The notes: a model not told the origin generated them from the sequence alone. A stretch of DNA of 45,297 bases from Chloroflexota bacterium (GCA_005882045.1 VBHO01000152.1:1-45297), one strand, 5' to 3'. Shown: positions 1 through 45,297, counted from the first letter of the stretch. Program-made: numbers and translations.

Positions 1-2
1 CG

Positions 3-393
3 AGCCTCGTCGGCGTCACGATCCAGGGCCAGCCTGGTTTTGTGCTCAAGGCTCGACTCAAGCGCGTGACGACATCAGCAACGCCGCAGGTGCGCCTGCT
101 GCCCGCTTTCGATGCATATCTGCTCGGTTATCGACGGCGCGACCTGGCTGTGCCGCCGTCGCTACAGCGTCGATTACAGCGTGGCGGCGGTTGGCTGCAC
201 CCCGCGGTCGTGGTCAATGGCCGCGCGGTCGCGGCCTGGAGCCTGCGTAAGCGGCAGCCGAGGCCAGGTTCAGGTGGAAGCGTTTGAAAGGATCCCTCGT
301 GCCGTTCGCGCGGGGATCGAGGCGGAAGTCGCTGACATCGGCCGGTTCCTTGACCTGCACCTGATGGCTCACTTTGATCGCCTGCTGATCTAA
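3..393 (+). pseudogene. Winged-helix DNA-binding domain protein, C-terminal part, frameshifted and cut by the window edge
   Basis: The 5' end lies outside the window. Frame 3 reads VRLLPAFDAYLLGYRRRD and then GGGWLHPAVVVNGRAVAAWSLR, which is the typical C-terminus of the winged-helix (HTH_42/AlkZ-like) family. Those proteins are usually near 350-400 aa and some unhook DNA crosslinks. After WSLR the frame runs into an early TGA at 285-287. Frame 1 continues the same protein (GQVQVEAFERIPRAVRAGIEAEVADIGRFL) to TAA at 391-393. One extra base near 258 (cgtaagcgg) accounts for the break. Either the gene is disrupted or the base is a sequencing error. The family call rests on remembered sequence pattern. 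It is 39 bp upstream of the RND permease on the same strand. Confidence 0.72.
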
Positions 394-432
394 ACTTGGT
401 GGCCCCGGCGTACCCCAGCAGAGGAGGGCAGC

Positions 433-3400
433 TTGAGACGCAGCATCGCCTGGTGCCTAGGCAACCGGCCGGTCGTCATTCTTTTCGGCGTTCTCTTCAT
501 GGCCGCTGGGATCGTCAGCATCTTCCGGCTCAACCAGGAGCTGCTTCCCTCCGTCGACTTTCCCAGCGTTTACGTCGTCACCAGCGACCCGGGCGCCAAC
601 CCGGCTGTCGCCGACCGAGACATCAGCGTTCCACTGTCGAGCGCGTTGAATGGGTTGCCGCATGCACTGCACGTCTTCGCGTCGTCAAGCCAGAACTTTT
701 CCGAGGTGGTGGTCCAGTTCACAGTCGATTCCAGCACCAAGGATGATCTCGACGCCGTCAACCAGCGCCTCGCCCAGGTTCAACTCGCGGCGGGCGCCGG
801 CAAGCCGTTGGCGCAGACATTCTCGTTCAGCGCCGCGCCCAGCATCATCTATTCGCTGGCCGCGGCCGACGGCAACCTGAGCCGAGCTACCCACGAGGCG
901 CAAACGGTGATCGCGCCCGCGCTCCAGGGGGCTACGGGCGCCGCACAGGTCAAGGTCGTGGGGGGCGAGCAAAACGCTATCACCATCACGCTCGACCCGG
1001 CAAAACTGGCCGCCCACGGACTGGCGCCGTTCCAGGTAGCGCAAGCACTGCAGGCCGACCAGGTCGACGTGCCCGCGGGCGAGTCGCTCAACGGCAACCT
1101 CGTCGTTCCTGTCGAAGTCGTGAGCACCGTGCACAACGCGGCTGATCTCCGCGCGGTGCCCGTGGGTACCGGGTCGCAGCTTTCCAGGTCCGCGCCGCCG
1201 TCGATCGTGACACTGGGAGACGTCGCCTCCGTGCAGGAGGCCCCGGCGCCGGTGAACGGCATTACGCGAACGGACGGGCTGCCCTCGCTCAGCATCCAGG
1301 TGATTCGCGACCCGAGCGGCAACGCCATCAGCCTGTCGAACGATATCCGTTCGAGGGTCGCCGCCCTGCGCCTCGACCCGAGTGACCGGCTGTCGCTGAT
1401 CGAGGACAGCGCCACCGGGATCCGGGCGTCCCTCAACGATCTACTGCTCGAAGGTCTACTGGGCGCGCTGTTCGCGATCCTCGCGATCTTCTTCTTCCTG
1501 CGCAGCCTCCGAGCGACGCTGGTTACCGCCGTTTCGCTGCCGACCAGCGTTCTGGTGGCCCTGCTCGGGACGGCCGTCGGCGGCTTCTCGCTCAATATCC
1601 TGACCCTGGCGGGCCTGACCATTGCCGTCGGCCGGATCATCGACGACGCGATCGTGGTGCTGGAGAACAGCTACCGGCATCTCCAAAAAGGCGAACCGCC
1701 CCGGCTGGCCGCGCTCAACGGCGCCAGCGAAGTCTCGAAAGCCGTGATCTCGAGCACCCTGACCACGGTCGCCGTCTTTCTGCCGATCGCGCTGGTGGGC
1801 GGCATCATCAGCAAGTTCTTTCTCCCGTTCTCGATCACGGTGACCATCTCGCTGCTCGCCTCTCTGCTTGTGGCGCTCACCCTGATCCCGGTGCTGGTCA
1901 GCTTCTTCCTGCAGCGGCGCGCCGCCCTCGCGGAGGGCAGGCGCGACTGGTCCCACCGGGTCTACGAGCCACTGCTGGGGTGGGCTCTCTCCTCCAGGCT
2001 GACGAAAACCATCGTGGTGGTCGCCGCGACCCTGCTCTTTGCGCTGGCCGTCGGACTGGTGGCTTCGCCGCTCGTGGCAAAGAACTTTTTCGACTTCGGG
2101 AGCACGGAGCAGTTGCAGGGTACGGTCAGTCTGCCGCCAGGAACGAGCAGCGACCAGACCATTGAACAGTTGAAGACGTTCGAGGACGCGGCCATGGCCG
2201 ACCCCGATGTGAAGCTTGTGCAGGTTACAGTCGCGAGCAGCGATTACGGTGGCTATACCGCAGGCTTCTCGACGAACCACGCACGACTGCTGCTGCTGAC
2301 CAGGGATAAGCGCCGATCGAGCGCGGTCGTCAACCGCCTCCAGCAGCGGCTCAACGTGCTCTACGGGATCGGCAACGCCCAACTGGCGATCGCGTCGTTC
2401 GGCCCAAGCTCGAACCGCTTCGAGGCACGGGCTAGCGGGCAGGATGAGCAGGCCCTCCGTGACGCATCCGATCTGATCGTGGCCAAGCTGCAGCAGGACT
2501 CGGAGCTGAGCGACATTCAGTCCGATCTGGCGGCGGCCAAGCCACAGCTCACGGTCGACGTCGATCCGGCGAAGGCGTCGGCCCGCGGGCTCAGCCCGCG
2601 GGTGGTGGCGCAGCTGGTCTCGCAGGCGCTGTCGGCCGTGCCGCTGGGCAACCTCGGTGGGAACGGGCCGCCGGTTAGTCTGCGGCTGGATCCGGCTTCG
2701 GTGACGGTCGATCGGCTGGGCGCCCTGCCGGTCGGACCAGGGGCGGCACTGAAAGACGTCGCCACCATCACGAACCAGGTGGCGCCCGACTCCATCAACC
2801 GGCGCGATGGAACCCGGCTGGTCGCGGTCAGCGCCGTCATCAACGGCGCGGATACCAACGGCATCTCGCAGCGCGCGACCGCGTCGGTGCAGTCGGTGCC
2901 ATTGCCGGCTGGGGTCAAGCTCGACACCGGAGGGACGAGCGAGGACATCAACCAGTCGTTCCAGTCGATGTTCCTGGCGATCGGCATCGCGGTCGCCATC
3001 GTCTTCATCATCCTGGTGATCTTCTTCCGATCGGTCGTCACGCCCTTCGTGATCCTGGTCAGCATGCCGCTCGCCCTGATCGGTGGCATCGCCGCCCTGC
3101 TCGTCACCCACAGCGCGCTCGGCCTGCCGGCCCTGCTCGGCGTGCTGATGGTGTTCGGCATCGTCGTCAGCAACGCGATCCTGTTGATCGATTTCGCCGA
3201 ACGCGCGCGGGAGACGCAGCCGACGCACGATGCGTTACTGCTGGCGGGAGCGACCCGGTTGCGGCCGATCCTGATGACGGCCGTCGCCACCGTGGTGGCC
3301 TTGCTCCCGGTGGCAGTCGGCCTCAGCACGAGCGGCGGTGGCGGACTGATCTCGCAGTCGCTGGCGGTCGTGGTCGTGGGGGGCCTGATCACCTCCACCG

Positions 3401-3519
3401 TCTTTACGCTGGTCGTGGTGCCGGTGGTGTACAGCCTGATTGCTCGGCGCGGACGCGTCGGAGCGGTCGCCGCCATCCGTGACCTCGATGTTGAGGCCCC
3501 GCGCGGTAAAGCCGTCTAG
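433..3519 (+). CDS. RND superfamily efflux permease (AcrB/SwrC-like)
   Basis: A 1028-aa inner-membrane proton-driven exporter, full length for the HAE-type RND family. TTG start at 433, preceded by GAGGAGGG at 421-428. The order is classical: TM1 near residues 12-32, a first large extracytoplasmic loop, TM2-6 from about 335, TM7 near 530, a second loop, and TM8-12 from about 850. TM4 carries the proton-relay pair Asp404-Asp405 in GRIIDDAIVVLEN. In TM10 the position of the AcrB relay lysine is Ser913 (VSNAILLIDFAERA), as I recall for several Gram-positive-type RND proteins. No adaptor (HlyD) or outer-membrane channel gene is adjacent, which suits a single-membrane or solo exporter. Substrate unknown. 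Its TAG stop shares the four bases CTAG with the stop of the convergent regulator gene. Confidence 0.93.
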   Translation: MRRSIAWCLGNRPVVILFGVLFMAAGIVSIFRLNQELLPSVDFPSVYVVTSDPGANPAVADRDISVPLSSALNGLPHALHVFASSSQNFSEVVVQFTVDSSTKDDLDAVNQRLAQVQLAAGAGKPLAQTFSFSAAPSIIYSLAAADGNLSRATHEAQTVIAPALQGATGAAQVKVVGGEQNAITITLDPAKLAAHGLAPFQVAQALQADQVDVPAGESLNGNLVVPVEVVSTVHNAADLRAVPVGTGSQLSRSAPPSIVTLGDVASVQEAPAPVNGITRTDGLPSLSIQVIRDPSGNAISLSNDIRSRVAALRLDPSDRLSLIEDSATGIRASLNDLLLEGLLGALFAILAIFFFLRSLRATLVTAVSLPTSVLVALLGTAVGGFSLNILTLAGLTIAVGRIIDDAIVVLENSYRHLQKGEPPRLAALNGASEVSKAVISSTLTTVAVFLPIALVGGIISKFFLPFSITVTISLLASLLVALTLIPVLVSFFLQRRAALAEGRRDWSHRVYEPLLGWALSSRLTKTIVVVAATLLFALAVGLVASPLVAKNFFDFGSTEQLQGTVSLPPGTSSDQTIEQLKTFEDAAMADPDVKLVQVTVASSDYGGYTAGFSTNHARLLLLTRDKRRSSAVVNRLQQRLNVLYGIGNAQLAIASFGPSSNRFEARASGQDEQALRDASDLIVAKLQQDSELSDIQSDLAAAKPQLTVDVDPAKASARGLSPRVVAQLVSQALSAVPLGNLGGNGPPVSLRLDPASVTVDRLGALPVGPGAALKDVATITNQVAPDSINRRDGTRLVAVSAVINGADTNGISQRATASVQSVPLPAGVKLDTGGTSEDINQSFQSMFLAIGIAVAIVFIILVIFFRSVVTPFVILVSMPLALIGGIAALLVTHSALGLPALLGVLMVFGIVVSNAILLIDFAERARETQPTHDALLLAGATRLRPILMTAVATVVALLPVAVGLSTSGGGGLISQSLAVVVVGGLITSTVFTLVVVPVVYSLIARRGRVGAVAAIRDLDVEAPRGKAV

Positions 3520-4178
3520 CTGTCGGCCTCGATCAGACCTTTTCGAATCGCGTACTTCACCAGCTCGGTGCGGTCGTGCATACGCAGCTTCTTCATGATG
3601 TGATCGCGGTGTGTCTGGACGGTCTTGATGCTCAGGAAGAGCGTGTCGGCGATCTGCCGATTCGTCTTGCCTTCGGCGACTAATCGCAGGACCTCGCGCT
3701 CGCGATCGCTGAGCGGCTCGAAGGTTTCCCGTTCTGGCGCGCGCTGCAAGTAGTCCGAGACCAGCAAGCGCGCCACGGAGGGATACAGATATGGCTCGCC
3801 CTGGCTGGCTGCCTCGATGGCGGCGATCAGGTCCGAGGCCGCTGCTTTCTTGAGGACGTAACCTACGGCGCCCGCTTTCAGGGTTTGGAAGAAATATTCT
3901 TCGTTGTCGTGCGCGGTAAGTATCAGCACCTGGGTCTGCGGGCACAGGCGACGAATTTCGCGCGTGACCTCGATACCCGACATGTTCGGCATCGCCACGT
4001 CGACCACCGCCACGTCGGGACAGTTGGCTCGTGCCAATCGGATCGCCTCGCGGCCCTCGGTGGCTTCGGCAATCACCTGGATGTCACTCTGTCCATCGAT
4101 CACGGCGCGGATGCCGGCGCGCACGAGGTTGTGATCCTCGACCAGCATCACCTTGATCGTCTTGCGCTCAACCGGCAT
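3516..4178 (-). CDS. NarL/FixJ-family response regulator
   Basis: A 220-aa DNA-binding regulator. The receiver domain (about 8-125) has acidic residues Glu14/Asp15, phospho-acceptor Asp60 (VAVVDVAMPN), a Thr in LILTAHD and a Lys in YVLKKAA. The LuxR-type helix-turn-helix (about 155-215) reads LSDREREVLRLVAEGKTNRQIADTLFLSIKTVQTH. The ORF track starts 123 bp upstream, but that extension is arginine-rich read-through of the kinase gene. The ATG at 4178 begins MPVERKTIKVMLVEDH, which fits the family. It overlaps the kinase gene by 11 bp, indicating a coupled two-component operon. The divergence point is shared with no target operon, and the neighbouring RND pump is a possible but unproven target. 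Confidence 0.93.
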   Translation of the reverse strand: MPVERKTIKVMLVEDHNLVRAGIRAVIDGQSDIQVIAEATEGREAIRLARANCPDVAVVDVAMPNMSGIEVTREIRRLCPQTQVLILTAHDNEEYFFQTLKAGAVGYVLKKAAASDLIAAIEAASQGEPYLYPSVARLLVSDYLQRAPERETFEPLSDREREVLRLVAEGKTNRQIADTLFLSIKTVQTHRDHIMKKLRMHDRTELVKYAIRKGLIEADS

Positions 4179-5190
4179 GGTTGTCCTCCAGCGGCAGTTT
4201 GGCGATGACCTCGGTGCCTTTGAGCGGCGCCGAGTGGATTTCGAGCGTCCCGCGCAGCAGCGTAGCGCGCTCGCGCATCCCGAAGATCCCGAGCCCCGCA
4301 CGTCCCGGTTCTTCTCGCTCCGGGATGCTACCGGGATCGAAACCGACGCCGTCGTCGCGGACTCGCAGCCGGACGTGGCCGTCGAGGCAGCGCAGGTCGA
4401 TGTTGACGTGTGAGGCCTTCGCGTACTTGTTGGCGTTGGTCAGGGCTTCCTGGGCGATGCGGTACAGGGCCGTCTCGATCGGGGCCGGCAGGCGGTCGCG
4501 TAGCCCGTCGACCTGGAGCGCGACCAGGGCACCCGAGGGCTGCTTGGCCAGCGTCCGCAGCGCAGGGACCAGGCCGAGGTCGTCGAGCACCGAGGGACGC
4601 AGGTCCTGGGACATGCGGTGCACTTCCTCGAGCGTTTCCTCGAGCGTGTGCTTGACGGCCTCGAGTTGCTGGCGCGCCTTAACGTCGCCGGTCCGTTCCA
4701 GCAGTAAGTCAAGACTGATGATCTCGTGGGTCAGCGCCTGGCCGGTCTGATCGTGGAGCTCGCGCGCGACGCGTTGCCGTTCTCGCTCCTGTGCCTGCAG
4801 GACTCGTTGCGCGCTCACGTGGCGCTCGTGCTCGAGCCGGTCGAGCATCGAGTTGAAAACCGTCGCGATGCGTCGTAGATCCGGGTCGGAGAAGTTGGCG
4901 TGGACTCTTGGTTCATCGACCCCGGGCTGCACCGAACTCATGGTGGTCTCGAGTTCACGCATCGGCTTGAACGCGAGTCTCAAGATCAGAAAATTGGCCA
5001 CCAGGATAGCGACCAACCCGATCGCCAGCAGTCCGACCAAGAAGGGCAGTCGGGTGCGACCGGAGAAATTCAAGGTGATCAGCGGGCCGGTGATCGCACC
5101 GGCAGCGATGATGGCGCTGTTGGCCACCACCACCTTCTGAAATGTGGTGAGGTTCCGGTGCCACCACCGAGGGTCCAAAGAGGGTCTCAC
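4168..5190 (-). CDS. Sensor histidine kinase, NarX/DesK type (HisKA_3)
   Basis: A 340-aa membrane kinase partnered with the response regulator it overlaps. Two hydrophobic segments (about 20-40 and 48-72) flank a very short loop, so it has almost no extracytoplasmic sensor domain. A HAMP-like linker (about 72-125) follows. The dimerisation box is RVARELHDQTGQAL with phospho-acceptor His146, of the HisKA_3 type. The HATPase region shows RIAQEALTNANKYAKA, RVRDDGVGFDPG and GLGIFGMRERA. The start is GTG at 5190 with GAGGT almost touching it, so the exact start is uncertain. The missing sensor loop suggests it senses membrane state or an intramembrane signal. Promoter not identified. Confidence 0.92.
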   Translation of the reverse strand: MRPSLDPRWWHRNLTTFQKVVVANSAIIAAGAITGPLITLNFSGRTRLPFLVGLLAIGLVAILVANFLILRLAFKPMRELETTMSSVQPGVDEPRVHANFSDPDLRRIATVFNSMLDRLEHERHVSAQRVLQAQERERQRVARELHDQTGQALTHEIISLDLLLERTGDVKARQQLEAVKHTLEETLEEVHRMSQDLRPSVLDDLGLVPALRTLAKQPSGALVALQVDGLRDRLPAPIETALYRIAQEALTNANKYAKASHVNIDLRCLDGHVRLRVRDDGVGFDPGSIPEREEPGRAGLGIFGMRERATLLRGTLEIHSAPLKGTEVIAKLPLEDNHAG

Positions 5191-5224
5191 ACCTCATTCT
5201 AGGCACGCTTCTGAGGCAGGTTTT

Positions 5225-5368
5225 GAGGCGGCCTGCCAATCGGTTTGGAGCCATTACGCATTCAGGTCTTCGCCTGATGCGCAGCACGTTAGCCGGCGCC
5301 CAGACTGGGTACAGACATAGCCCCTCCCCTCTTTTAGCGGGCCGCTCCCCCAGCGGCCCGCATTTTTT
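5225..5368 (+). ncRNA. Candidate small RNA or orphan leader ending in an intrinsic terminator
   Basis: The gap between the divergent kinase gene and DUF3090 contains two hairpins followed by a T-run on the + strand. The first is at 5257-5281 (CGCATTCAGG, loop tcttcg, CCTGATGCG with one bulged T). The second is the terminator listed separately. Between them is a C-rich single-stranded stretch (CCCCTCCCC), and the terminator loop is CCCCC. C-rich loops recall the actinobacterial 6C RNA, but I cannot run the covariance model. No promoter was located with confidence, so the 5' end is a guess. It could also be an attenuating leader of the DUF3090 gene. Confidence 0.33.
5337..5368 (+). terminator. 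Strong intrinsic terminator
   Basis: A perfect 10-bp stem GCGGGCCGCT / AGCGGCCCGC encloses a CCCCC loop and is followed by A and six T residues (5363-5368). The T-run is only on the + strand side. No annotated + strand gene ends here, since the kinase gene to the left is on the - strand. An unannotated + strand transcript must therefore stop at this point. Confidence 0.8.
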
Positions 5369-5412
5369 ATCCGGTCGCCCGGCACTCAAACGGGGTACGG
5401 GACAATAGAGCG

Positions 5413-5904
5413 ATGGCGTCGGAAAGTTTTGACTTCGACGAAGTGACCCGAGTGACCACCGGGGCCCTCGGTGAGCCGGGCAAGCGCGCCTTCTACCTCC
5501 AGGTGCGCACCGCGGCCGAGCTGGTCAGCCTCGCCATCGAGAAGGATCAGCTGCGGGCGCTGACCGAACGCTTGCAGGAAGTCTTCTCCCGGGTGCCGGT
5601 CCCGCCCGCGGGCAAGTTGCCGGACATGGCCCTCGAAGAACCGATCGCGCCCATCTGGCGGGTCGGCTTCATGACCCTCACCTACAGCCAGGATGAGAAG
5701 GCGTTCGAAGTCTCGCTGGTGGAGCTCGTCGACGAAGGTGATCAGCCGGCGACGGGTCACTTCCAGGCGAGCCTCGCCCAAATGCAAGCGCTCGCCGCTC
5801 ACGCCGCCGTCCTGATCAGCGCCGGCCGCCCGCCGTGCCCGATGTGCGGCGGACCCATCGATCACGATGGCGGCGTCTGTCCGCGGCTCAACGGACATCA
5901 CTAG
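5413..5904 (+). CDS. DUF3090 family protein with C-terminal zinc ribbon
   Basis: A 163-aa protein of the DUF3090 family, function unknown. The N-terminus SFDFDEVTRVTTGALGEPGKRAFYLQV and the EKDQLRALTERL segment are typical. The C-terminus carries CPMCGGPIDHDGGVCPRLNGHH, with three Cys plus His residues likely to bind zinc. In actinobacteria this family sits beside the SCO1664 family, and that pairing is kept here (next gene 2 bp downstream). ATG at 5413. No Shine-Dalgarno is obvious, and a weak -10-like GACAAT at 5401-5406 ends only 6 nt before the ATG, so a leaderless transcript is possible. The known neighbour context in actinobacteria includes mycothiol ligase genes, none of which appear here. 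Confidence 0.9.
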   Translation: MASESFDFDEVTRVTTGALGEPGKRAFYLQVRTAAELVSLAIEKDQLRALTERLQEVFSRVPVPPAGKLPDMALEEPIAPIWRVGFMTLTYSQDEKAFEVSLVELVDEGDQPATGHFQASLAQMQALAAHAAVLISAGRPPCPMCGGPIDHDGGVCPRLNGHH

Positions 5905-5906
5905 TC

Positions 5907-6710
5907 ATGGCGCAAGCCACACCGTCTCTGGATGGCGACGCGCAGGAGCGGCTGCTGCGCGAGGGCCGCATCAAGGCACGCGGCCTGATGCCCGATTGCT
6001 CGAACTACACGTACCTCGCGCACGTTCGCGGCGCGGAAGGCGCGGAGACGCTCGGCGTCTATAAACCGGCGCAGGGTGAGACGCCGCTCGATGATTTCCC
6101 CGATGGCACGCTGGGTAAGCGGGAGGTGGCCGCCTACCTGGTGAGCGCCGCGCTCGATTGGCAGGTCGTGCCTCTCACGGTCTATCGGACGCAGGGTCCG
6201 CTGGGACCTGGGTCTCTACAGCAGTTTATCGTCGCCGACATCAGCGAGCATTACTTCACGCTGATGCCCGAGCGCGCGGCCGACTTTCGAACGATGGCGG
6301 CCTTCGACGTCATCGTCAACAACGCCGACCGTAAGAGCGGCCATTGCCTGCTCGACGGCGACGGTCACATCTGGGGCGTCGACAACGGCCTGACGTTCCA
6401 CCCCCTCCCAAAGCTGCGAACCGTCATCTGGGAGTTCGCCGGCGAGGAGGTTGCGGCAACGCTGCGCCGCGATGCGCAACGTCTCGCGGACGAGCTCGTC
6501 GCCGGCGAGGGGTGTGCGGCAACGCTGCGCCGCGATGCGCAACGGCTCGCGGACGAGCTCGTCGCCGGCGAGGGGTGGGTGAAGAGCCTGCTGCAGCTGA
6601 TCTCGGGGGCCGAGGTTCGCGCGCTCGCGCAGCGCGCGCGGCGCCTGGCCGATGAGGGACGCTACCCGGAGCCCAGCTCGCGCTGGGCTTACCCGTGGCC
6701 CCTGATTTGA
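5907..6710 (+). CDS. SCO1664-family (PI3/4-kinase-like) protein with internal duplication
   Basis: 267 aa from ATG 5907. The longer track ORF runs back into DUF3090 in another frame and is not used. GVYKPAQGETPLDDFPDGTLGKREVAAYLVS, DVIVNNADRKSGHCL and WGVDNGLTFH resemble the Lys, Asp/Asn and Asp-x-Gly positions of PI3/4-kinase-like folds in the SCO1664 family. The biochemical activity is not known to me. Between the last core motif and the C-terminal helix, 21 residues (AATLRRDAQRLADELVAGEG plus one) occur twice in tandem, encoded by a 63-bp direct repeat. The duplication adds a helix and keeps the frame. The 3' end overlaps the convergent ctaG gene by 22 bp. Confidence 0.88.
   Translation: MAQATPSLDGDAQERLLREGRIKARGLMPDCSNYTYLAHVRGAEGAETLGVYKPAQGETPLDDFPDGTLGKREVAAYLVSAALDWQVVPLTVYRTQGPLGPGSLQQFIVADISEHYFTLMPERAADFRTMAAFDVIVNNADRKSGHCLLDGDGHIWGVDNGLTFHPLPKLRTVIWEFAGEEVAATLRRDAQRLADELVAGEGCAATLRRDAQRLADELVAGEGWVKSLLQLISGAEVRALAQRARRLADEGRYPEPSSRWAYPWPLI
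6453..6578 (+). repeat. 63-bp tandem duplication inside the SCO1664-family gene
   Basis: Copies at 6453-6515 and 6516-6578 start GCGGCAACGCTGCGCCGC and differ at about two positions (aacgtctcg versus aacggctcg, and the last base pair of the unit). The length is a multiple of three, so the reading frame is preserved. Near-identity, including third-codon positions, points to a recent event. Confidence 0.95.
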
Positions 6711-7423
6711 GTTGGGGTCGGAACCGGTAGGCGGAGACGTCCGGCCTCGGCGGGCAGCTCGTCGTCGAGCCGCTCGAGCCAGGCGGGGGCCCCGGGTGGA
6801 AGATCGCCGCGCTGGGCCGCCCGGTCGTCACGATCCGGCGGCTCGGGCTGCGGGGTGAGCAGTCGCCAGAGGATCACGAAGGTGCCGGTGATGAGCGCGA
6901 ATTTCGCCGTGCCGAAGAGCAGCAGGCCGGCGACCTGCTGATCCTCGAGTGAGCCAAAAGCCTGATAGAAGACGTGATGCGATAGCGCCAGCGTCAGGCC
7001 CGGGATCGTGGGCGGTACCCCGGCGACCATCAAGCAGCCAATCTTCGCAATGGCGCTCAGACCATTGCGACTCACGATCGGCGACCAAAAGAGGAATCCG
7101 CCAAGGATGAAGATCGCCTGGGTCGCCTCGCGGAACGCCGCATTCTTCACCGCGAAGTCGACGACAGCCGGGTATTGCGACCCGAAGAGCACCAGGTTGA
7201 GAGCCGCGATGCCCGCGACCGGGTGCATCCAGGATCCAGCGCGGTCGGGCAGTAACGGACTCGCGCCATAGGCCAGCAGCGGGATGACCAGGGCCAGGAG
7301 CAGCATCTCCTCGAGCATGTGCAGGCTCAGTCGCTGGTCGGCCAGCCGGCTCAGGGGTGGCAAGAGGGCCGCAAGCGACAGCAGCGATCCGGCGTAAAGG
7401 GCCGCGCGTTGACGCCCCGCCAT
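6689..7423 (-). CDS. ctaG: CtaG-like cytochrome c oxidase assembly membrane protein
   Basis: A 244-aa polytopic protein of the Caa3_CtaG family, thought to help assemble the copper-containing heme-copper oxidase. Several hydrophobic segments are visible (about 9-25, 38-55, 68-85, 100-118, 128-150, 172-195). LSLHMLEEMLLLALVIPLLAYGAS is the family hallmark of TM2 (typically HMxQHMLL). FILGGFLFWSPI and LALSHHVFYQAFG follow. The charged C-terminus is disordered. ATG near 7423 (MAGRQRAALYAG). It is five bases downstream of the phospholipase-D-like gene, so probably one transcript. No oxidase subunit genes are in the window. Confidence 0.82.
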   Translation of the reverse strand: MAGRQRAALYAGSLLSLAALLPPLSRLADQRLSLHMLEEMLLLALVIPLLAYGASPLLPDRAGSWMHPVAGIAALNLVLFGSQYPAVVDFAVKNAAFREATQAIFILGGFLFWSPIVSRNGLSAIAKIGCLMVAGVPPTIPGLTLALSHHVFYQAFGSLEDQQVAGLLLFGTAKFALITGTFVILWRLLTPQPEPPDRDDRAAQRGDLPPGAPAWLERLDDELPAEAGRLRLPVPTPTQIRGHG

Positions 7424-7428
7424 GGTTC

Positions 7429-8511
7429 CTATTTTGCCGCAGCGGCCGGGGTCCTTGCGTAGCGCGCGAAGACCGCGTCCACGAATTCGACAAACCGGTC
7501 CGCCAGCGGTGCACTGTCGAGCGTCAGCAGGTTTTCCGCATTGTCCTCACCGGCATGGGACAGGTTGTAGCTGCCGGTGAAGACGGTGTTATCGACCACC
7601 GTGATCTTGGCGTGCATGAAGTCGTGCACGCTGGTCGGCGTGTAGGGCGTGGTGACCTTGGAGGCGAAGGGGAAGGCGGTGCTCACCGCCTGGAAGGCTG
7701 GTCCCTTCCAGGTCGCGTGCGGGTCGACCCGCCACTGGCCGAGCACTTCCGCCATCTGCGTGCGGTCATAGACACCCTTGAAGTCGGGATGCGGTCTTTT
7801 CGCCAGGTCGCCCAGCGTCCCCAGGATTACCCCGGCCGTGATCACCGGCGAACAGACGCGGATGCGGCGGCTTGCATGCGCGATCCTATTGGCGATGACA
7901 TGCGCCATCTGGCGTCCGCGGCCGGGCGCAAAGTAGACGTGCGCCTTGACCGCGCCGTCCTGGTAGGCAACGGGGACGCCGGCGAGATCGTACTTCCCGC
8001 TGCCATCGATGCGGCCCGTTTGCCAGAGCTCGCCGAAGTTCCTCGCGTACTCAGCCGCCAATGCCGTGGACGGGATCTTGAGGATCACGTTTTCCTCGCG
8101 CGTCCACGAATCGTTCGTCCAGTTCATGGAGCCGGTCCACACCGTTGCCGCATCCGTCGCCGCATCACGCACGATGTACTTGTGGTGCATCAGGTCGGGA
8201 ATGCCGGAGACGGGTTTGGTCGACACGCCCAGGCTGGCGATGAACGCCGTGTCGGCCTGCGAAGGCGGCGGCACCGGGATCGGGTTGGGGAAGTCCACGT
8301 TGTAGAGCAGGCGGATCGCGACGCCGCGACCGGCGGCGGCCATCACCGCGGCCCGCACCTGGTCAGCCGGTGAGCCGCTCAGATTCAGATCGTAAATCGC
8401 GATGTCAAGCGTGCGTTGCGCGGCGCCGAGGAAGGCGGCGAGTTCTGCGGCCACCTGCTCAGCCGGCTGGGCGCCGTCCTGCAGGAAGGTCACCTCGAGC
8501 GATGCCGTCAC
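7429..8511 (-). CDS. Phospholipase D-like protein with two HKD motifs
   Basis: A 360-aa member of the PLD superfamily (phosphatidyl transfer or nuclease chemistry). Both catalytic HxKx4D motifs are intact: HHKYIVRD followed by GSMNWT near the middle, and HAKITVVDN followed by GSYNLS near the C-terminus. A two-motif single chain forms one active site. There is no signal peptide (MTASLEVTFLQDGAQPAEQ), so it looks cytosolic, which makes a nuclease or lipid-handling role equally open. The start is GTG at 8511, overlapping the upstream LOG gene stop as GTGA, a sign of translational coupling. Substrate not predictable from sequence alone. Confidence 0.88.
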   Translation of the reverse strand: MTASLEVTFLQDGAQPAEQVAAELAAFLGAAQRTLDIAIYDLNLSGSPADQVRAAVMAAAGRGVAIRLLYNVDFPNPIPVPPPSQADTAFIASLGVSTKPVSGIPDLMHHKYIVRDAATDAATVWTGSMNWTNDSWTREENVILKIPSTALAAEYARNFGELWQTGRIDGSGKYDLAGVPVAYQDGAVKAHVYFAPGRGRQMAHVIANRIAHASRRIRVCSPVITAGVILGTLGDLAKRPHPDFKGVYDRTQMAEVLGQWRVDPHATWKGPAFQAVSTAFPFASKVTTPYTPTSVHDFMHAKITVVDNTVFTGSYNLSHAGEDNAENLLTLDSAPLADRFVEFVDAVFARYARTPAAAAK

Positions 8512-9296
8512 TGGGCGTCGCTCTTCTTCGGTTCCGCCCGGTCCTTCGGCTGGGCTTCCAACACCTTCCGCTGGTAGTACTGCTGCACGATATCGGCGGC
8601 TTCCTGGATGTCGTCCGTGACGACCATCAGGTCGAGGTCCTCGGCTGAGATCTTGCCCTCAGCCAGCACACGCTCTCGAATCCACTGTTGCAGCCCGGCC
8701 CAGTAGGCCGAGCCGAACATGATCACCGGGAAGTGGACGATTTTCCCCGTTTGAATCAGCGTCAATGCCTCGAACAGCTCGTCCATGGTGCCGAAGCCGC
8801 CCGGGAAGATGACGAAGGCCTCGGCGTACTTGACGAACATCGTTTTGCGCACGAAGAAGTAGTGGAACTCGATGCCGAGGTTCACGTACTCGTTGAGACC
8901 CTGCTCGAACGGCAGTTCGATGTTGAGGCCGACAGAGAGCCCACGACCTTCACGCGCGCCCATATTCGCCGCCTCCATCGTGCCCGGCCCGCCGCCGGTG
9001 ATGATGGCGAAACCCCGGCGGGCAAGCTCGCCGGCAAGGGCGCGCGCGGCATCGTACATCGGATCGGGCGGACGGACGCGGGCCGAGCCAAAGAAGGTAA
9101 CCGCGGGACCGACGGTGGCCAGCGCATCGAATCCGGCCACGAACTCGGCCTGGATGCGCAGCACGCGCCAGGGGTCGCTTTCGAGGAACTCTGGAGCGTT
9201 CTCGGGACGCTCCAGCAGCTGACGGTCTTCGATCTTCCGCTCCACGCCACGCCGGACGATGCCTCCGGTGCGCTGCTCTCCGGGTTCCTTCGCCAT
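8508..9296 (-). CDS. LOG-family protein (TIGR00730, nucleotide 5'-monophosphate phosphoribohydrolase type)
   Basis: A 262-aa Rossmann-like protein. Key family motifs are present: FFGSARV, ITGGGPGTMEAANMGAREG and the catalytic PGGFGTMDELFEALT. Family members release a base from nucleoside monophosphates (cytokinin activation in plants). Many bacterial members have undefined substrates. I chose ATG at 9296 (MAKEPGEQRTGG). The longer track ORF crosses the divergent kinase gene start and is low-complexity Ser/Thr. The extended N-terminus before WRVLRIQAEFVAGFDAL is typical of the longer subgroup. Overlaps the phospholipase-D-like gene by 4 bp and starts 49 bp from the divergent histidine kinase. 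Confidence 0.9.
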   Translation of the reverse strand: MAKEPGEQRTGGIVRRGVERKIEDRQLLERPENAPEFLESDPWRVLRIQAEFVAGFDALATVGPAVTFFGSARVRPPDPMYDAARALAGELARRGFAIITGGGPGTMEAANMGAREGRGLSVGLNIELPFEQGLNEYVNLGIEFHYFFVRKTMFVKYAEAFVIFPGGFGTMDELFEALTLIQTGKIVHFPVIMFGSAYWAGLQQWIRERVLAEGKISAEDLDLMVVTDDIQEAADIVQQYYQRKVLEAQPKDRAEPKKSDAQ

Positions 9297-9345
9297 GGCC
9301 TCGCTTACTCTAACCCGTTGCCTTTTGCGCCAGACTTGTGGCGTG

Positions 9346-10491
9346 ATGAGACGCGACCAACTCGAAGAGATCGTCGTTGCGGTGGCCGCGCTGGTTCTCC
9401 CGGCGGTGCTGACCGCCATCCTGCTGCAGACGCACTCGCCGCAGCGGGAATACGTCTTCATCTATATGGGGGTGGTCGCCGTGATCGCGGTGGCCCGCGG
9501 GCTCTGGCCCGCGCTGCTGGCGGCGGCGGTCAGCTTCTTGCTGGTCGATTACTACTTTGTCCCGCCGATGCACACCCTGACGGTCGCCGATGAACAGGAC
9601 CTCGTCAACCTGGCCATCTTCTTCGGAACGGCGGGCGTCGTCGGCTTCACGGCCGGGCGGCGCCGCCAGGCGCAGATCCGGGCGCAGGCACTCGCCGGGG
9701 AGCTTCGCAACGTGAACGCCGAGCTGGTGCGGCTCAACCGCGACCAGGCCGCCGCTGCCCAGGCGGCCGTCCGGCTGGCGCGGACCGAGCAGCAAGTGCA
9801 GCTGCTGCAGCAGGCGGAGCAGGATCTGCGCGACCTGCTCGCGACCCTCTCCCACGAGCTGCGTACGCCGATCGGCACCATCCTGACCGACAGCACCAAC
9901 ATGCTGCGGACGCAGGACATGAACACCTCGGTCCGCTACCGCATCGAGGGGATCGCCGCCGAGGCGCGCCGACTGAATCGGTTACTGGCCGACATGCTCA
10001 GCCTGGGGCGTATCGAAAGCGGCGCCCTCCACCTGACGCTTGAGCCGGTGCAGGTCGGCGACGCCGTTGCGGCGGCCGCCGAGCGCCTGAAGCGGACGGC
10101 GCCGGATCGCACGGTCACCTGGGACCAAAAGGAAGCCGGCGTTAGCGCGCTGGCCGATTGGGACAGCCTGGGCCAGATTTTTGACAACCTGCTCGACAAC
10201 GCCAATCGCTTCGCGCCTCCCGGAACGCCGATCAGCGTGCGCGTCAGCCAGGAGAATCCGGGCCAGGTCACCATCCGCGTACTCGACCACGGTCCCGGCG
10301 TGCCGGCCGCCATGCGCGACCGGCTGTTCAACCGCTTCGTGAAAGGCCCGTCCGACGATGGTGACGGGTCCGGCCTCGGGCTGGCGATCACCCGCGGACT
10401 GGTGGAGGCACACGCCGGGAGCATCGCGTTGGAAGACGGCGAGCCCGGCGAGACGACGTTTCGCTTTACGATCCCGAAGTCGGAGTCATAG
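9346..10491 (+). CDS. Sensor histidine kinase with DUF4118 membrane domain (C-terminal half of KdpD)
   Basis: 381 aa. The N-terminal four-helix membrane domain (about 12-105, IVVAVAALVLPAVLTAILL through FFGTAGVVGFTAGRR) is DUF4118, the transmembrane module of KdpD. A coiled coil (about 110-165) leads to HisKA with ATLSHELRTPIGTILTDSTNML, then N-box DNLLDNANRFAPPG, G1 VLDHGPGVP and G2 GSGLGLAITRGLVEAHAG. The KdpD N-terminal sensory domains are missing from this chain and are encoded on the opposite strand just downstream. The two genes converge and overlap by 26 bp. ATG 9346 was preferred over an in-frame GTG at 9343. The 29-residue upstream extension in the track overlaps the LOG gene. Confidence 0.9.
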   Translation: MRRDQLEEIVVAVAALVLPAVLTAILLQTHSPQREYVFIYMGVVAVIAVARGLWPALLAAAVSFLLVDYYFVPPMHTLTVADEQDLVNLAIFFGTAGVVGFTAGRRRQAQIRAQALAGELRNVNAELVRLNRDQAAAAQAAVRLARTEQQVQLLQQAEQDLRDLLATLSHELRTPIGTILTDSTNMLRTQDMNTSVRYRIEGIAAEARRLNRLLADMLSLGRIESGALHLTLEPVQVGDAVAAAAERLKRTAPDRTVTWDQKEAGVSALADWDSLGQIFDNLLDNANRFAPPGTPISVRVSQENPGQVTIRVLDHGPGVPAAMRDRLFNRFVKGPSDDGDGSGLGLAITRGLVEAHAGSIALEDGEPGETTFRFTIPKSES

Positions 10492-12649
10492 CCGCTTTCG
10501 CCGGTGGCACGGGCTGCTCCCGCCGCAGGATGTGCACGTCGATGTCCTCGAGCAAGCGTACCAACGTCGACGTCGTTCGCCACGGCCGCCAACGGTGGTG
10601 CGGGCGCCCCAGCACGACCTCGGTATTGAGCGTTTTGCGCAGGTAGCCGGCGAGCGTCGCCGCCACGTTTCGCCCGTAGAGGCTGACGAACTCGCCCTGG
10701 TCGCGGTGCACCAGGGCGGCGTACTCGCCGAGCCAGCGGCGCTGCGGCTCCGAGAGTCGCGGCGGACGAACGCTGACCACCGTGAACTGGCCGGATGTGC
10801 GCGAGGCGAAGCTTGCCATCCGCTGGATGATCGGCTCCATCCCCGGCCGCGGCGGGATGCAGGCGACCAGGCGCGGTCGGGCTTCCCACGGCTCCTCGAT
10901 CTTGCGCTCGCGCATGTATGCGACCAGGCGGCGGTCGGTGTGCTCGGCGATCAGTCGGAACGCCATCTCCCGCAGGGCCGACAGGATCTGCGGGCGGAAC
11001 TCGGCCTGCAGCGCCCGCGCAGCGTCGGCCGGGGTCATGATCTCGCCCCGGCGCAACCGTTCGAGTAAAACGGCCGGGGTGACGTCGACGATCTCCAGCT
11101 CGTCGATGCGGGTCAAGACATCATCCGACAGGACGGAGCCTGGGGCGCGCTCCTTGAGCAGCGGCGCATAGCTCCCGCGGACGCTGGCCAGGTCGAGCAG
11201 GTGGAGCGTGCCCAGCACCGTGATGCCGGCGTCGACCAGCCTGGCAAGGGACTCAGCCCGGACGCGTCCCTGCGTATCGAGGCCGTTGAGCTCATCGATG
11301 ACCGCCACCTCGGGATTCCGGCTCAGCAACGCCTCGACGTTGAGGCGGTCGTGCGCGGCAGGGGCATCTGGTCCGCCCAGGACTTCGAGGGTGGCCAGCC
11401 CGCTCGCCGGAACCCGCGCATTGATGGCGCCGACGACCACGTCGGCGCCACGCGACCGGCGCCGCCGCGCCTCATCGAGCATGGCGGTGGTCGTGCCCGA
11501 GCCATCGGCGTAACCGAGATAGACCCGGACGTCCGCACTCCGCCGGCCGGCACGCTGCTCAGCACGAAGCAGCTCCTCGGGCAGGCGGCGCTCCGGCCCG
11601 ACGTCGGACGGCGGCGTCACATGCTCAGGGGCGATGACGTGCAGGTCGATGTCCGCGAGCGAATCGACCAGCTGATCAGCCAGCGTTTTGCGCCAGCGAG
11701 ACCACAGACCAGCCTGGCGCGACTCTCCGATGAAAAGGTGGCGCACATTCGCCAGCTGGGCGGCCTCGATGATCCCTTTCGCGATGTCGGACCCGCCGAG
11801 CGACACGAATGAGCAACCCAGCTGGGCCGCGAGCCGCTGATAGCCCTCCATCTTCACGGCCCCGGCGGAGCCGACGATCACGACCATGCACAGCCCACCG
11901 AGGCGCCGGGCCAGCCGAGTGGCGCGGCGGATCAACGGCTCGGATTTGGCCGAGCCAGAAATCGCCACCAGCACGTCCTCAGCCGGGGCCAGCACCGCTC
12001 GCGAGGTTGCCATCGACTGGGCGACCAGTCGCAACGCGATCTCCCGCAGCGCCGCGAGGTTGCCGGGTCGGAAGAAGTTGGCCAGCGCGGTTTCGACCTT
12101 GTCCGGGCCGTAGATGTTGCCGTGCCGCATCCGCTTGCGCAGCGCCTCCGGTGAGATGTCGATGAACTGGATCTCGTCGGCGAGGTCCAGGACCCGGTCG
12201 GGCAAGGTTTCCCGCTGCACGATGCCCGTGATCTTCTCGACGACGTCGTTGACGCTTTCGACATGTTGCACGTTCAGCGTCGAGATGACGTCGATGCCGC
12301 CGTCACGCAGCCGCTCGACATCCTGCCAGCGTTTTTCATTTGTGGAGCCAGGCGCGTTGGTGTGGGCGAGCTCGTCGACCAGCGCGATTTTGGGCCGTCG
12401 CTTGAGCACTGCATCGAGATCCATCTCCTCGAGCACCGTTCCGCGATAGGGGACGCGCTTGCGCGGGATCAGCTCGAGGCCGGCGAGAAGCTCCTCGGTG
12501 CGGGCACGGCCATAGGTCTCGACGTAGGCGATAGCGACGTCCTCGCCGCGCTGCTTTCGCTCACGCGCCTCCCGGAGCATGGAAAACGTCTTGCCGGCGC
12601 CGGGCGTCGCGCCCAGGTAGACCTTGAGACGCCCGCGCGCCGATGCCAC
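10466..12649 (-). CDS. kdpD: KdpD N-terminal sensory protein with duplicated KdpD-Usp module and no kinase
   Basis: 727 aa. Module 1: KdpD domain (about 5-212) with Walker A GATPGAGKT (13-21) and IALVDELAHTN, then a Usp-like domain (about 224-342). Module 2 repeats the plan: KdpD domain (373-580) and Usp-like domain (591-715). Alignable pairs are VISTLNVQHVES with VLGTLHLLDLAS, and FFRPGNLAALREIALRLVAQ with EFRPQILSALREMAFRLIAE. In module 2 the Walker A becomes GYADGSGTT, replacing Lys20 by Thr386, so nucleotide binding there is probably lost. There is no transmembrane or kinase domain. KdpD normally senses potassium and turgor and, as I recall, binds cyclic di-AMP through Usp in some bacteria. 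GTG start at 12649, 30 bp after the KdpC relic. Confidence 0.9.
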   Translation of the reverse strand: MASARGRLKVYLGATPGAGKTFSMLREARERKQRGEDVAIAYVETYGRARTEELLAGLELIPRKRVPYRGTVLEEMDLDAVLKRRPKIALVDELAHTNAPGSTNEKRWQDVERLRDGGIDVISTLNVQHVESVNDVVEKITGIVQRETLPDRVLDLADEIQFIDISPEALRKRMRHGNIYGPDKVETALANFFRPGNLAALREIALRLVAQSMATSRAVLAPAEDVLVAISGSAKSEPLIRRATRLARRLGGLCMVVIVGSAGAVKMEGYQRLAAQLGCSFVSLGGSDIAKGIIEAAQLANVRHLFIGESRQAGLWSRWRKTLADQLVDSLADIDLHVIAPEHVTPPSDVGPERRLPEELLRAEQRAGRRSADVRVYLGYADGSGTTTAMLDEARRRRSRGADVVVGAINARVPASGLATLEVLGGPDAPAAHDRLNVEALLSRNPEVAVIDELNGLDTQGRVRAESLARLVDAGITVLGTLHLLDLASVRGSYAPLLKERAPGSVLSDDVLTRIDELEIVDVTPAVLLERLRRGEIMTPADAARALQAEFRPQILSALREMAFRLIAEHTDRRLVAYMRERKIEEPWEARPRLVACIPPRPGMEPIIQRMASFASRTSGQFTVVSVRPPRLSEPQRRWLGEYAALVHRDQGEFVSLYGRNVAATLAGYLRKTLNTEVVLGRPHHRWRPWRTTSTLVRLLEDIDVHILRREQPVPPAKAAMTPTSGS

Positions 12650-12678
12650 TATCGATTCATGTTAGGGCGAGATTTCTC

Positions 12679-12798
12679 TTAGCCGGCTTCGCCCGCGTCC
12701 AGGGCCATGTTGAGCGCCAGCACGTTCACGTGCGGTTCGCCGAGGACTCCGAGGATACGACCCTGGAGCAAGCCGAGCATCCAAACATCGAGCGGCAC
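12679..12798 (-). pseudogene. kdpC: Relic of the KdpC C-terminus
   Basis: On the - strand this gap reads MLGLLQGRILGVLGEPHVNVLALNMALDAGEAG before TAA at 12679-12681. KdpC, the potassium-ATPase assembly subunit, ends with a GRxLGxLGEPxVNVLxLNxALD signature, and the match is close. An in-frame TAG lies four codons upstream of the GTG at 12798. Only about 35-40 of the usual ~190 residues remain, and KdpF, KdpA and KdpB are absent. The order kdpC then kdpD is the normal operon order, so the piece looks like the scar of a lost kdpFABC. It is too short for the ORF track. The alternative, a functional micropeptide, is less likely. Confidence 0.72.
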
Positions 12799-12872
12799 GA
12801 TTTGAGCCTATGCCCGGCTACGTCAACGCTGCATCAACAATCGCGGCTTGCGCCTACGGACTCTGAGACCGG

Positions 12873-13565
12873 TCAGCGTTTGATCGCCGGGCCGAAGCGA
12901 TAGCCGCGGCCCGGCACCGTCTGGATCACTTCCGGATGCGCCGGATCATGCTCCAGCTTGAGCCGCAACCGCTGGATGAAGACGCGGAGGTAGTGCCGTT
13001 CGTCGCCGTAGGCCGGCCCCCAGACGCGGTGGAGGAGCGTGCGGTAGTCCATCACCTCGTGCTGGTGACGGGCGAGCTCGGCTAACAGGAGATATTCGGT
13101 GGCCGAGAGCCGTACTTCTTGATCGCCGCGTAAGACCGAATGGCTTTGCAGGTCGACGGTGACATCTAGGTCCCGGACGACCAGGGGCTGCTGGGTCGGA
13201 GGTTGGGCACGGCGCAGCACGGCGCGGATGCGGGCCAGCAGCTCGTCCGAGCCGAACGGCTTGGCCAGGTAATCATCTGCTCCCATGTCAAGCGCCCGCA
13301 CCTTGTCCGCCTGGTCGCCGCGGGCGCTGATCATGATCACCGACGGGACCCGCCGACCCTCGAGGCTGGAGAGCACGTGCCAGCCGTCGACGAATGGCAG
13401 TCCGATGTCGAGCAGGACGATGTCGAACGTCTTGGCTCTCAATGCCTGGACGCCGGTGGACCCGTCTGCCGCCTGCTCGACCTCGAAACCGCCCGATTGG
13501 AGCGCTCCGACTAACACGGTCCTCAACGCACGGTCGTCCTCGACGACCAGAATGCGCCCGGCCAC
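12873..13565 (-). CDS. OmpR-family response regulator, KdpE-like
   Basis: 230 aa. Receiver domain (about 3-118) with Glu9-Asp10-Asp11, phospho-acceptor Asp53 (VLLDIGLPF), Ser in VIMISARG and Lys in DDYLAKPFG. The winged-helix DNA-binding domain (about 135-228) has VRLSATEYLLLAELARH and the KdpE-like end HYLRVFIQRLRLKLEHDPAHPEVIQTVPGRGYRFG. GTG start at 13565, eight bases after the methyltransferase gene. Position next to the KdpC relic and the KdpD-like gene supports a Kdp-type origin. With no potassium pump locally, its present target is unknown. Confidence 0.88.
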   Translation of the reverse strand: MAGRILVVEDDRALRTVLVGALQSGGFEVEQAADGSTGVQALRAKTFDIVLLDIGLPFVDGWHVLSSLEGRRVPSVIMISARGDQADKVRALDMGADDYLAKPFGSDELLARIRAVLRRAQPPTQQPLVVRDLDVTVDLQSHSVLRGDQEVRLSATEYLLLAELARHQHEVMDYRTLLHRVWGPAYGDERHYLRVFIQRLRLKLEHDPAHPEVIQTVPGRGYRFGPAIKR

Positions 13566-13573
13566 CGGCCGCC

Positions 13574-14230
13574 CTACCTCGAGGCCACGACGTAGAAGCT
13601 CGGGCTGTCGCGAAGCTCAGCATCCGGCTGTCCGAACATCCGCTGGAGCCGAAGGCCGGCGGCCGTCAGCCAGTTGTCCATCTCCTCCGGCCAGACGATG
13701 GCGACCTCGGCGTGCTGCGTGATGGTCCGTCCGTTGGGAAGCCGGTAATCGACCTCGAGGCGCGCCCCATTTCCATCGAACGCCCGCACCCTGACCCCAT
13801 CGCCGCCGCCCGCCCGCAGCCAGTGGGGGTTGGCGAGCTCGAAGGCGAGGGTCCCGCCATCGGCGAGGTGATCGGCAGCTCGGCGCAACCGCTCGACCAG
13901 GTAGAGGATGTTGGAGGGCGCGATGACGAGGTCGAAGCGCCGGCCGAGCTTGAGGTCCTCGATCCGCGATTGGATCAACTCGGTCCGCGCGAGCCGGTCC
14001 CGCAGTCGTTCGAGCATGCCAGGATGGCTATCGACCCCAACCAGCTCGATGCCGGCCGCGCTCAGGGGCACCGCGACCCGCCCAGTGCCGACGCCGAGAT
14101 AGAGCACTGGCGGGGTGGCGCCTTGAGCCAGCTCGAGCCAGGGCCACAGATCGGTCTCGTCGGGGAGCTGCGCGTACAGCTCGGCGAAACCGGCGTCGGG
14201 CTGCGACGGGTCGTCGCGCACGCTGGCCAT
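13574..14230 (-). CDS. Class I SAM-dependent methyltransferase
   Basis: 218 aa. Motif I VLYLGVGTGRVAVPLSAAG, followed by VGVDSHPGMLERLRDRL and FDLVIAPSNILYLVERLRRAADHLADGGTLAFEL, defines a Rossmann-fold methyltransferase. The substrate is unknown. I chose ATG 14230 (MASVRDDPSQPDAGFAELYAQ) because the track start lies inside the aminotransferase gene. It is 13 bp downstream of the aminotransferase and 8 bp upstream of the response regulator. It could ride at the end of the pyrimidine operon or be part of a shared transcript with the regulator genes. Confidence 0.85.
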   Translation of the reverse strand: MASVRDDPSQPDAGFAELYAQLPDETDLWPWLELAQGATPPVLYLGVGTGRVAVPLSAAGIELVGVDSHPGMLERLRDRLARTELIQSRIEDLKLGRRFDLVIAPSNILYLVERLRRAADHLADGGTLAFELANPHWLRAGGGDGVRVRAFDGNGARLEVDYRLPNGRTITQHAEVAIVWPEEMDNWLTAAGLRLQRMFGQPDAELRDSPSFYVVASR

Positions 14231-14243
14231 GGGCCGGCCTCGG

Positions 14244-15584
14244 CTAGGCGATGGCCTCGTCGGCGATGTCGAGCGCCTTGTCGATGATGGCAAAGCCCTC
14301 GGCCAGCTCGCCCTCGTTGATGCATAGGGGCGGGTTGGTCATGATCGTGTGCCAGCGGACGAAGGTATAGAGGCCGTGCTCGCGGAGGTACTTCCCGACC
14401 GCCTTCATCGGCTCCGATGTCCCGTTGAAAGGCGCTAGCGGCTCCATCGTCTTGCGGTCTTTGACCAACTCCAGGATGCCGAACAGGCCGATGCCGCGTG
14501 CCAACCCGACCGATGGGTGTTTCCGCTTGAGCTCCTGGTGGTGGCGGGTCATCACCTCGCCCATCCGGCGCGCGTTGCCGATCATGTCGTCTTCCTCATA
14601 GGCCTGGATGGTGCCCAACGCCGTGGCGCAAGCCAGCGGGTGACTGTTGTAGGTGAGGCCGCCGTAGAAAACGTTCTTGTCGAAATACTCGGCGATCTTG
14701 GGTCGCATTCCCACGGCACCAAGCGGGACATAGCTGCTCGTCAATCCCTTGGCCATGGTCATGATGTCGGGGACCACGTTCCAGTGGTTGACCGCGAACC
14801 ACTCGCCGGTCCGGCCAAAGCCCGACATGATCTCGTCGCAGACCATCAGGATGCCGTAGCGATCGCAGAGCGCGCGCACGCCCTGGAGATAGCCATCGGG
14901 CGGGATCAGGACGCCGTTGGTGCCGGTGACCGTTTCCAGGAAGAAGGCGGCGATCGTCTTGGGGCCCTCGAGCTCGATCGTCTCTTCGAGGTATTCCAGG
15001 GATTTTTCTGCGCTGTCGTCCTCGCGTTGCGGGCCGTGATAAGGGTCGAGGACGTGCACCACGCCCGACGTGCCCAGGTCGTTGGCCCACCGCCTCGGGT
15101 CGCCGGTCAACGCCATCGCGCCCGCGGTTGCCCCGTGGTAGGAACGGTATCGAGCGATGATCTTGTGGCGGCCGGTCACCGTCCGGGCCAGCTTGATCGC
15201 GTTCTCATTTGCCTCCGCACCCCCGAGCGTGAAGAACACCTTGTCGAGGTCGCCGGGCATCAGCTCGGCCAGCTTCTTGCCCAATAGTGCTCGCGGCTCG
15301 TGCGCCATGAAGGGGTTGGCGTATGCAAGCTTTTCCGCCTGGCGCTTGATCGCGTCGATGATGCGCGGGTCACCGTGCCCGGCGTTGACGCTCATCAACT
15401 GGCTGTTGAAGTCGATGTATCGCTTGCCCTCGGGGGTGTAGAAGTAGACCCCCTTGGCATGGTCGACCGCGATCGGATCGACCGCCGATTGCGCCGTCCA
15501 TTCGTAGAGCGTGTACTGGCGGCAGAGGGCGACGATCTCCTCGCCGCTCAGCACATGCGGGCGCGCGCTCGTCTCTAAAGCCAC
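14244..15584 (-). CDS. Class III PLP-dependent aminotransferase (beta-alanine/omega-amino acid type)
   Basis: 446 aa, normal length for the class. Visible features: FTLGGAEANENAIKLAR (cofactor phosphate region), YRSYHGATAGAMALTGDPRRW, LMVCDEIMSGFGRTGEWFA with the PLP-ring Asp, and the Schiff-base Lys279 in MTMAKGLTSSYVPLGAV. Within this operon the expected reaction is beta-alanine plus an oxoacid giving malonate semialdehyde. A role with taurine or another omega-amine is possible on family grounds. GTG start at 15584 lies 10 bp inside the dehydrogenase gene, which indicates coupled translation. It passes its product to that dehydrogenase. Confidence 0.9.
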   Translation of the reverse strand: MALETSARPHVLSGEEIVALCRQYTLYEWTAQSAVDPIAVDHAKGVYFYTPEGKRYIDFNSQLMSVNAGHGDPRIIDAIKRQAEKLAYANPFMAHEPRALLGKKLAELMPGDLDKVFFTLGGAEANENAIKLARTVTGRHKIIARYRSYHGATAGAMALTGDPRRWANDLGTSGVVHVLDPYHGPQREDDSAEKSLEYLEETIELEGPKTIAAFFLETVTGTNGVLIPPDGYLQGVRALCDRYGILMVCDEIMSGFGRTGEWFAVNHWNVVPDIMTMAKGLTSSYVPLGAVGMRPKIAEYFDKNVFYGGLTYNSHPLACATALGTIQAYEEDDMIGNARRMGEVMTRHHQELKRKHPSVGLARGIGLFGILELVKDRKTMEPLAPFNGTSEPMKAVGKYLREHGLYTFVRWHTIMTNPPLCINEGELAEGFAIIDKALDIADEAIA

Positions 15585-17023
15585 CGAGTGGTCACGACTT
15601 TATGTCGGGTGTAGAAGCGGATGCTGTCCTGACCGGTGGCATGGAGGTCGCCGAAGAACGAATTCTTCCAGCCGGTGAAGGGGAGGAAAGCCATCGGCGC
15701 CGCGACGCCGATGTTGACGCCCAGCATGCCGGCCTGCGCCCGGCGCTTGAATTCCCTGGCGTACTTGCCCGAGCCGGTAAAAATCGAGGCCATGTTGCCG
15801 TACGTACTGGAGTTGAGCACCTTGAGGGCTTCATCGATGTCCGAGGCCCGAACCACGGACAGCACCGGTCCGAAGAGCTCGTCCTTCCAGATCTTCATGT
15901 TGGGCGTGACGCGATCAAAGATCGTCGGCCCAAGGAAGAAGCCATCCTTCTGATCCACCTCGCGACCATCGGAAATGAGTTGCGCCCCCTCCGCCTCGGC
16001 CCCATCGATGTACTCGATCAGCTTCTGCTTGCGCTCGCCTCGGATCACCGGCCCGAGCGTGGTCTTGGGATCGGTGCCGGGGCCGACTTTGAGTTTCGCC
16101 GCATCGTTGGCCAGCTCGCGCACCAGGGCATCGCCGATCTTGCCAACGCCGACCGCGACGCTCCCCGCCAGGCAGCGCTGGCCGGCATTCCCGAACGCCG
16201 ACGAGATGACATGCGGCGCGGAGAGCTCGAGGTCGGCATCGTCCATGACCAGGATGTGGTTCTTGGCGCCGCCGAGTGCCTGGACCCGCTTACCGTTGGC
16301 CGCAGCTGTCGCATAGATATAGGCGGCCACCGTCGCCGAGCCGACGAAGGAGATCGCCGAAATGTCCGGGTGCTTCAGCAGCTGATTGACGGCGTCGTTG
16401 GCACCATGCACCACGTTGAAGACGCCCTCGGGCAGGCCGGCCTCATCGAGCAGCTCCGCGATGCGCATGGCGGAAAGCGGCGTCAGCTGAGACGGCTTCA
16501 GAACGAAGGTGTTGCCGGTCACGATCGCGACCGGGATCATCCACATCGGCACCATGTTGGGGAAGTTGAAGGGCGTGATGCCGGCGACGACACCTACCGG
16601 AAATCGGGTCAACTCCTCATCGATGCCTCTGGCGATCTGATCGAGGTTGTGGCCCATCATCAGGGTTGGGGCACCGCAGGCGAAGTCGATCACCTCGATG
16701 GCGCGCTTGACCTCGCCGCGCGACTCGTCGAGCGTCTTGCCGTTCTCCTGGGTGACGATGGCGGAGAGCTCATCGATGTGCTTGTCGAAGAGCGCCTTGA
16801 AGCGGAACATAACCTGCGCACGTTCCGGCACCGGGGTTTCGCTCCAGGTGGGGAAGGCCTTCTTGGCCGCGGCGACCGCCTCGTCGATTTCTTCGCGCGT
16901 CGAGTGCGGAAGGCTGGCGATCGTCTGGCCGGTCGCCGGGTTCGGGATCGGGTCGACCTTCTGCGCGCTGGAGTCCCGGAACTTCCCGCCGATAAAGCTC
17001 TGAACGTTCTTGGTGGCAATCAT
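15575..17023 (-). CDS. mmsA: CoA-acylating (methyl)malonate-semialdehyde dehydrogenase
   Basis: 482 aa. MMSDH signature features are clear: FIGGKFRDSSAQKVDPIPNPATG at the N-terminus, GVVAGITPFNFPNMVPMWMIPVAI, ISFVGSATVAAYIY, and the catalytic Cys in FGNAGQRCLAGSVAV. The subfamily uses CoA rather than water to release the acyl enzyme, giving acetyl-CoA from malonate semialdehyde or propionyl-CoA from methylmalonate semialdehyde, with loss of CO2. In this operon malonate semialdehyde from beta-alanine is the likely substrate. ATG at 17023 overlaps the dihydropyrimidinase stop as ATGA. Confidence 0.94.
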   Translation of the reverse strand: MIATKNVQSFIGGKFRDSSAQKVDPIPNPATGQTIASLPHSTREEIDEAVAAAKKAFPTWSETPVPERAQVMFRFKALFDKHIDELSAIVTQENGKTLDESRGEVKRAIEVIDFACGAPTLMMGHNLDQIARGIDEELTRFPVGVVAGITPFNFPNMVPMWMIPVAIVTGNTFVLKPSQLTPLSAMRIAELLDEAGLPEGVFNVVHGANDAVNQLLKHPDISAISFVGSATVAAYIYATAAANGKRVQALGGAKNHILVMDDADLELSAPHVISSAFGNAGQRCLAGSVAVGVGKIGDALVRELANDAAKLKVGPGTDPKTTLGPVIRGERKQKLIEYIDGAEAEGAQLISDGREVDQKDGFFLGPTIFDRVTPNMKIWKDELFGPVLSVVRASDIDEALKVLNSSTYGNMASIFTGSGKYAREFKRRAQAGMLGVNIGVAAPMAFLPFTGWKNSFFGDLHATGQDSIRFYTRHKVVTTRWL

Positions 17024-18438
17024 GATCTGGCTCCTACCGGGCTTGGCTCACTGGTCGGGACCTTGTGGAATGGCGAACGTCGCAGGAACTGGCCGGCGCC
17101 CTTTGTCCCCTGGAACTTTCCGTCACGAACCAGCACGTTGCCACGCTGCATCACGACCTCCGGCAGGCCCTTGACCGTCATGCCCTCGTAGCAACTGTAG
17201 TCCACGTTCATGTGATGGGTCTTCGCCGAGAGCGTCCGTTCCACCCTCGGGTTGAAGATGACGATGTCGGCGTCACTCCCCGGGGCGATAGTGCCCTTAC
17301 GAGGGAAGAGCCCGAACATCTTGGCGGGCGCGGTCGCGACCAGTTCGACGAACCGGTTGAGCGTGATCCGGCCGGAATTCACCCCGCCATGGAAGATCAG
17401 CGTAAAGCGGTCTTCCACGCCGGGCAGGCCGTTGGGGATCTTCGAGAAGTCGCCACGCCCCAGCTCCTTCTGGCCCTTGAAATGGAACGGACAGTGGTCG
17501 GTCGCGACCAGCTGCAGGTCGTCCTGGAGAAGACCCTTCCAGAGCTCGTCGTGATGCGACGGCAGCCGCAGCGGCGGTGAGCAGACGTACTTCGCGCCCT
17601 CGAAGCCAGGTCGGCCCAGGTCGGCCAGGCTCAAGTAGAGGTACTGCGGGCAGGTCTCGGCAAAGGTGGGGGCGCCATCATCGCGCGCCGCGCGGACGGC
17701 GTCGAGCGCATCTTTCGAGCTCAAGTGCACGATATAGACGGCGACCTCGGCGAGGCGCGACAGCGCGATCGCCCGGCTGGTGGCCTCCCCCTCCATCGTG
17801 GCCGGCCGGGTCAGGCCGTGGTTGATCGGATCACCTTTGCCTTCGGCGAGGTAGCGCTGCACCAGCACGTCGATCGCGCCGCCGTTCTCGGCGTGCATCA
17901 TGATCAGGCCGCCGTTCTCCGCCGTACGGCTCATCGCCTTGAAGATCGACGCGTCATCGAGCATGAAGACGCCCGGGTAGGCCATGAAAAGCTTGAAAGA
18001 AGGCACGCCCTCGGTCACAAGCGCATCCATCTCCTTGAGGATCGAATCATTGATCTCGCGCACGATCATGTGAAAGCCATAGTCGATATGCGCCTTGCCC
18101 TCGGCTTTCTTGTGCCACTGGTCGAGGCCCTGGCGCAGCGTCTGGCCGAAGGTCTGCACCGCGAAGTCGACGATGGTGGTCGTGCCGCCCCAGGCGGCAG
18201 CGGCCGTTCCGGTGGCGAAGTCGTCGGAGGCGAAGGTGCCACCGAAGGGCAACTCCATATGGGTGTGGACATCGATCGCCCCCGGCATCACGTAGCGATT
18301 TTCCGCATCGATCACCTGGTCGGCCTTGGCCTCGAGTCCGCTCCCCATCGCCACGACCTTCTCGCCCTCGATCAGCACGTCGGTCTTGTTGGTGTCGCTC
18401 GCGGTCACCACCGTGCCATTCTTGATCAGCGTCCTCAT
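17020..18438 (-). CDS. hydA: Dihydropyrimidinase / D-hydantoinase
   Basis: 472 aa, amidohydrolase superfamily. Metal ligands are seen in DVHTHMELPFGG (His58, His60), the carboxylated Lys149 in SFKLFMAYPG, His in MMHAENGG and VHLSSKDAL, and Asp in VATDHCPFHFKGQKELG. NGLPGVEDRF and MNVDYSCYEG are substrate-region motifs of the hydantoinase/dihydropyrimidinase group. It opens dihydrouracil or 5-substituted hydantoins to N-carbamoyl amino acids. ATG at 18438 overlaps the upstream beta-ureidopropionase stop, and its own stop overlaps mmsA. This tight coupling with the N-carbamoyl-hydrolase favours the pyrimidine route over a hydantoin-only role. Confidence 0.94.
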   Translation of the reverse strand: MRTLIKNGTVVTASDTNKTDVLIEGEKVVAMGSGLEAKADQVIDAENRYVMPGAIDVHTHMELPFGGTFASDDFATGTAAAAWGGTTTIVDFAVQTFGQTLRQGLDQWHKKAEGKAHIDYGFHMIVREINDSILKEMDALVTEGVPSFKLFMAYPGVFMLDDASIFKAMSRTAENGGLIMMHAENGGAIDVLVQRYLAEGKGDPINHGLTRPATMEGEATSRAIALSRLAEVAVYIVHLSSKDALDAVRAARDDGAPTFAETCPQYLYLSLADLGRPGFEGAKYVCSPPLRLPSHHDELWKGLLQDDLQLVATDHCPFHFKGQKELGRGDFSKIPNGLPGVEDRFTLIFHGGVNSGRITLNRFVELVATAPAKMFGLFPRKGTIAPGSDADIVIFNPRVERTLSAKTHHMNVDYSCYEGMTVKGLPEVVMQRGNVLVRDGKFQGTKGAGQFLRRSPFHKVPTSEPSPVGARS

Positions 18439-19280
18439 GGCAGCTCTTTGACCAGATCCTCGTAGCTCTCCGGCCGGCGATCGCGCAGGAACTGCCAGGT
18501 GTTGCGCACCTGACGATTCATGTCGAGGTCGAGGTCGGCGACCAGGACTTCATCTTCCGTCTCGGACGCCTGGGCGATGATCTTGCCGCGCGGATCGCAG
18601 AAGTAGCTCGACCCGTAGAACTGTGCCTCGTTGAGCGGCTTCTCCACCCCGACCCGGTTGATGGCGCCGATCCAGTAGCCGTTGGCGACCGCGTGCGCGG
18701 GTTGCTCCAGCTCCCAGAGGTAGCGCGACAGCGATTTGACCGTGGCCGACGGGTTGAAGACCAGTTCGGCGCCCTTGAGTCCTAGCGCCCGGGCGGGCTC
18801 CGGGAAGTGACGGTCGTAGCAGATCAAGATGCCGACCCGGCCGACCGAGGTCTCCCACACCGGGTAGCCGAGGTTGCCCGGCTTGAAATAGAACTTCTCC
18901 CAAAAGCACGGACCGACGTGCGGGATATGCGTCTTGCGATATTTGCCGACCACCGTGCCGTCGTTCTCGATCACGACCGCGGTGTTGTAGTAGACGCCGG
19001 TCTGGGCCTCCTCGTAGAAGGGCACGACCAGGACCATCTTGTGTTTCTTCGCGAGCGCCTGCATCCGCTTGACGGTCGGCCCGTCGTCCCGCTCGGCGGT
19101 GTCGTACCACTTGGGATCCTGCTCGGCGCAGAAGTAGGGGCCGAAGAAGATCTCCTGCAGGCACGTCACCTGGGCGCCCTTGTCCGCCGCTTCGTCGATC
19201 AGCTTCTCGTGCTTTGCGACGGCTTCTTCCTTGGGCATGTTTGCGTGCGCCTGGATGAGCGCCGCCCTCACCTTCGCCAT
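18435..19280 (-). CDS. Beta-ureidopropionase (N-carbamoyl-beta-alanine amidohydrolase), nitrilase superfamily
   Basis: 281 aa. The catalytic Glu43 (LQEIFFGPYF), Lys116 (KYRKTHIPH) and Cys154 (ILICYDRHFPE) are all present, with the auxiliary Glu128 in CFWEKFYF. The sequence style (FCAEQDPKWYDTAE, WYIGAINRVG-like WIGAINRVGVEKPLNE, FYGSSYFCDPRG) matches beta-ureidopropionase/N-carbamoylputrescine amidase relatives. In this operon it should hydrolyse N-carbamoyl-beta-alanine to beta-alanine, CO2 and ammonia. ATG at 19280 is preceded by GAGGAGG at a rather long spacing. It follows the LLM gene by 21 bp and overlaps hydA by 4 bp. Confidence 0.92.
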   Translation of the reverse strand: MAKVRAALIQAHANMPKEEAVAKHEKLIDEAADKGAQVTCLQEIFFGPYFCAEQDPKWYDTAERDDGPTVKRMQALAKKHKMVLVVPFYEEAQTGVYYNTAVVIENDGTVVGKYRKTHIPHVGPCFWEKFYFKPGNLGYPVWETSVGRVGILICYDRHFPEPARALGLKGAELVFNPSATVKSLSRYLWELEQPAHAVANGYWIGAINRVGVEKPLNEAQFYGSSYFCDPRGKIIAQASETEDEVLVADLDLDMNRQVRNTWQFLRDRRPESYEDLVKELP

Positions 19281-19301
19281 GTGTATGTCGCCTCCTCCTC
19301 G

Positions 19302-20300
19302 CTAGCTGAATGCCGGAATGATGGCTTCGCCGTATTTCTTGATAACCGCATCGGGTTTCTCCACCATAAGGTAGAGGTTGAACTGGTCGACGCCGACGTC
19401 GATCAACTCCTCGATCCGTTGCTTGCTCTGCTCGACGGTGCCGATGACGCAAAACCGGTCGATCACGTCATCGGGGACGAAGTCGGCATGGGCCGCGCCC
19501 CGCTGGGCGTGCTCCGAGTAGTCATAGTGATCGCGCGCCTTGATGTAGTCGGTCAGTGCCTTGGGGAGGTCCTGCGCGTCGTATCGCTTCAAGAGATCGA
19601 CGACGTGGTTCGAAACCAGTGCCGGGAACCAGCGCACCTGCTCGCGGGCCGCCTCCATGTCATCGGAGATGAACGCGGGCGCGGCGGCCTGGACCAGGAT
19701 GTCGTCGAAGGACCGGCCCGCCTCCTCGGCGCCTTCGCGGACGAACTGGAGACACCACTTGATGATGGCGGGATCGGCGAGCTGGATGATGACGCCGTCG
19801 GCGACCCGGCCGGCGGCACGCAGGGCCTTCGGCCCGTAGCCGGCCACCCAGATGGGCAGCTCGTGCTCGGCCCATTTCAACCGGACCTTCACCCCGTCGT
19901 AGCTGACCTCGCGACCGGCGGCGAGGTCACGGATCAACCGGCAGTGGGCTTCCATCGTCTCGACCGTCACCGGCTTCTGCCCAAGAACACGACGAGCGCT
20001 GTCGCCCCGGCCGATGCCCATCACCATGCGGCCGCCCGAGATCTCGTTGAGGGTTGCGAGCGCGCTCGCGGTGACGGTGGGATCGCGCGTGCCCGGGTTG
20101 GTGACGCAGGGGCCGATCTTGATGGTCTTGGTGTTGGCCGCCATCAACGTGAAGATCGGATAGACCTCCTGCCAGAGCACGTGCGAGTCGAAGAGCCACG
20201 CGTACTCGAAGCCCTGGGCCTCGGCGAGCTTGGTCAGCTCCACCCACCGGGAGGGAGGCGGATCCGGAGCAAAGCAAACACCGAAGCTGAGTCGTGCCAT
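19302..20300 (-). CDS. LLM-class oxidoreductase, TIGR03842-type, probably F420-dependent
   Basis: 332 aa from ATG 20300 (MARLSFGVCFAPDPPPSRW). The track starts three codons earlier at TTG 20309. A GAAAGGA stretch touches the ATG, so the start is not settled. Bacterial-luciferase TIM-barrel features are present: AEAQGFEYAWLFDSH, KIGPCVTNPGTRDPTVTASALATLNEISGGRMVMGIGRGDS and LPIWVAGYGPKALRAAGRVADGVI. The family is usually found with pyrimidine or hydantoin genes and is annotated as a probable F420-dependent reductase. Its substrate is unproven. No dihydropyrimidine dehydrogenase lies nearby, so uracil/thymine reduction is an attractive inferred role. Confidence 0.87.
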   Translation of the reverse strand: MARLSFGVCFAPDPPPSRWVELTKLAEAQGFEYAWLFDSHVLWQEVYPIFTLMAANTKTIKIGPCVTNPGTRDPTVTASALATLNEISGGRMVMGIGRGDSARRVLGQKPVTVETMEAHCRLIRDLAAGREVSYDGVKVRLKWAEHELPIWVAGYGPKALRAAGRVADGVIIQLADPAIIKWCLQFVREGAEEAGRSFDDILVQAAAPAFISDDMEAAREQVRWFPALVSNHVVDLLKRYDAQDLPKALTDYIKARDHYDYSEHAQRGAAHADFVPDDVIDRFCVIGTVEQSKQRIEELIDVGVDQFNLYLMVEKPDAVIKKYGEAIIPAFS

Positions 20301-20311
20301 TCCTTTCAAAG

Positions 20312-20345
20312 GCTGGAGCCCCCGCCGCGAGGAAGGGGCTCCAGC
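20312..20345 (-). other. Intercistronic hairpin between the NCS1 transporter and LLM genes
   Basis: A perfect 11-bp inverted repeat GCTGGAGCCCC / GGGGCTCCAGC with a 12-nt loop fills most of the 62-bp gap. On the transcribed (-) strand it is followed by CCTTTG, not a real T-run, so it is more likely an mRNA-stability or partial-termination element than a full terminator. It would let transporter and enzyme levels differ within one operon. Confidence 0.65.
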
Positions 20346-20362
20346 GCGATCGATCTACGAGT

Positions 20363-21949
20363 TTAGGTCGCCGCCACGGCCTGGGGGCGCCGCCGAGCGG
20401 CAGCCGCCGGGAAGAGCGCCGAGAGCGCCAGGTAGCAGAGGAACGCCGCCACCAGTCCGACGACCCAGCTGTAGTCGTAGACGTGGAATGGGAACCAGCT
20501 GTACAGCGGGCCGATGATCCCGCCCTGCGGGAAGGGTCCGTTGCCCGGCGTCGAGTAGGCGCCGCCCACGGCCAGGACACCACCGACCACCAGGCTAACC
20601 AGGCCTCGCCAGTTGAAGCCGCCCGAGTATCGGTACTCGCCGTTCACGCGATAAAGGTCGCCCAGCCTGAGGTTGGTGTTGCGCATGAACCAGTAGTCGG
20701 CGATCAGCACGCCGGCGATCGCACCCAGAGCGCCGCCGTAGAAGCCGAGCCAGGTGAAGATGTAGACGTTCGGGTTCGCCAGCAGATTCCAGGGCTGGAT
20801 GACGATGCCCAGGACGCCGGTGATCAGGCCGCCGGTGCGGAAGCTGATCAGCTTCGGGATCACGTTCGAGAAGTCGTAGGAAGGGCTCACGATGTTGGCC
20901 GCGACGTTGACCGAAAGCGTCGCCACCGCCAGCGTGAAGAGCGCGAAGACGACGACGACCGGGTTGTCGAACTTCGCTGCCAGGTCGACCGGGTTCCAGA
21001 TCGCCGTCTTATAGACCACCTGCGTGGCAGCGGTAATGAGCACCGCCACCAATGGAAACAAGGTCATCGTCGTGGGCAGCCCGAGGATCTGGCCCCACGC
21101 CTGCGCCCGCTGGCTCTTCCCGAAGCGGGTGAAGTCGGGCATGTTCAGCGAGAGCGTCGACCAGAACGCGATCATGCCCATCAGCGCCGGCGGGAAGAGG
21201 ACGAACCAGAAGTTGCCACCCCAGCCAACCTTGCCCGGATCACTGAGGATCGGGCCGAAGCCACCGGCTTTCGTTACCATCCAGGCGAGCAGGCCCAACG
21301 CGACCACGAGCACGAACGGCGCTGCCCAGTTCTCGAAGCGGCGTACCGCGTTCATCCCGCGCACGATGATCAGGATGTTGATCGCCCAGAAGATCGCGAA
21401 GCTCAGCCAGAGGGTCCAATGCTGGCCGGCGACCATCCCCGAGTTGGCCCAGCCGGAGCCGAAGAGTTTGCCGGCAAGCAGAAAAAGCGCGCCGCCACCG
21501 ATCCAGGTCTGGATACCGAACCAGCCGCAGGCCACCCCCGCCCGAAGCAGGGCGGCGACGTTGGCCCCGAAAACGCCGAAGGAAGCCCGGGCGAAGACCG
21601 GATACGGAATGCCGTACTTGGTGCCGGCGTGGCTGTTCGCCAGCATCGGGATCAGGACGATGATGTTGGCCAATGCGATCGTGAGGATCGCCTGGTACCA
21701 GGCCATGCCCAGGAGGACCAGACCGGACGCCAGCAGGTAGGTTGGGATGTTGTGTGCCATGCCGATCCACAGCGCCATGTAGTTGTAGGTGTTCCAGGTC
21801 CGCCTTTTGATCGGTACCGGAGCCAGGTCCAGGTTGTAGAGCGAACTGTTGCGGATCGCTGAATCGTCGGCCAGCTCGTGCCGGCCGTCCGGGTAGACGA
21901 GCTCCTCCCCCACCCGCTGCGCCGGAGGCGTTAAGGTCGCTACTCCCAT
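20363..21949 (-). CDS. NCS1-family nucleobase/hydantoin:cation symporter
   Basis: A 528-aa inner-membrane transporter with about 12 helices. The NCS1 hallmark N-terminus is clear: NLDLAPVPIKRRTWNTYNYMALWIGMAHNIPTYLLASGL, followed by NSHAGTKYGIPYPVFARASFGVFGANV and GWFGIQTWIGGGALF. It imports uracil, thymine, allantoin or hydantoins. Position at the head of the operon indicates pyrimidine or hydantoin uptake for the enzymes downstream. ATG at 21949 has GGAGGGG six bases upstream. A sigma-70-like promoter lies 45-70 bp upstream. Confidence 0.93.
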   Translation of the reverse strand: MGVATLTPPAQRVGEELVYPDGRHELADDSAIRNSSLYNLDLAPVPIKRRTWNTYNYMALWIGMAHNIPTYLLASGLVLLGMAWYQAILTIALANIIVLIPMLANSHAGTKYGIPYPVFARASFGVFGANVAALLRAGVACGWFGIQTWIGGGALFLLAGKLFGSGWANSGMVAGQHWTLWLSFAIFWAINILIIVRGMNAVRRFENWAAPFVLVVALGLLAWMVTKAGGFGPILSDPGKVGWGGNFWFVLFPPALMGMIAFWSTLSLNMPDFTRFGKSQRAQAWGQILGLPTTMTLFPLVAVLITAATQVVYKTAIWNPVDLAAKFDNPVVVVFALFTLAVATLSVNVAANIVSPSYDFSNVIPKLISFRTGGLITGVLGIVIQPWNLLANPNVYIFTWLGFYGGALGAIAGVLIADYWFMRNTNLRLGDLYRVNGEYRYSGGFNWRGLVSLVVGGVLAVGGAYSTPGNGPFPQGGIIGPLYSWFPFHVYDYSWVVGLVAAFLCYLALSALFPAAAARRRPQAVAAT

Positions 21950-21992
21950 GCTTCCCCTCCAATTGAGTTCCGGATCGCCGTTTTGCGAGCTA

Positions 21993-22021
21993 AATGTACG
22001 TTCGGCAAACGCCTAAGTCAA
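21993..22021 (-). promoter_or_regulatory. Sigma-70-like promoter of the pyrimidine operon
   Basis: On the - strand TTGACT (22021-22016) is separated by 17 bp from TACATT (21998-21993), giving 5/6 and 4/6 matches to the consensus. Transcription would start near 21986, leaving a leader of about 37 nt before the NCS1 ATG. An imperfect palindrome TTTGC...GCAAA (21982-22009) covers the -10 region and could be a repressor site. Confidence 0.6.
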
Positions 22022-22052
22022 TGGCCGTCGGGCCCACCTAGACTACAGCCCG

Positions 22053-22832
22053 TTGCTCACCAGCCTGCTGCTCAAGGTGGTCGTCGCGCCGGTGCTGATC
22101 ACGGGCGCTACTCTGGCCGGGCGACGCTGGGGCGACCGCCTGGGCGGCTGGCTGGTGGGCTTGCCGCTGACCTCCGGGCCGGTCGTGTTCTTCCTGGCAA
22201 TCGACCAGGGCAGCCGGTTTGCGACCACGGCGGCGCTCGCGGTCCTGCTCGGCACCATCTCGCAGGCGGCCTTTGCGGTTGCCTACGCCCGTGTGGCCGT
22301 CCGAGCCGGCTGGCCGGTGGCCACGGCCGCCGGCTGTGCCGTGTTCGCGCTTTCAACGATTGGCTTCCAGCGGCTCAGCCTTCCGGCCTTGCCGGCCTTC
22401 GCCCTGGTGACGGCCTCGTTGATCCTCGCCACCATCCTCATGCCGAAAAGCCGGCCGGGCGATCGCCCTGTGTCGGCTTCCCACTGGGACATTCCGCTGC
22501 GGATCGTCGTGGCGACCGGCTTGGTGCTGCTATTGACCGGAATCGCCCCGGCGATCGGCGCCCACCTCACGGGACTGCTATCACCATTCCCCGTGTACGC
22601 GGGCGTGCTCGCGATCTTCGCCCACCGACAGAGTGGCGATGCCGCCGCCAACGTGCTCGCAGGTCTGCTGCTCGGACTGTTTTCGTTCGCCGCCTTCTTT
22701 GTGCTGCTGGCGCTCGGCCTCAACCGAATCGGCATCGGACTCTCATTCGCGCTCGCGACCGCAACGGCGCTCGTGATCCAGGGATTGACCCTTCGGGCGA
22801 TCCGCGGCGCCGGCGACAGCGGGCTACCCTAA
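22053..22832 (+). CDS. Integral membrane protein of unknown function
   Basis: 259 aa, mostly hydrophobic, with roughly eight predicted helices (for example VVVAPVLITGATLA, GWLVGLPLTSGPVVFFLAI, VATAAGCAVFALSTIGF, IVVATGLVLLLTGIAPAIGA, VLAGLLLGLFSFAAFFVLLALG). The repeated GWLVGLPLTSGP...AAFAVAYARVA and LLSPFPVYAGVLAIFAH...AANVLAGLLLG patterns hint at a two-fold repeat. I do not recognise a named family. The start is TTG 22053, with no clear ribosome-binding site, so it may begin elsewhere. Divergent from the pyrimidine operon and convergent with the ABC permease gene, sharing CTAA at the two stops. Confidence 0.7.
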   Translation: MLTSLLLKVVVAPVLITGATLAGRRWGDRLGGWLVGLPLTSGPVVFFLAIDQGSRFATTAALAVLLGTISQAAFAVAYARVAVRAGWPVATAAGCAVFALSTIGFQRLSLPALPAFALVTASLILATILMPKSRPGDRPVSASHWDIPLRIVVATGLVLLLTGIAPAIGAHLTGLLSPFPVYAGVLAIFAHRQSGDAAANVLAGLLLGLFSFAAFFVLLALGLNRIGIGLSFALATATALVIQGLTLRAIRGAGDSGLP

Positions 22833-23677
22833 AGGTCTCGCTTCGCGAAGCTCCAGTTGGCCAGTCCGACGATCGCGACCAGCCAGCCAACGACCCACGC
22901 GAGATAGATCCCGGGCAGAGGCGCATCGGCGAAGAAGGGGTTCCCGGCCCTCGCCCGCCCCGCGATCCGAGCCGCAGCGAGAACCTCAGACGGCTCCAGG
23001 TAGAAGATCGCCCCGTGCCAGAGCCCGTCGGTTGGGATCAGAAGCCGGCTGCCGATCCCGATATTCTTGATGGTTTCGTTGTCGAAGGTAATGCCGATGG
23101 CGAGGGCGATGCCCCCGATCCAGGCGACGAAGAAGAGCACCAGCGCGATCACGCCGCCCGTCATCGGCGCCAGCCGCGTACTGAGCAGGAGGGCCAGCGT
23201 CATCAGGATGATCCCCTCGGCCGCGACGAAGGCGATCGACGCGACCGGGTTGGGCGGCAGGTAATTGGTGCCGAGCCAGATGCCGAGTAATTCGAGCAGG
23301 CCGCTGCCGGCGGCGTAGAGCGTGACCAGGAGCGCGAGCCCCAGCCATTTGCCCATCAGGAGTTGGCTGCGTCGAATCGGCCGCGGCAGGATCGCCAGCG
23401 CGATCCCCGACTCGATATCGCTGGCGATGCTGGGCGCCGCCACCAGGGTCGACCCCAGGGCGAGCACGCCGCTGAACATGAACGCCATCAAGATCGTAAG
23501 CTGCGACGCCGCCAGCCGTACCTCGGCGGGCGTCACGTTGTTCATCGTCGGCAGCCGGCTGAAGCCCCAGCTGGTGAGGACGATGACGACGATGGTCAGG
23601 ATGCCGAGCGCGAGCAGCAGCTTGCGGCGCGAGGCCTCGAGGATGGTGAGCCGCGCAATGGTGAGGACCTGCGTCAT
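22829..23677 (-). CDS. ABC-2 type exporter permease
   Basis: A 282-aa membrane protein with six or so helices, starting MTQVLTIARLTILEASRRKLLLALGILTIVVIVLTSWGF, the usual ABC-2 permease opening. IASDIESGIALAILPRPIRRSQLLMGKWLGLAL is the conserved cytoplasmic loop that contacts the ATPase. ATG at 23677 overlaps the ATPase stop as ATGA. The substrate is unknown. It is the last gene of the sigma/anti-sigma operon, so export is probably part of an envelope-stress response. Confidence 0.9.
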   Translation of the reverse strand: MTQVLTIARLTILEASRRKLLLALGILTIVVIVLTSWGFSRLPTMNNVTPAEVRLAASQLTILMAFMFSGVLALGSTLVAAPSIASDIESGIALAILPRPIRRSQLLMGKWLGLALLVTLYAAGSGLLELLGIWLGTNYLPPNPVASIAFVAAEGIILMTLALLLSTRLAPMTGGVIALVLFFVAWIGGIALAIGITFDNETIKNIGIGSRLLIPTDGLWHGAIFYLEPSEVLAAARIAGRARAGNPFFADAPLPGIYLAWVVGWLVAIVGLANWSFAKRDL

Positions 23678-24600
23678 TGCTCCTGCTCCTTGAGCAGCTG
23701 CAGAAAGCGATCCTCGAGTGTCTCGTGCCGCGGCTCGACGGCATAGACGCGGCCGCCCTGGCGGACGATCTCACTGACCAGCTGTGGGACACGATCCGGG
23801 TTGAGACCGCGAAAGGTCAGCCACTCGCCTTCGGCCTCCAGCGTCCCGAACTCGCCGAGCGCGGCCCGGCTGCCGGCCGGCAGCCCGGTGACGCGGACGC
23901 GGACCGCGCCGTCCTGCCCCAGGATTTGCGACATGGTGCCGGTCGCGATCACCCGGCCGTGGTCGACGACCGCGAGCCGGTCGCAGATCTGTTCGACCTC
24001 GGTTAGCAGGTGGGAGTTGAGAAAGACAGCCGTACCACGCGCCTTCAGCTGACGGATGATCTCGCGGACGTCATGCCGCCCGACCGGGTCGAGCGCCGAC
24101 GTCGGCTCGTCGAGCAGGACAAGCTCAGGCCGGCCAAGCAGGGCCACGCCCAGCCCCAGCCGTTGCTGCATGCCTTTGGAGAAACCTTCGACCTTGTCGT
24201 CGGCGCGGTCGGCCAGCCCCACCATGTCGAGCGCGAGATCGATCTCCTTCGTCCACTCGGAGCGCGCCATGCCGGACAGCTTGCAGTGCAGCCCGAGCAC
24301 CTCGCGCGCCGTCATCCACCCCTGGTAGCGGAACAGCTCGGGCAGGTAGCCAAGACGTCGCCGGGTTTGCAGGTCGCCGATCGGTGCGCCCAGCACCCAT
24401 CCCTGGCCCGCCGTTGGCAGGGCGAGACCGACCAGGAGCTTTACCGCCGTGGTCTTGCCGGCACCGTTGGGTCCCAGGAAGCCAAAGACCTCGGCGCGGC
24501 GCACGCTCATCGTCAGGCCGCTGAGCGCGACCGTTTTGCCGTAGCGCTTGGCGAGGTCCTGGGTGTGGACGGCAAGAGAGGCGGCATCGGCCGCCTCCAT
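23674..24600 (-). CDS. ABC-2 exporter ATP-binding protein
   Basis: 308 aa from ATG 24600 (MEAADAASLAVHTQDLAKRYGK). The track's TTG 24636 start would overlap the anti-sigma gene by 20 bp and cannot be excluded. Walker A GPNGAGKTTAVK, signature FSKGMQQRLGLGVALL, Walker B LVLLDEPTSALDPVGR and an H-loop in FLNSHLLTEVE are all intact. The C-terminal extension (about 215-308) is the DUF4162-like region common in ABC-2 drug or lipid exporters. Coupled to the permease by a 4-bp overlap. Confidence 0.92.
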   Translation of the reverse strand: MEAADAASLAVHTQDLAKRYGKTVALSGLTMSVRRAEVFGFLGPNGAGKTTAVKLLVGLALPTAGQGWVLGAPIGDLQTRRRLGYLPELFRYQGWMTAREVLGLHCKLSGMARSEWTKEIDLALDMVGLADRADDKVEGFSKGMQQRLGLGVALLGRPELVLLDEPTSALDPVGRHDVREIIRQLKARGTAVFLNSHLLTEVEQICDRLAVVDHGRVIATGTMSQILGQDGAVRVRVTGLPAGSRAALGEFGTLEAEGEWLTFRGLNPDRVPQLVSEIVRQGGRVYAVEPRHETLEDRFLQLLKEQEQ

Positions 24601-24616
24601 CGGGTTCAGATTGCGA

Positions 24617-25729
24617 TTAGTGGAGGGACGTTGCAATGGCGAGCACCTGGTCGGGAGTGAGCTGGCCTCCGACGGCGTAGATTACGCCATTGCTCTGCCA
24701 GACCACACCCGCCCCGAGGACTGACTTGATGAGCAGCCCCGGCACGCCATTGACCTGCACCGGCTCCGTGGTCGCCAGCCCCTTCGGGATCGGTATCAGA
24801 AGGGTGCTCGACGGATCTTTGATCGCTTTGATCTGCGCCGCGATGTCGGGCGGCACCCCAGGTTGCGACAACAGGTAGTCCTCGAGCTCGGCGGCCGTGG
24901 CGCCGGTGGAATCGACCGTCGGCACGCGCGTCTGTCCGATCACGAGGGTCGGCATCTGGGTCTCGCTGGTGCTGGCTGATAGGCCCCAGGCTTCGACGAG
25001 GGCCGGACCGGCGTTGACGATCAGCTTGCTGCCATTGATGCTGGCTGGCATGGGGTTCACATGCACGCCTTTCTGCGCTGCCGACGCGCGCAGCCGCTCC
25101 GCGTCGAAGGTCAGCGATCCCGTGGCGTGCGACACGACACCAAAGCTCACCGGGCCCGAGACGCCCTTGGGCAACGAGGCGGGCATCAGCACCGGCATCC
25201 CCGACTCTGCCGCGGCCGCGGTGGCGTCGCTGAGCTGGTGCAGCGTCGGTGCGTCGGGTAGCCACTTCACCTCGCCGTAGTCGAGCAGCGCGCTGGTCGA
25301 AGCAAAGTCCGAAGACGAGACCTGCACCGGCGTGATGGTCTTCGGCTCGAAGACCCGCAACAGGGTCTGCGCCGCCCCAGTTGCCGTCACGCCGGTCAGG
25401 AGCGCGGCTGCCAGTAGGACGGCGATCGCCGGGGTGGCGATCGGCCGCCAGCGAGGCGACGTCCGCCCTAGCCACCGCTCGTACCACCGAGGCGGGCGTG
25501 CGGCTTCCTCGCGTCGAATCCGCACCTGGACCGACCGCAGTGCCGCCGCCGGTTCCGGCGTGAAGCCGGGCACACTCAGCAGTCCAGCGGTCGCCCGCGC
25601 GGTATTGCCGATCGACTCGAAGCGCGCCTTGCACTCGGCGCAGCTGTCGTAATGCGCCTGGTCGACCGACGTCAGCGCCAGGGGCTCGTCGTAGATTCGT
25701 CGAAGCGTTCCGTCACTCAGGTGTCGCAC
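24617..25729 (-). CDS. Zinc-finger anti-sigma factor with a large extracytoplasmic domain
   Basis: 370 aa from GTG 25729, chosen because AAGGAGGT lies five bases upstream. The track's longer start lacks this. A ZAS-type motif HYDSCAECKARF (about residues 26-37) should bind zinc and hold the sigma factor. One transmembrane helix follows (ATPAIAVLLAAALLTGVTATG). The remaining ~240 residues lie outside the membrane and show VLMPASLPKGVSGPVSFGVV and a C-terminal GVVWQSNGVIYAVGGQLTPDQVLAIATSL, which resembles DUF4367-like domains. The gene overlaps the sigma gene by 17 bp. It probably senses an envelope signal and releases the sigma factor. Confidence 0.82.
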   Translation of the reverse strand: MRHLSDGTLRRIYDEPLALTSVDQAHYDSCAECKARFESIGNTARATAGLLSVPGFTPEPAAALRSVQVRIRREEAARPPRWYERWLGRTSPRWRPIATPAIAVLLAAALLTGVTATGAAQTLLRVFEPKTITPVQVSSSDFASTSALLDYGEVKWLPDAPTLHQLSDATAAAAESGMPVLMPASLPKGVSGPVSFGVVSHATGSLTFDAERLRASAAQKGVHVNPMPASINGSKLIVNAGPALVEAWGLSASTSETQMPTLVIGQTRVPTVDSTGATAAELEDYLLSQPGVPPDIAAQIKAIKDPSSTLLIPIPKGLATTEPVQVNGVPGLLIKSVLGAGVVWQSNGVIYAVGGQLTPDQVLAIATSLH

Positions 25730-26276
25730 GATTGACCTCCTTGCGCAGGGCCTCTTCCGCCCGGCGCAGCAGCGTTCCCACGTTTCCAACTTTCATCCCC
25801 AGCGCGGTCGCAACCTCCGCGTAGCTCAGTCCGCTGTAACGCAACATCAGGAGCGCGGCGGTTCGCTGCGGCAACTTGCGCAGCGCTTGCCGGACCTCTT
25901 GCCTGACGGCGGCTTCCTCCACCAACCGCTCCGGGTTGGCAGCCGGTGTTTGCGCAGGGTCCAGGGCATGGGCGATCTCGCGCTGGGCCCGTCGCCGCTC
26001 GCCCCGTATCACGTTCAAAGCGGAGTGGACGGCGGCCGAATGTAACCACCCGGCCGCCCGCTCGGAGTCGGGGGAGAGACTCCGGTGGAATTTGATGAAG
26101 ACCTCCTGGGCGACGTCCTCCGCCGCCGAGCGATCGCCGAGTACCCGGTAGGCGATCGCCACGACCTTCGGATATTCCTCGAGGAACAGGCGCTCGAATG
26201 GATCTGGCACCAGCGGATTAACCGCCCTGGCCGGGGTCCGGGTTACGGTCGGGCGCCAGGCCTCGATCTGCAGCAT
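25713..26276 (-). CDS. ECF-type RNA polymerase sigma factor
   Basis: 187 aa. Region 2 is LFLEEYPKVVAIAYRVLGDRSAAEDVAQEVFIKFHRSL, and region 4 is LRKLPQRTAALLMLRYSGLSYAEVATALGMKVGNVGTLLRRAEEAL, both typical of the SigE/RpoE class. ATG at 26276. It heads the operon sigma, anti-sigma, ABC ATPase, ABC permease on the - strand. The gene ends inside the anti-sigma gene, which couples the pair. I could not identify an autoregulated promoter with confidence in the upstream gap. Confidence 0.93.
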   Translation of the reverse strand: MLQIEAWRPTVTRTPARAVNPLVPDPFERLFLEEYPKVVAIAYRVLGDRSAAEDVAQEVFIKFHRSLSPDSERAAGWLHSAAVHSALNVIRGERRRAQREIAHALDPAQTPAANPERLVEEAAVRQEVRQALRKLPQRTAALLMLRYSGLSYAEVATALGMKVGNVGTLLRRAEEALRKEVNRATPE

Positions 26277-26492
26277 CTACATCACAGGCACCGCCGCCGA
26301 CCCTGGTATGACAGCCCGTCAAAAGTGACCCCCTCGAAACGTGTGAATAAGTGGAAGTCCGGCGGGCCGTGTGACTCTGTGTGACCAACGATGCACCATT
26401 CCGGCTTGCCTGCTACGTGTGATTCCGGTATTCAGGAAACGTGTGGGAGCGTGTATACAATGATCTGGGATGGGTGACCAGCCACCCTCCGG
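26277..26492. promoter_or_regulatory. Divergent regulatory region between ECF sigma gene and mce operon, with GTGTGA repeats
   Basis: This 216-bp gap carries at least four GTGTGA copies on the + strand (26341, 26369, 26379 and 26418 or within a base), plus the near-copy ACGTGTGGGAGCGTGTA at 26439-26455. Two copies form GTGTGACTCTGTGTGACC. A -10-like TACAAT is at 26456-26461, without a good -35. A 7-bp hairpin GCCACCC/GGGTGGC (26481-26497) sits at the start of the yrbE gene. The spacing suggests an operator cluster for the mce operon. This is inference. Confidence 0.45.
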
Positions 26493-27274
26493 GTGGCACT
26501 GGGGGTATTCGTGGGGGATCGGACCATAGTCGGGCGTGCCCGCCAGGCCGCGATCAACGTCGGCGAGCTCACGCTCCTCTTCCGAGCGGCGCTGCGAGGC
26601 GCCGTCCGACGACCCTTCTACTGGAAAGAATTCCTCGATCAGTGCCGCTTCATTCTCACCGCCAACTTCATTCCGCTGCTCCTCACCGGGGTGGGGTGGG
26701 GCATCATCGTTTCGCTGGAGGCGGGCCACTTCTTCAAGGCGGCGAGCAGCGAGTACCGGCTGGGCGGCTTCGCGGTAATGGCGAACATCCGCGAATTTTC
26801 GCCGGTCGCGACCGGCCTCATGATCGCGGCCGTCAGCGGTACCGCCATCGTCGCCGACCTGGGCGCGCGCCAGGTCCGCCAGGAGCTCGAGGCCTTGAGC
26901 GTGATGGGTCTTTCCAACGTCCTCTTCATCGTGGTGCCGCGTGCGCTGGCGCTGATGATCATGACGGCGCTCTACACGGCTTCTTCATCGCGGTTGCCGT
27001 GGTGGGCGTCAACCCGGGCGCCTTCGTGGCTAGCTTCTTCACGCAGGGCACGCTGGTCGACCTGTTCGGCGGCGAAATCAAGTGCATCCTGTTTGGCGCG
27101 CTCGTTGCCGCCATCTGCATATATAAAGGTATAAGCGCCAAGGGGGGCGCCGAGGGCGTGGCGCGCGCCGTCCACTCCGGGGTCGTGTGGTGCTTTGTCG
27201 GGATCCAGGCGCTCGAGTATCTCTACACCCCCACCGTTCTGGCGCTGTTCCACAGCCAGAACGTGCTGCGCTGA
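26493..27274 (+). pseudogene. YrbE/MlaE-family ABC permease A, single-base frameshift
   Basis: First permease of the Mce lipid transporter (MlaE family). The N-terminal part reads ILTANFIPLLLTGVGWGIIVSLEAGHFF, RLGGFAVMANIREFSPVATGLMIAAVSGTAIVADLGARQVRQELEALSVMG, which is diagnostic. After MIMTALYT near 26979 the frame leaves the homology. Frame 2 continues exactly with GFFIAVAVVGVNPGAFVASFFTQGTLVDLFGGEIKCILFG...ALEYLYTPTVL to TGA 27272-27274. One missing base in acggc (for example acgggc) restores a protein of about 260 aa. GTG 26493 is the longest start. GTG 26511 has GGGGG six bases upstream and may be the real one. The stop overlaps the next ATG (TGATG). Confidence 0.85.
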
Positions 27275-28119
27275 TGGCGACCAGCACCACGATCCAGCCG
27301 CCGGCCCAGCAGTTCGGCCCGGTGCCACGCCGCTTCTGGGCACCGGGGCTGGACCTGTTCGAGGTGCTGGGCCAGATCGTTCTCTTTGCGGCGAGCGCGC
27401 TGCGCGCCATCCCGCGGGCGCTGGGTTATCGCCGAGAGATCTGGTGGTACGCGGCTTTTCTCGCCCTCGGGTCGACGCCGGTGGCGCTGGTCATGACCTA
27501 CTTCAGCGGGTCCGAGTGTTCGGTCGAGGCGTACTACTCGCTGCATCAGCTCGGCGGGGCCGAAAGCCTCGCCGGCGTCTTCAACGCGCTCTGCGACATG
27601 CGCGAGATCACACCGATCTTCTTTGGCTTCGCGATCGGCGCCAAGGTCGGCTGCGGGCTGGTCGCCGAGCTCGGAACCATGCGGATCAACGAGGAGATCG
27701 ACGCGCTCGAGACCATGGGCGTCCCCTCGGTTCCCTTCCTCGTCACCACCCGCATGGTGGCAGCACTGATCGTGCTTCCCGTGATGTACGTGCTGGCGCT
27801 GGCCACCAGCTTCTTCGCCAGCTGGGTGGTGCAGCGCTTTCAGATCGGGCTGGTCTCCAACGGGGTCTACTTCTCCTACTTCTGGCGCTTCACCAACCTG
27901 ACCGATTTCGGCTACTCGCTGATCAAGGCCGTCATCTTCGCCTTTCTCGTCATCTCCGTTGGCGTCTATTACGGCTACCACGTCAAAGGCGGCGCGGTCG
28001 GCATCGGTCGGGCCGTGGCCAAAACCATGGCGATCAGCCTGGTGATGATCGTGGTCGTCAACGCCATCCTCACCCAGATCTTCTGGGGCACCAACCCGAA
28101 TCTACCGATCCCGTCGTAG
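27274..28119 (+). CDS. YrbE/MlaE-family ABC permease B
   Basis: 281 aa from ATG 27274, which overlaps the previous stop. The track's longer start reads back into the first permease. MlaE-family features: CDMREITPIFFGFAIGAKVGCGLVAELGTMRINEEIDALETMGVPSVPFLVTTRMVAALIVLPVMYVLAL, followed by DFGYSLIKAVIFAFLVISVGVYYGYHVKGGAVGIGRAVAKTMA. The paired permeases form the membrane core that moves lipid between the MCE proteins and the inner membrane. Confidence 0.93.
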   Translation: MATSTTIQPPAQQFGPVPRRFWAPGLDLFEVLGQIVLFAASALRAIPRALGYRREIWWYAAFLALGSTPVALVMTYFSGSECSVEAYYSLHQLGGAESLAGVFNALCDMREITPIFFGFAIGAKVGCGLVAELGTMRINEEIDALETMGVPSVPFLVTTRMVAALIVLPVMYVLALATSFFASWVVQRFQIGLVSNGVYFSYFWRFTNLTDFGYSLIKAVIFAFLVISVGVYYGYHVKGGAVGIGRAVAKTMAISLVMIVVVNAILTQIFWGTNPNLPIPS

Positions 28120-28129
28120 AGGTCTGAGC

Positions 28130-28924
28130 ATGTTGAGCAACGGCGAGCCGGTCGCGTCGAATAAGAACGGCGAGTACATGGTCGAGGTCAAGGACCTGCA
28201 CAAGGCCTTCGAGGGCAGGAGCGTCCTCGACGGGGTCACCTGCCAGATCCCCGCCGGAAAGATCTCGGTCGTAATGGGACCGTCGGGGACAGGCAAGAGC
28301 GTCTTGCTGCGTCACGTCGTCGGCTTGCTCTACCCCGATAGTGGCGACGTTACGGTAGCGGGCAAGAGCGTTCCCAACCTGAGCGAGGATGAGCTGCTCG
28401 AGCTGCGGCGCAACGTCGGCATGCTCTTCCAGGATGGCGCCCTGTTCAGCTCGATGAACCTCTACGACAACGTCGCCTTCCCCCTTCGCCAGCACACGAA
28501 GAAATCCGAGAGGGAGATCAAGGAGATCGTGATGCAGCGCCTGGAAGAGGTCGGACTGAGCGAATCCGTCAGCAAGATGCCGAACGAGCTGTCGGGCGGC
28601 ATGCGCAAGCGCGCCGGCTTCGCCAGGGCGCTGGTGCTCGAACCGGAGCTGCTGCTCTTCGACGAGCCGGACTCCGGGCTCGACCCGGTGCGAACCGCCC
28701 TGCTCTGCGATCTGATCAAACAGATCCAGCAAAAGTACAAGTCGACTGGCGTCGTGATCAGCCACGACATCAAATCCTGTTTCAACATCGGCGACCACAT
28801 CATCTTGTTGTACGGCGGCAAGGTCGTCGAGCAGGGCTCGAAGGAGGAGCTGCAGCGGTCGACGAAGCCATTCACTCAGCAGTTCATCACGGGGGCGGTC
28901 GAAGGGCCCCTCGGCATGGAGTAA
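28130..28924 (+). CDS. MlaF/Mkl-type ATP-binding protein of the Mce transporter
   Basis: 264 aa. Walker A GPSGTGKSVLLRHVVGL, Q-loop LFQDGALFSSMNLYDNV (the MlaF-type FQxGALFxS form), signature LSGGMRKRAGFARAL, Walker B LLFDEPDSGLDPVRT and H-loop VVISHDIKSCF are intact. No C-terminal CBS extension as in some Mkl proteins. AGAGGT precedes ATG 28130. It would energise lipid uptake through the two YrbE permeases. The stop is directly followed by the GTG of the first MCE gene. Confidence 0.94.
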   Translation: MLSNGEPVASNKNGEYMVEVKDLHKAFEGRSVLDGVTCQIPAGKISVVMGPSGTGKSVLLRHVVGLLYPDSGDVTVAGKSVPNLSEDELLELRRNVGMLFQDGALFSSMNLYDNVAFPLRQHTKKSEREIKEIVMQRLEEVGLSESVSKMPNELSGGMRKRAGFARALVLEPELLLFDEPDSGLDPVRTALLCDLIKQIQQKYKSTGVVISHDIKSCFNIGDHIILLYGGKVVEQGSKEELQRSTKPFTQQFITGAVEGPLGME

Positions 28925-30010
28925 GTGGGCGCGATCCGCACCTCACGACCGAGGTTTGGGCCGCTGCTGGTGATAGGGCTGGTGGTCGCCCTGGCGCTCG
29001 CCTCCTTCCGGATCGTCAATGGATTGACCGAGTACCGGCTCGTGGTCCCCCTGGATTCGGCCGACGGGCTCTATCCCGGGAGCGACGTGTTGATCGCCGG
29101 CGCCAAGGCCGGAACTGTCCGTGACATCAGCCTCGACGGCAGCCAGACGCTCGTCACCATCGCGCTCGACGATGCCTACGCGCCCGTGCACGCCGATGCC
29201 CGGCTCACGGTGCGGCCCAAGAGCCTGCTCGGTGAGAAGTACCTGGCGCTCGACCCCGGGTCGGCCGGCATGCTGCCCTCCGGGTCGCGGCTGTCGCAGC
29301 GACAGGTGGCCCGCTCGGTCGACCTGCAGGACGTCGTCAACAGCCTGGACCAGCCGACGCGTGAGAAGCTGCGCACGCTCGTGATCTCGCTCGGCGGCGG
29401 GCTCGCGGGCCGGGGCCTCGACACCAATCAAACACTCAGCAACGGCCGGCAGGACCTCGACCACCTGGCGGCCATCACCGATACGCTGGCGGCCCGCGAC
29501 CAGGAGCTGCAGCAGGTGATCAAAGGGCTCGACCAGGTGACAGCCGAGCTCGCCAGCAGCGATCGCCGCACCCAGCTGGGCGCCTTGATCGCGAACTCGG
29601 AGGCGCTGCTGCATTCACTGTCCAAGCAGGATGCCCAGATCAAGACCACGCTGACGGCGGCCAACGCGGCGCTCGGGCGCACCGACGCCTCGCTCTCGGG
29701 AACCGGCGCACAGCTCAACGACATCCTGACGCAGGCGCCCCGGACGGTTGGCCTCCTCAACGGGCTGACCGCGGCCCTCGCGACCAACACCGATCTGATC
29801 ACGCGAGATCCCGCCACCTTCGACGTCGGCATGAAGGACAGCACCAGCGTCTTCGGGGCGCAGGACGCGCAGGGCTATGCCACACGCATCAGCGTGGTGG
29901 TCGGCGCCTGCAGCCCCGGCGTGCCCTGTACCCTGCCGTCCGGCAACCTGCTCCAGGTCCCGAACGCCTTCGACGCGGTCGTGGGCGTGCTCCTCGGAGG
30001 CGGCCGATGA
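28925..30010 (+). CDS. MCE-family protein 1
   Basis: 361 aa. An N-terminal membrane anchor (about 12-30, LLVIGLVVALALASFRIV) is followed by one MCE/MlaD beta-barrel domain (about 37-115; DSADGLYPGSDVLIAGAKAGTVRDISLDGSQTLVTI, RPKSLLGEKYLAL). A long helical region (about 140-300) of the kind that forms Mce tunnels follows. The C-terminus holds two Cys in GACSPGVPCTLPSG, a possible disulfide. GTG 28925 abuts the ATPase stop. It should sit on the outer face of the membrane as part of a six-protein assembly. Confidence 0.9.
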   Translation: MGAIRTSRPRFGPLLVIGLVVALALASFRIVNGLTEYRLVVPLDSADGLYPGSDVLIAGAKAGTVRDISLDGSQTLVTIALDDAYAPVHADARLTVRPKSLLGEKYLALDPGSAGMLPSGSRLSQRQVARSVDLQDVVNSLDQPTREKLRTLVISLGGGLAGRGLDTNQTLSNGRQDLDHLAAITDTLAARDQELQQVIKGLDQVTAELASSDRRTQLGALIANSEALLHSLSKQDAQIKTTLTAANAALGRTDASLSGTGAQLNDILTQAPRTVGLLNGLTAALATNTDLITRDPATFDVGMKDSTSVFGAQDAQGYATRISVVVGACSPGVPCTLPSGNLLQVPNAFDAVVGVLLGGGR

Positions 30011-31044
30011 GGAGCCGCGCCAACCTCCCAATTTTCATCGCCTATGTCCTGCTGGGGCTGCTGGCGACAGGGTTTCTCGCGGCGCAAATGGGTGGCGAGT
30101 TCGTGCTCGGCGGCTACCGGGTCAACGCCATCTTCAAGACGGGCGCCGAGCTGGTGGCGGGCGACGACGTCACCATGTCCGGACTGCGGGTTGGCAAGGT
30201 CGAGACCATGACGCCGGTGGACGGCGCCACCCGGATCACCCTGCTGCTGCACCGTGACCTCACACCGGTGTTCAAGGACGCGCGCGCCGTCATACGCCAG
30301 AAAAATCTCCTCGGTGAAGCCTACGTGGAGGTGAACCGCGGATCGGCGCCGCAGGGCAGCATGGCGGATGGCGGCACCATCGGGTTGGACCACACCCTCG
30401 CACCGGTCGAGGTGGATCAGGTGCTCAACGCACTCGACCCCCAGGTGCGAGACCAGCTCAACCTGGTGATCAACACGCTGGGGCAGGCCACCGCCGGCCG
30501 CGGCAGCGACATGAACGCGTCGGCCGCGGACCTTTCGGCGGTCGCGCTCGACCTGCAGGTGCTGGCCCACACGCTGGCGAACAACTCCGATCACCTGGAC
30601 GCGCTCATCGCCGACCTTCGGAAGGTGATGGAGACGCTGGCCACCTGGCACGCAGACTTCCGCGCCCTGCTCGCCGACTGGGACCACGTGATGGCCACCC
30701 TGGCATCGCGCGAGCAGAACCTGACGGGCACCATCGTCGAACAGGACAAGGTGATGACGATCCTGGACCAGGCGTTGAGCGGCGGCGCCGCCCAGCAGCT
30801 GCACGCCACGATCGCCCAGGGTCCAGCGGCGATCGACAACGCCAATCACTACCTGGGCGGCGCCGCCACGGTGTTCGGCATCGTGCAGAGCGACACACCG
30901 GGGATCAAGCAGCTCTTTGAGGAGCTGGCCTCGGTGATGAGCGGTATCGGCCATCCCGATGAGTCGGGCAGCAACCCCAACGATTGGGTGCACATGTGGC
31001 GGGTCTACTGTGCCGGCCAGTGTTTCCAGCCGGGAACGCCGTGA
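30007..31044 (+). CDS. MCE-family protein 2
   Basis: 345 aa, ATG overlapping the previous stop (ATGA). Anchor helix FIAYVLLGLLATGFLAAQMG (about 9-28), MCE domain (about 33-115; AIFKTGAELVAGDDVTMSGLRVGKVETMTPVDGATRITLLL, RQKNLLGEAYVEVN), then the helical region NLVINTLGQATAGRGSDMNASAADLSAVALDLQVLAHTLANN. The C-terminus MWRVYCAGQCFQPGTP has a CxxxC pair. Role as a subunit of the envelope lipid conduit. Confidence 0.9.
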   Translation: MRSRANLPIFIAYVLLGLLATGFLAAQMGGEFVLGGYRVNAIFKTGAELVAGDDVTMSGLRVGKVETMTPVDGATRITLLLHRDLTPVFKDARAVIRQKNLLGEAYVEVNRGSAPQGSMADGGTIGLDHTLAPVEVDQVLNALDPQVRDQLNLVINTLGQATAGRGSDMNASAADLSAVALDLQVLAHTLANNSDHLDALIADLRKVMETLATWHADFRALLADWDHVMATLASREQNLTGTIVEQDKVMTILDQALSGGAAQQLHATIAQGPAAIDNANHYLGGAATVFGIVQSDTPGIKQLFEELASVMSGIGHPDESGSNPNDWVHMWRVYCAGQCFQPGTP

Positions 31045-32189
31045 CGCGTCGAACCCTCGTCAGCCTGGCGATGGTGATCGGATTCGCCACCGTCTGCCTG
31101 ACCGGGCTGGGATTCATCGCGCTCAACATGGGCTTGCACGGCCCCTGGAGCAACGAGTTCGCCCTCGACGCGGAGTTTGCGAGCGCCAACGGCCTGGTGC
31201 CCCAGGCCGAGGTGCGCGTCAGCGGCGTGCACGTCGGTACCGTGTTAACGATCACCGATGCAAAGGATGGCGCCACCCTGGTGCGGATGGCGCTGCAGCC
31301 CGGCATCCACTTGCGGCAGGACACGCGCGCCGTGATCCGGCCGAAGACGCTGCTGGGCGAGAAGTTCGTCGAGTTGGTTCGAGCCCAGGGGAGTCGGCAA
31401 GCGTACCTCGCGAACGGCGCGACCATCCCTAAGGCCCAGACCGGGCAGGCGATCGAGATCGACGACATCCTCAACGCCATGGACGCGCCCACCCGAGCGG
31501 CGATGTCCGAATCCTTCCGGCAGCTCGGCATCGCCTTCGACTCGCGCCAGCAGGATGTCAGCGCCGCGCTCCCCCCACTCGACAGCACGCTGGCGAACCT
31601 TCGTCCGCTGGCGCGGGTGGGCGAAAGCCGTCAGCAGGAGCTCGATCGCATCCTGACCAACCTCAACACCATCATGCAGGCGCTGGCCGATGAACAGGAC
31701 CAGCTCGGCCACCTGGTCGACAGCGGGGACACGGTGATGAACGGCATCGCCTCCCGCGACCAGGCGCTGGCTGGCACCGTCCGCAACGGCGCGGCGGTGT
31801 TCGGATCGCTCGACCAGGCATTTTCGGGGGTGACGGCGGCAGATCGTGCCTCCCTGCAAAAGAGTCCGGCGACCATCGCGGGCGGACGCCGGACCCTCGC
31901 TCTCACCAACCCGCAGGTCGATCAGCTGCTGCCGGAGCTGCTGCTCGGCCAGATCGGGTATCCGAACGACCAGCTGAACATCAGCAACACCGAGTCGCTG
32001 ACGCTGGCGACCGAATGGATCTCGGCCTTCTCGCACCAGGAGGCGACCGGCTATCACTCGCTGCGCATCACCGGCCTGAACCCCTCGACCCAGCAGACCT
32101 CGGCGTCGGGACCGAGCGTTCCAGCCACGCCGACCGCGCCCCAGGATCTTTCCGATTTGCTGCTGCTGCTGGCAGGGAACGGCCGATGA
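31041..32189 (+). CDS. MCE-family protein 3
   Basis: 382 aa from GTG 31041 (overlap GTGA). The track begins 57 bp earlier inside the preceding gene. Anchor LVSLAMVIGFATVCLTGLGFIAL, MCE domain (ALDAEFASANGLVPQAEVRVSGVHVGTVLTITDAKDGATLVRMAL, RPKTLLGEKFVELV), then a predicted helical stretch and a Ser/Thr/Pro-rich tail (SASGPSVPATPTAPQD). No lipobox cysteine, so it is not an MceE-type lipoprotein. Confidence 0.88.
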   Translation: MTRRTLVSLAMVIGFATVCLTGLGFIALNMGLHGPWSNEFALDAEFASANGLVPQAEVRVSGVHVGTVLTITDAKDGATLVRMALQPGIHLRQDTRAVIRPKTLLGEKFVELVRAQGSRQAYLANGATIPKAQTGQAIEIDDILNAMDAPTRAAMSESFRQLGIAFDSRQQDVSAALPPLDSTLANLRPLARVGESRQQELDRILTNLNTIMQALADEQDQLGHLVDSGDTVMNGIASRDQALAGTVRNGAAVFGSLDQAFSGVTAADRASLQKSPATIAGGRRTLALTNPQVDQLLPELLLGQIGYPNDQLNISNTESLTLATEWISAFSHQEATGYHSLRITGLNPSTQQTSASGPSVPATPTAPQDLSDLLLLLAGNGR

Positions 32190-33208
32190 AGCTCCTGCTC
32201 GCACTCCTCGCGGCGGGGGCGCTGGCGGCCGGACTGCTCGGCAACGTCTTCGGCGATCACGGTTACACGCTCACCGCCTACTTTCTGAGCGCCGAAGGAC
32301 TCACCCAGGAAAACGATGTCGTCATCAACGGAGCCCGCGTCGGTAAGGTCGTGTCGGTCAGCGTCGCCGCCGACAACGGGCCGAGCCAGGGCGGGGCCCA
32401 GGTCGTGATGGCGATCGATCGGGGATCCGCGACGCTGCACCGCGGCACCCGCGCCACCATTCGGCCGAAGGGCTTGCTCGGCAACCCCTTCGTCGAGCTG
32501 ACGGCAGGGCCGTCGAGCGGCGCCGCGATCCCGTCCGGCGGCACGCTCCCGCTGCAGGACACCGCCTCCCCGGTGGACCTCGACCAGGTGATGGATCTCT
32601 TCGACCCGCAGACGCGTGCGCGCATCCAGACGCTGACCAAGGAGGGAGGGATCGCCCTCGCCAATCGCGGCTCCGACCTCAATCTCTTCCTTGCGGCACT
32701 ACCCGAAATCACGCAGGACGCCTCCACGGTCACCGACCGGATCGCCTCGCAGGATCAGCAGCTGAGCGCGCTGGACGTCGAGTTCGACCGGATCGCGCAG
32801 ATGATGGCCGCCGAGGACCAGGCCTTCCGCGCCGATATCGCCAACGGCGCGAGCCTCCTCGACGTGACCGCGGCGCACGAGGCGCAGCTGACCGCGGAGC
32901 TGGTCTACGCGGACCGCGCGCTGGGTGAGCTGGCCGCCGGACTGAAGGGCCACGAGCGCGACCTGAACCAGATGCTCAAGGCGCTCCCCGCCGTGCTCGA
33001 TGAGCTGCAGAAACTATCCGACCACTCGGCCACCTCGCTGGCCATCCTCGACCCCTGCATGGCGGACATCATTCAGACACTGGCCGAGATGCGCAGCGCC
33101 ACCTCCTACACCGATGCCAACGGCAACTTGCTGCGCGTCCATCCCTACGCCTTCACCGGGACCGAACCGGTCAACCCGGCGCGGATCGCGTGCAGCGGAG
33201 CCCAGTGA
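32186..33208 (+). CDS. MCE-family protein 4
   Basis: 340 aa from ATG 32186 (ATGA overlap). The track's ORF begins earlier inside the preceding gene. A short anchor (LLLALLAAGALAAGLLG) is followed by an MCE domain (AYFLSAEGLTQENDVVINGARVGKVVSVSVAADNGPSQGGAQVVMAI, RPKGLLGNPFVELTA). A helical region and PVDLDQVMDLFDPQTRARIQTLTKEGG, shared with the other members, follow. The C-terminus has Cys in LDPCMADIIQ and IACSGAQ. Confidence 0.88.
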   Translation: MKLLLALLAAGALAAGLLGNVFGDHGYTLTAYFLSAEGLTQENDVVINGARVGKVVSVSVAADNGPSQGGAQVVMAIDRGSATLHRGTRATIRPKGLLGNPFVELTAGPSSGAAIPSGGTLPLQDTASPVDLDQVMDLFDPQTRARIQTLTKEGGIALANRGSDLNLFLAALPEITQDASTVTDRIASQDQQLSALDVEFDRIAQMMAAEDQAFRADIANGASLLDVTAAHEAQLTAELVYADRALGELAAGLKGHERDLNQMLKALPAVLDELQKLSDHSATSLAILDPCMADIIQTLAEMRSATSYTDANGNLLRVHPYAFTGTEPVNPARIACSGAQ

Positions 33209-34578
33209 TGAGACGGCGAATGCAGAACCCCCTTCGGACCGGGTGGCGGACGCTGGCAGGCGTCGCGATCGTGCTCCTGCTCGCGCTGGCGATCAACCTC
33301 AGTTTTGGTCTGCCGCTCAACCTCAGCCTCTTTCCGCCAGGACAGGACTACGCGGTCAACGCCGCCTTCACCGACGCCAACGGCGTGAACCGCGGCGCCG
33401 ACGTCGTGATCGCCGGACACACCGTCGGGCAGGTCACCGGGGTGCAGGCTTTCGGCCGCCGGGCGGTGGTCAGCATGCGGATTTCCCCGCGCTATGCGCC
33501 GCTGCACCAGCACACCACGGCCCGGATCCGCTACTCGACGCTGCTGGCGCAGAAGTACATCGAGATCACCCCCATCGACGGCGGCGCTGAGGTCAACAGC
33601 GGCGGCTCCATCGCGAGCGACAACACGGCGAGCCCGGTCGACTTCGACCAGTTTTTGAGCGCGCTCGACCCGCAGACCCGGGCTCGGTTGCAGACGCTGA
33701 TCCAGCAAGCGGGCGGAGGCCTCGATGGACAGCAGGCTGCCATCAACGACCTGTTGGCGCAGGCGAGCGGCCTCTCGCAGGAGTCACTCGCTCCGCTGAG
33801 CACTTTCCATCAGCACGACCCCGACCTCGACCGCATCGTGGCCAACCTGGCGATCGTGAGCGATCGACTGGGGCAGAGCCACCAACAGCTGGGTGAGCTG
33901 GTGCAGAGCATGAGTGACGTCACCGGGACGCTGGCGCGCAACGACCAGTCGCTCGCCGCCCTAATCTCTCACCTGGGCAATGTCATGGGCGACTTCGACG
34001 CCACGCTGAATGGCAACGAGCAGAATTTTCGGACCACCGTCGTCACCCTCGATCCGCTGCTGACCCAGCTCAACGGCACGCTTGCCATCGTCTACGCCGA
34101 CACGCAGTCGAGCATCGCCGCCATCAACACCAACAACCGGGTACTGCAGCCTGAGCTCGTCAGCGCCGTCTCCCAGACCGACGCCGCCGGCAACCACCTG
34201 CTCCGGCAGTACTTCGTCGTCAATCCCGCCTGCGACCAGGTGAACGCCACCCCCAACCCGCAATGTCAGAGCAGCACAGGCCAGGCGCCGTCCTCCATCG
34301 CCACGCCGGCCCTGCCCTCCCTGCCGTTGCCCAGGTGCATCCCGACCCCTTCGCCACCGGCGCTGCCGACCCCGACTCTCGTACCACTGCCCTGTCCCTC
34401 CATCTCGCCGACGCCCCTCCCGACCGTCCCCTGCATGCCGCCGACGCCGGCGCCTCCGAAGCTGCCCGTCCCCACCCCGAGTCCGTCGCTCTGTCCGTCC
34501 TTGCCCGGCGTCTCCCTGCCACCGCTCGGCCTGTTGCCCGACTGGCTCAGCCTGCTGCTCTCGTTGGGGTCGTCATGA
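33208..34578 (+). CDS. MCE-family protein 5 with proline/cysteine-rich tail
   Basis: 456 aa from ATG 33208 (TGATG overlap). Anchor LAGVAIVLLLALAINLSFG, MCE domain (AFTDANGVNRGADVVIAGHTVGQVTGVQAFGRRAVVSM, RYSTLLAQKYIEITP), then the helical region through LNGTLAIVYADTQSSIAAINTNNRVL. From about residue 345 the tail is very rich in Pro, Thr and Ser and contains five Cys spaced through segments such as LPRCIPTPSPPALPTPTL and VPCMPPTPAPPK. The tail may span a wall or cross-link to other subunits by disulfides, which is inference. Confidence 0.9.
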   Translation: MRRRMQNPLRTGWRTLAGVAIVLLLALAINLSFGLPLNLSLFPPGQDYAVNAAFTDANGVNRGADVVIAGHTVGQVTGVQAFGRRAVVSMRISPRYAPLHQHTTARIRYSTLLAQKYIEITPIDGGAEVNSGGSIASDNTASPVDFDQFLSALDPQTRARLQTLIQQAGGGLDGQQAAINDLLAQASGLSQESLAPLSTFHQHDPDLDRIVANLAIVSDRLGQSHQQLGELVQSMSDVTGTLARNDQSLAALISHLGNVMGDFDATLNGNEQNFRTTVVTLDPLLTQLNGTLAIVYADTQSSIAAINTNNRVLQPELVSAVSQTDAAGNHLLRQYFVVNPACDQVNATPNPQCQSSTGQAPSSIATPALPSLPLPRCIPTPSPPALPTPTLVPLPCPSISPTPLPTVPCMPPTPAPPKLPVPTPSPSLCPSLPGVSLPPLGLLPDWLSLLLSLGSS

Positions 34579-35608
34579 GGCCGCGGCAACACCTCAGGCG
34601 CGCGCGCGTCGTCGGCTTGCTCGTCACCGCGGCCGCCGTCGCCTTCGCCATCATCGTTTTCATCCCCTTCTCGCTCCCTTTCAGCCACCCGTTGCGCGTC
34701 CAGCTGCAGGCCGGCGCCTACGGCGAGATGAATCCCGGCGCCTGGGTGGAGCTGCGCGGCACCAAAGTAGGGTCGGTGGACCGCATCGATTTCAAGGACG
34801 GCTATTCGCTGGTCCACGTCGTCATCGACCCGCAATACGCCGGCCAGCTGCACGCGGACCTCACGGCCGCCGTCCGGCCGCACGGCTTGCTCGGCCCGAA
34901 ATACGTCGACCTGCAAGGCGGCACCAGCGGCCAGCTTCGCGATGGGACGACCAGCTCCAGCCTGACGTCCGTGCCAACCTCAAGACGATCTTCATCGAGC
35001 TGGGGCGGGCCGCCGACGGTCGGGGCGCGACCATGAACGCGGCCTTTCAGGCGCTCGGTCAGTCGTCGGCCGACGTCTCCGCGACCACCACAGTGTTGAG
35101 CCATCGGGCCGACGACCTCGCCGGTTTAATTGCCGCCAGCGAGAAGCTCGACCGCGACCTGCAGAATGCGCCCATCGACCGGCAGATCGCGGACACCGAC
35201 CTGGTCCTGAGCGGCCTGGTCAAGGTGGAAGATGCGATCGGCTCCGGCATCGATCAGACCAGCGCGGTCACCCAGGAGCTGGACACGGTGATGAGCGGAA
35301 ACGCCGGCAACCTGGCGCACATTCTGGCCGGCGGTCCGGCGACGGTAAACCAGTTGCGGGTGGTGGCGAGCGAGCTCGATGCTGTCATCGTCGGTGTCAA
35401 CCCGGCACTGCCGTGCCTGATGCAGGCCGTCCTCGAAACCCGGTCGGCCTTCAGCGGGCGCGATGCCAACGGGCATTATGTCCGGGTACAGATCGTGCCC
35501 ACCAACAACGGATCGCCGCCCCCGTCCTCGTGCAGCAGTGGCTCGCCAACCTCGCAGACGGCTCCCCTCCATGATCAAGACCTGATTGCGCTTCTCCTTG
35601 GCAACTAG
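34575..35608 (+). pseudogene. MCE-family protein 6, single-base frameshift
   Basis: Starts at ATG 34575 overlapping the previous stop. Anchor RVVGLLVTAAAVAFAIIVFI, then an MCE domain (LQAGAYGEMNPGAWVELRGTKVGSVDRIDFKDGYSLVHVVI, RPHGLLGPKYVDLQG). At about 34950 (acgaccagctcc) the frame drifts into low-complexity sequence ending at 35036. Frame 2 continues as QLQPDVRANLKTIFIELGRAADGRGATMNAAFQALGQSS to TAG 35606-35608. One missing base (for example gggacgatccagctc) restores about 344 aa. The track's 191-aa ORF beginning at 35033 is the second half. Two lesions in one operon are discussed under findings. Confidence 0.85.
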
Positions 35609-37982
35609 TCTTTCCGCCGCGCCCTCGCGCCGACCCTTCCTGCTCTTGATCGTCGCGCTGTTCCTGTCCGCCGGCGGCGTGTTCGGACTGGTGCGCCTTC
35701 ACCCCGACGCCCGCGTCGACCTGCTCGTCGACCCGAACGCCCGCGGCTATTCCGACCAGGCCCGATTCGCCGATTCCTTCGGCGCCGACCCGGTGGTGGT
35801 GATGGCGCGGCCGGCCGGCGGCGTGCCGTTGATCACTCCCGACCACATCGTCGGGCTGTCCCATCTCGAAGGGAAATTGCACCTCGCCGCCGGCGTCAAG
35901 AAGGTCTATGGACCGGGCACGCTGGTCAACACGCTGGCGATCAGCGCCACCACGGTCTTGCTCAATGCTTGCGCGCAGGAGGGGAAGACGGCGGAAGCCT
36001 CGGCCCGCCAGCAAGCGGTCGCGGCTGGTAAGTCCCAGGCGCAGCAGGACCAGGCGGGTCAGCAAGCCTTCCAGCAGGCGGTCAGCGCCTGCGCGCAGCG
36101 CTACGCGAAGGCGTTTCCGGCGCTGGGTGTGCCCGCCGTGAACAACCCGACCTTCATCCAGGGGGTGCTGCTCGAGCCCGACGGGCAGCACGTGCGGCCG
36201 TTCTGGAACTGGGCGCTACCCGACGGGCAGCACGCGATCATCACCGTCCGTCTCAACCGCGACGCATCCCTCGACCAGGTCCGCCAGGTGGTCCAAATCG
36301 TGCGCAGTGCCTCGAGCAGCAGCGCCCTCAAGGAATTGCATGACCTGCGCTTTGTCGTCTCCGGCTCGCCGACCGTCACCCTGTCGGTGGCTGATGCCGT
36401 GTTCAACGGGTTGCGGTTCCTCGTGCCGCTCGCGCTGCTGGCGGTGGTGATCGTCGGCTTGTTGGCGTTGGGAACCTCGATGCTGCTGACGATCCTCGTT
36501 GCCGCGCTCGCGGCGCTGTGGACGGCTGGCGTCGCCGGCTTCGTCGGCCTCCCGGTGACGCCAGGCACGCTGGTCGTCCTGCCGGTGGTGCTCGGGTTGG
36601 CCACCGACTACTTCATCCAATCCGTCAACCGGGTGATGGACACCGACGGCACGCTCGAGGAGCGCGTCGCGCTGGCGACACGCCGCGTCTTACCCTCGAC
36701 CGGATTGGCCGCGGCCGCGACCGCCGCCGGGATGCTGGCCTTCGTGGTCTCGGGTATCCCCCTGGTGCGGCAATTCGGGCTCTTCATGGCGATCGGCGTC
36801 GTGATGGCGTACCTCGCGAATTACCTGGTCGGCCTTCCGGCCCTGCTGTTGGTCGGCCGCCGATTCCCTCGCGTCCTGAGCGGCAGCGGCATCCGCGCCG
36901 CCGCCGGGCGTCGCATCGCCTCGATCGGAGCGCTTGCACCGGCGGCAGCGATCGCCATCGTCATCGTGGGGTTGTGGGGATGGGTGGCGCTGCCGGCCGT
37001 CAAGATCGAAACCGATCCCTCGCAGCTGGTGCCCGCCGGCGATGCCGCGCTCGCCGAGGCGGAACAGGTGCGACGGGAGGTGGGGCTCGCGGGGGAGATC
37101 GACCTGGTGCTCCAGGGCCGCGACGCGGCCTCCCCCGATGCGGTGAGCTGGCTCGACACGGCGACTCATCAGGCCGCCACGCAATCCGGCGGCGACCTCA
37201 AGCCGCTCGAGAGCCTCCCAGGATTTCTCGCCGGCTTCAATCAAGGCACCCTGCCCGACGCGAGCCGCACGACGTTGATCCTCGACCGCATCCCGGGCTA
37301 TTTCAGTGGCGCTGTGTACGACAGTCGCAATGGACTCTCGCTCTCGATCTTCGGCTTGACGCACGTCACCTCTGTCGAGCGTGATCGGGCACTCGTGACG
37401 CAAATGGGCACCGCCGCCGGCACGCCGCCGTCCGGCTACCGCGCGTTCCCCGCGGGCCTGGCGGTGGTCGCGGACCAGGCGCTCGGTGAACTCCAGGGAG
37501 ACCAGCTACGCCTGACGTTGCTGGCCATCGGGCTCATCCTTCTCGTCCTGCTGCTTGCCTACCGGCAGGTTCGGCCGGCCATCCTGGCCGTCCTGCCCAC
37601 GGTGGTCGCCGCCGGCGCCGCCACCGGACTGCTATTTCTCGTCGGGGCATTGCTCAACCAGCGATCGAGTCCCATCACCATCCTCCTCGGCGGTGTGGTG
37701 GTGGCCTTCGCCACCGAGTTCTCAGTGCTGTGGCTGGCGCGCTATCGCGGCGAGCGGGCGCAGGGGATCGACGCCGTCGAGGCGGCGCACGTGGCCTCGA
37801 CGAGAGTCGGCCCGGCGATCGCCGCGTCGGCGCTCGCCCTGACCGCGGGCTTCGCCGTGCTCGCCATCAGCCCGGTCCCGACCGTGCGCGACTTCGGGAT
37901 CTGGAGCGCCTTCGACCTGCTGCTGGCGACCGCCGCCGTGTTGGCGCTGCTACCTCCGCTGGCGCGACGGTGGTATCGCTGA
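35586..37982 (+). CDS. MMPL/HpnN-like RND-superfamily exporter
   Basis: 798 aa with two membrane blocks. Block 1 follows a periplasmic loop of about 200 residues that includes a Gln/Ala-rich coiled stretch (AEASARQQAVAAGKSQAQQDQAGQQAFQQAV). Block 1's proton-relay motif is LGLATDYFIQSVNR. Block 2 carries FATEFSVLWLARYRGE, where the usual Asp-Tyr is Glu-Phe. Relatives export lipids or hopanoids. The TTG start at 35586 overlaps the sixth MCE gene by 23 bp; TTG 35598 is an alternative. The overlap indicates it belongs to the mce operon, so it may move a lipid partner of the Mce importer. Confidence 0.88.
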   Translation: MRFSLATSLSAAPSRRPFLLLIVALFLSAGGVFGLVRLHPDARVDLLVDPNARGYSDQARFADSFGADPVVVMARPAGGVPLITPDHIVGLSHLEGKLHLAAGVKKVYGPGTLVNTLAISATTVLLNACAQEGKTAEASARQQAVAAGKSQAQQDQAGQQAFQQAVSACAQRYAKAFPALGVPAVNNPTFIQGVLLEPDGQHVRPFWNWALPDGQHAIITVRLNRDASLDQVRQVVQIVRSASSSSALKELHDLRFVVSGSPTVTLSVADAVFNGLRFLVPLALLAVVIVGLLALGTSMLLTILVAALAALWTAGVAGFVGLPVTPGTLVVLPVVLGLATDYFIQSVNRVMDTDGTLEERVALATRRVLPSTGLAAAATAAGMLAFVVSGIPLVRQFGLFMAIGVVMAYLANYLVGLPALLLVGRRFPRVLSGSGIRAAAGRRIASIGALAPAAAIAIVIVGLWGWVALPAVKIETDPSQLVPAGDAALAEAEQVRREVGLAGEIDLVLQGRDAASPDAVSWLDTATHQAATQSGGDLKPLESLPGFLAGFNQGTLPDASRTTLILDRIPGYFSGAVYDSRNGLSLSIFGLTHVTSVERDRALVTQMGTAAGTPPSGYRAFPAGLAVVADQALGELQGDQLRLTLLAIGLILLVLLLAYRQVRPAILAVLPTVVAAGAATGLLFLVGALLNQRSSPITILLGGVVVAFATEFSVLWLARYRGERAQGIDAVEAAHVASTRVGPAIAASALALTAGFAVLAISPVPTVRDFGIWSAFDLLLATAAVLALLPPLARRWYR

Positions 37983-38005
37983 CCCTCCGTCCTAAGATCC
38001 CGCCG

Positions 38006-38803
38006 CTACTCGCCCTTGAAGTTGGGCTTGCGCTTCTCGGCGAAGGCGCTCAGGCCCTCTTTGGCGTCGGCGGTCTCGAACAGCCGGAAGATCCCGCCCC
38101 GCTCCAGCGCCAGCGCGCTTTCCAGTGGCATCTCCAAACCCTGCTTGGCGACCAGCTTGATCTCCCCGATGGCGACCGTTGGGCCGGCGGCCAAGGTCGC
38201 GGCGAAAGCGATCGCTTCGGGCAGCAACCGGTCCGGCGCAACCAGGCGGTCGACGACCCCCAGCGCCGCGGCAGTCTTGGGGTCCAACGGTTTGCCGGTC
38301 ACGAGCAATTCCATCGCCTTCTGCCGGCCGATCAGTCTCGGAAGGCGCTGGGTGCCCCCGTTCCCCGGCAAGAGGCCGAGCGTGACTTCGGGGACACCGA
38401 GCCGGTACTCGCCCTCGGCGGCAAACCGGAAATCGGTGGCGAGCGCGATCTCGAGACCGCCGCCCAGGCAATGGCCGCCGATGGCGGCGATGATGACTTT
38501 CGGCGTGTGCTCCATCTTGAGCAGCACCTCGTGCATGTGGAGGATGGTCATCGCCCGCGCCTTGGAGCTGACCGTCCGAAACATGTTGATGTCTGCCCCG
38601 GCGCTGAAGAACTTCGGGAGATCCGACATCAGGACGGCGACGCCGATGGATTCGTCGAACCGGATCTCGTCGATCGCGGCGTTGAGGTCGTCGATCAGGC
38701 CGCGGTCATAGGAATTGGCGGGTGGACGGTTGAGATGAATCAACGCGACGCCATTCCCCTCGCGCGTGACCGACACAACCTTCGAGGTGGTCGCTTGCTC
38801 CAT
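38006..38803 (-). CDS. Enoyl-CoA hydratase/isomerase family protein
   Basis: 265 aa, crotonase fold. Oxyanion-hole region FFSAGADINMF and GGHCLGGGLEIALATDFRFA. The two catalytic glutamates of hydratases correspond to Glu in GGGLEIALATD and Glu in GVPEVTLGLLPGNGGTQRLPRLIG, both retained. AAGPTVAIGEIKLVAKQG is typical. Likely hydrates 2-enoyl-CoA in beta-oxidation. ATG at 38803 with AAGGAGGG five bases upstream. Convergent with the MMPL gene and divergent from the aldehyde dehydrogenase. Confidence 0.92.
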   Translation of the reverse strand: MEQATTSKVVSVTREGNGVALIHLNRPPANSYDRGLIDDLNAAIDEIRFDESIGVAVLMSDLPKFFSAGADINMFRTVSSKARAMTILHMHEVLLKMEHTPKVIIAAIGGHCLGGGLEIALATDFRFAAEGEYRLGVPEVTLGLLPGNGGTQRLPRLIGRQKAMELLVTGKPLDPKTAAALGVVDRLVAPDRLLPEAIAFAATLAAGPTVAIGEIKLVAKQGLEMPLESALALERGGIFRLFETADAKEGLSAFAEKRKPNFKGE

Positions 38804-38852
38804 CGATCCCTCCTTTGTGTACCCTGAAGTCTAGTTCGCTCGCCAATAGGGG

Positions 38853-38878
38853 CCCCGCTCCGACGTGAAAAAGCGGGG
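38853..38878. other. Hairpin in the divergent promoter region
   Basis: CCCCGCT (38853-38859) and AGCGGGG (38872-38878) form a 7-bp stem with a 12-nt loop within the 101-bp gap between the enoyl-CoA hydratase and the aldehyde dehydrogenase. It has no T-run on either strand and might be a leader structure or an operator. Confidence 0.35.
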
Positions 38879-38904
38879 AGACAATTTGGAGGAATGCCAA
38901 GCAG

Positions 38905-40347
38905 ATGAGCACGATGGTGATTGACGGCAAGCCGGCGTCGGCCCGGTCGGGCGCGACGGTGGAGATCCACGACCCGGCGACCGGCGAGCTGGTCGACAAG
39001 GTCCCGCAGGCCGGCGTCGAAGAGACGCGCCAGGCGATCGATGCGGCGCATGCGGCCTTCCGCGGCTGGGCGGACACCGTGCCCCAGAAGCGGGCGCAGA
39101 TCCTGATGAAGGGCGCGGCGCTCGCCCGCCAGCACCTGGACGAGGTCGCCACGCTGCTGACCCGCGAGCAGGGCAAGCCGCTACGCGACTCGAAGATCGA
39201 GGCGGAGCGCTTCGTGGAGAACATCGAGTACTACGCCATGCTTTCCGCGTCGGGCGCCATCCGCGGCAAACACGTCCAGCTCTCGGTGCCGGGCGCCTTT
39301 GGGCTGGTCGTGCGGCGCCCGCTCGGCGTGGTCGGCGCCATCATCCCCTGGAACTTTCCGCTGACCCTGCTCGCCAACAAGATCGCCCCGGCGCTGGCGG
39401 TCGGCAATACCGTGGTCGCCAAGCCGGCCAGCACCACCCCGCTGTCCACCATCCGCCTCGTCGAGCTGATGAACGAGGGCGGTCTGCCGCCGGGCGTGCT
39501 CAACGTCGTCGTCGGCCCCGGGGCCGTGGTCGGCCAGGAGTTGATCAAGAACCCGAAAGTGCGCAAGATCGGGTTCACCGGGGAAACCCAGACCGGCAAG
39601 CAGGTGATGGCCGAGGCAGCCTCCGACCTGAAGCACGTTACCCTCGAGCTGGGCGGGAGTGATCCCGCGATCGTGTGCGATGACGCCGACCTGGAGCAGG
39701 CAAGCAAGGCGATCGCCATCGGCCGCTTCTTCAACGCCGGTCAGGCGTGCCTGGCCGTCAAACGCGTCTACGTCTTCGAGTCAGTCGCGGACCAGCTGAT
39801 CGAGAAGCTCGCGGCGCGGGCGAAGAAGCTGAAGGTCGCGCCCGGGAGCGACGCCGCTTCCCAGATGGGTCCGATGCACACGGCGGGCGGCCGCGAGGGC
39901 ATCGAAGCGCAGTTGAAGGATGCGCTCGATCGCGGGGCGCGCCTGGTAGCCGGCGGCAAGCGGTTGAGCGGTGCGCCCTACGATGGCGGCTTCTTCTTCG
40001 AGCCGACCATCGTCACCGACGTCCCCTGGGAGGCGCGGGTGTGGCGCGAGGAGACCTTCGGCCCCCTGCTGCCGATTGCGCGAGTGAAGGACCTCGACGA
40101 AGCCTTCGAGCGGGCCAACGACTCGGAATTCGGCCTCGGGTCGTCGATCTTCACCCGCGACCTCAAGCGCGCCCAGCTCGGGATCGACCGGCTCGATGCC
40201 GGCTACACCTGGGTCAATACCATCCAGGTGGCGTACGACGAACTTCCCTTCGGCGGCACCAAGCACAGCGGCTTCGGTAAAGAACACGGCGTCGAGGTGC
40301 TCGACTTCTACACCGAGCAGAAGAGCGCCGTGGTGGCGGGCGTCTAG
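38905..40347 (+). CDS. NAD(P)-dependent aldehyde dehydrogenase (succinate-semialdehyde dehydrogenase family)
   Basis: 480 aa. PWNFPLTLLANKIAPALAVGNTVVAKPASTTPLS (cofactor loop), the catalytic Glu in LELGGSDPAIV and Cys in GRFFNAGQACLAVKRVYV, plus EETFGPLLPI, give a complete class-II-type enzyme. GabD-like proteins oxidise succinate semialdehyde; the exact substrate is unknown here. ATG 38905, with GGAGG about 12 bases upstream. The overlapping ATG 38894 is out of frame. The TAG stop at 40345-40347 is immediately followed by the crotonase reading frame. Confidence 0.9.
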   Translation: MSTMVIDGKPASARSGATVEIHDPATGELVDKVPQAGVEETRQAIDAAHAAFRGWADTVPQKRAQILMKGAALARQHLDEVATLLTREQGKPLRDSKIEAERFVENIEYYAMLSASGAIRGKHVQLSVPGAFGLVVRRPLGVVGAIIPWNFPLTLLANKIAPALAVGNTVVAKPASTTPLSTIRLVELMNEGGLPPGVLNVVVGPGAVVGQELIKNPKVRKIGFTGETQTGKQVMAEAASDLKHVTLELGGSDPAIVCDDADLEQASKAIAIGRFFNAGQACLAVKRVYVFESVADQLIEKLAARAKKLKVAPGSDAASQMGPMHTAGGREGIEAQLKDALDRGARLVAGGKRLSGAPYDGGFFFEPTIVTDVPWEARVWREETFGPLLPIARVKDLDEAFERANDSEFGLGSSIFTRDLKRAQLGIDRLDAGYTWVNTIQVAYDELPFGGTKHSGFGKEHGVEVLDFYTEQKSAVVAGV

Positions 40348-40349
40348 CG

Positions 40350-40994
40350 GATCACGAGCTCGTCGAGAGCCGGGACGGTCGTGTCCTCACCCTCCGACTG
40401 AACCAGCCGGAGGTCAAAAATGCGCTGAGTCCGGCGATGGTGCGGGCGCTGCACGCCGCCCTGGCTCGAGCCGGTGACGACGACGCGGTCGGCGCGGTCA
40501 TCATCCTCGGCAGCCGTGACGCCTTCAGCGCCGGGGCCGACTTGAAGACCTTTCTTTCCGCGGACCCGCCGCTGTCCCAGGCGCTGGTGCGGCGCGAGCT
40601 TGGCGCCCTGTTCTTGCTGATCGAGGCCTACCGCAAACCGCTGGTGGCCGCGGTCAACGGCGACGCGCTCGGGGCCGGCTTTGGGCTGGTGGCCGCGGCA
40701 CACCTGGCGGTGGCGGTCGAGACGGCCCGCTTTGGGCTCCCCGGGGTGCGGCTCGGGATCATGCCGATGACGATCATGCCGGCGGTCTTTCGGACCCTGC
40801 CGCGCAAGCTCGGCCTGGAGCTGATGCTGACCGGCCGGCTGATGGATGCGCCCGAGGCGCTCGAGCGCGGCTTCATCAACGCGATTGCCCCGGCCGATGG
40901 ACTGGTCGAGGCCGCGGTCCGGCTCGCCCGCGAGGCGTCTAACACGGCTCTAACAATTGAGGGGTCTAACAGGCCTTTAACAATTGGGGTGTAG
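40350..40994 (+). pseudogene. Damaged crotonase (enoyl-CoA hydratase/isomerase), no standard start and short C-terminus
   Basis: The frame upstream of the track's ATG (40437) is clearly coding: DHELVESRDGRVLTLRLNQPEVKNALSPAMVRALH, the normal crotonase N-terminus. No ATG, GTG or TTG occurs between the frame's previous stop (TAA 40278) and 40437. Position 40347-40349 is GCG, where a GTG overlapping the dehydrogenase stop would be expected. The core has FSAGADLKTFL, NGDALGAGFGLVAAAHLAVAV and GLPGVRLGIMPMT. Catalytic Glu positions appear altered. The protein ends about 40 residues short, in two copies of a 9-aa repeat (SNTALTIEG, SNRPLTIGV). Likely non-functional, or initiated at a non-standard codon. 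Confidence 0.75.
40938..40991 (+). repeat. Two tandem 27-bp repeats with YTAACA boxes
   Basis: TCTAACACGGCTCTAACAATTGAGGGG (40938-40964) and TCTAACAGGCCTTTAACAATTGGGGTG (40965-40991). Each has two YTAACA boxes 11 bp apart, so four boxes lie at 40938, 40949, 40965 and 40976. The AT-rich boxes contrast with the surrounding high-GC coding DNA. They sit just ahead of the ABC-importer operon and inside the 3' end of the crotonase frame. May be an operator array or the scar of an insertion. Confidence 0.75.
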
Positions 40995-41048
40995 TGATAT
41001 TTGCTACTGTTTGAACGTCGATTTCGACGAAAGGAAGGGAGGTAACGT

Positions 41049-42701
41049 ATGACCCAACGAACTGGGTGGAAAGCACTGTCCGGGACGGTGCTGGTGACAT
41101 TGCTCTTGGCGGCCTGCGGCACCGGAAGCACCAGCAGCTCAGAAAACCTGGCAGCCGATCAAACGATTCGGTTTCCCATCAACGATGATATCGGGACCTT
41201 CGACCCGGCGCACCAGTCCGCGCTGGTCGACTTCGACTTTGCGCAGAACGTTTTTCAGGGGCCGGTCAAATTCGACAACGCCGGCAAGATCGTGCCTGAC
41301 CTGGCCACCAAATTGCCCGATGTCTCATCTGATGGCCTGACCTACACGTTCCATCTGAAGCAGAACATCAAGTTCTCCAATGGGGACCCGGTCAAAGCCG
41401 ACGACCTCATCTACAGCTGGAACCGGGCGGCCTTAGCCGGGGACGCCTACGCCGCCAACTTCTCGCCGGTCGTCGGGTACGACGCCATTTCGGCCACGCC
41501 ACCGACAGCCAAGACGCTGTCGGGGCTCACCAAGACCGATGACTACACGGTCGTCGCCAAGCTCTCGGCACCGGCCGGCTGGTGGCTCTCCGCCCTGGCA
41601 CTGGGCGGCGTCTCGTGGGTTATCGACCAGAAAGTCGTGACCGCCAAGGGTGAGGACACCTGGTGGACCACTCCGGACGGGCTTATCGCCACCGGTCCAT
41701 TCAAGATGACGGCTCGCGTCCCGAAGGCCAGCCTCGACTTCGCCCCGGTCGCGAACTGGTGGGGTGGTTCCACCGGCGCGATCAAGCACATCCACGTGGA
41801 CGTGATCGCCGACCAGGCCTCCTGGGTGACCAAGTACGAACAGGGTGGCTACGAGATCATCGGCTACGCGAACATGTCGCCCACGGCCGAGGACATCCTG
41901 CGCTACCAGGCCGGAACCCACAAAGCCGAGCTGACGCTGAATCCCTCGGTCCGCTCGAGCTGGGTTGGCTTCAGCTTCGTCAAGGGACCGTTCGCCGGCG
42001 ACGCCGGTAAGGATGGTCGCACGGCGTTTACCATGGCCATCGACCGCGCGCAGCTGGTTGACGTCGCCTGCGCCAAGGGCGCGCAATGCACCCCGGCCAC
42101 GGGCGGCCTGATTGCCAAAGGCCTCAAGGGGTACCTGGGCGACGGCCAGGATCCGACCTCGAAGTTCGACGCCGCGGCGGCCAAGGCCCTCTATACGAAG
42201 TGGGATCCGACCGGCTCCAAGGTGAAGGGGCTCAAGTACACCTACAACGCCACTGCTACGAACAAGCTGGTGGCCGAGAACCTGCAGGCGCAGTGGAAGC
42301 AGAACCTGGGTGTCACGGTTGCCCTCGAAGCCCTCGACCGGCAGACCTTCTTCAGCAATCGCGACAAGAAGACCTACGTGCTCTTCCGGCACAGCTGGTC
42401 CGCCGACTATGACCACCCGCAAGACTGGTTCGACAACCTGTTTACCTGCAGCGCCGGCAGCAGCGGCAGCGGCTACTGCAACAAGACGATGGACGACCTG
42501 GTGACCAAGGCCGACCAGAAGCCCATCGACCAGTCGCTCAACGATTACATCTCGGCGCAGAAGATGATGATCGCCGACGTCGTCGGCGCGCCCCTCTTCT
42601 ACTCGATTCAGCCGTACCTGGTCAAGCCCTACGTCAAGGGCGCCGGCGGTAACGCCTTCTTCGACTACTACTGGACCGCGCTGAGGGTCCTCCAGCACTA
42701 G
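41049..42701 (+). CDS. Peptide-type ABC transporter substrate-binding lipoprotein (SBP_bac_5)
   Basis: 550 aa. Lipoprotein signal: MTQRTGWKALSGTVLVTLLLAACGTGS, with the lipobox LAAC, so it should be anchored outside the membrane. IGTFDPAHQSALVDFDFAQNVFQGPVKF and YTFHLKQNIKFSNGDPVKADDLIYSWNRA are typical of the DppA/OppA group, and the near-C-terminal FRHSWSADYDHPQDWFDNLF is also typical. Substrate (peptide, nickel, sugar) cannot be told. GGAGGT precedes ATG 41049 by five bases. First gene of the importer operon. Confidence 0.93.
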   Translation: MTQRTGWKALSGTVLVTLLLAACGTGSTSSSENLAADQTIRFPINDDIGTFDPAHQSALVDFDFAQNVFQGPVKFDNAGKIVPDLATKLPDVSSDGLTYTFHLKQNIKFSNGDPVKADDLIYSWNRAALAGDAYAANFSPVVGYDAISATPPTAKTLSGLTKTDDYTVVAKLSAPAGWWLSALALGGVSWVIDQKVVTAKGEDTWWTTPDGLIATGPFKMTARVPKASLDFAPVANWWGGSTGAIKHIHVDVIADQASWVTKYEQGGYEIIGYANMSPTAEDILRYQAGTHKAELTLNPSVRSSWVGFSFVKGPFAGDAGKDGRTAFTMAIDRAQLVDVACAKGAQCTPATGGLIAKGLKGYLGDGQDPTSKFDAAAAKALYTKWDPTGSKVKGLKYTYNATATNKLVAENLQAQWKQNLGVTVALEALDRQTFFSNRDKKTYVLFRHSWSADYDHPQDWFDNLFTCSAGSSGSGYCNKTMDDLVTKADQKPIDQSLNDYISAQKMMIADVVGAPLFYSIQPYLVKPYVKGAGGNAFFDYYWTALRVLQH

Positions 42702-42723
42702 ACCGGTTTAACGGCACAGGAAA

Positions 42724-42755
42724 TGGAAGGGCTCGCCGCCATGCGAGCCCTTCCA
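42724..42755 (+). other. Intercistronic stem-loop after the substrate-binding protein gene
   Basis: A perfect 13-bp stem TGGAAGGGCTCGC / GCGAGCCCTTCCA with loop CGCCAT. No T-run follows, so it is not a standard terminator. In binding-protein operons such elements often protect the upstream mRNA and reduce permease expression. GTTGACAG at 42773-42780 lies just before the permease ATG. Confidence 0.7.
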
Positions 42756-42781
42756 CCGTCTAAAGAGGTACCGTTGACAGC

Positions 42782-43729
42782 ATGACCCGCGGGACGCTCA
42801 TCTACATCGTCCAGCGCCTCCTGCTCATCAGCTTTACCGCGGTCGCGATTTCATCCATCGTCTTCATCGGTGAGCATGCCCTCCTCCCCGGGGATGCGTT
42901 CGTCTCGGAGCGGCCGCATAACCCCCGCGAGCTCGCCCTGCTGCTCCATCACTTCAACCTCGACCTGCCGCTGCCGCAGCAATACCAGTTGTGGGTCACC
43001 GGCGTCCTGCACGGCGACCTGGGCGAATCGCTGGTCAACCGGGGGGTCCAGATCACGCCCCTGCTTCTTCGGGAGCTCGGCACCAGCCTGGAGCTGGGCG
43101 CGGCCGCCCTGATCTTCACGGTCGGCGTCGGCCTGACGCTGGGGTTGTTCGCCGCGCTCAAACAGAACACCTGGATCGACTATGTGGCGAGCTCTACCGC
43201 CGTCGTCGGCTACAGCATGCCCAGCTTCGTGATCGCCACGCTCCTTGTCCTTGTCACGGGCAAGCTGTTCTATATCTGGACCAACGGTGCCTTCTACTAT
43301 GAGATCGGCTGGGGCAAACCGACCCAGATCCTGGTACCCGCCATCGCGCTGGGCTTTCCCTATGCCAGCATCGTCGCCCGCCTCACCCGGGCCAGCATGC
43401 TGGAGGTGATCCGGCAAGACTATGTTCGAACCGCGTGGGCCAAAGGGCTGCGCCCGCGTATCGTGATCATCCGGCACGCGCTGCGCAACGCCCTGATTCC
43501 CGTGATCACCATCCTCGGGCCGCTGGCCACCGGCATTCTCACCGGCGTCGTGGTCATCGAGAACATCTTCGGCATCCCGGGCCTGGGCAAGGAGTTCATT
43601 GATAGCATCCTCAACCGGGACTACAACATCGTGATCGGGGTCTTCACCTTCTATGCCGCGCTCGTCGGGCTGGTCAACCTCGGGGTTGACCTTCTCTACC
43701 CGGTTCTCGATCCGAGGATCCGGTACTGA
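42782..43729 (+). CDS. ABC importer permease (DppB/OppB type)
   Basis: 315 aa. First helix YIVQRLLLISFTAVAISSIVFI, then LPGDAF and the periplasmic HFNLDLPLPQQYQLWVTGVLHGDLGESLVNRGVQITPLLLRELGTSLELG, characteristic of OppB-type permeases. The EAA-loop reads VRTAWAKGLRPRIVIIRHALRNALIPVITILG. ATG 42782; the stop overlaps the next ATG (TGATG). Works with the next permease. Confidence 0.93.
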   Translation: MTRGTLIYIVQRLLLISFTAVAISSIVFIGEHALLPGDAFVSERPHNPRELALLLHHFNLDLPLPQQYQLWVTGVLHGDLGESLVNRGVQITPLLLRELGTSLELGAAALIFTVGVGLTLGLFAALKQNTWIDYVASSTAVVGYSMPSFVIATLLVLVTGKLFYIWTNGAFYYEIGWGKPTQILVPAIALGFPYASIVARLTRASMLEVIRQDYVRTAWAKGLRPRIVIIRHALRNALIPVITILGPLATGILTGVVVIENIFGIPGLGKEFIDSILNRDYNIVIGVFTFYAALVGLVNLGVDLLYPVLDPRIRY

Positions 43730-44637
43730 TGGCCTCTCTTCCAGGCGTCGCCCTCCCCGAGGAGTACGTCAGCGACGTCTACGAGATGCCGGAGCAGGTC
43801 ACGCTCTGGCAGGACGCCTGGCGGCGGGTCCGGCGCAATAAGCTGGCGCTGGCCGGCGTCACCATCATCGGCATCCTGGTCCTGATGGCGGTCGTCTCCG
43901 TCTTCTGGACGCCCTACCCGATCTGGAAGCAGGCGGTCGGTCCCACCTACGCGGGCATCAGCGCGCAGCACTGGCTCGGCCTCGATGCCTCCGGCCGCGA
44001 CATCTTCAGCCGGATCATGGGCGGGGCCCTGATCTCGCTCCAGGTGGGGGTTGGGACGATGCTGATCGTGTCGGCGATCGGGATTGTGATGGGCCTGCTG
44101 GCGGGCTTCTATCGAGGCGCCCTCGATGCCGCGATCTCGCTCGCGATCAACATCTGGTATGGCATTCCGGACTTGCTGGTCGTCATTCTGCTGGTTCTGC
44201 TCTTCGGGCGCAGCCTGGCCAACATCGCGTTCGCGATTGCGATCACTCGATGGATGGACATGGCCCGCCTGGTGCGCGGCCAAACCTTCGCGCTTCGGGA
44301 GCGTGAGTTCGTCGAGGCGGCGCGCTCTACCGGGACGCGCAACCTCGTCATCATCTTCCGCCACATCTTTCCCAATGCCCTCGGACCGATCCTGGTGCAG
44401 GCCACCTATGCCGTGCCGCAGGCAATCCTGTTCGAGGCCTTCTTGAGCTACCTCGGCCTGGGCGTGCCACCCCCGACGCCCTCGTGGGGCGCCATGGCAG
44501 CCGACGGTTTTCACGCCCTCGAGCTGGCTCCCCACATCGTGCTGGCCCCGGCGATCGCCCTGTCGCTGACGCTGATGGCCTTCAACTTCGTCGGCGACGG
44601 GCTGCGCGACGCGCTGGACCCCCGGATGAGGAGGTAG
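43729..44637 (+). CDS. ABC importer permease (DppC/OppC type)
   Basis: 302 aa. Short cytosolic N-terminus then RRNKLALAGVTIIGILVLMAVVSVFW, the OppC/DppC opening. HWLGLDASGRDIFSRIMGGALISLQVG and the EAA loop FVEAARSTGTRNLVIIFRHIFPNALGPILVQATYAVPQAILFEAFLSYLGLG are characteristic. Ends in DGLRDALDPRMRR. ATG 43729 overlaps the preceding stop. GAGGAGGT covering its TAG stop is the probable ribosome-binding site of the following ATPase gene. Confidence 0.93.
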   Translation: MASLPGVALPEEYVSDVYEMPEQVTLWQDAWRRVRRNKLALAGVTIIGILVLMAVVSVFWTPYPIWKQAVGPTYAGISAQHWLGLDASGRDIFSRIMGGALISLQVGVGTMLIVSAIGIVMGLLAGFYRGALDAAISLAINIWYGIPDLLVVILLVLLFGRSLANIAFAIAITRWMDMARLVRGQTFALREREFVEAARSTGTRNLVIIFRHIFPNALGPILVQATYAVPQAILFEAFLSYLGLGVPPPTPSWGAMAADGFHALELAPHIVLAPAIALSLTLMAFNFVGDGLRDALDPRMRR

Positions 44638-44638
44638 G

Positions 44639-45297
44639 GTCTCGACCAGTCTGCTGCGCGTTGAAAACCTGAAAACCCAGTTCTTCACCTCGACCGGACT
44701 GGTCAAGGCTGTCGACGGCGTCAGCTTCGAGGTGTCAGAGGGCGAGACCGTCGGGATCGTGGGCGAGTCCGGCTCGGGAAAGTCGGTGACCGCCCTGTCG
44801 CTGCTGCGGCTGGTGCCGGAGCCGGGTCGGGTGGTGGACGGGCGCGTCATGTTCCGTTCGGCGGACGTGCTCAAGATGGACCACGAAGAGCTCCGGGAGT
44901 TTCGCGGCAGCGACGTCGCCATGATCTTCCAGGACCCGATGTCGTCGATGAATCCGGTCCTCCGGGTTGGCTTCCAGATCGAGGAAGCGATGGACGCGCA
45001 CCAGCGCTTCACCCATGAACAAGCGAAGCAACGCATCGTCCCGATGCTGGACACGGTGCGCATACCCGCCGCCCGCCAACGCGCCAAAGACTACCCACAC
45101 CAGTTCAGCGGTGGCATGCGCCAGCGGGCCATGATCGCCATGGGACTGTCGAATGAGCCCTCGCTCCTGATCGCCGACGAGCCGACCACCGCGCTCGACG
45201 TTACGGTCCAGGCCTCGATCATCGAGCTGCTGCGCGATCTCAACCGCGAGCGGGGGATGGCGATCATCCTGATCACCCACAACCTCGCGGTGGTCGC
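44639..45297 (+). CDS. ABC importer ATP-binding protein (DppD/OppD type), cut by the window end, non-standard start
   Basis: Not in the ORF track. Frame 2 reads STSLLRVENLKTQFFTSTGLVKAVDGVSFEVSEGETVGIVGESGSGKSVTALSLLRL, with Walker A GESGSGKS, Q-loop MIFQDPMSSMNPV, signature FSGGMRQRAMIAMGL, Walker B LLIADEPTTALDV and H-loop LITHNLAVV. The window stops just after the H-loop, before the C-terminal oligopeptide-binding extension. No ATG, GTG or TTG lies between the in-frame TGA at 44627 and the homology. The position expected for GTG is GTC (44639-44641), 4 bp after GAGGAGGT. CTG 44651 is an alternative start with poor spacing. Confidence 0.85.

What the first reader, a model, noticed from the sequence alone, without database searches (positions are those of the whole stretch)
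10466..12649. Duplicated KdpD-Usp module with a dead Walker A in the second copy
Residues 5-342 and 373-715 are two alignable copies. The first keeps GATPGAGKT. The second has GYADGSGTT, with Lys replaced by Thr, while keeping the fold landmarks. A kinase-free tandem sensor could act as a ligand-binding (for example cyclic di-AMP) scaffold. I know of no description of this architecture.
Basis: partly seen in the sequence, partly recalled or inferred. Interest (0 to 1): 0.72.

Follow-up and report, generated by a model that had tools for sequence, protein, structure and literature searches.

The report
Tandem KdpD kinase with dead half
In a class of uncultured soil bacteria the protein thought to brake the Kdp potassium pump is doubled, with one intact kinase half and one worn-out half that evolution has kept, and in this particular genome the pump itself has been cut out of the operon while the doubled brake gene remains.

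Summary
ORF 10466-12649(-) carries two KdpD-Usp modules (PF02702 twice). The halves are 31% identical, and the second lacks the Walker A lysine (GYADGSGTT). "Kinase-free" is wrong: the KdpD domain is an atypical serine kinase (PMC11018627), and copy 1 keeps the whole catalytic set. I read the protein as a kinase-pseudokinase fusion.

It is not a one-off. It is typically the 3' gene of kdpFABC operons in Ca. Dormibacteria. A tree puts all first copies in one clade and all second copies in another, so one old duplication. Every second copy lost the adenine-stacking aromatic and nearly all the Walker B glutamate (this genus keeps it). The Walker A lysine is gone in 27/27 copies of three families but kept in 9/10 of a fourth. 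Both halves are under purifying selection.

New here: in this genome kdpFABC is gone by one ~4.5-kb deletion. A 39-codon scar ORF (kdpF start fused in frame to kdpC end, 12679-12798) lies directly upstream; regulator, tandem gene and histidine kinase remain.

Likely function in relatives: inhibitory phosphorylation of KdpB at the conserved TGES serine, with copy 2 as regulatory or docking half. Here it is a relic or has another target. Cyclic di-AMP binding is weakly supported, least for copy 2.

The parts
10466..12649 (-). Tandem KdpD-Usp / KdpD-Usp gene (727 aa, GTG start)
   Evidence: 85% identical full-length homologue in same genus
12014..12637 (-). Copy 1 KdpD domain (atypical serine kinase domain), catalytic residues intact
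   Evidence: PF02702 315 bits; residue table
12587..12613 (-). Walker A of copy 1, GATPGAGKT (res. 13-21)
11624..11977 (-). Usp1 domain (about res. 225-342)
   Evidence: PF00582 19.9 bits, below cutoff; AF2 fold; blastp of halves
10940..11533 (-). Copy 2 KdpD domain (pseudokinase-like)
   Evidence: PF02702 133 bits; residue table
11489..11515 (-). Degenerate Walker A of copy 2, GYADGSGTT (res. 379-387)
10505..10882 (-). Usp2 domain (about res. 590-715), lacks the SxS c-di-AMP residues
   Evidence: blastp of halves; AF2 fold
12679..12798 (-). Scar ORF of 39 codons: first 11 codons of kdpF fused in frame to last 28 codons of kdpC; marks a ~4484-bp deletion of kdpFABC (junction 12765/12766)
   Evidence: blastn against L065 4114-4188 and 8673-12479; junction sequences; Pfam KdpC E=5.3e-6; PF02669 at 12697-12765; KdpC tails and KdpF
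12873..13565 (-). OmpR-type response regulator (KdpE-like); lies upstream of kdpA in relatives G016 and G013
   Evidence: synteny
9259..10491 (+). DUF4118-HisKA-HATPase histidine kinase (KdpD C-terminal-half type), convergent, 26-bp overlap with the tandem gene
   Evidence: kinase next to the tandem in relatives

Best explanation
The protein is a fused pair of KdpD-Usp units that arose by one old duplication in Ca. Dormibacteria. Copy 1 is a working atypical serine kinase of the KdpD type. In relatives that still have the pump it most likely phosphorylates the conserved TGES serine of KdpB (E. coli S162) to shut the pump off when potassium is plentiful. Copy 2 has lost residues needed to bind ATP and transfer phosphate and is kept as a pseudokinase half: an intramolecular partner that positions or regulates copy 1, or docks it to the pump or to the separate histidine kinase. 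In this genome kdpFABC was removed by a single deletion that fused the kdpF start in frame to the kdpC end and left the regulatory genes. The tandem therefore lacks its normal target here and is either a recent relic or serves another substrate. Shown: domains, residue losses, single origin, operon context, purifying selection, deletion scar. Inferred: kinase activity, KdpB as substrate, the role of copy 2.
For: Two KdpD domains. Copy 1 keeps the E. coli catalytic set G-K-T/D109/E110/R190 with F or Y at W39 in nearly all rows; mutating the Walker A, D109, E110 or the W39/R190 pair abolishes or nearly abolishes activity in E. coli (PMC11018627). Copy 2 has no aromatic at position 39 in any of 37 rows, D-D instead of D-E in 35 of 37 (not the window or G016), and no Walker A Lys in 27/27 rows of families f1-f3, while 9/10 rows of f4 keep it. 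Tree: copy 1 one clade (97), copy 2 one clade (99), f1-f3 copy 2 one clade (97). Order kdpA-kdpB-kdpC-tandem with a convergent kinase of the KdpD-C type in many f1-f3 loci. KdpB keeps AITGES in all 26 loci read. dN/dS of W vs G016: KdpD1 0.09, KdpD2 0.11; four other pairs 0.05-0.22 for either copy. Deletion scar; KdpA and KdpB not found in the genome. Confident overall model, pTM 0.86. In some f3 genomes the two copies are separate genes overlapping by 4 nt, so each half can be its own polypeptide.
Against: No biochemical data exist for any Dormibacteria protein. Window and G016 copy 2 still have D-E at Walker B. In f4 copy 2 still has GKT, so it may bind nucleotide there. Usp1 lacks the full c-di-AMP motif, so the input signal is unknown. 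In this genome the KdpB substrate is missing, so the proposed reaction cannot take place here. The deletion rests on one MAG contig (genome 91% complete) without reads to confirm the junction.
Confidence: 0.62

Rival explanations
1. Copy 2 is a nucleotide or c-di-AMP sensor: its Usp2 (or a Walker A site emptied of ATP) binds a second messenger and switches copy 1. The tandem would be a two-site ligand receptor.
For: A diadenylate cyclase is present in 105 of 110 Dormibacteria genomes. The D. geothermalis KdpD-Usp kinase is stimulated by c-di-AMP (PMC11018627). The S. aureus Usp domain binds c-di-AMP (PMC8214093).
Against: Usp2 lacks both serines and the Asn of the binding motif in all 37 rows; Usp1 keeps the first serine mostly and never the Asn. 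The cyclase is equally common in Dormibacteria without the tandem.
Confidence: 0.15
2. Copy 2 is only a structural mate: a KdpD-Usp unit normally acts as a homodimer, and the fusion makes an obligate asymmetric dimer with one active site.
For: High pTM for the whole chain; fission into two coupled genes in f3; conserved residues unique to copy 2.
Against: No evidence was gathered on the oligomeric state of KdpD-Usp proteins; the tool returned no interface scores.
Confidence: 0.2
3. In this genome the gene is a relic: the pump was deleted and the tandem is on its way to loss, with no current function.
For: kdpFABC deleted; 13 other genomes of the same genus have no match to the tandem and 13 of 15 genomes of the genus, this one included, have no KdpA; the start is GTG and the N terminus is shorter than in G016.
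Against: The ORF is intact over 727 codons, dN/dS is low in both halves, and its branch is not clearly longer than the pump-bearing G016 branch (0.074 vs 0.11 for copy 1, 0.12 vs 0.093 for copy 2). A recent deletion would give the same picture.
Confidence: 0.5
4. The missing pump is an assembly artefact of the MAG (strain mixture or chimera).
For: Single MAG, 269 contigs, no reads available.
Against: Both flanks are syntenic and collinear with G016; the junction joins kdpF and kdpC in frame; no shared repeat is seen at the two breakpoints in G016; no KdpA, and no KdpB closer than a 27%-identical other P-type ATPase, anywhere in the genome.
Confidence: 0.12

Closest known systems
KdpD-Usp 'short KdpD' atypical serine kinase (Deinococcus geothermalis KdpD, PMC11018627; NCBIfam NF038185 KdpD_non_kinase)
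   Same: KdpD domain plus Usp domain, no histidine kinase, encoded at the 3' end of the kdp operon; copy 1 keeps the catalytic residues; the genomes encode diadenylate cyclase
   Different: Two modules in one chain, the second catalytically degraded; neither Usp carries the full c-di-AMP motif; here the pump genes are deleted
Split Kdp regulation of Deinococcus radiodurans and Anabaena (PMC5716572)
   Same: KdpD-N in the pump operon; separate sensor kinase resembling the KdpD C-terminal half and a response regulator, in opposite orientation to the pump operon
   Different: There KdpD-N is single copy; here it is a tandem with a dead half
E. coli KdpD (full-length serine and histidine kinase)
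   Same: N-terminal KdpD and Usp modules homologous; copy 1 matches G-K-T, D109, E110, R190
   Different: E. coli is one chain with TM, GAF and HK; no duplication
Kinase-pseudokinase tandems such as eukaryotic JAK (general knowledge, not tested)
   Same: Active domain and dead duplicate in one chain, the dead one maintained
   Different: Unrelated fold and chemistry; an analogy only

Membership tests
KdpD-Usp atypical serine kinase (ASK) | PF02702 KdpD domain | tested here: met
   two stretches, 6.5e-133
KdpD-Usp atypical serine kinase (ASK) | Walker A G-X5-GKT | tested here: met
   copy 1 met; copy 2 not met, GYADGSGTT
KdpD-Usp atypical serine kinase (ASK) | Walker B Asp-Glu (E. coli D109/E110) | tested here: met
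   copy 1 D92/E93; window copy 2 also D-E, but D-D in 35 of 37 copy-2 rows
KdpD-Usp atypical serine kinase (ASK) | Aromatic/Arg adenine clamp (W39/R190) | tested here: met
   copy 1 F22/R173; copy 2 has T at the aromatic position, Arg kept (R531)
KdpD-Usp atypical serine kinase (ASK) | Phosphorylates KdpB Ser162 | not testable with these tools
   needs biochemistry; TGES is present in KdpB of relatives, KdpB not found in this genome
KdpD-Usp atypical serine kinase (ASK) | Encoded with kdpFABC | tested here: met
   in relatives; in the window only the kdpF-kdpC scar remains
c-di-AMP-binding KdpD Usp subfamily (7ji4) | (A/G/C)xSxSx2N plus Tyr/Phe | tested here: not met
   Usp1 has A,S,S only; Usp2 lacks S,S,N
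NCBIfam NF038185 KdpD_non_kinase | score above curated cutoff of 550 bits | tested here: not met
   465 bits, two stretches
Full-length KdpD sensor histidine kinase (PRK10490) | TM/GAF/HisKA/HATPase in the same chain | tested here: not met
   no such domains in the tandem; DUF4118, HisKA and HATPase lie on the separate gene 9259-10491

The most novel reading that the evidence does not exclude
A bacterial serine kinase-pseudokinase fusion, kept across one class, in which a catalytically dead KdpD half controls the live half; and in this lineage the module has outlived its pump and acts on a different substrate.
Probability: 0.15. Interest if true: 0.75.

Novelty: new variant of a known kind. 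Interest (0 to 1): 0.5.

Why it matters
The KdpD domain was recognised as a serine kinase only in 2024, and how its activity is controlled is open. A lineage that keeps one live and one dead copy side by side is a natural experiment. It offers a stepwise series (Walker A lysine kept in both copies in one family, lost from the second copy in three others, copies split into two genes in some) for asking what the non-catalytic half does. The clean loss of the pump with retention of its regulators is a second experiment, on how regulatory genes fare once their target is gone.

Tried and rejected
Chance resemblance of the halves: rejected (E=7e-40, two Pfam hits). Recent duplication in this genome: rejected, the copies form two clades with largely matching subgroups. 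Copy 2 as a decaying half: rejected, dN/dS 0.05-0.20 for copy 2 or its domains across pairs. Pump elsewhere in the genome: KdpA none; KdpC only the scar plus one sub-threshold stretch; best KdpB match 27% over part. Other K+ uptake: no TrkH or Kup found in this genome or G016, so the uptake route stays unknown. Paper searches for KdpD with Dormibacter, pseudokinase, or duplication in Chloroflexi gave no description of the tandem; supplementary tables of PMC11018627 could not be read, so a mention there is not excluded. Dating the scar: the kdpC tail differs little from relatives (its Leu before GEP occurs in 2 of 13 other tails found, Phe in 11), so it gives no clear sign of decay and cannot date the deletion.

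Full report
OBSERVATION. The ORF 10466-12649(-) is real and contains two KdpD-Usp modules. Pfam finds PF02702 twice, at window 12014-12637 and 10940-11533. The two halves align end to end at 31% identity, E=7e-40. AlphaFold on an alignment of 27 tandem proteins gives pLDDT 85.5 and pTM 0.86; Foldseek matches the KdpD N-domain crystal structure 2r8r (TMt 0.95) and the KdpD Usp/c-di-AMP structure 7ji4.

WHERE IT COMES FROM. The window's genome belongs to a class whose named records are mostly Candidatus Dormi(i)bacterota. PF02702 is over the cutoff in 48 of 110 genomes of the class, and many carry a strong first copy (about 290-325 bits) followed by a weaker second copy (about 115-160 bits) in one frame. 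The fused second-copy family was seen only in this class at that sensitivity.

OPERON CONTEXT. In most f1-f3 relatives the tandem is the last gene after kdpA, kdpB and kdpC, often with a histidine kinase of the KdpD-C type convergent to it. In the f4 family it lies beside the operon in another orientation. KdpB keeps AITGES, which holds the E. coli S162 target, in all 26 loci where it was read. Genus g20 also holds an extra tandem away from kdpABC (L067, L093).

RESIDUES. E. coli needs the Walker A (G36/K37/T38 mutated together), D109, E110 and the W39/R190 pair for KdpB phosphorylation (PMC11018627). On an alignment with E. coli KdpD, copy 1 has K in every row that covers the motif, D-E in 36 of 37, and F or Y at 39 in nearly all. 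Copy 2 has no aromatic at 39, D-D in 35 of 37 (window and G016 D-E), no His of DELAH, R190 kept, and K replaced by T or A in all 27 rows of f1-f3. In f4, 9 of 10 rows keep K and one has R. So the adenine clamp and, mostly, the catalytic Glu are lost across the whole group, and the Walker lysine on one branch only.

HISTORY. The tree of 101 domain sequences (SH-aLRT support) places copy 1 as one clade (97), copy 2 as one clade (99) and f1-f3 copy 2 as one clade (97). This supports one duplication before the families split and one loss of the lysine. Copy 2 sits on long branches, so its exact parent is unsure. In f3 genomes L070 and L072 the copies are separate genes overlapping by 4 nt, a later fission by the tree. 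Both copies are under purifying selection: dN/dS in W vs G016 is 0.09 (KdpD1), 0.12 (Usp1), 0.11 (KdpD2) and 0.17 (Usp2), against 0.78 for the 27-codon linker; four other comparisons give 0.05-0.22 for either copy.

THE PUMP IS DELETED HERE. KdpA is absent from this genome but present in same-genus G016 and G013. G016 reads response regulator - kdpF - kdpA - kdpB - kdpC - tandem, then the convergent kinase. In the window, regulator, tandem and kinase stand in the same order without the pump. BLASTN joins window sequence to L065 4114-4188 and then to 8673 onward, so about 4484 bp (L065 4189-8672) are missing. The junction at 12765/12766 fuses the first 11 codons of kdpF (VPLDVWMLGLL; G016 VPLDIWMIGLL) in frame to the last 28 codons of kdpC (QGRILGVLGEPHVNVLALNMALDAGEAG), ORF 12679-12798. 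Pfam KdpC recognises the tail (E=5.3e-6). KdpB is not found beyond a 27%-identical stretch of another P-type ATPase. TrkH and Kup families are also not found. The branch to the window is not clearly longer than the branch to G016, so there is no sign yet of decay of the tandem, but a recent deletion would look the same.

FUNCTION. Best reading: copy 1 is a serine kinase brake on KdpFABC in relatives, and copy 2 is a pseudokinase-type partner. Activity, substrate and the role of copy 2 are inferred. A c-di-AMP input is possible, since a diadenylate cyclase is present in 105 of 110 genomes and c-di-AMP stimulates a short KdpD from Deinococcus, but the published binding motif is incomplete in Usp1 and absent in Usp2.

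KNOWN OR NEW. Short KdpD-Usp kinases, and ASK and HK on separate chains (noted as common in Chloroflexota), are known. I found no description of the tandem with a dead half in the searches made (the main text of PMC11018627 has no 'two KdpD' or 'duplicated'). I file it as a new variant of a known kind.

Noticed in passing
window 12679-12798 (-): In-frame kdpF-kdpC fusion ORF of 39 codons, the scar of a ~4.5-kb deletion of kdpFABC; regulators on both sides retained.
   Followed up: yes
L204 (G356:C2) 6516-7799 and 2644-3795: Another lineage of the same phylum has a normal KdpD-Usp gene after kdpC and, nearby, a second separate KdpD-Usp gene with GMCEGAGTT: a dead-Walker paralogue that looks independent.
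   Followed up: partly
L198 (G051:C65) 1177-2331 and 2405-3604: Two adjacent separate KdpD-Usp genes, both with intact GKT, downstream of kdpABC outside this class.
   Followed up: no
L085 (G427:C34) 5341-7563 and 12323-14485: Two tandem KdpD-Usp genes flank one kdpABC operon; the second is highly divergent and its copy 1 has D-D at Walker B.
   Followed up: no
L070 8821-11027, L072 3624-5812: The two copies are separate genes with a 4-nt overlap, a fission of the tandem.
   Followed up: partly
G000 and G016 whole genomes: No TrkH (PF02386) or Kup (PF02705) found; with Kdp deleted, the potassium uptake route of the window's genome is unknown.
   Followed up: partly
window 14244-18438 (-): Class III aminotransferase, methylmalonate-semialdehyde-type dehydrogenase and dihydropyrimidinase in a row, resembling a reductive pyrimidine degradation cluster.
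   Followed up: no
L067 8681-11101, L093 2202-4389: Genus g20 carries an extra tandem at a shared location away from any kdpABC gene; in L093 copy 2 is split between two overlapping ORFs, possibly a frameshift.
   Followed up: no
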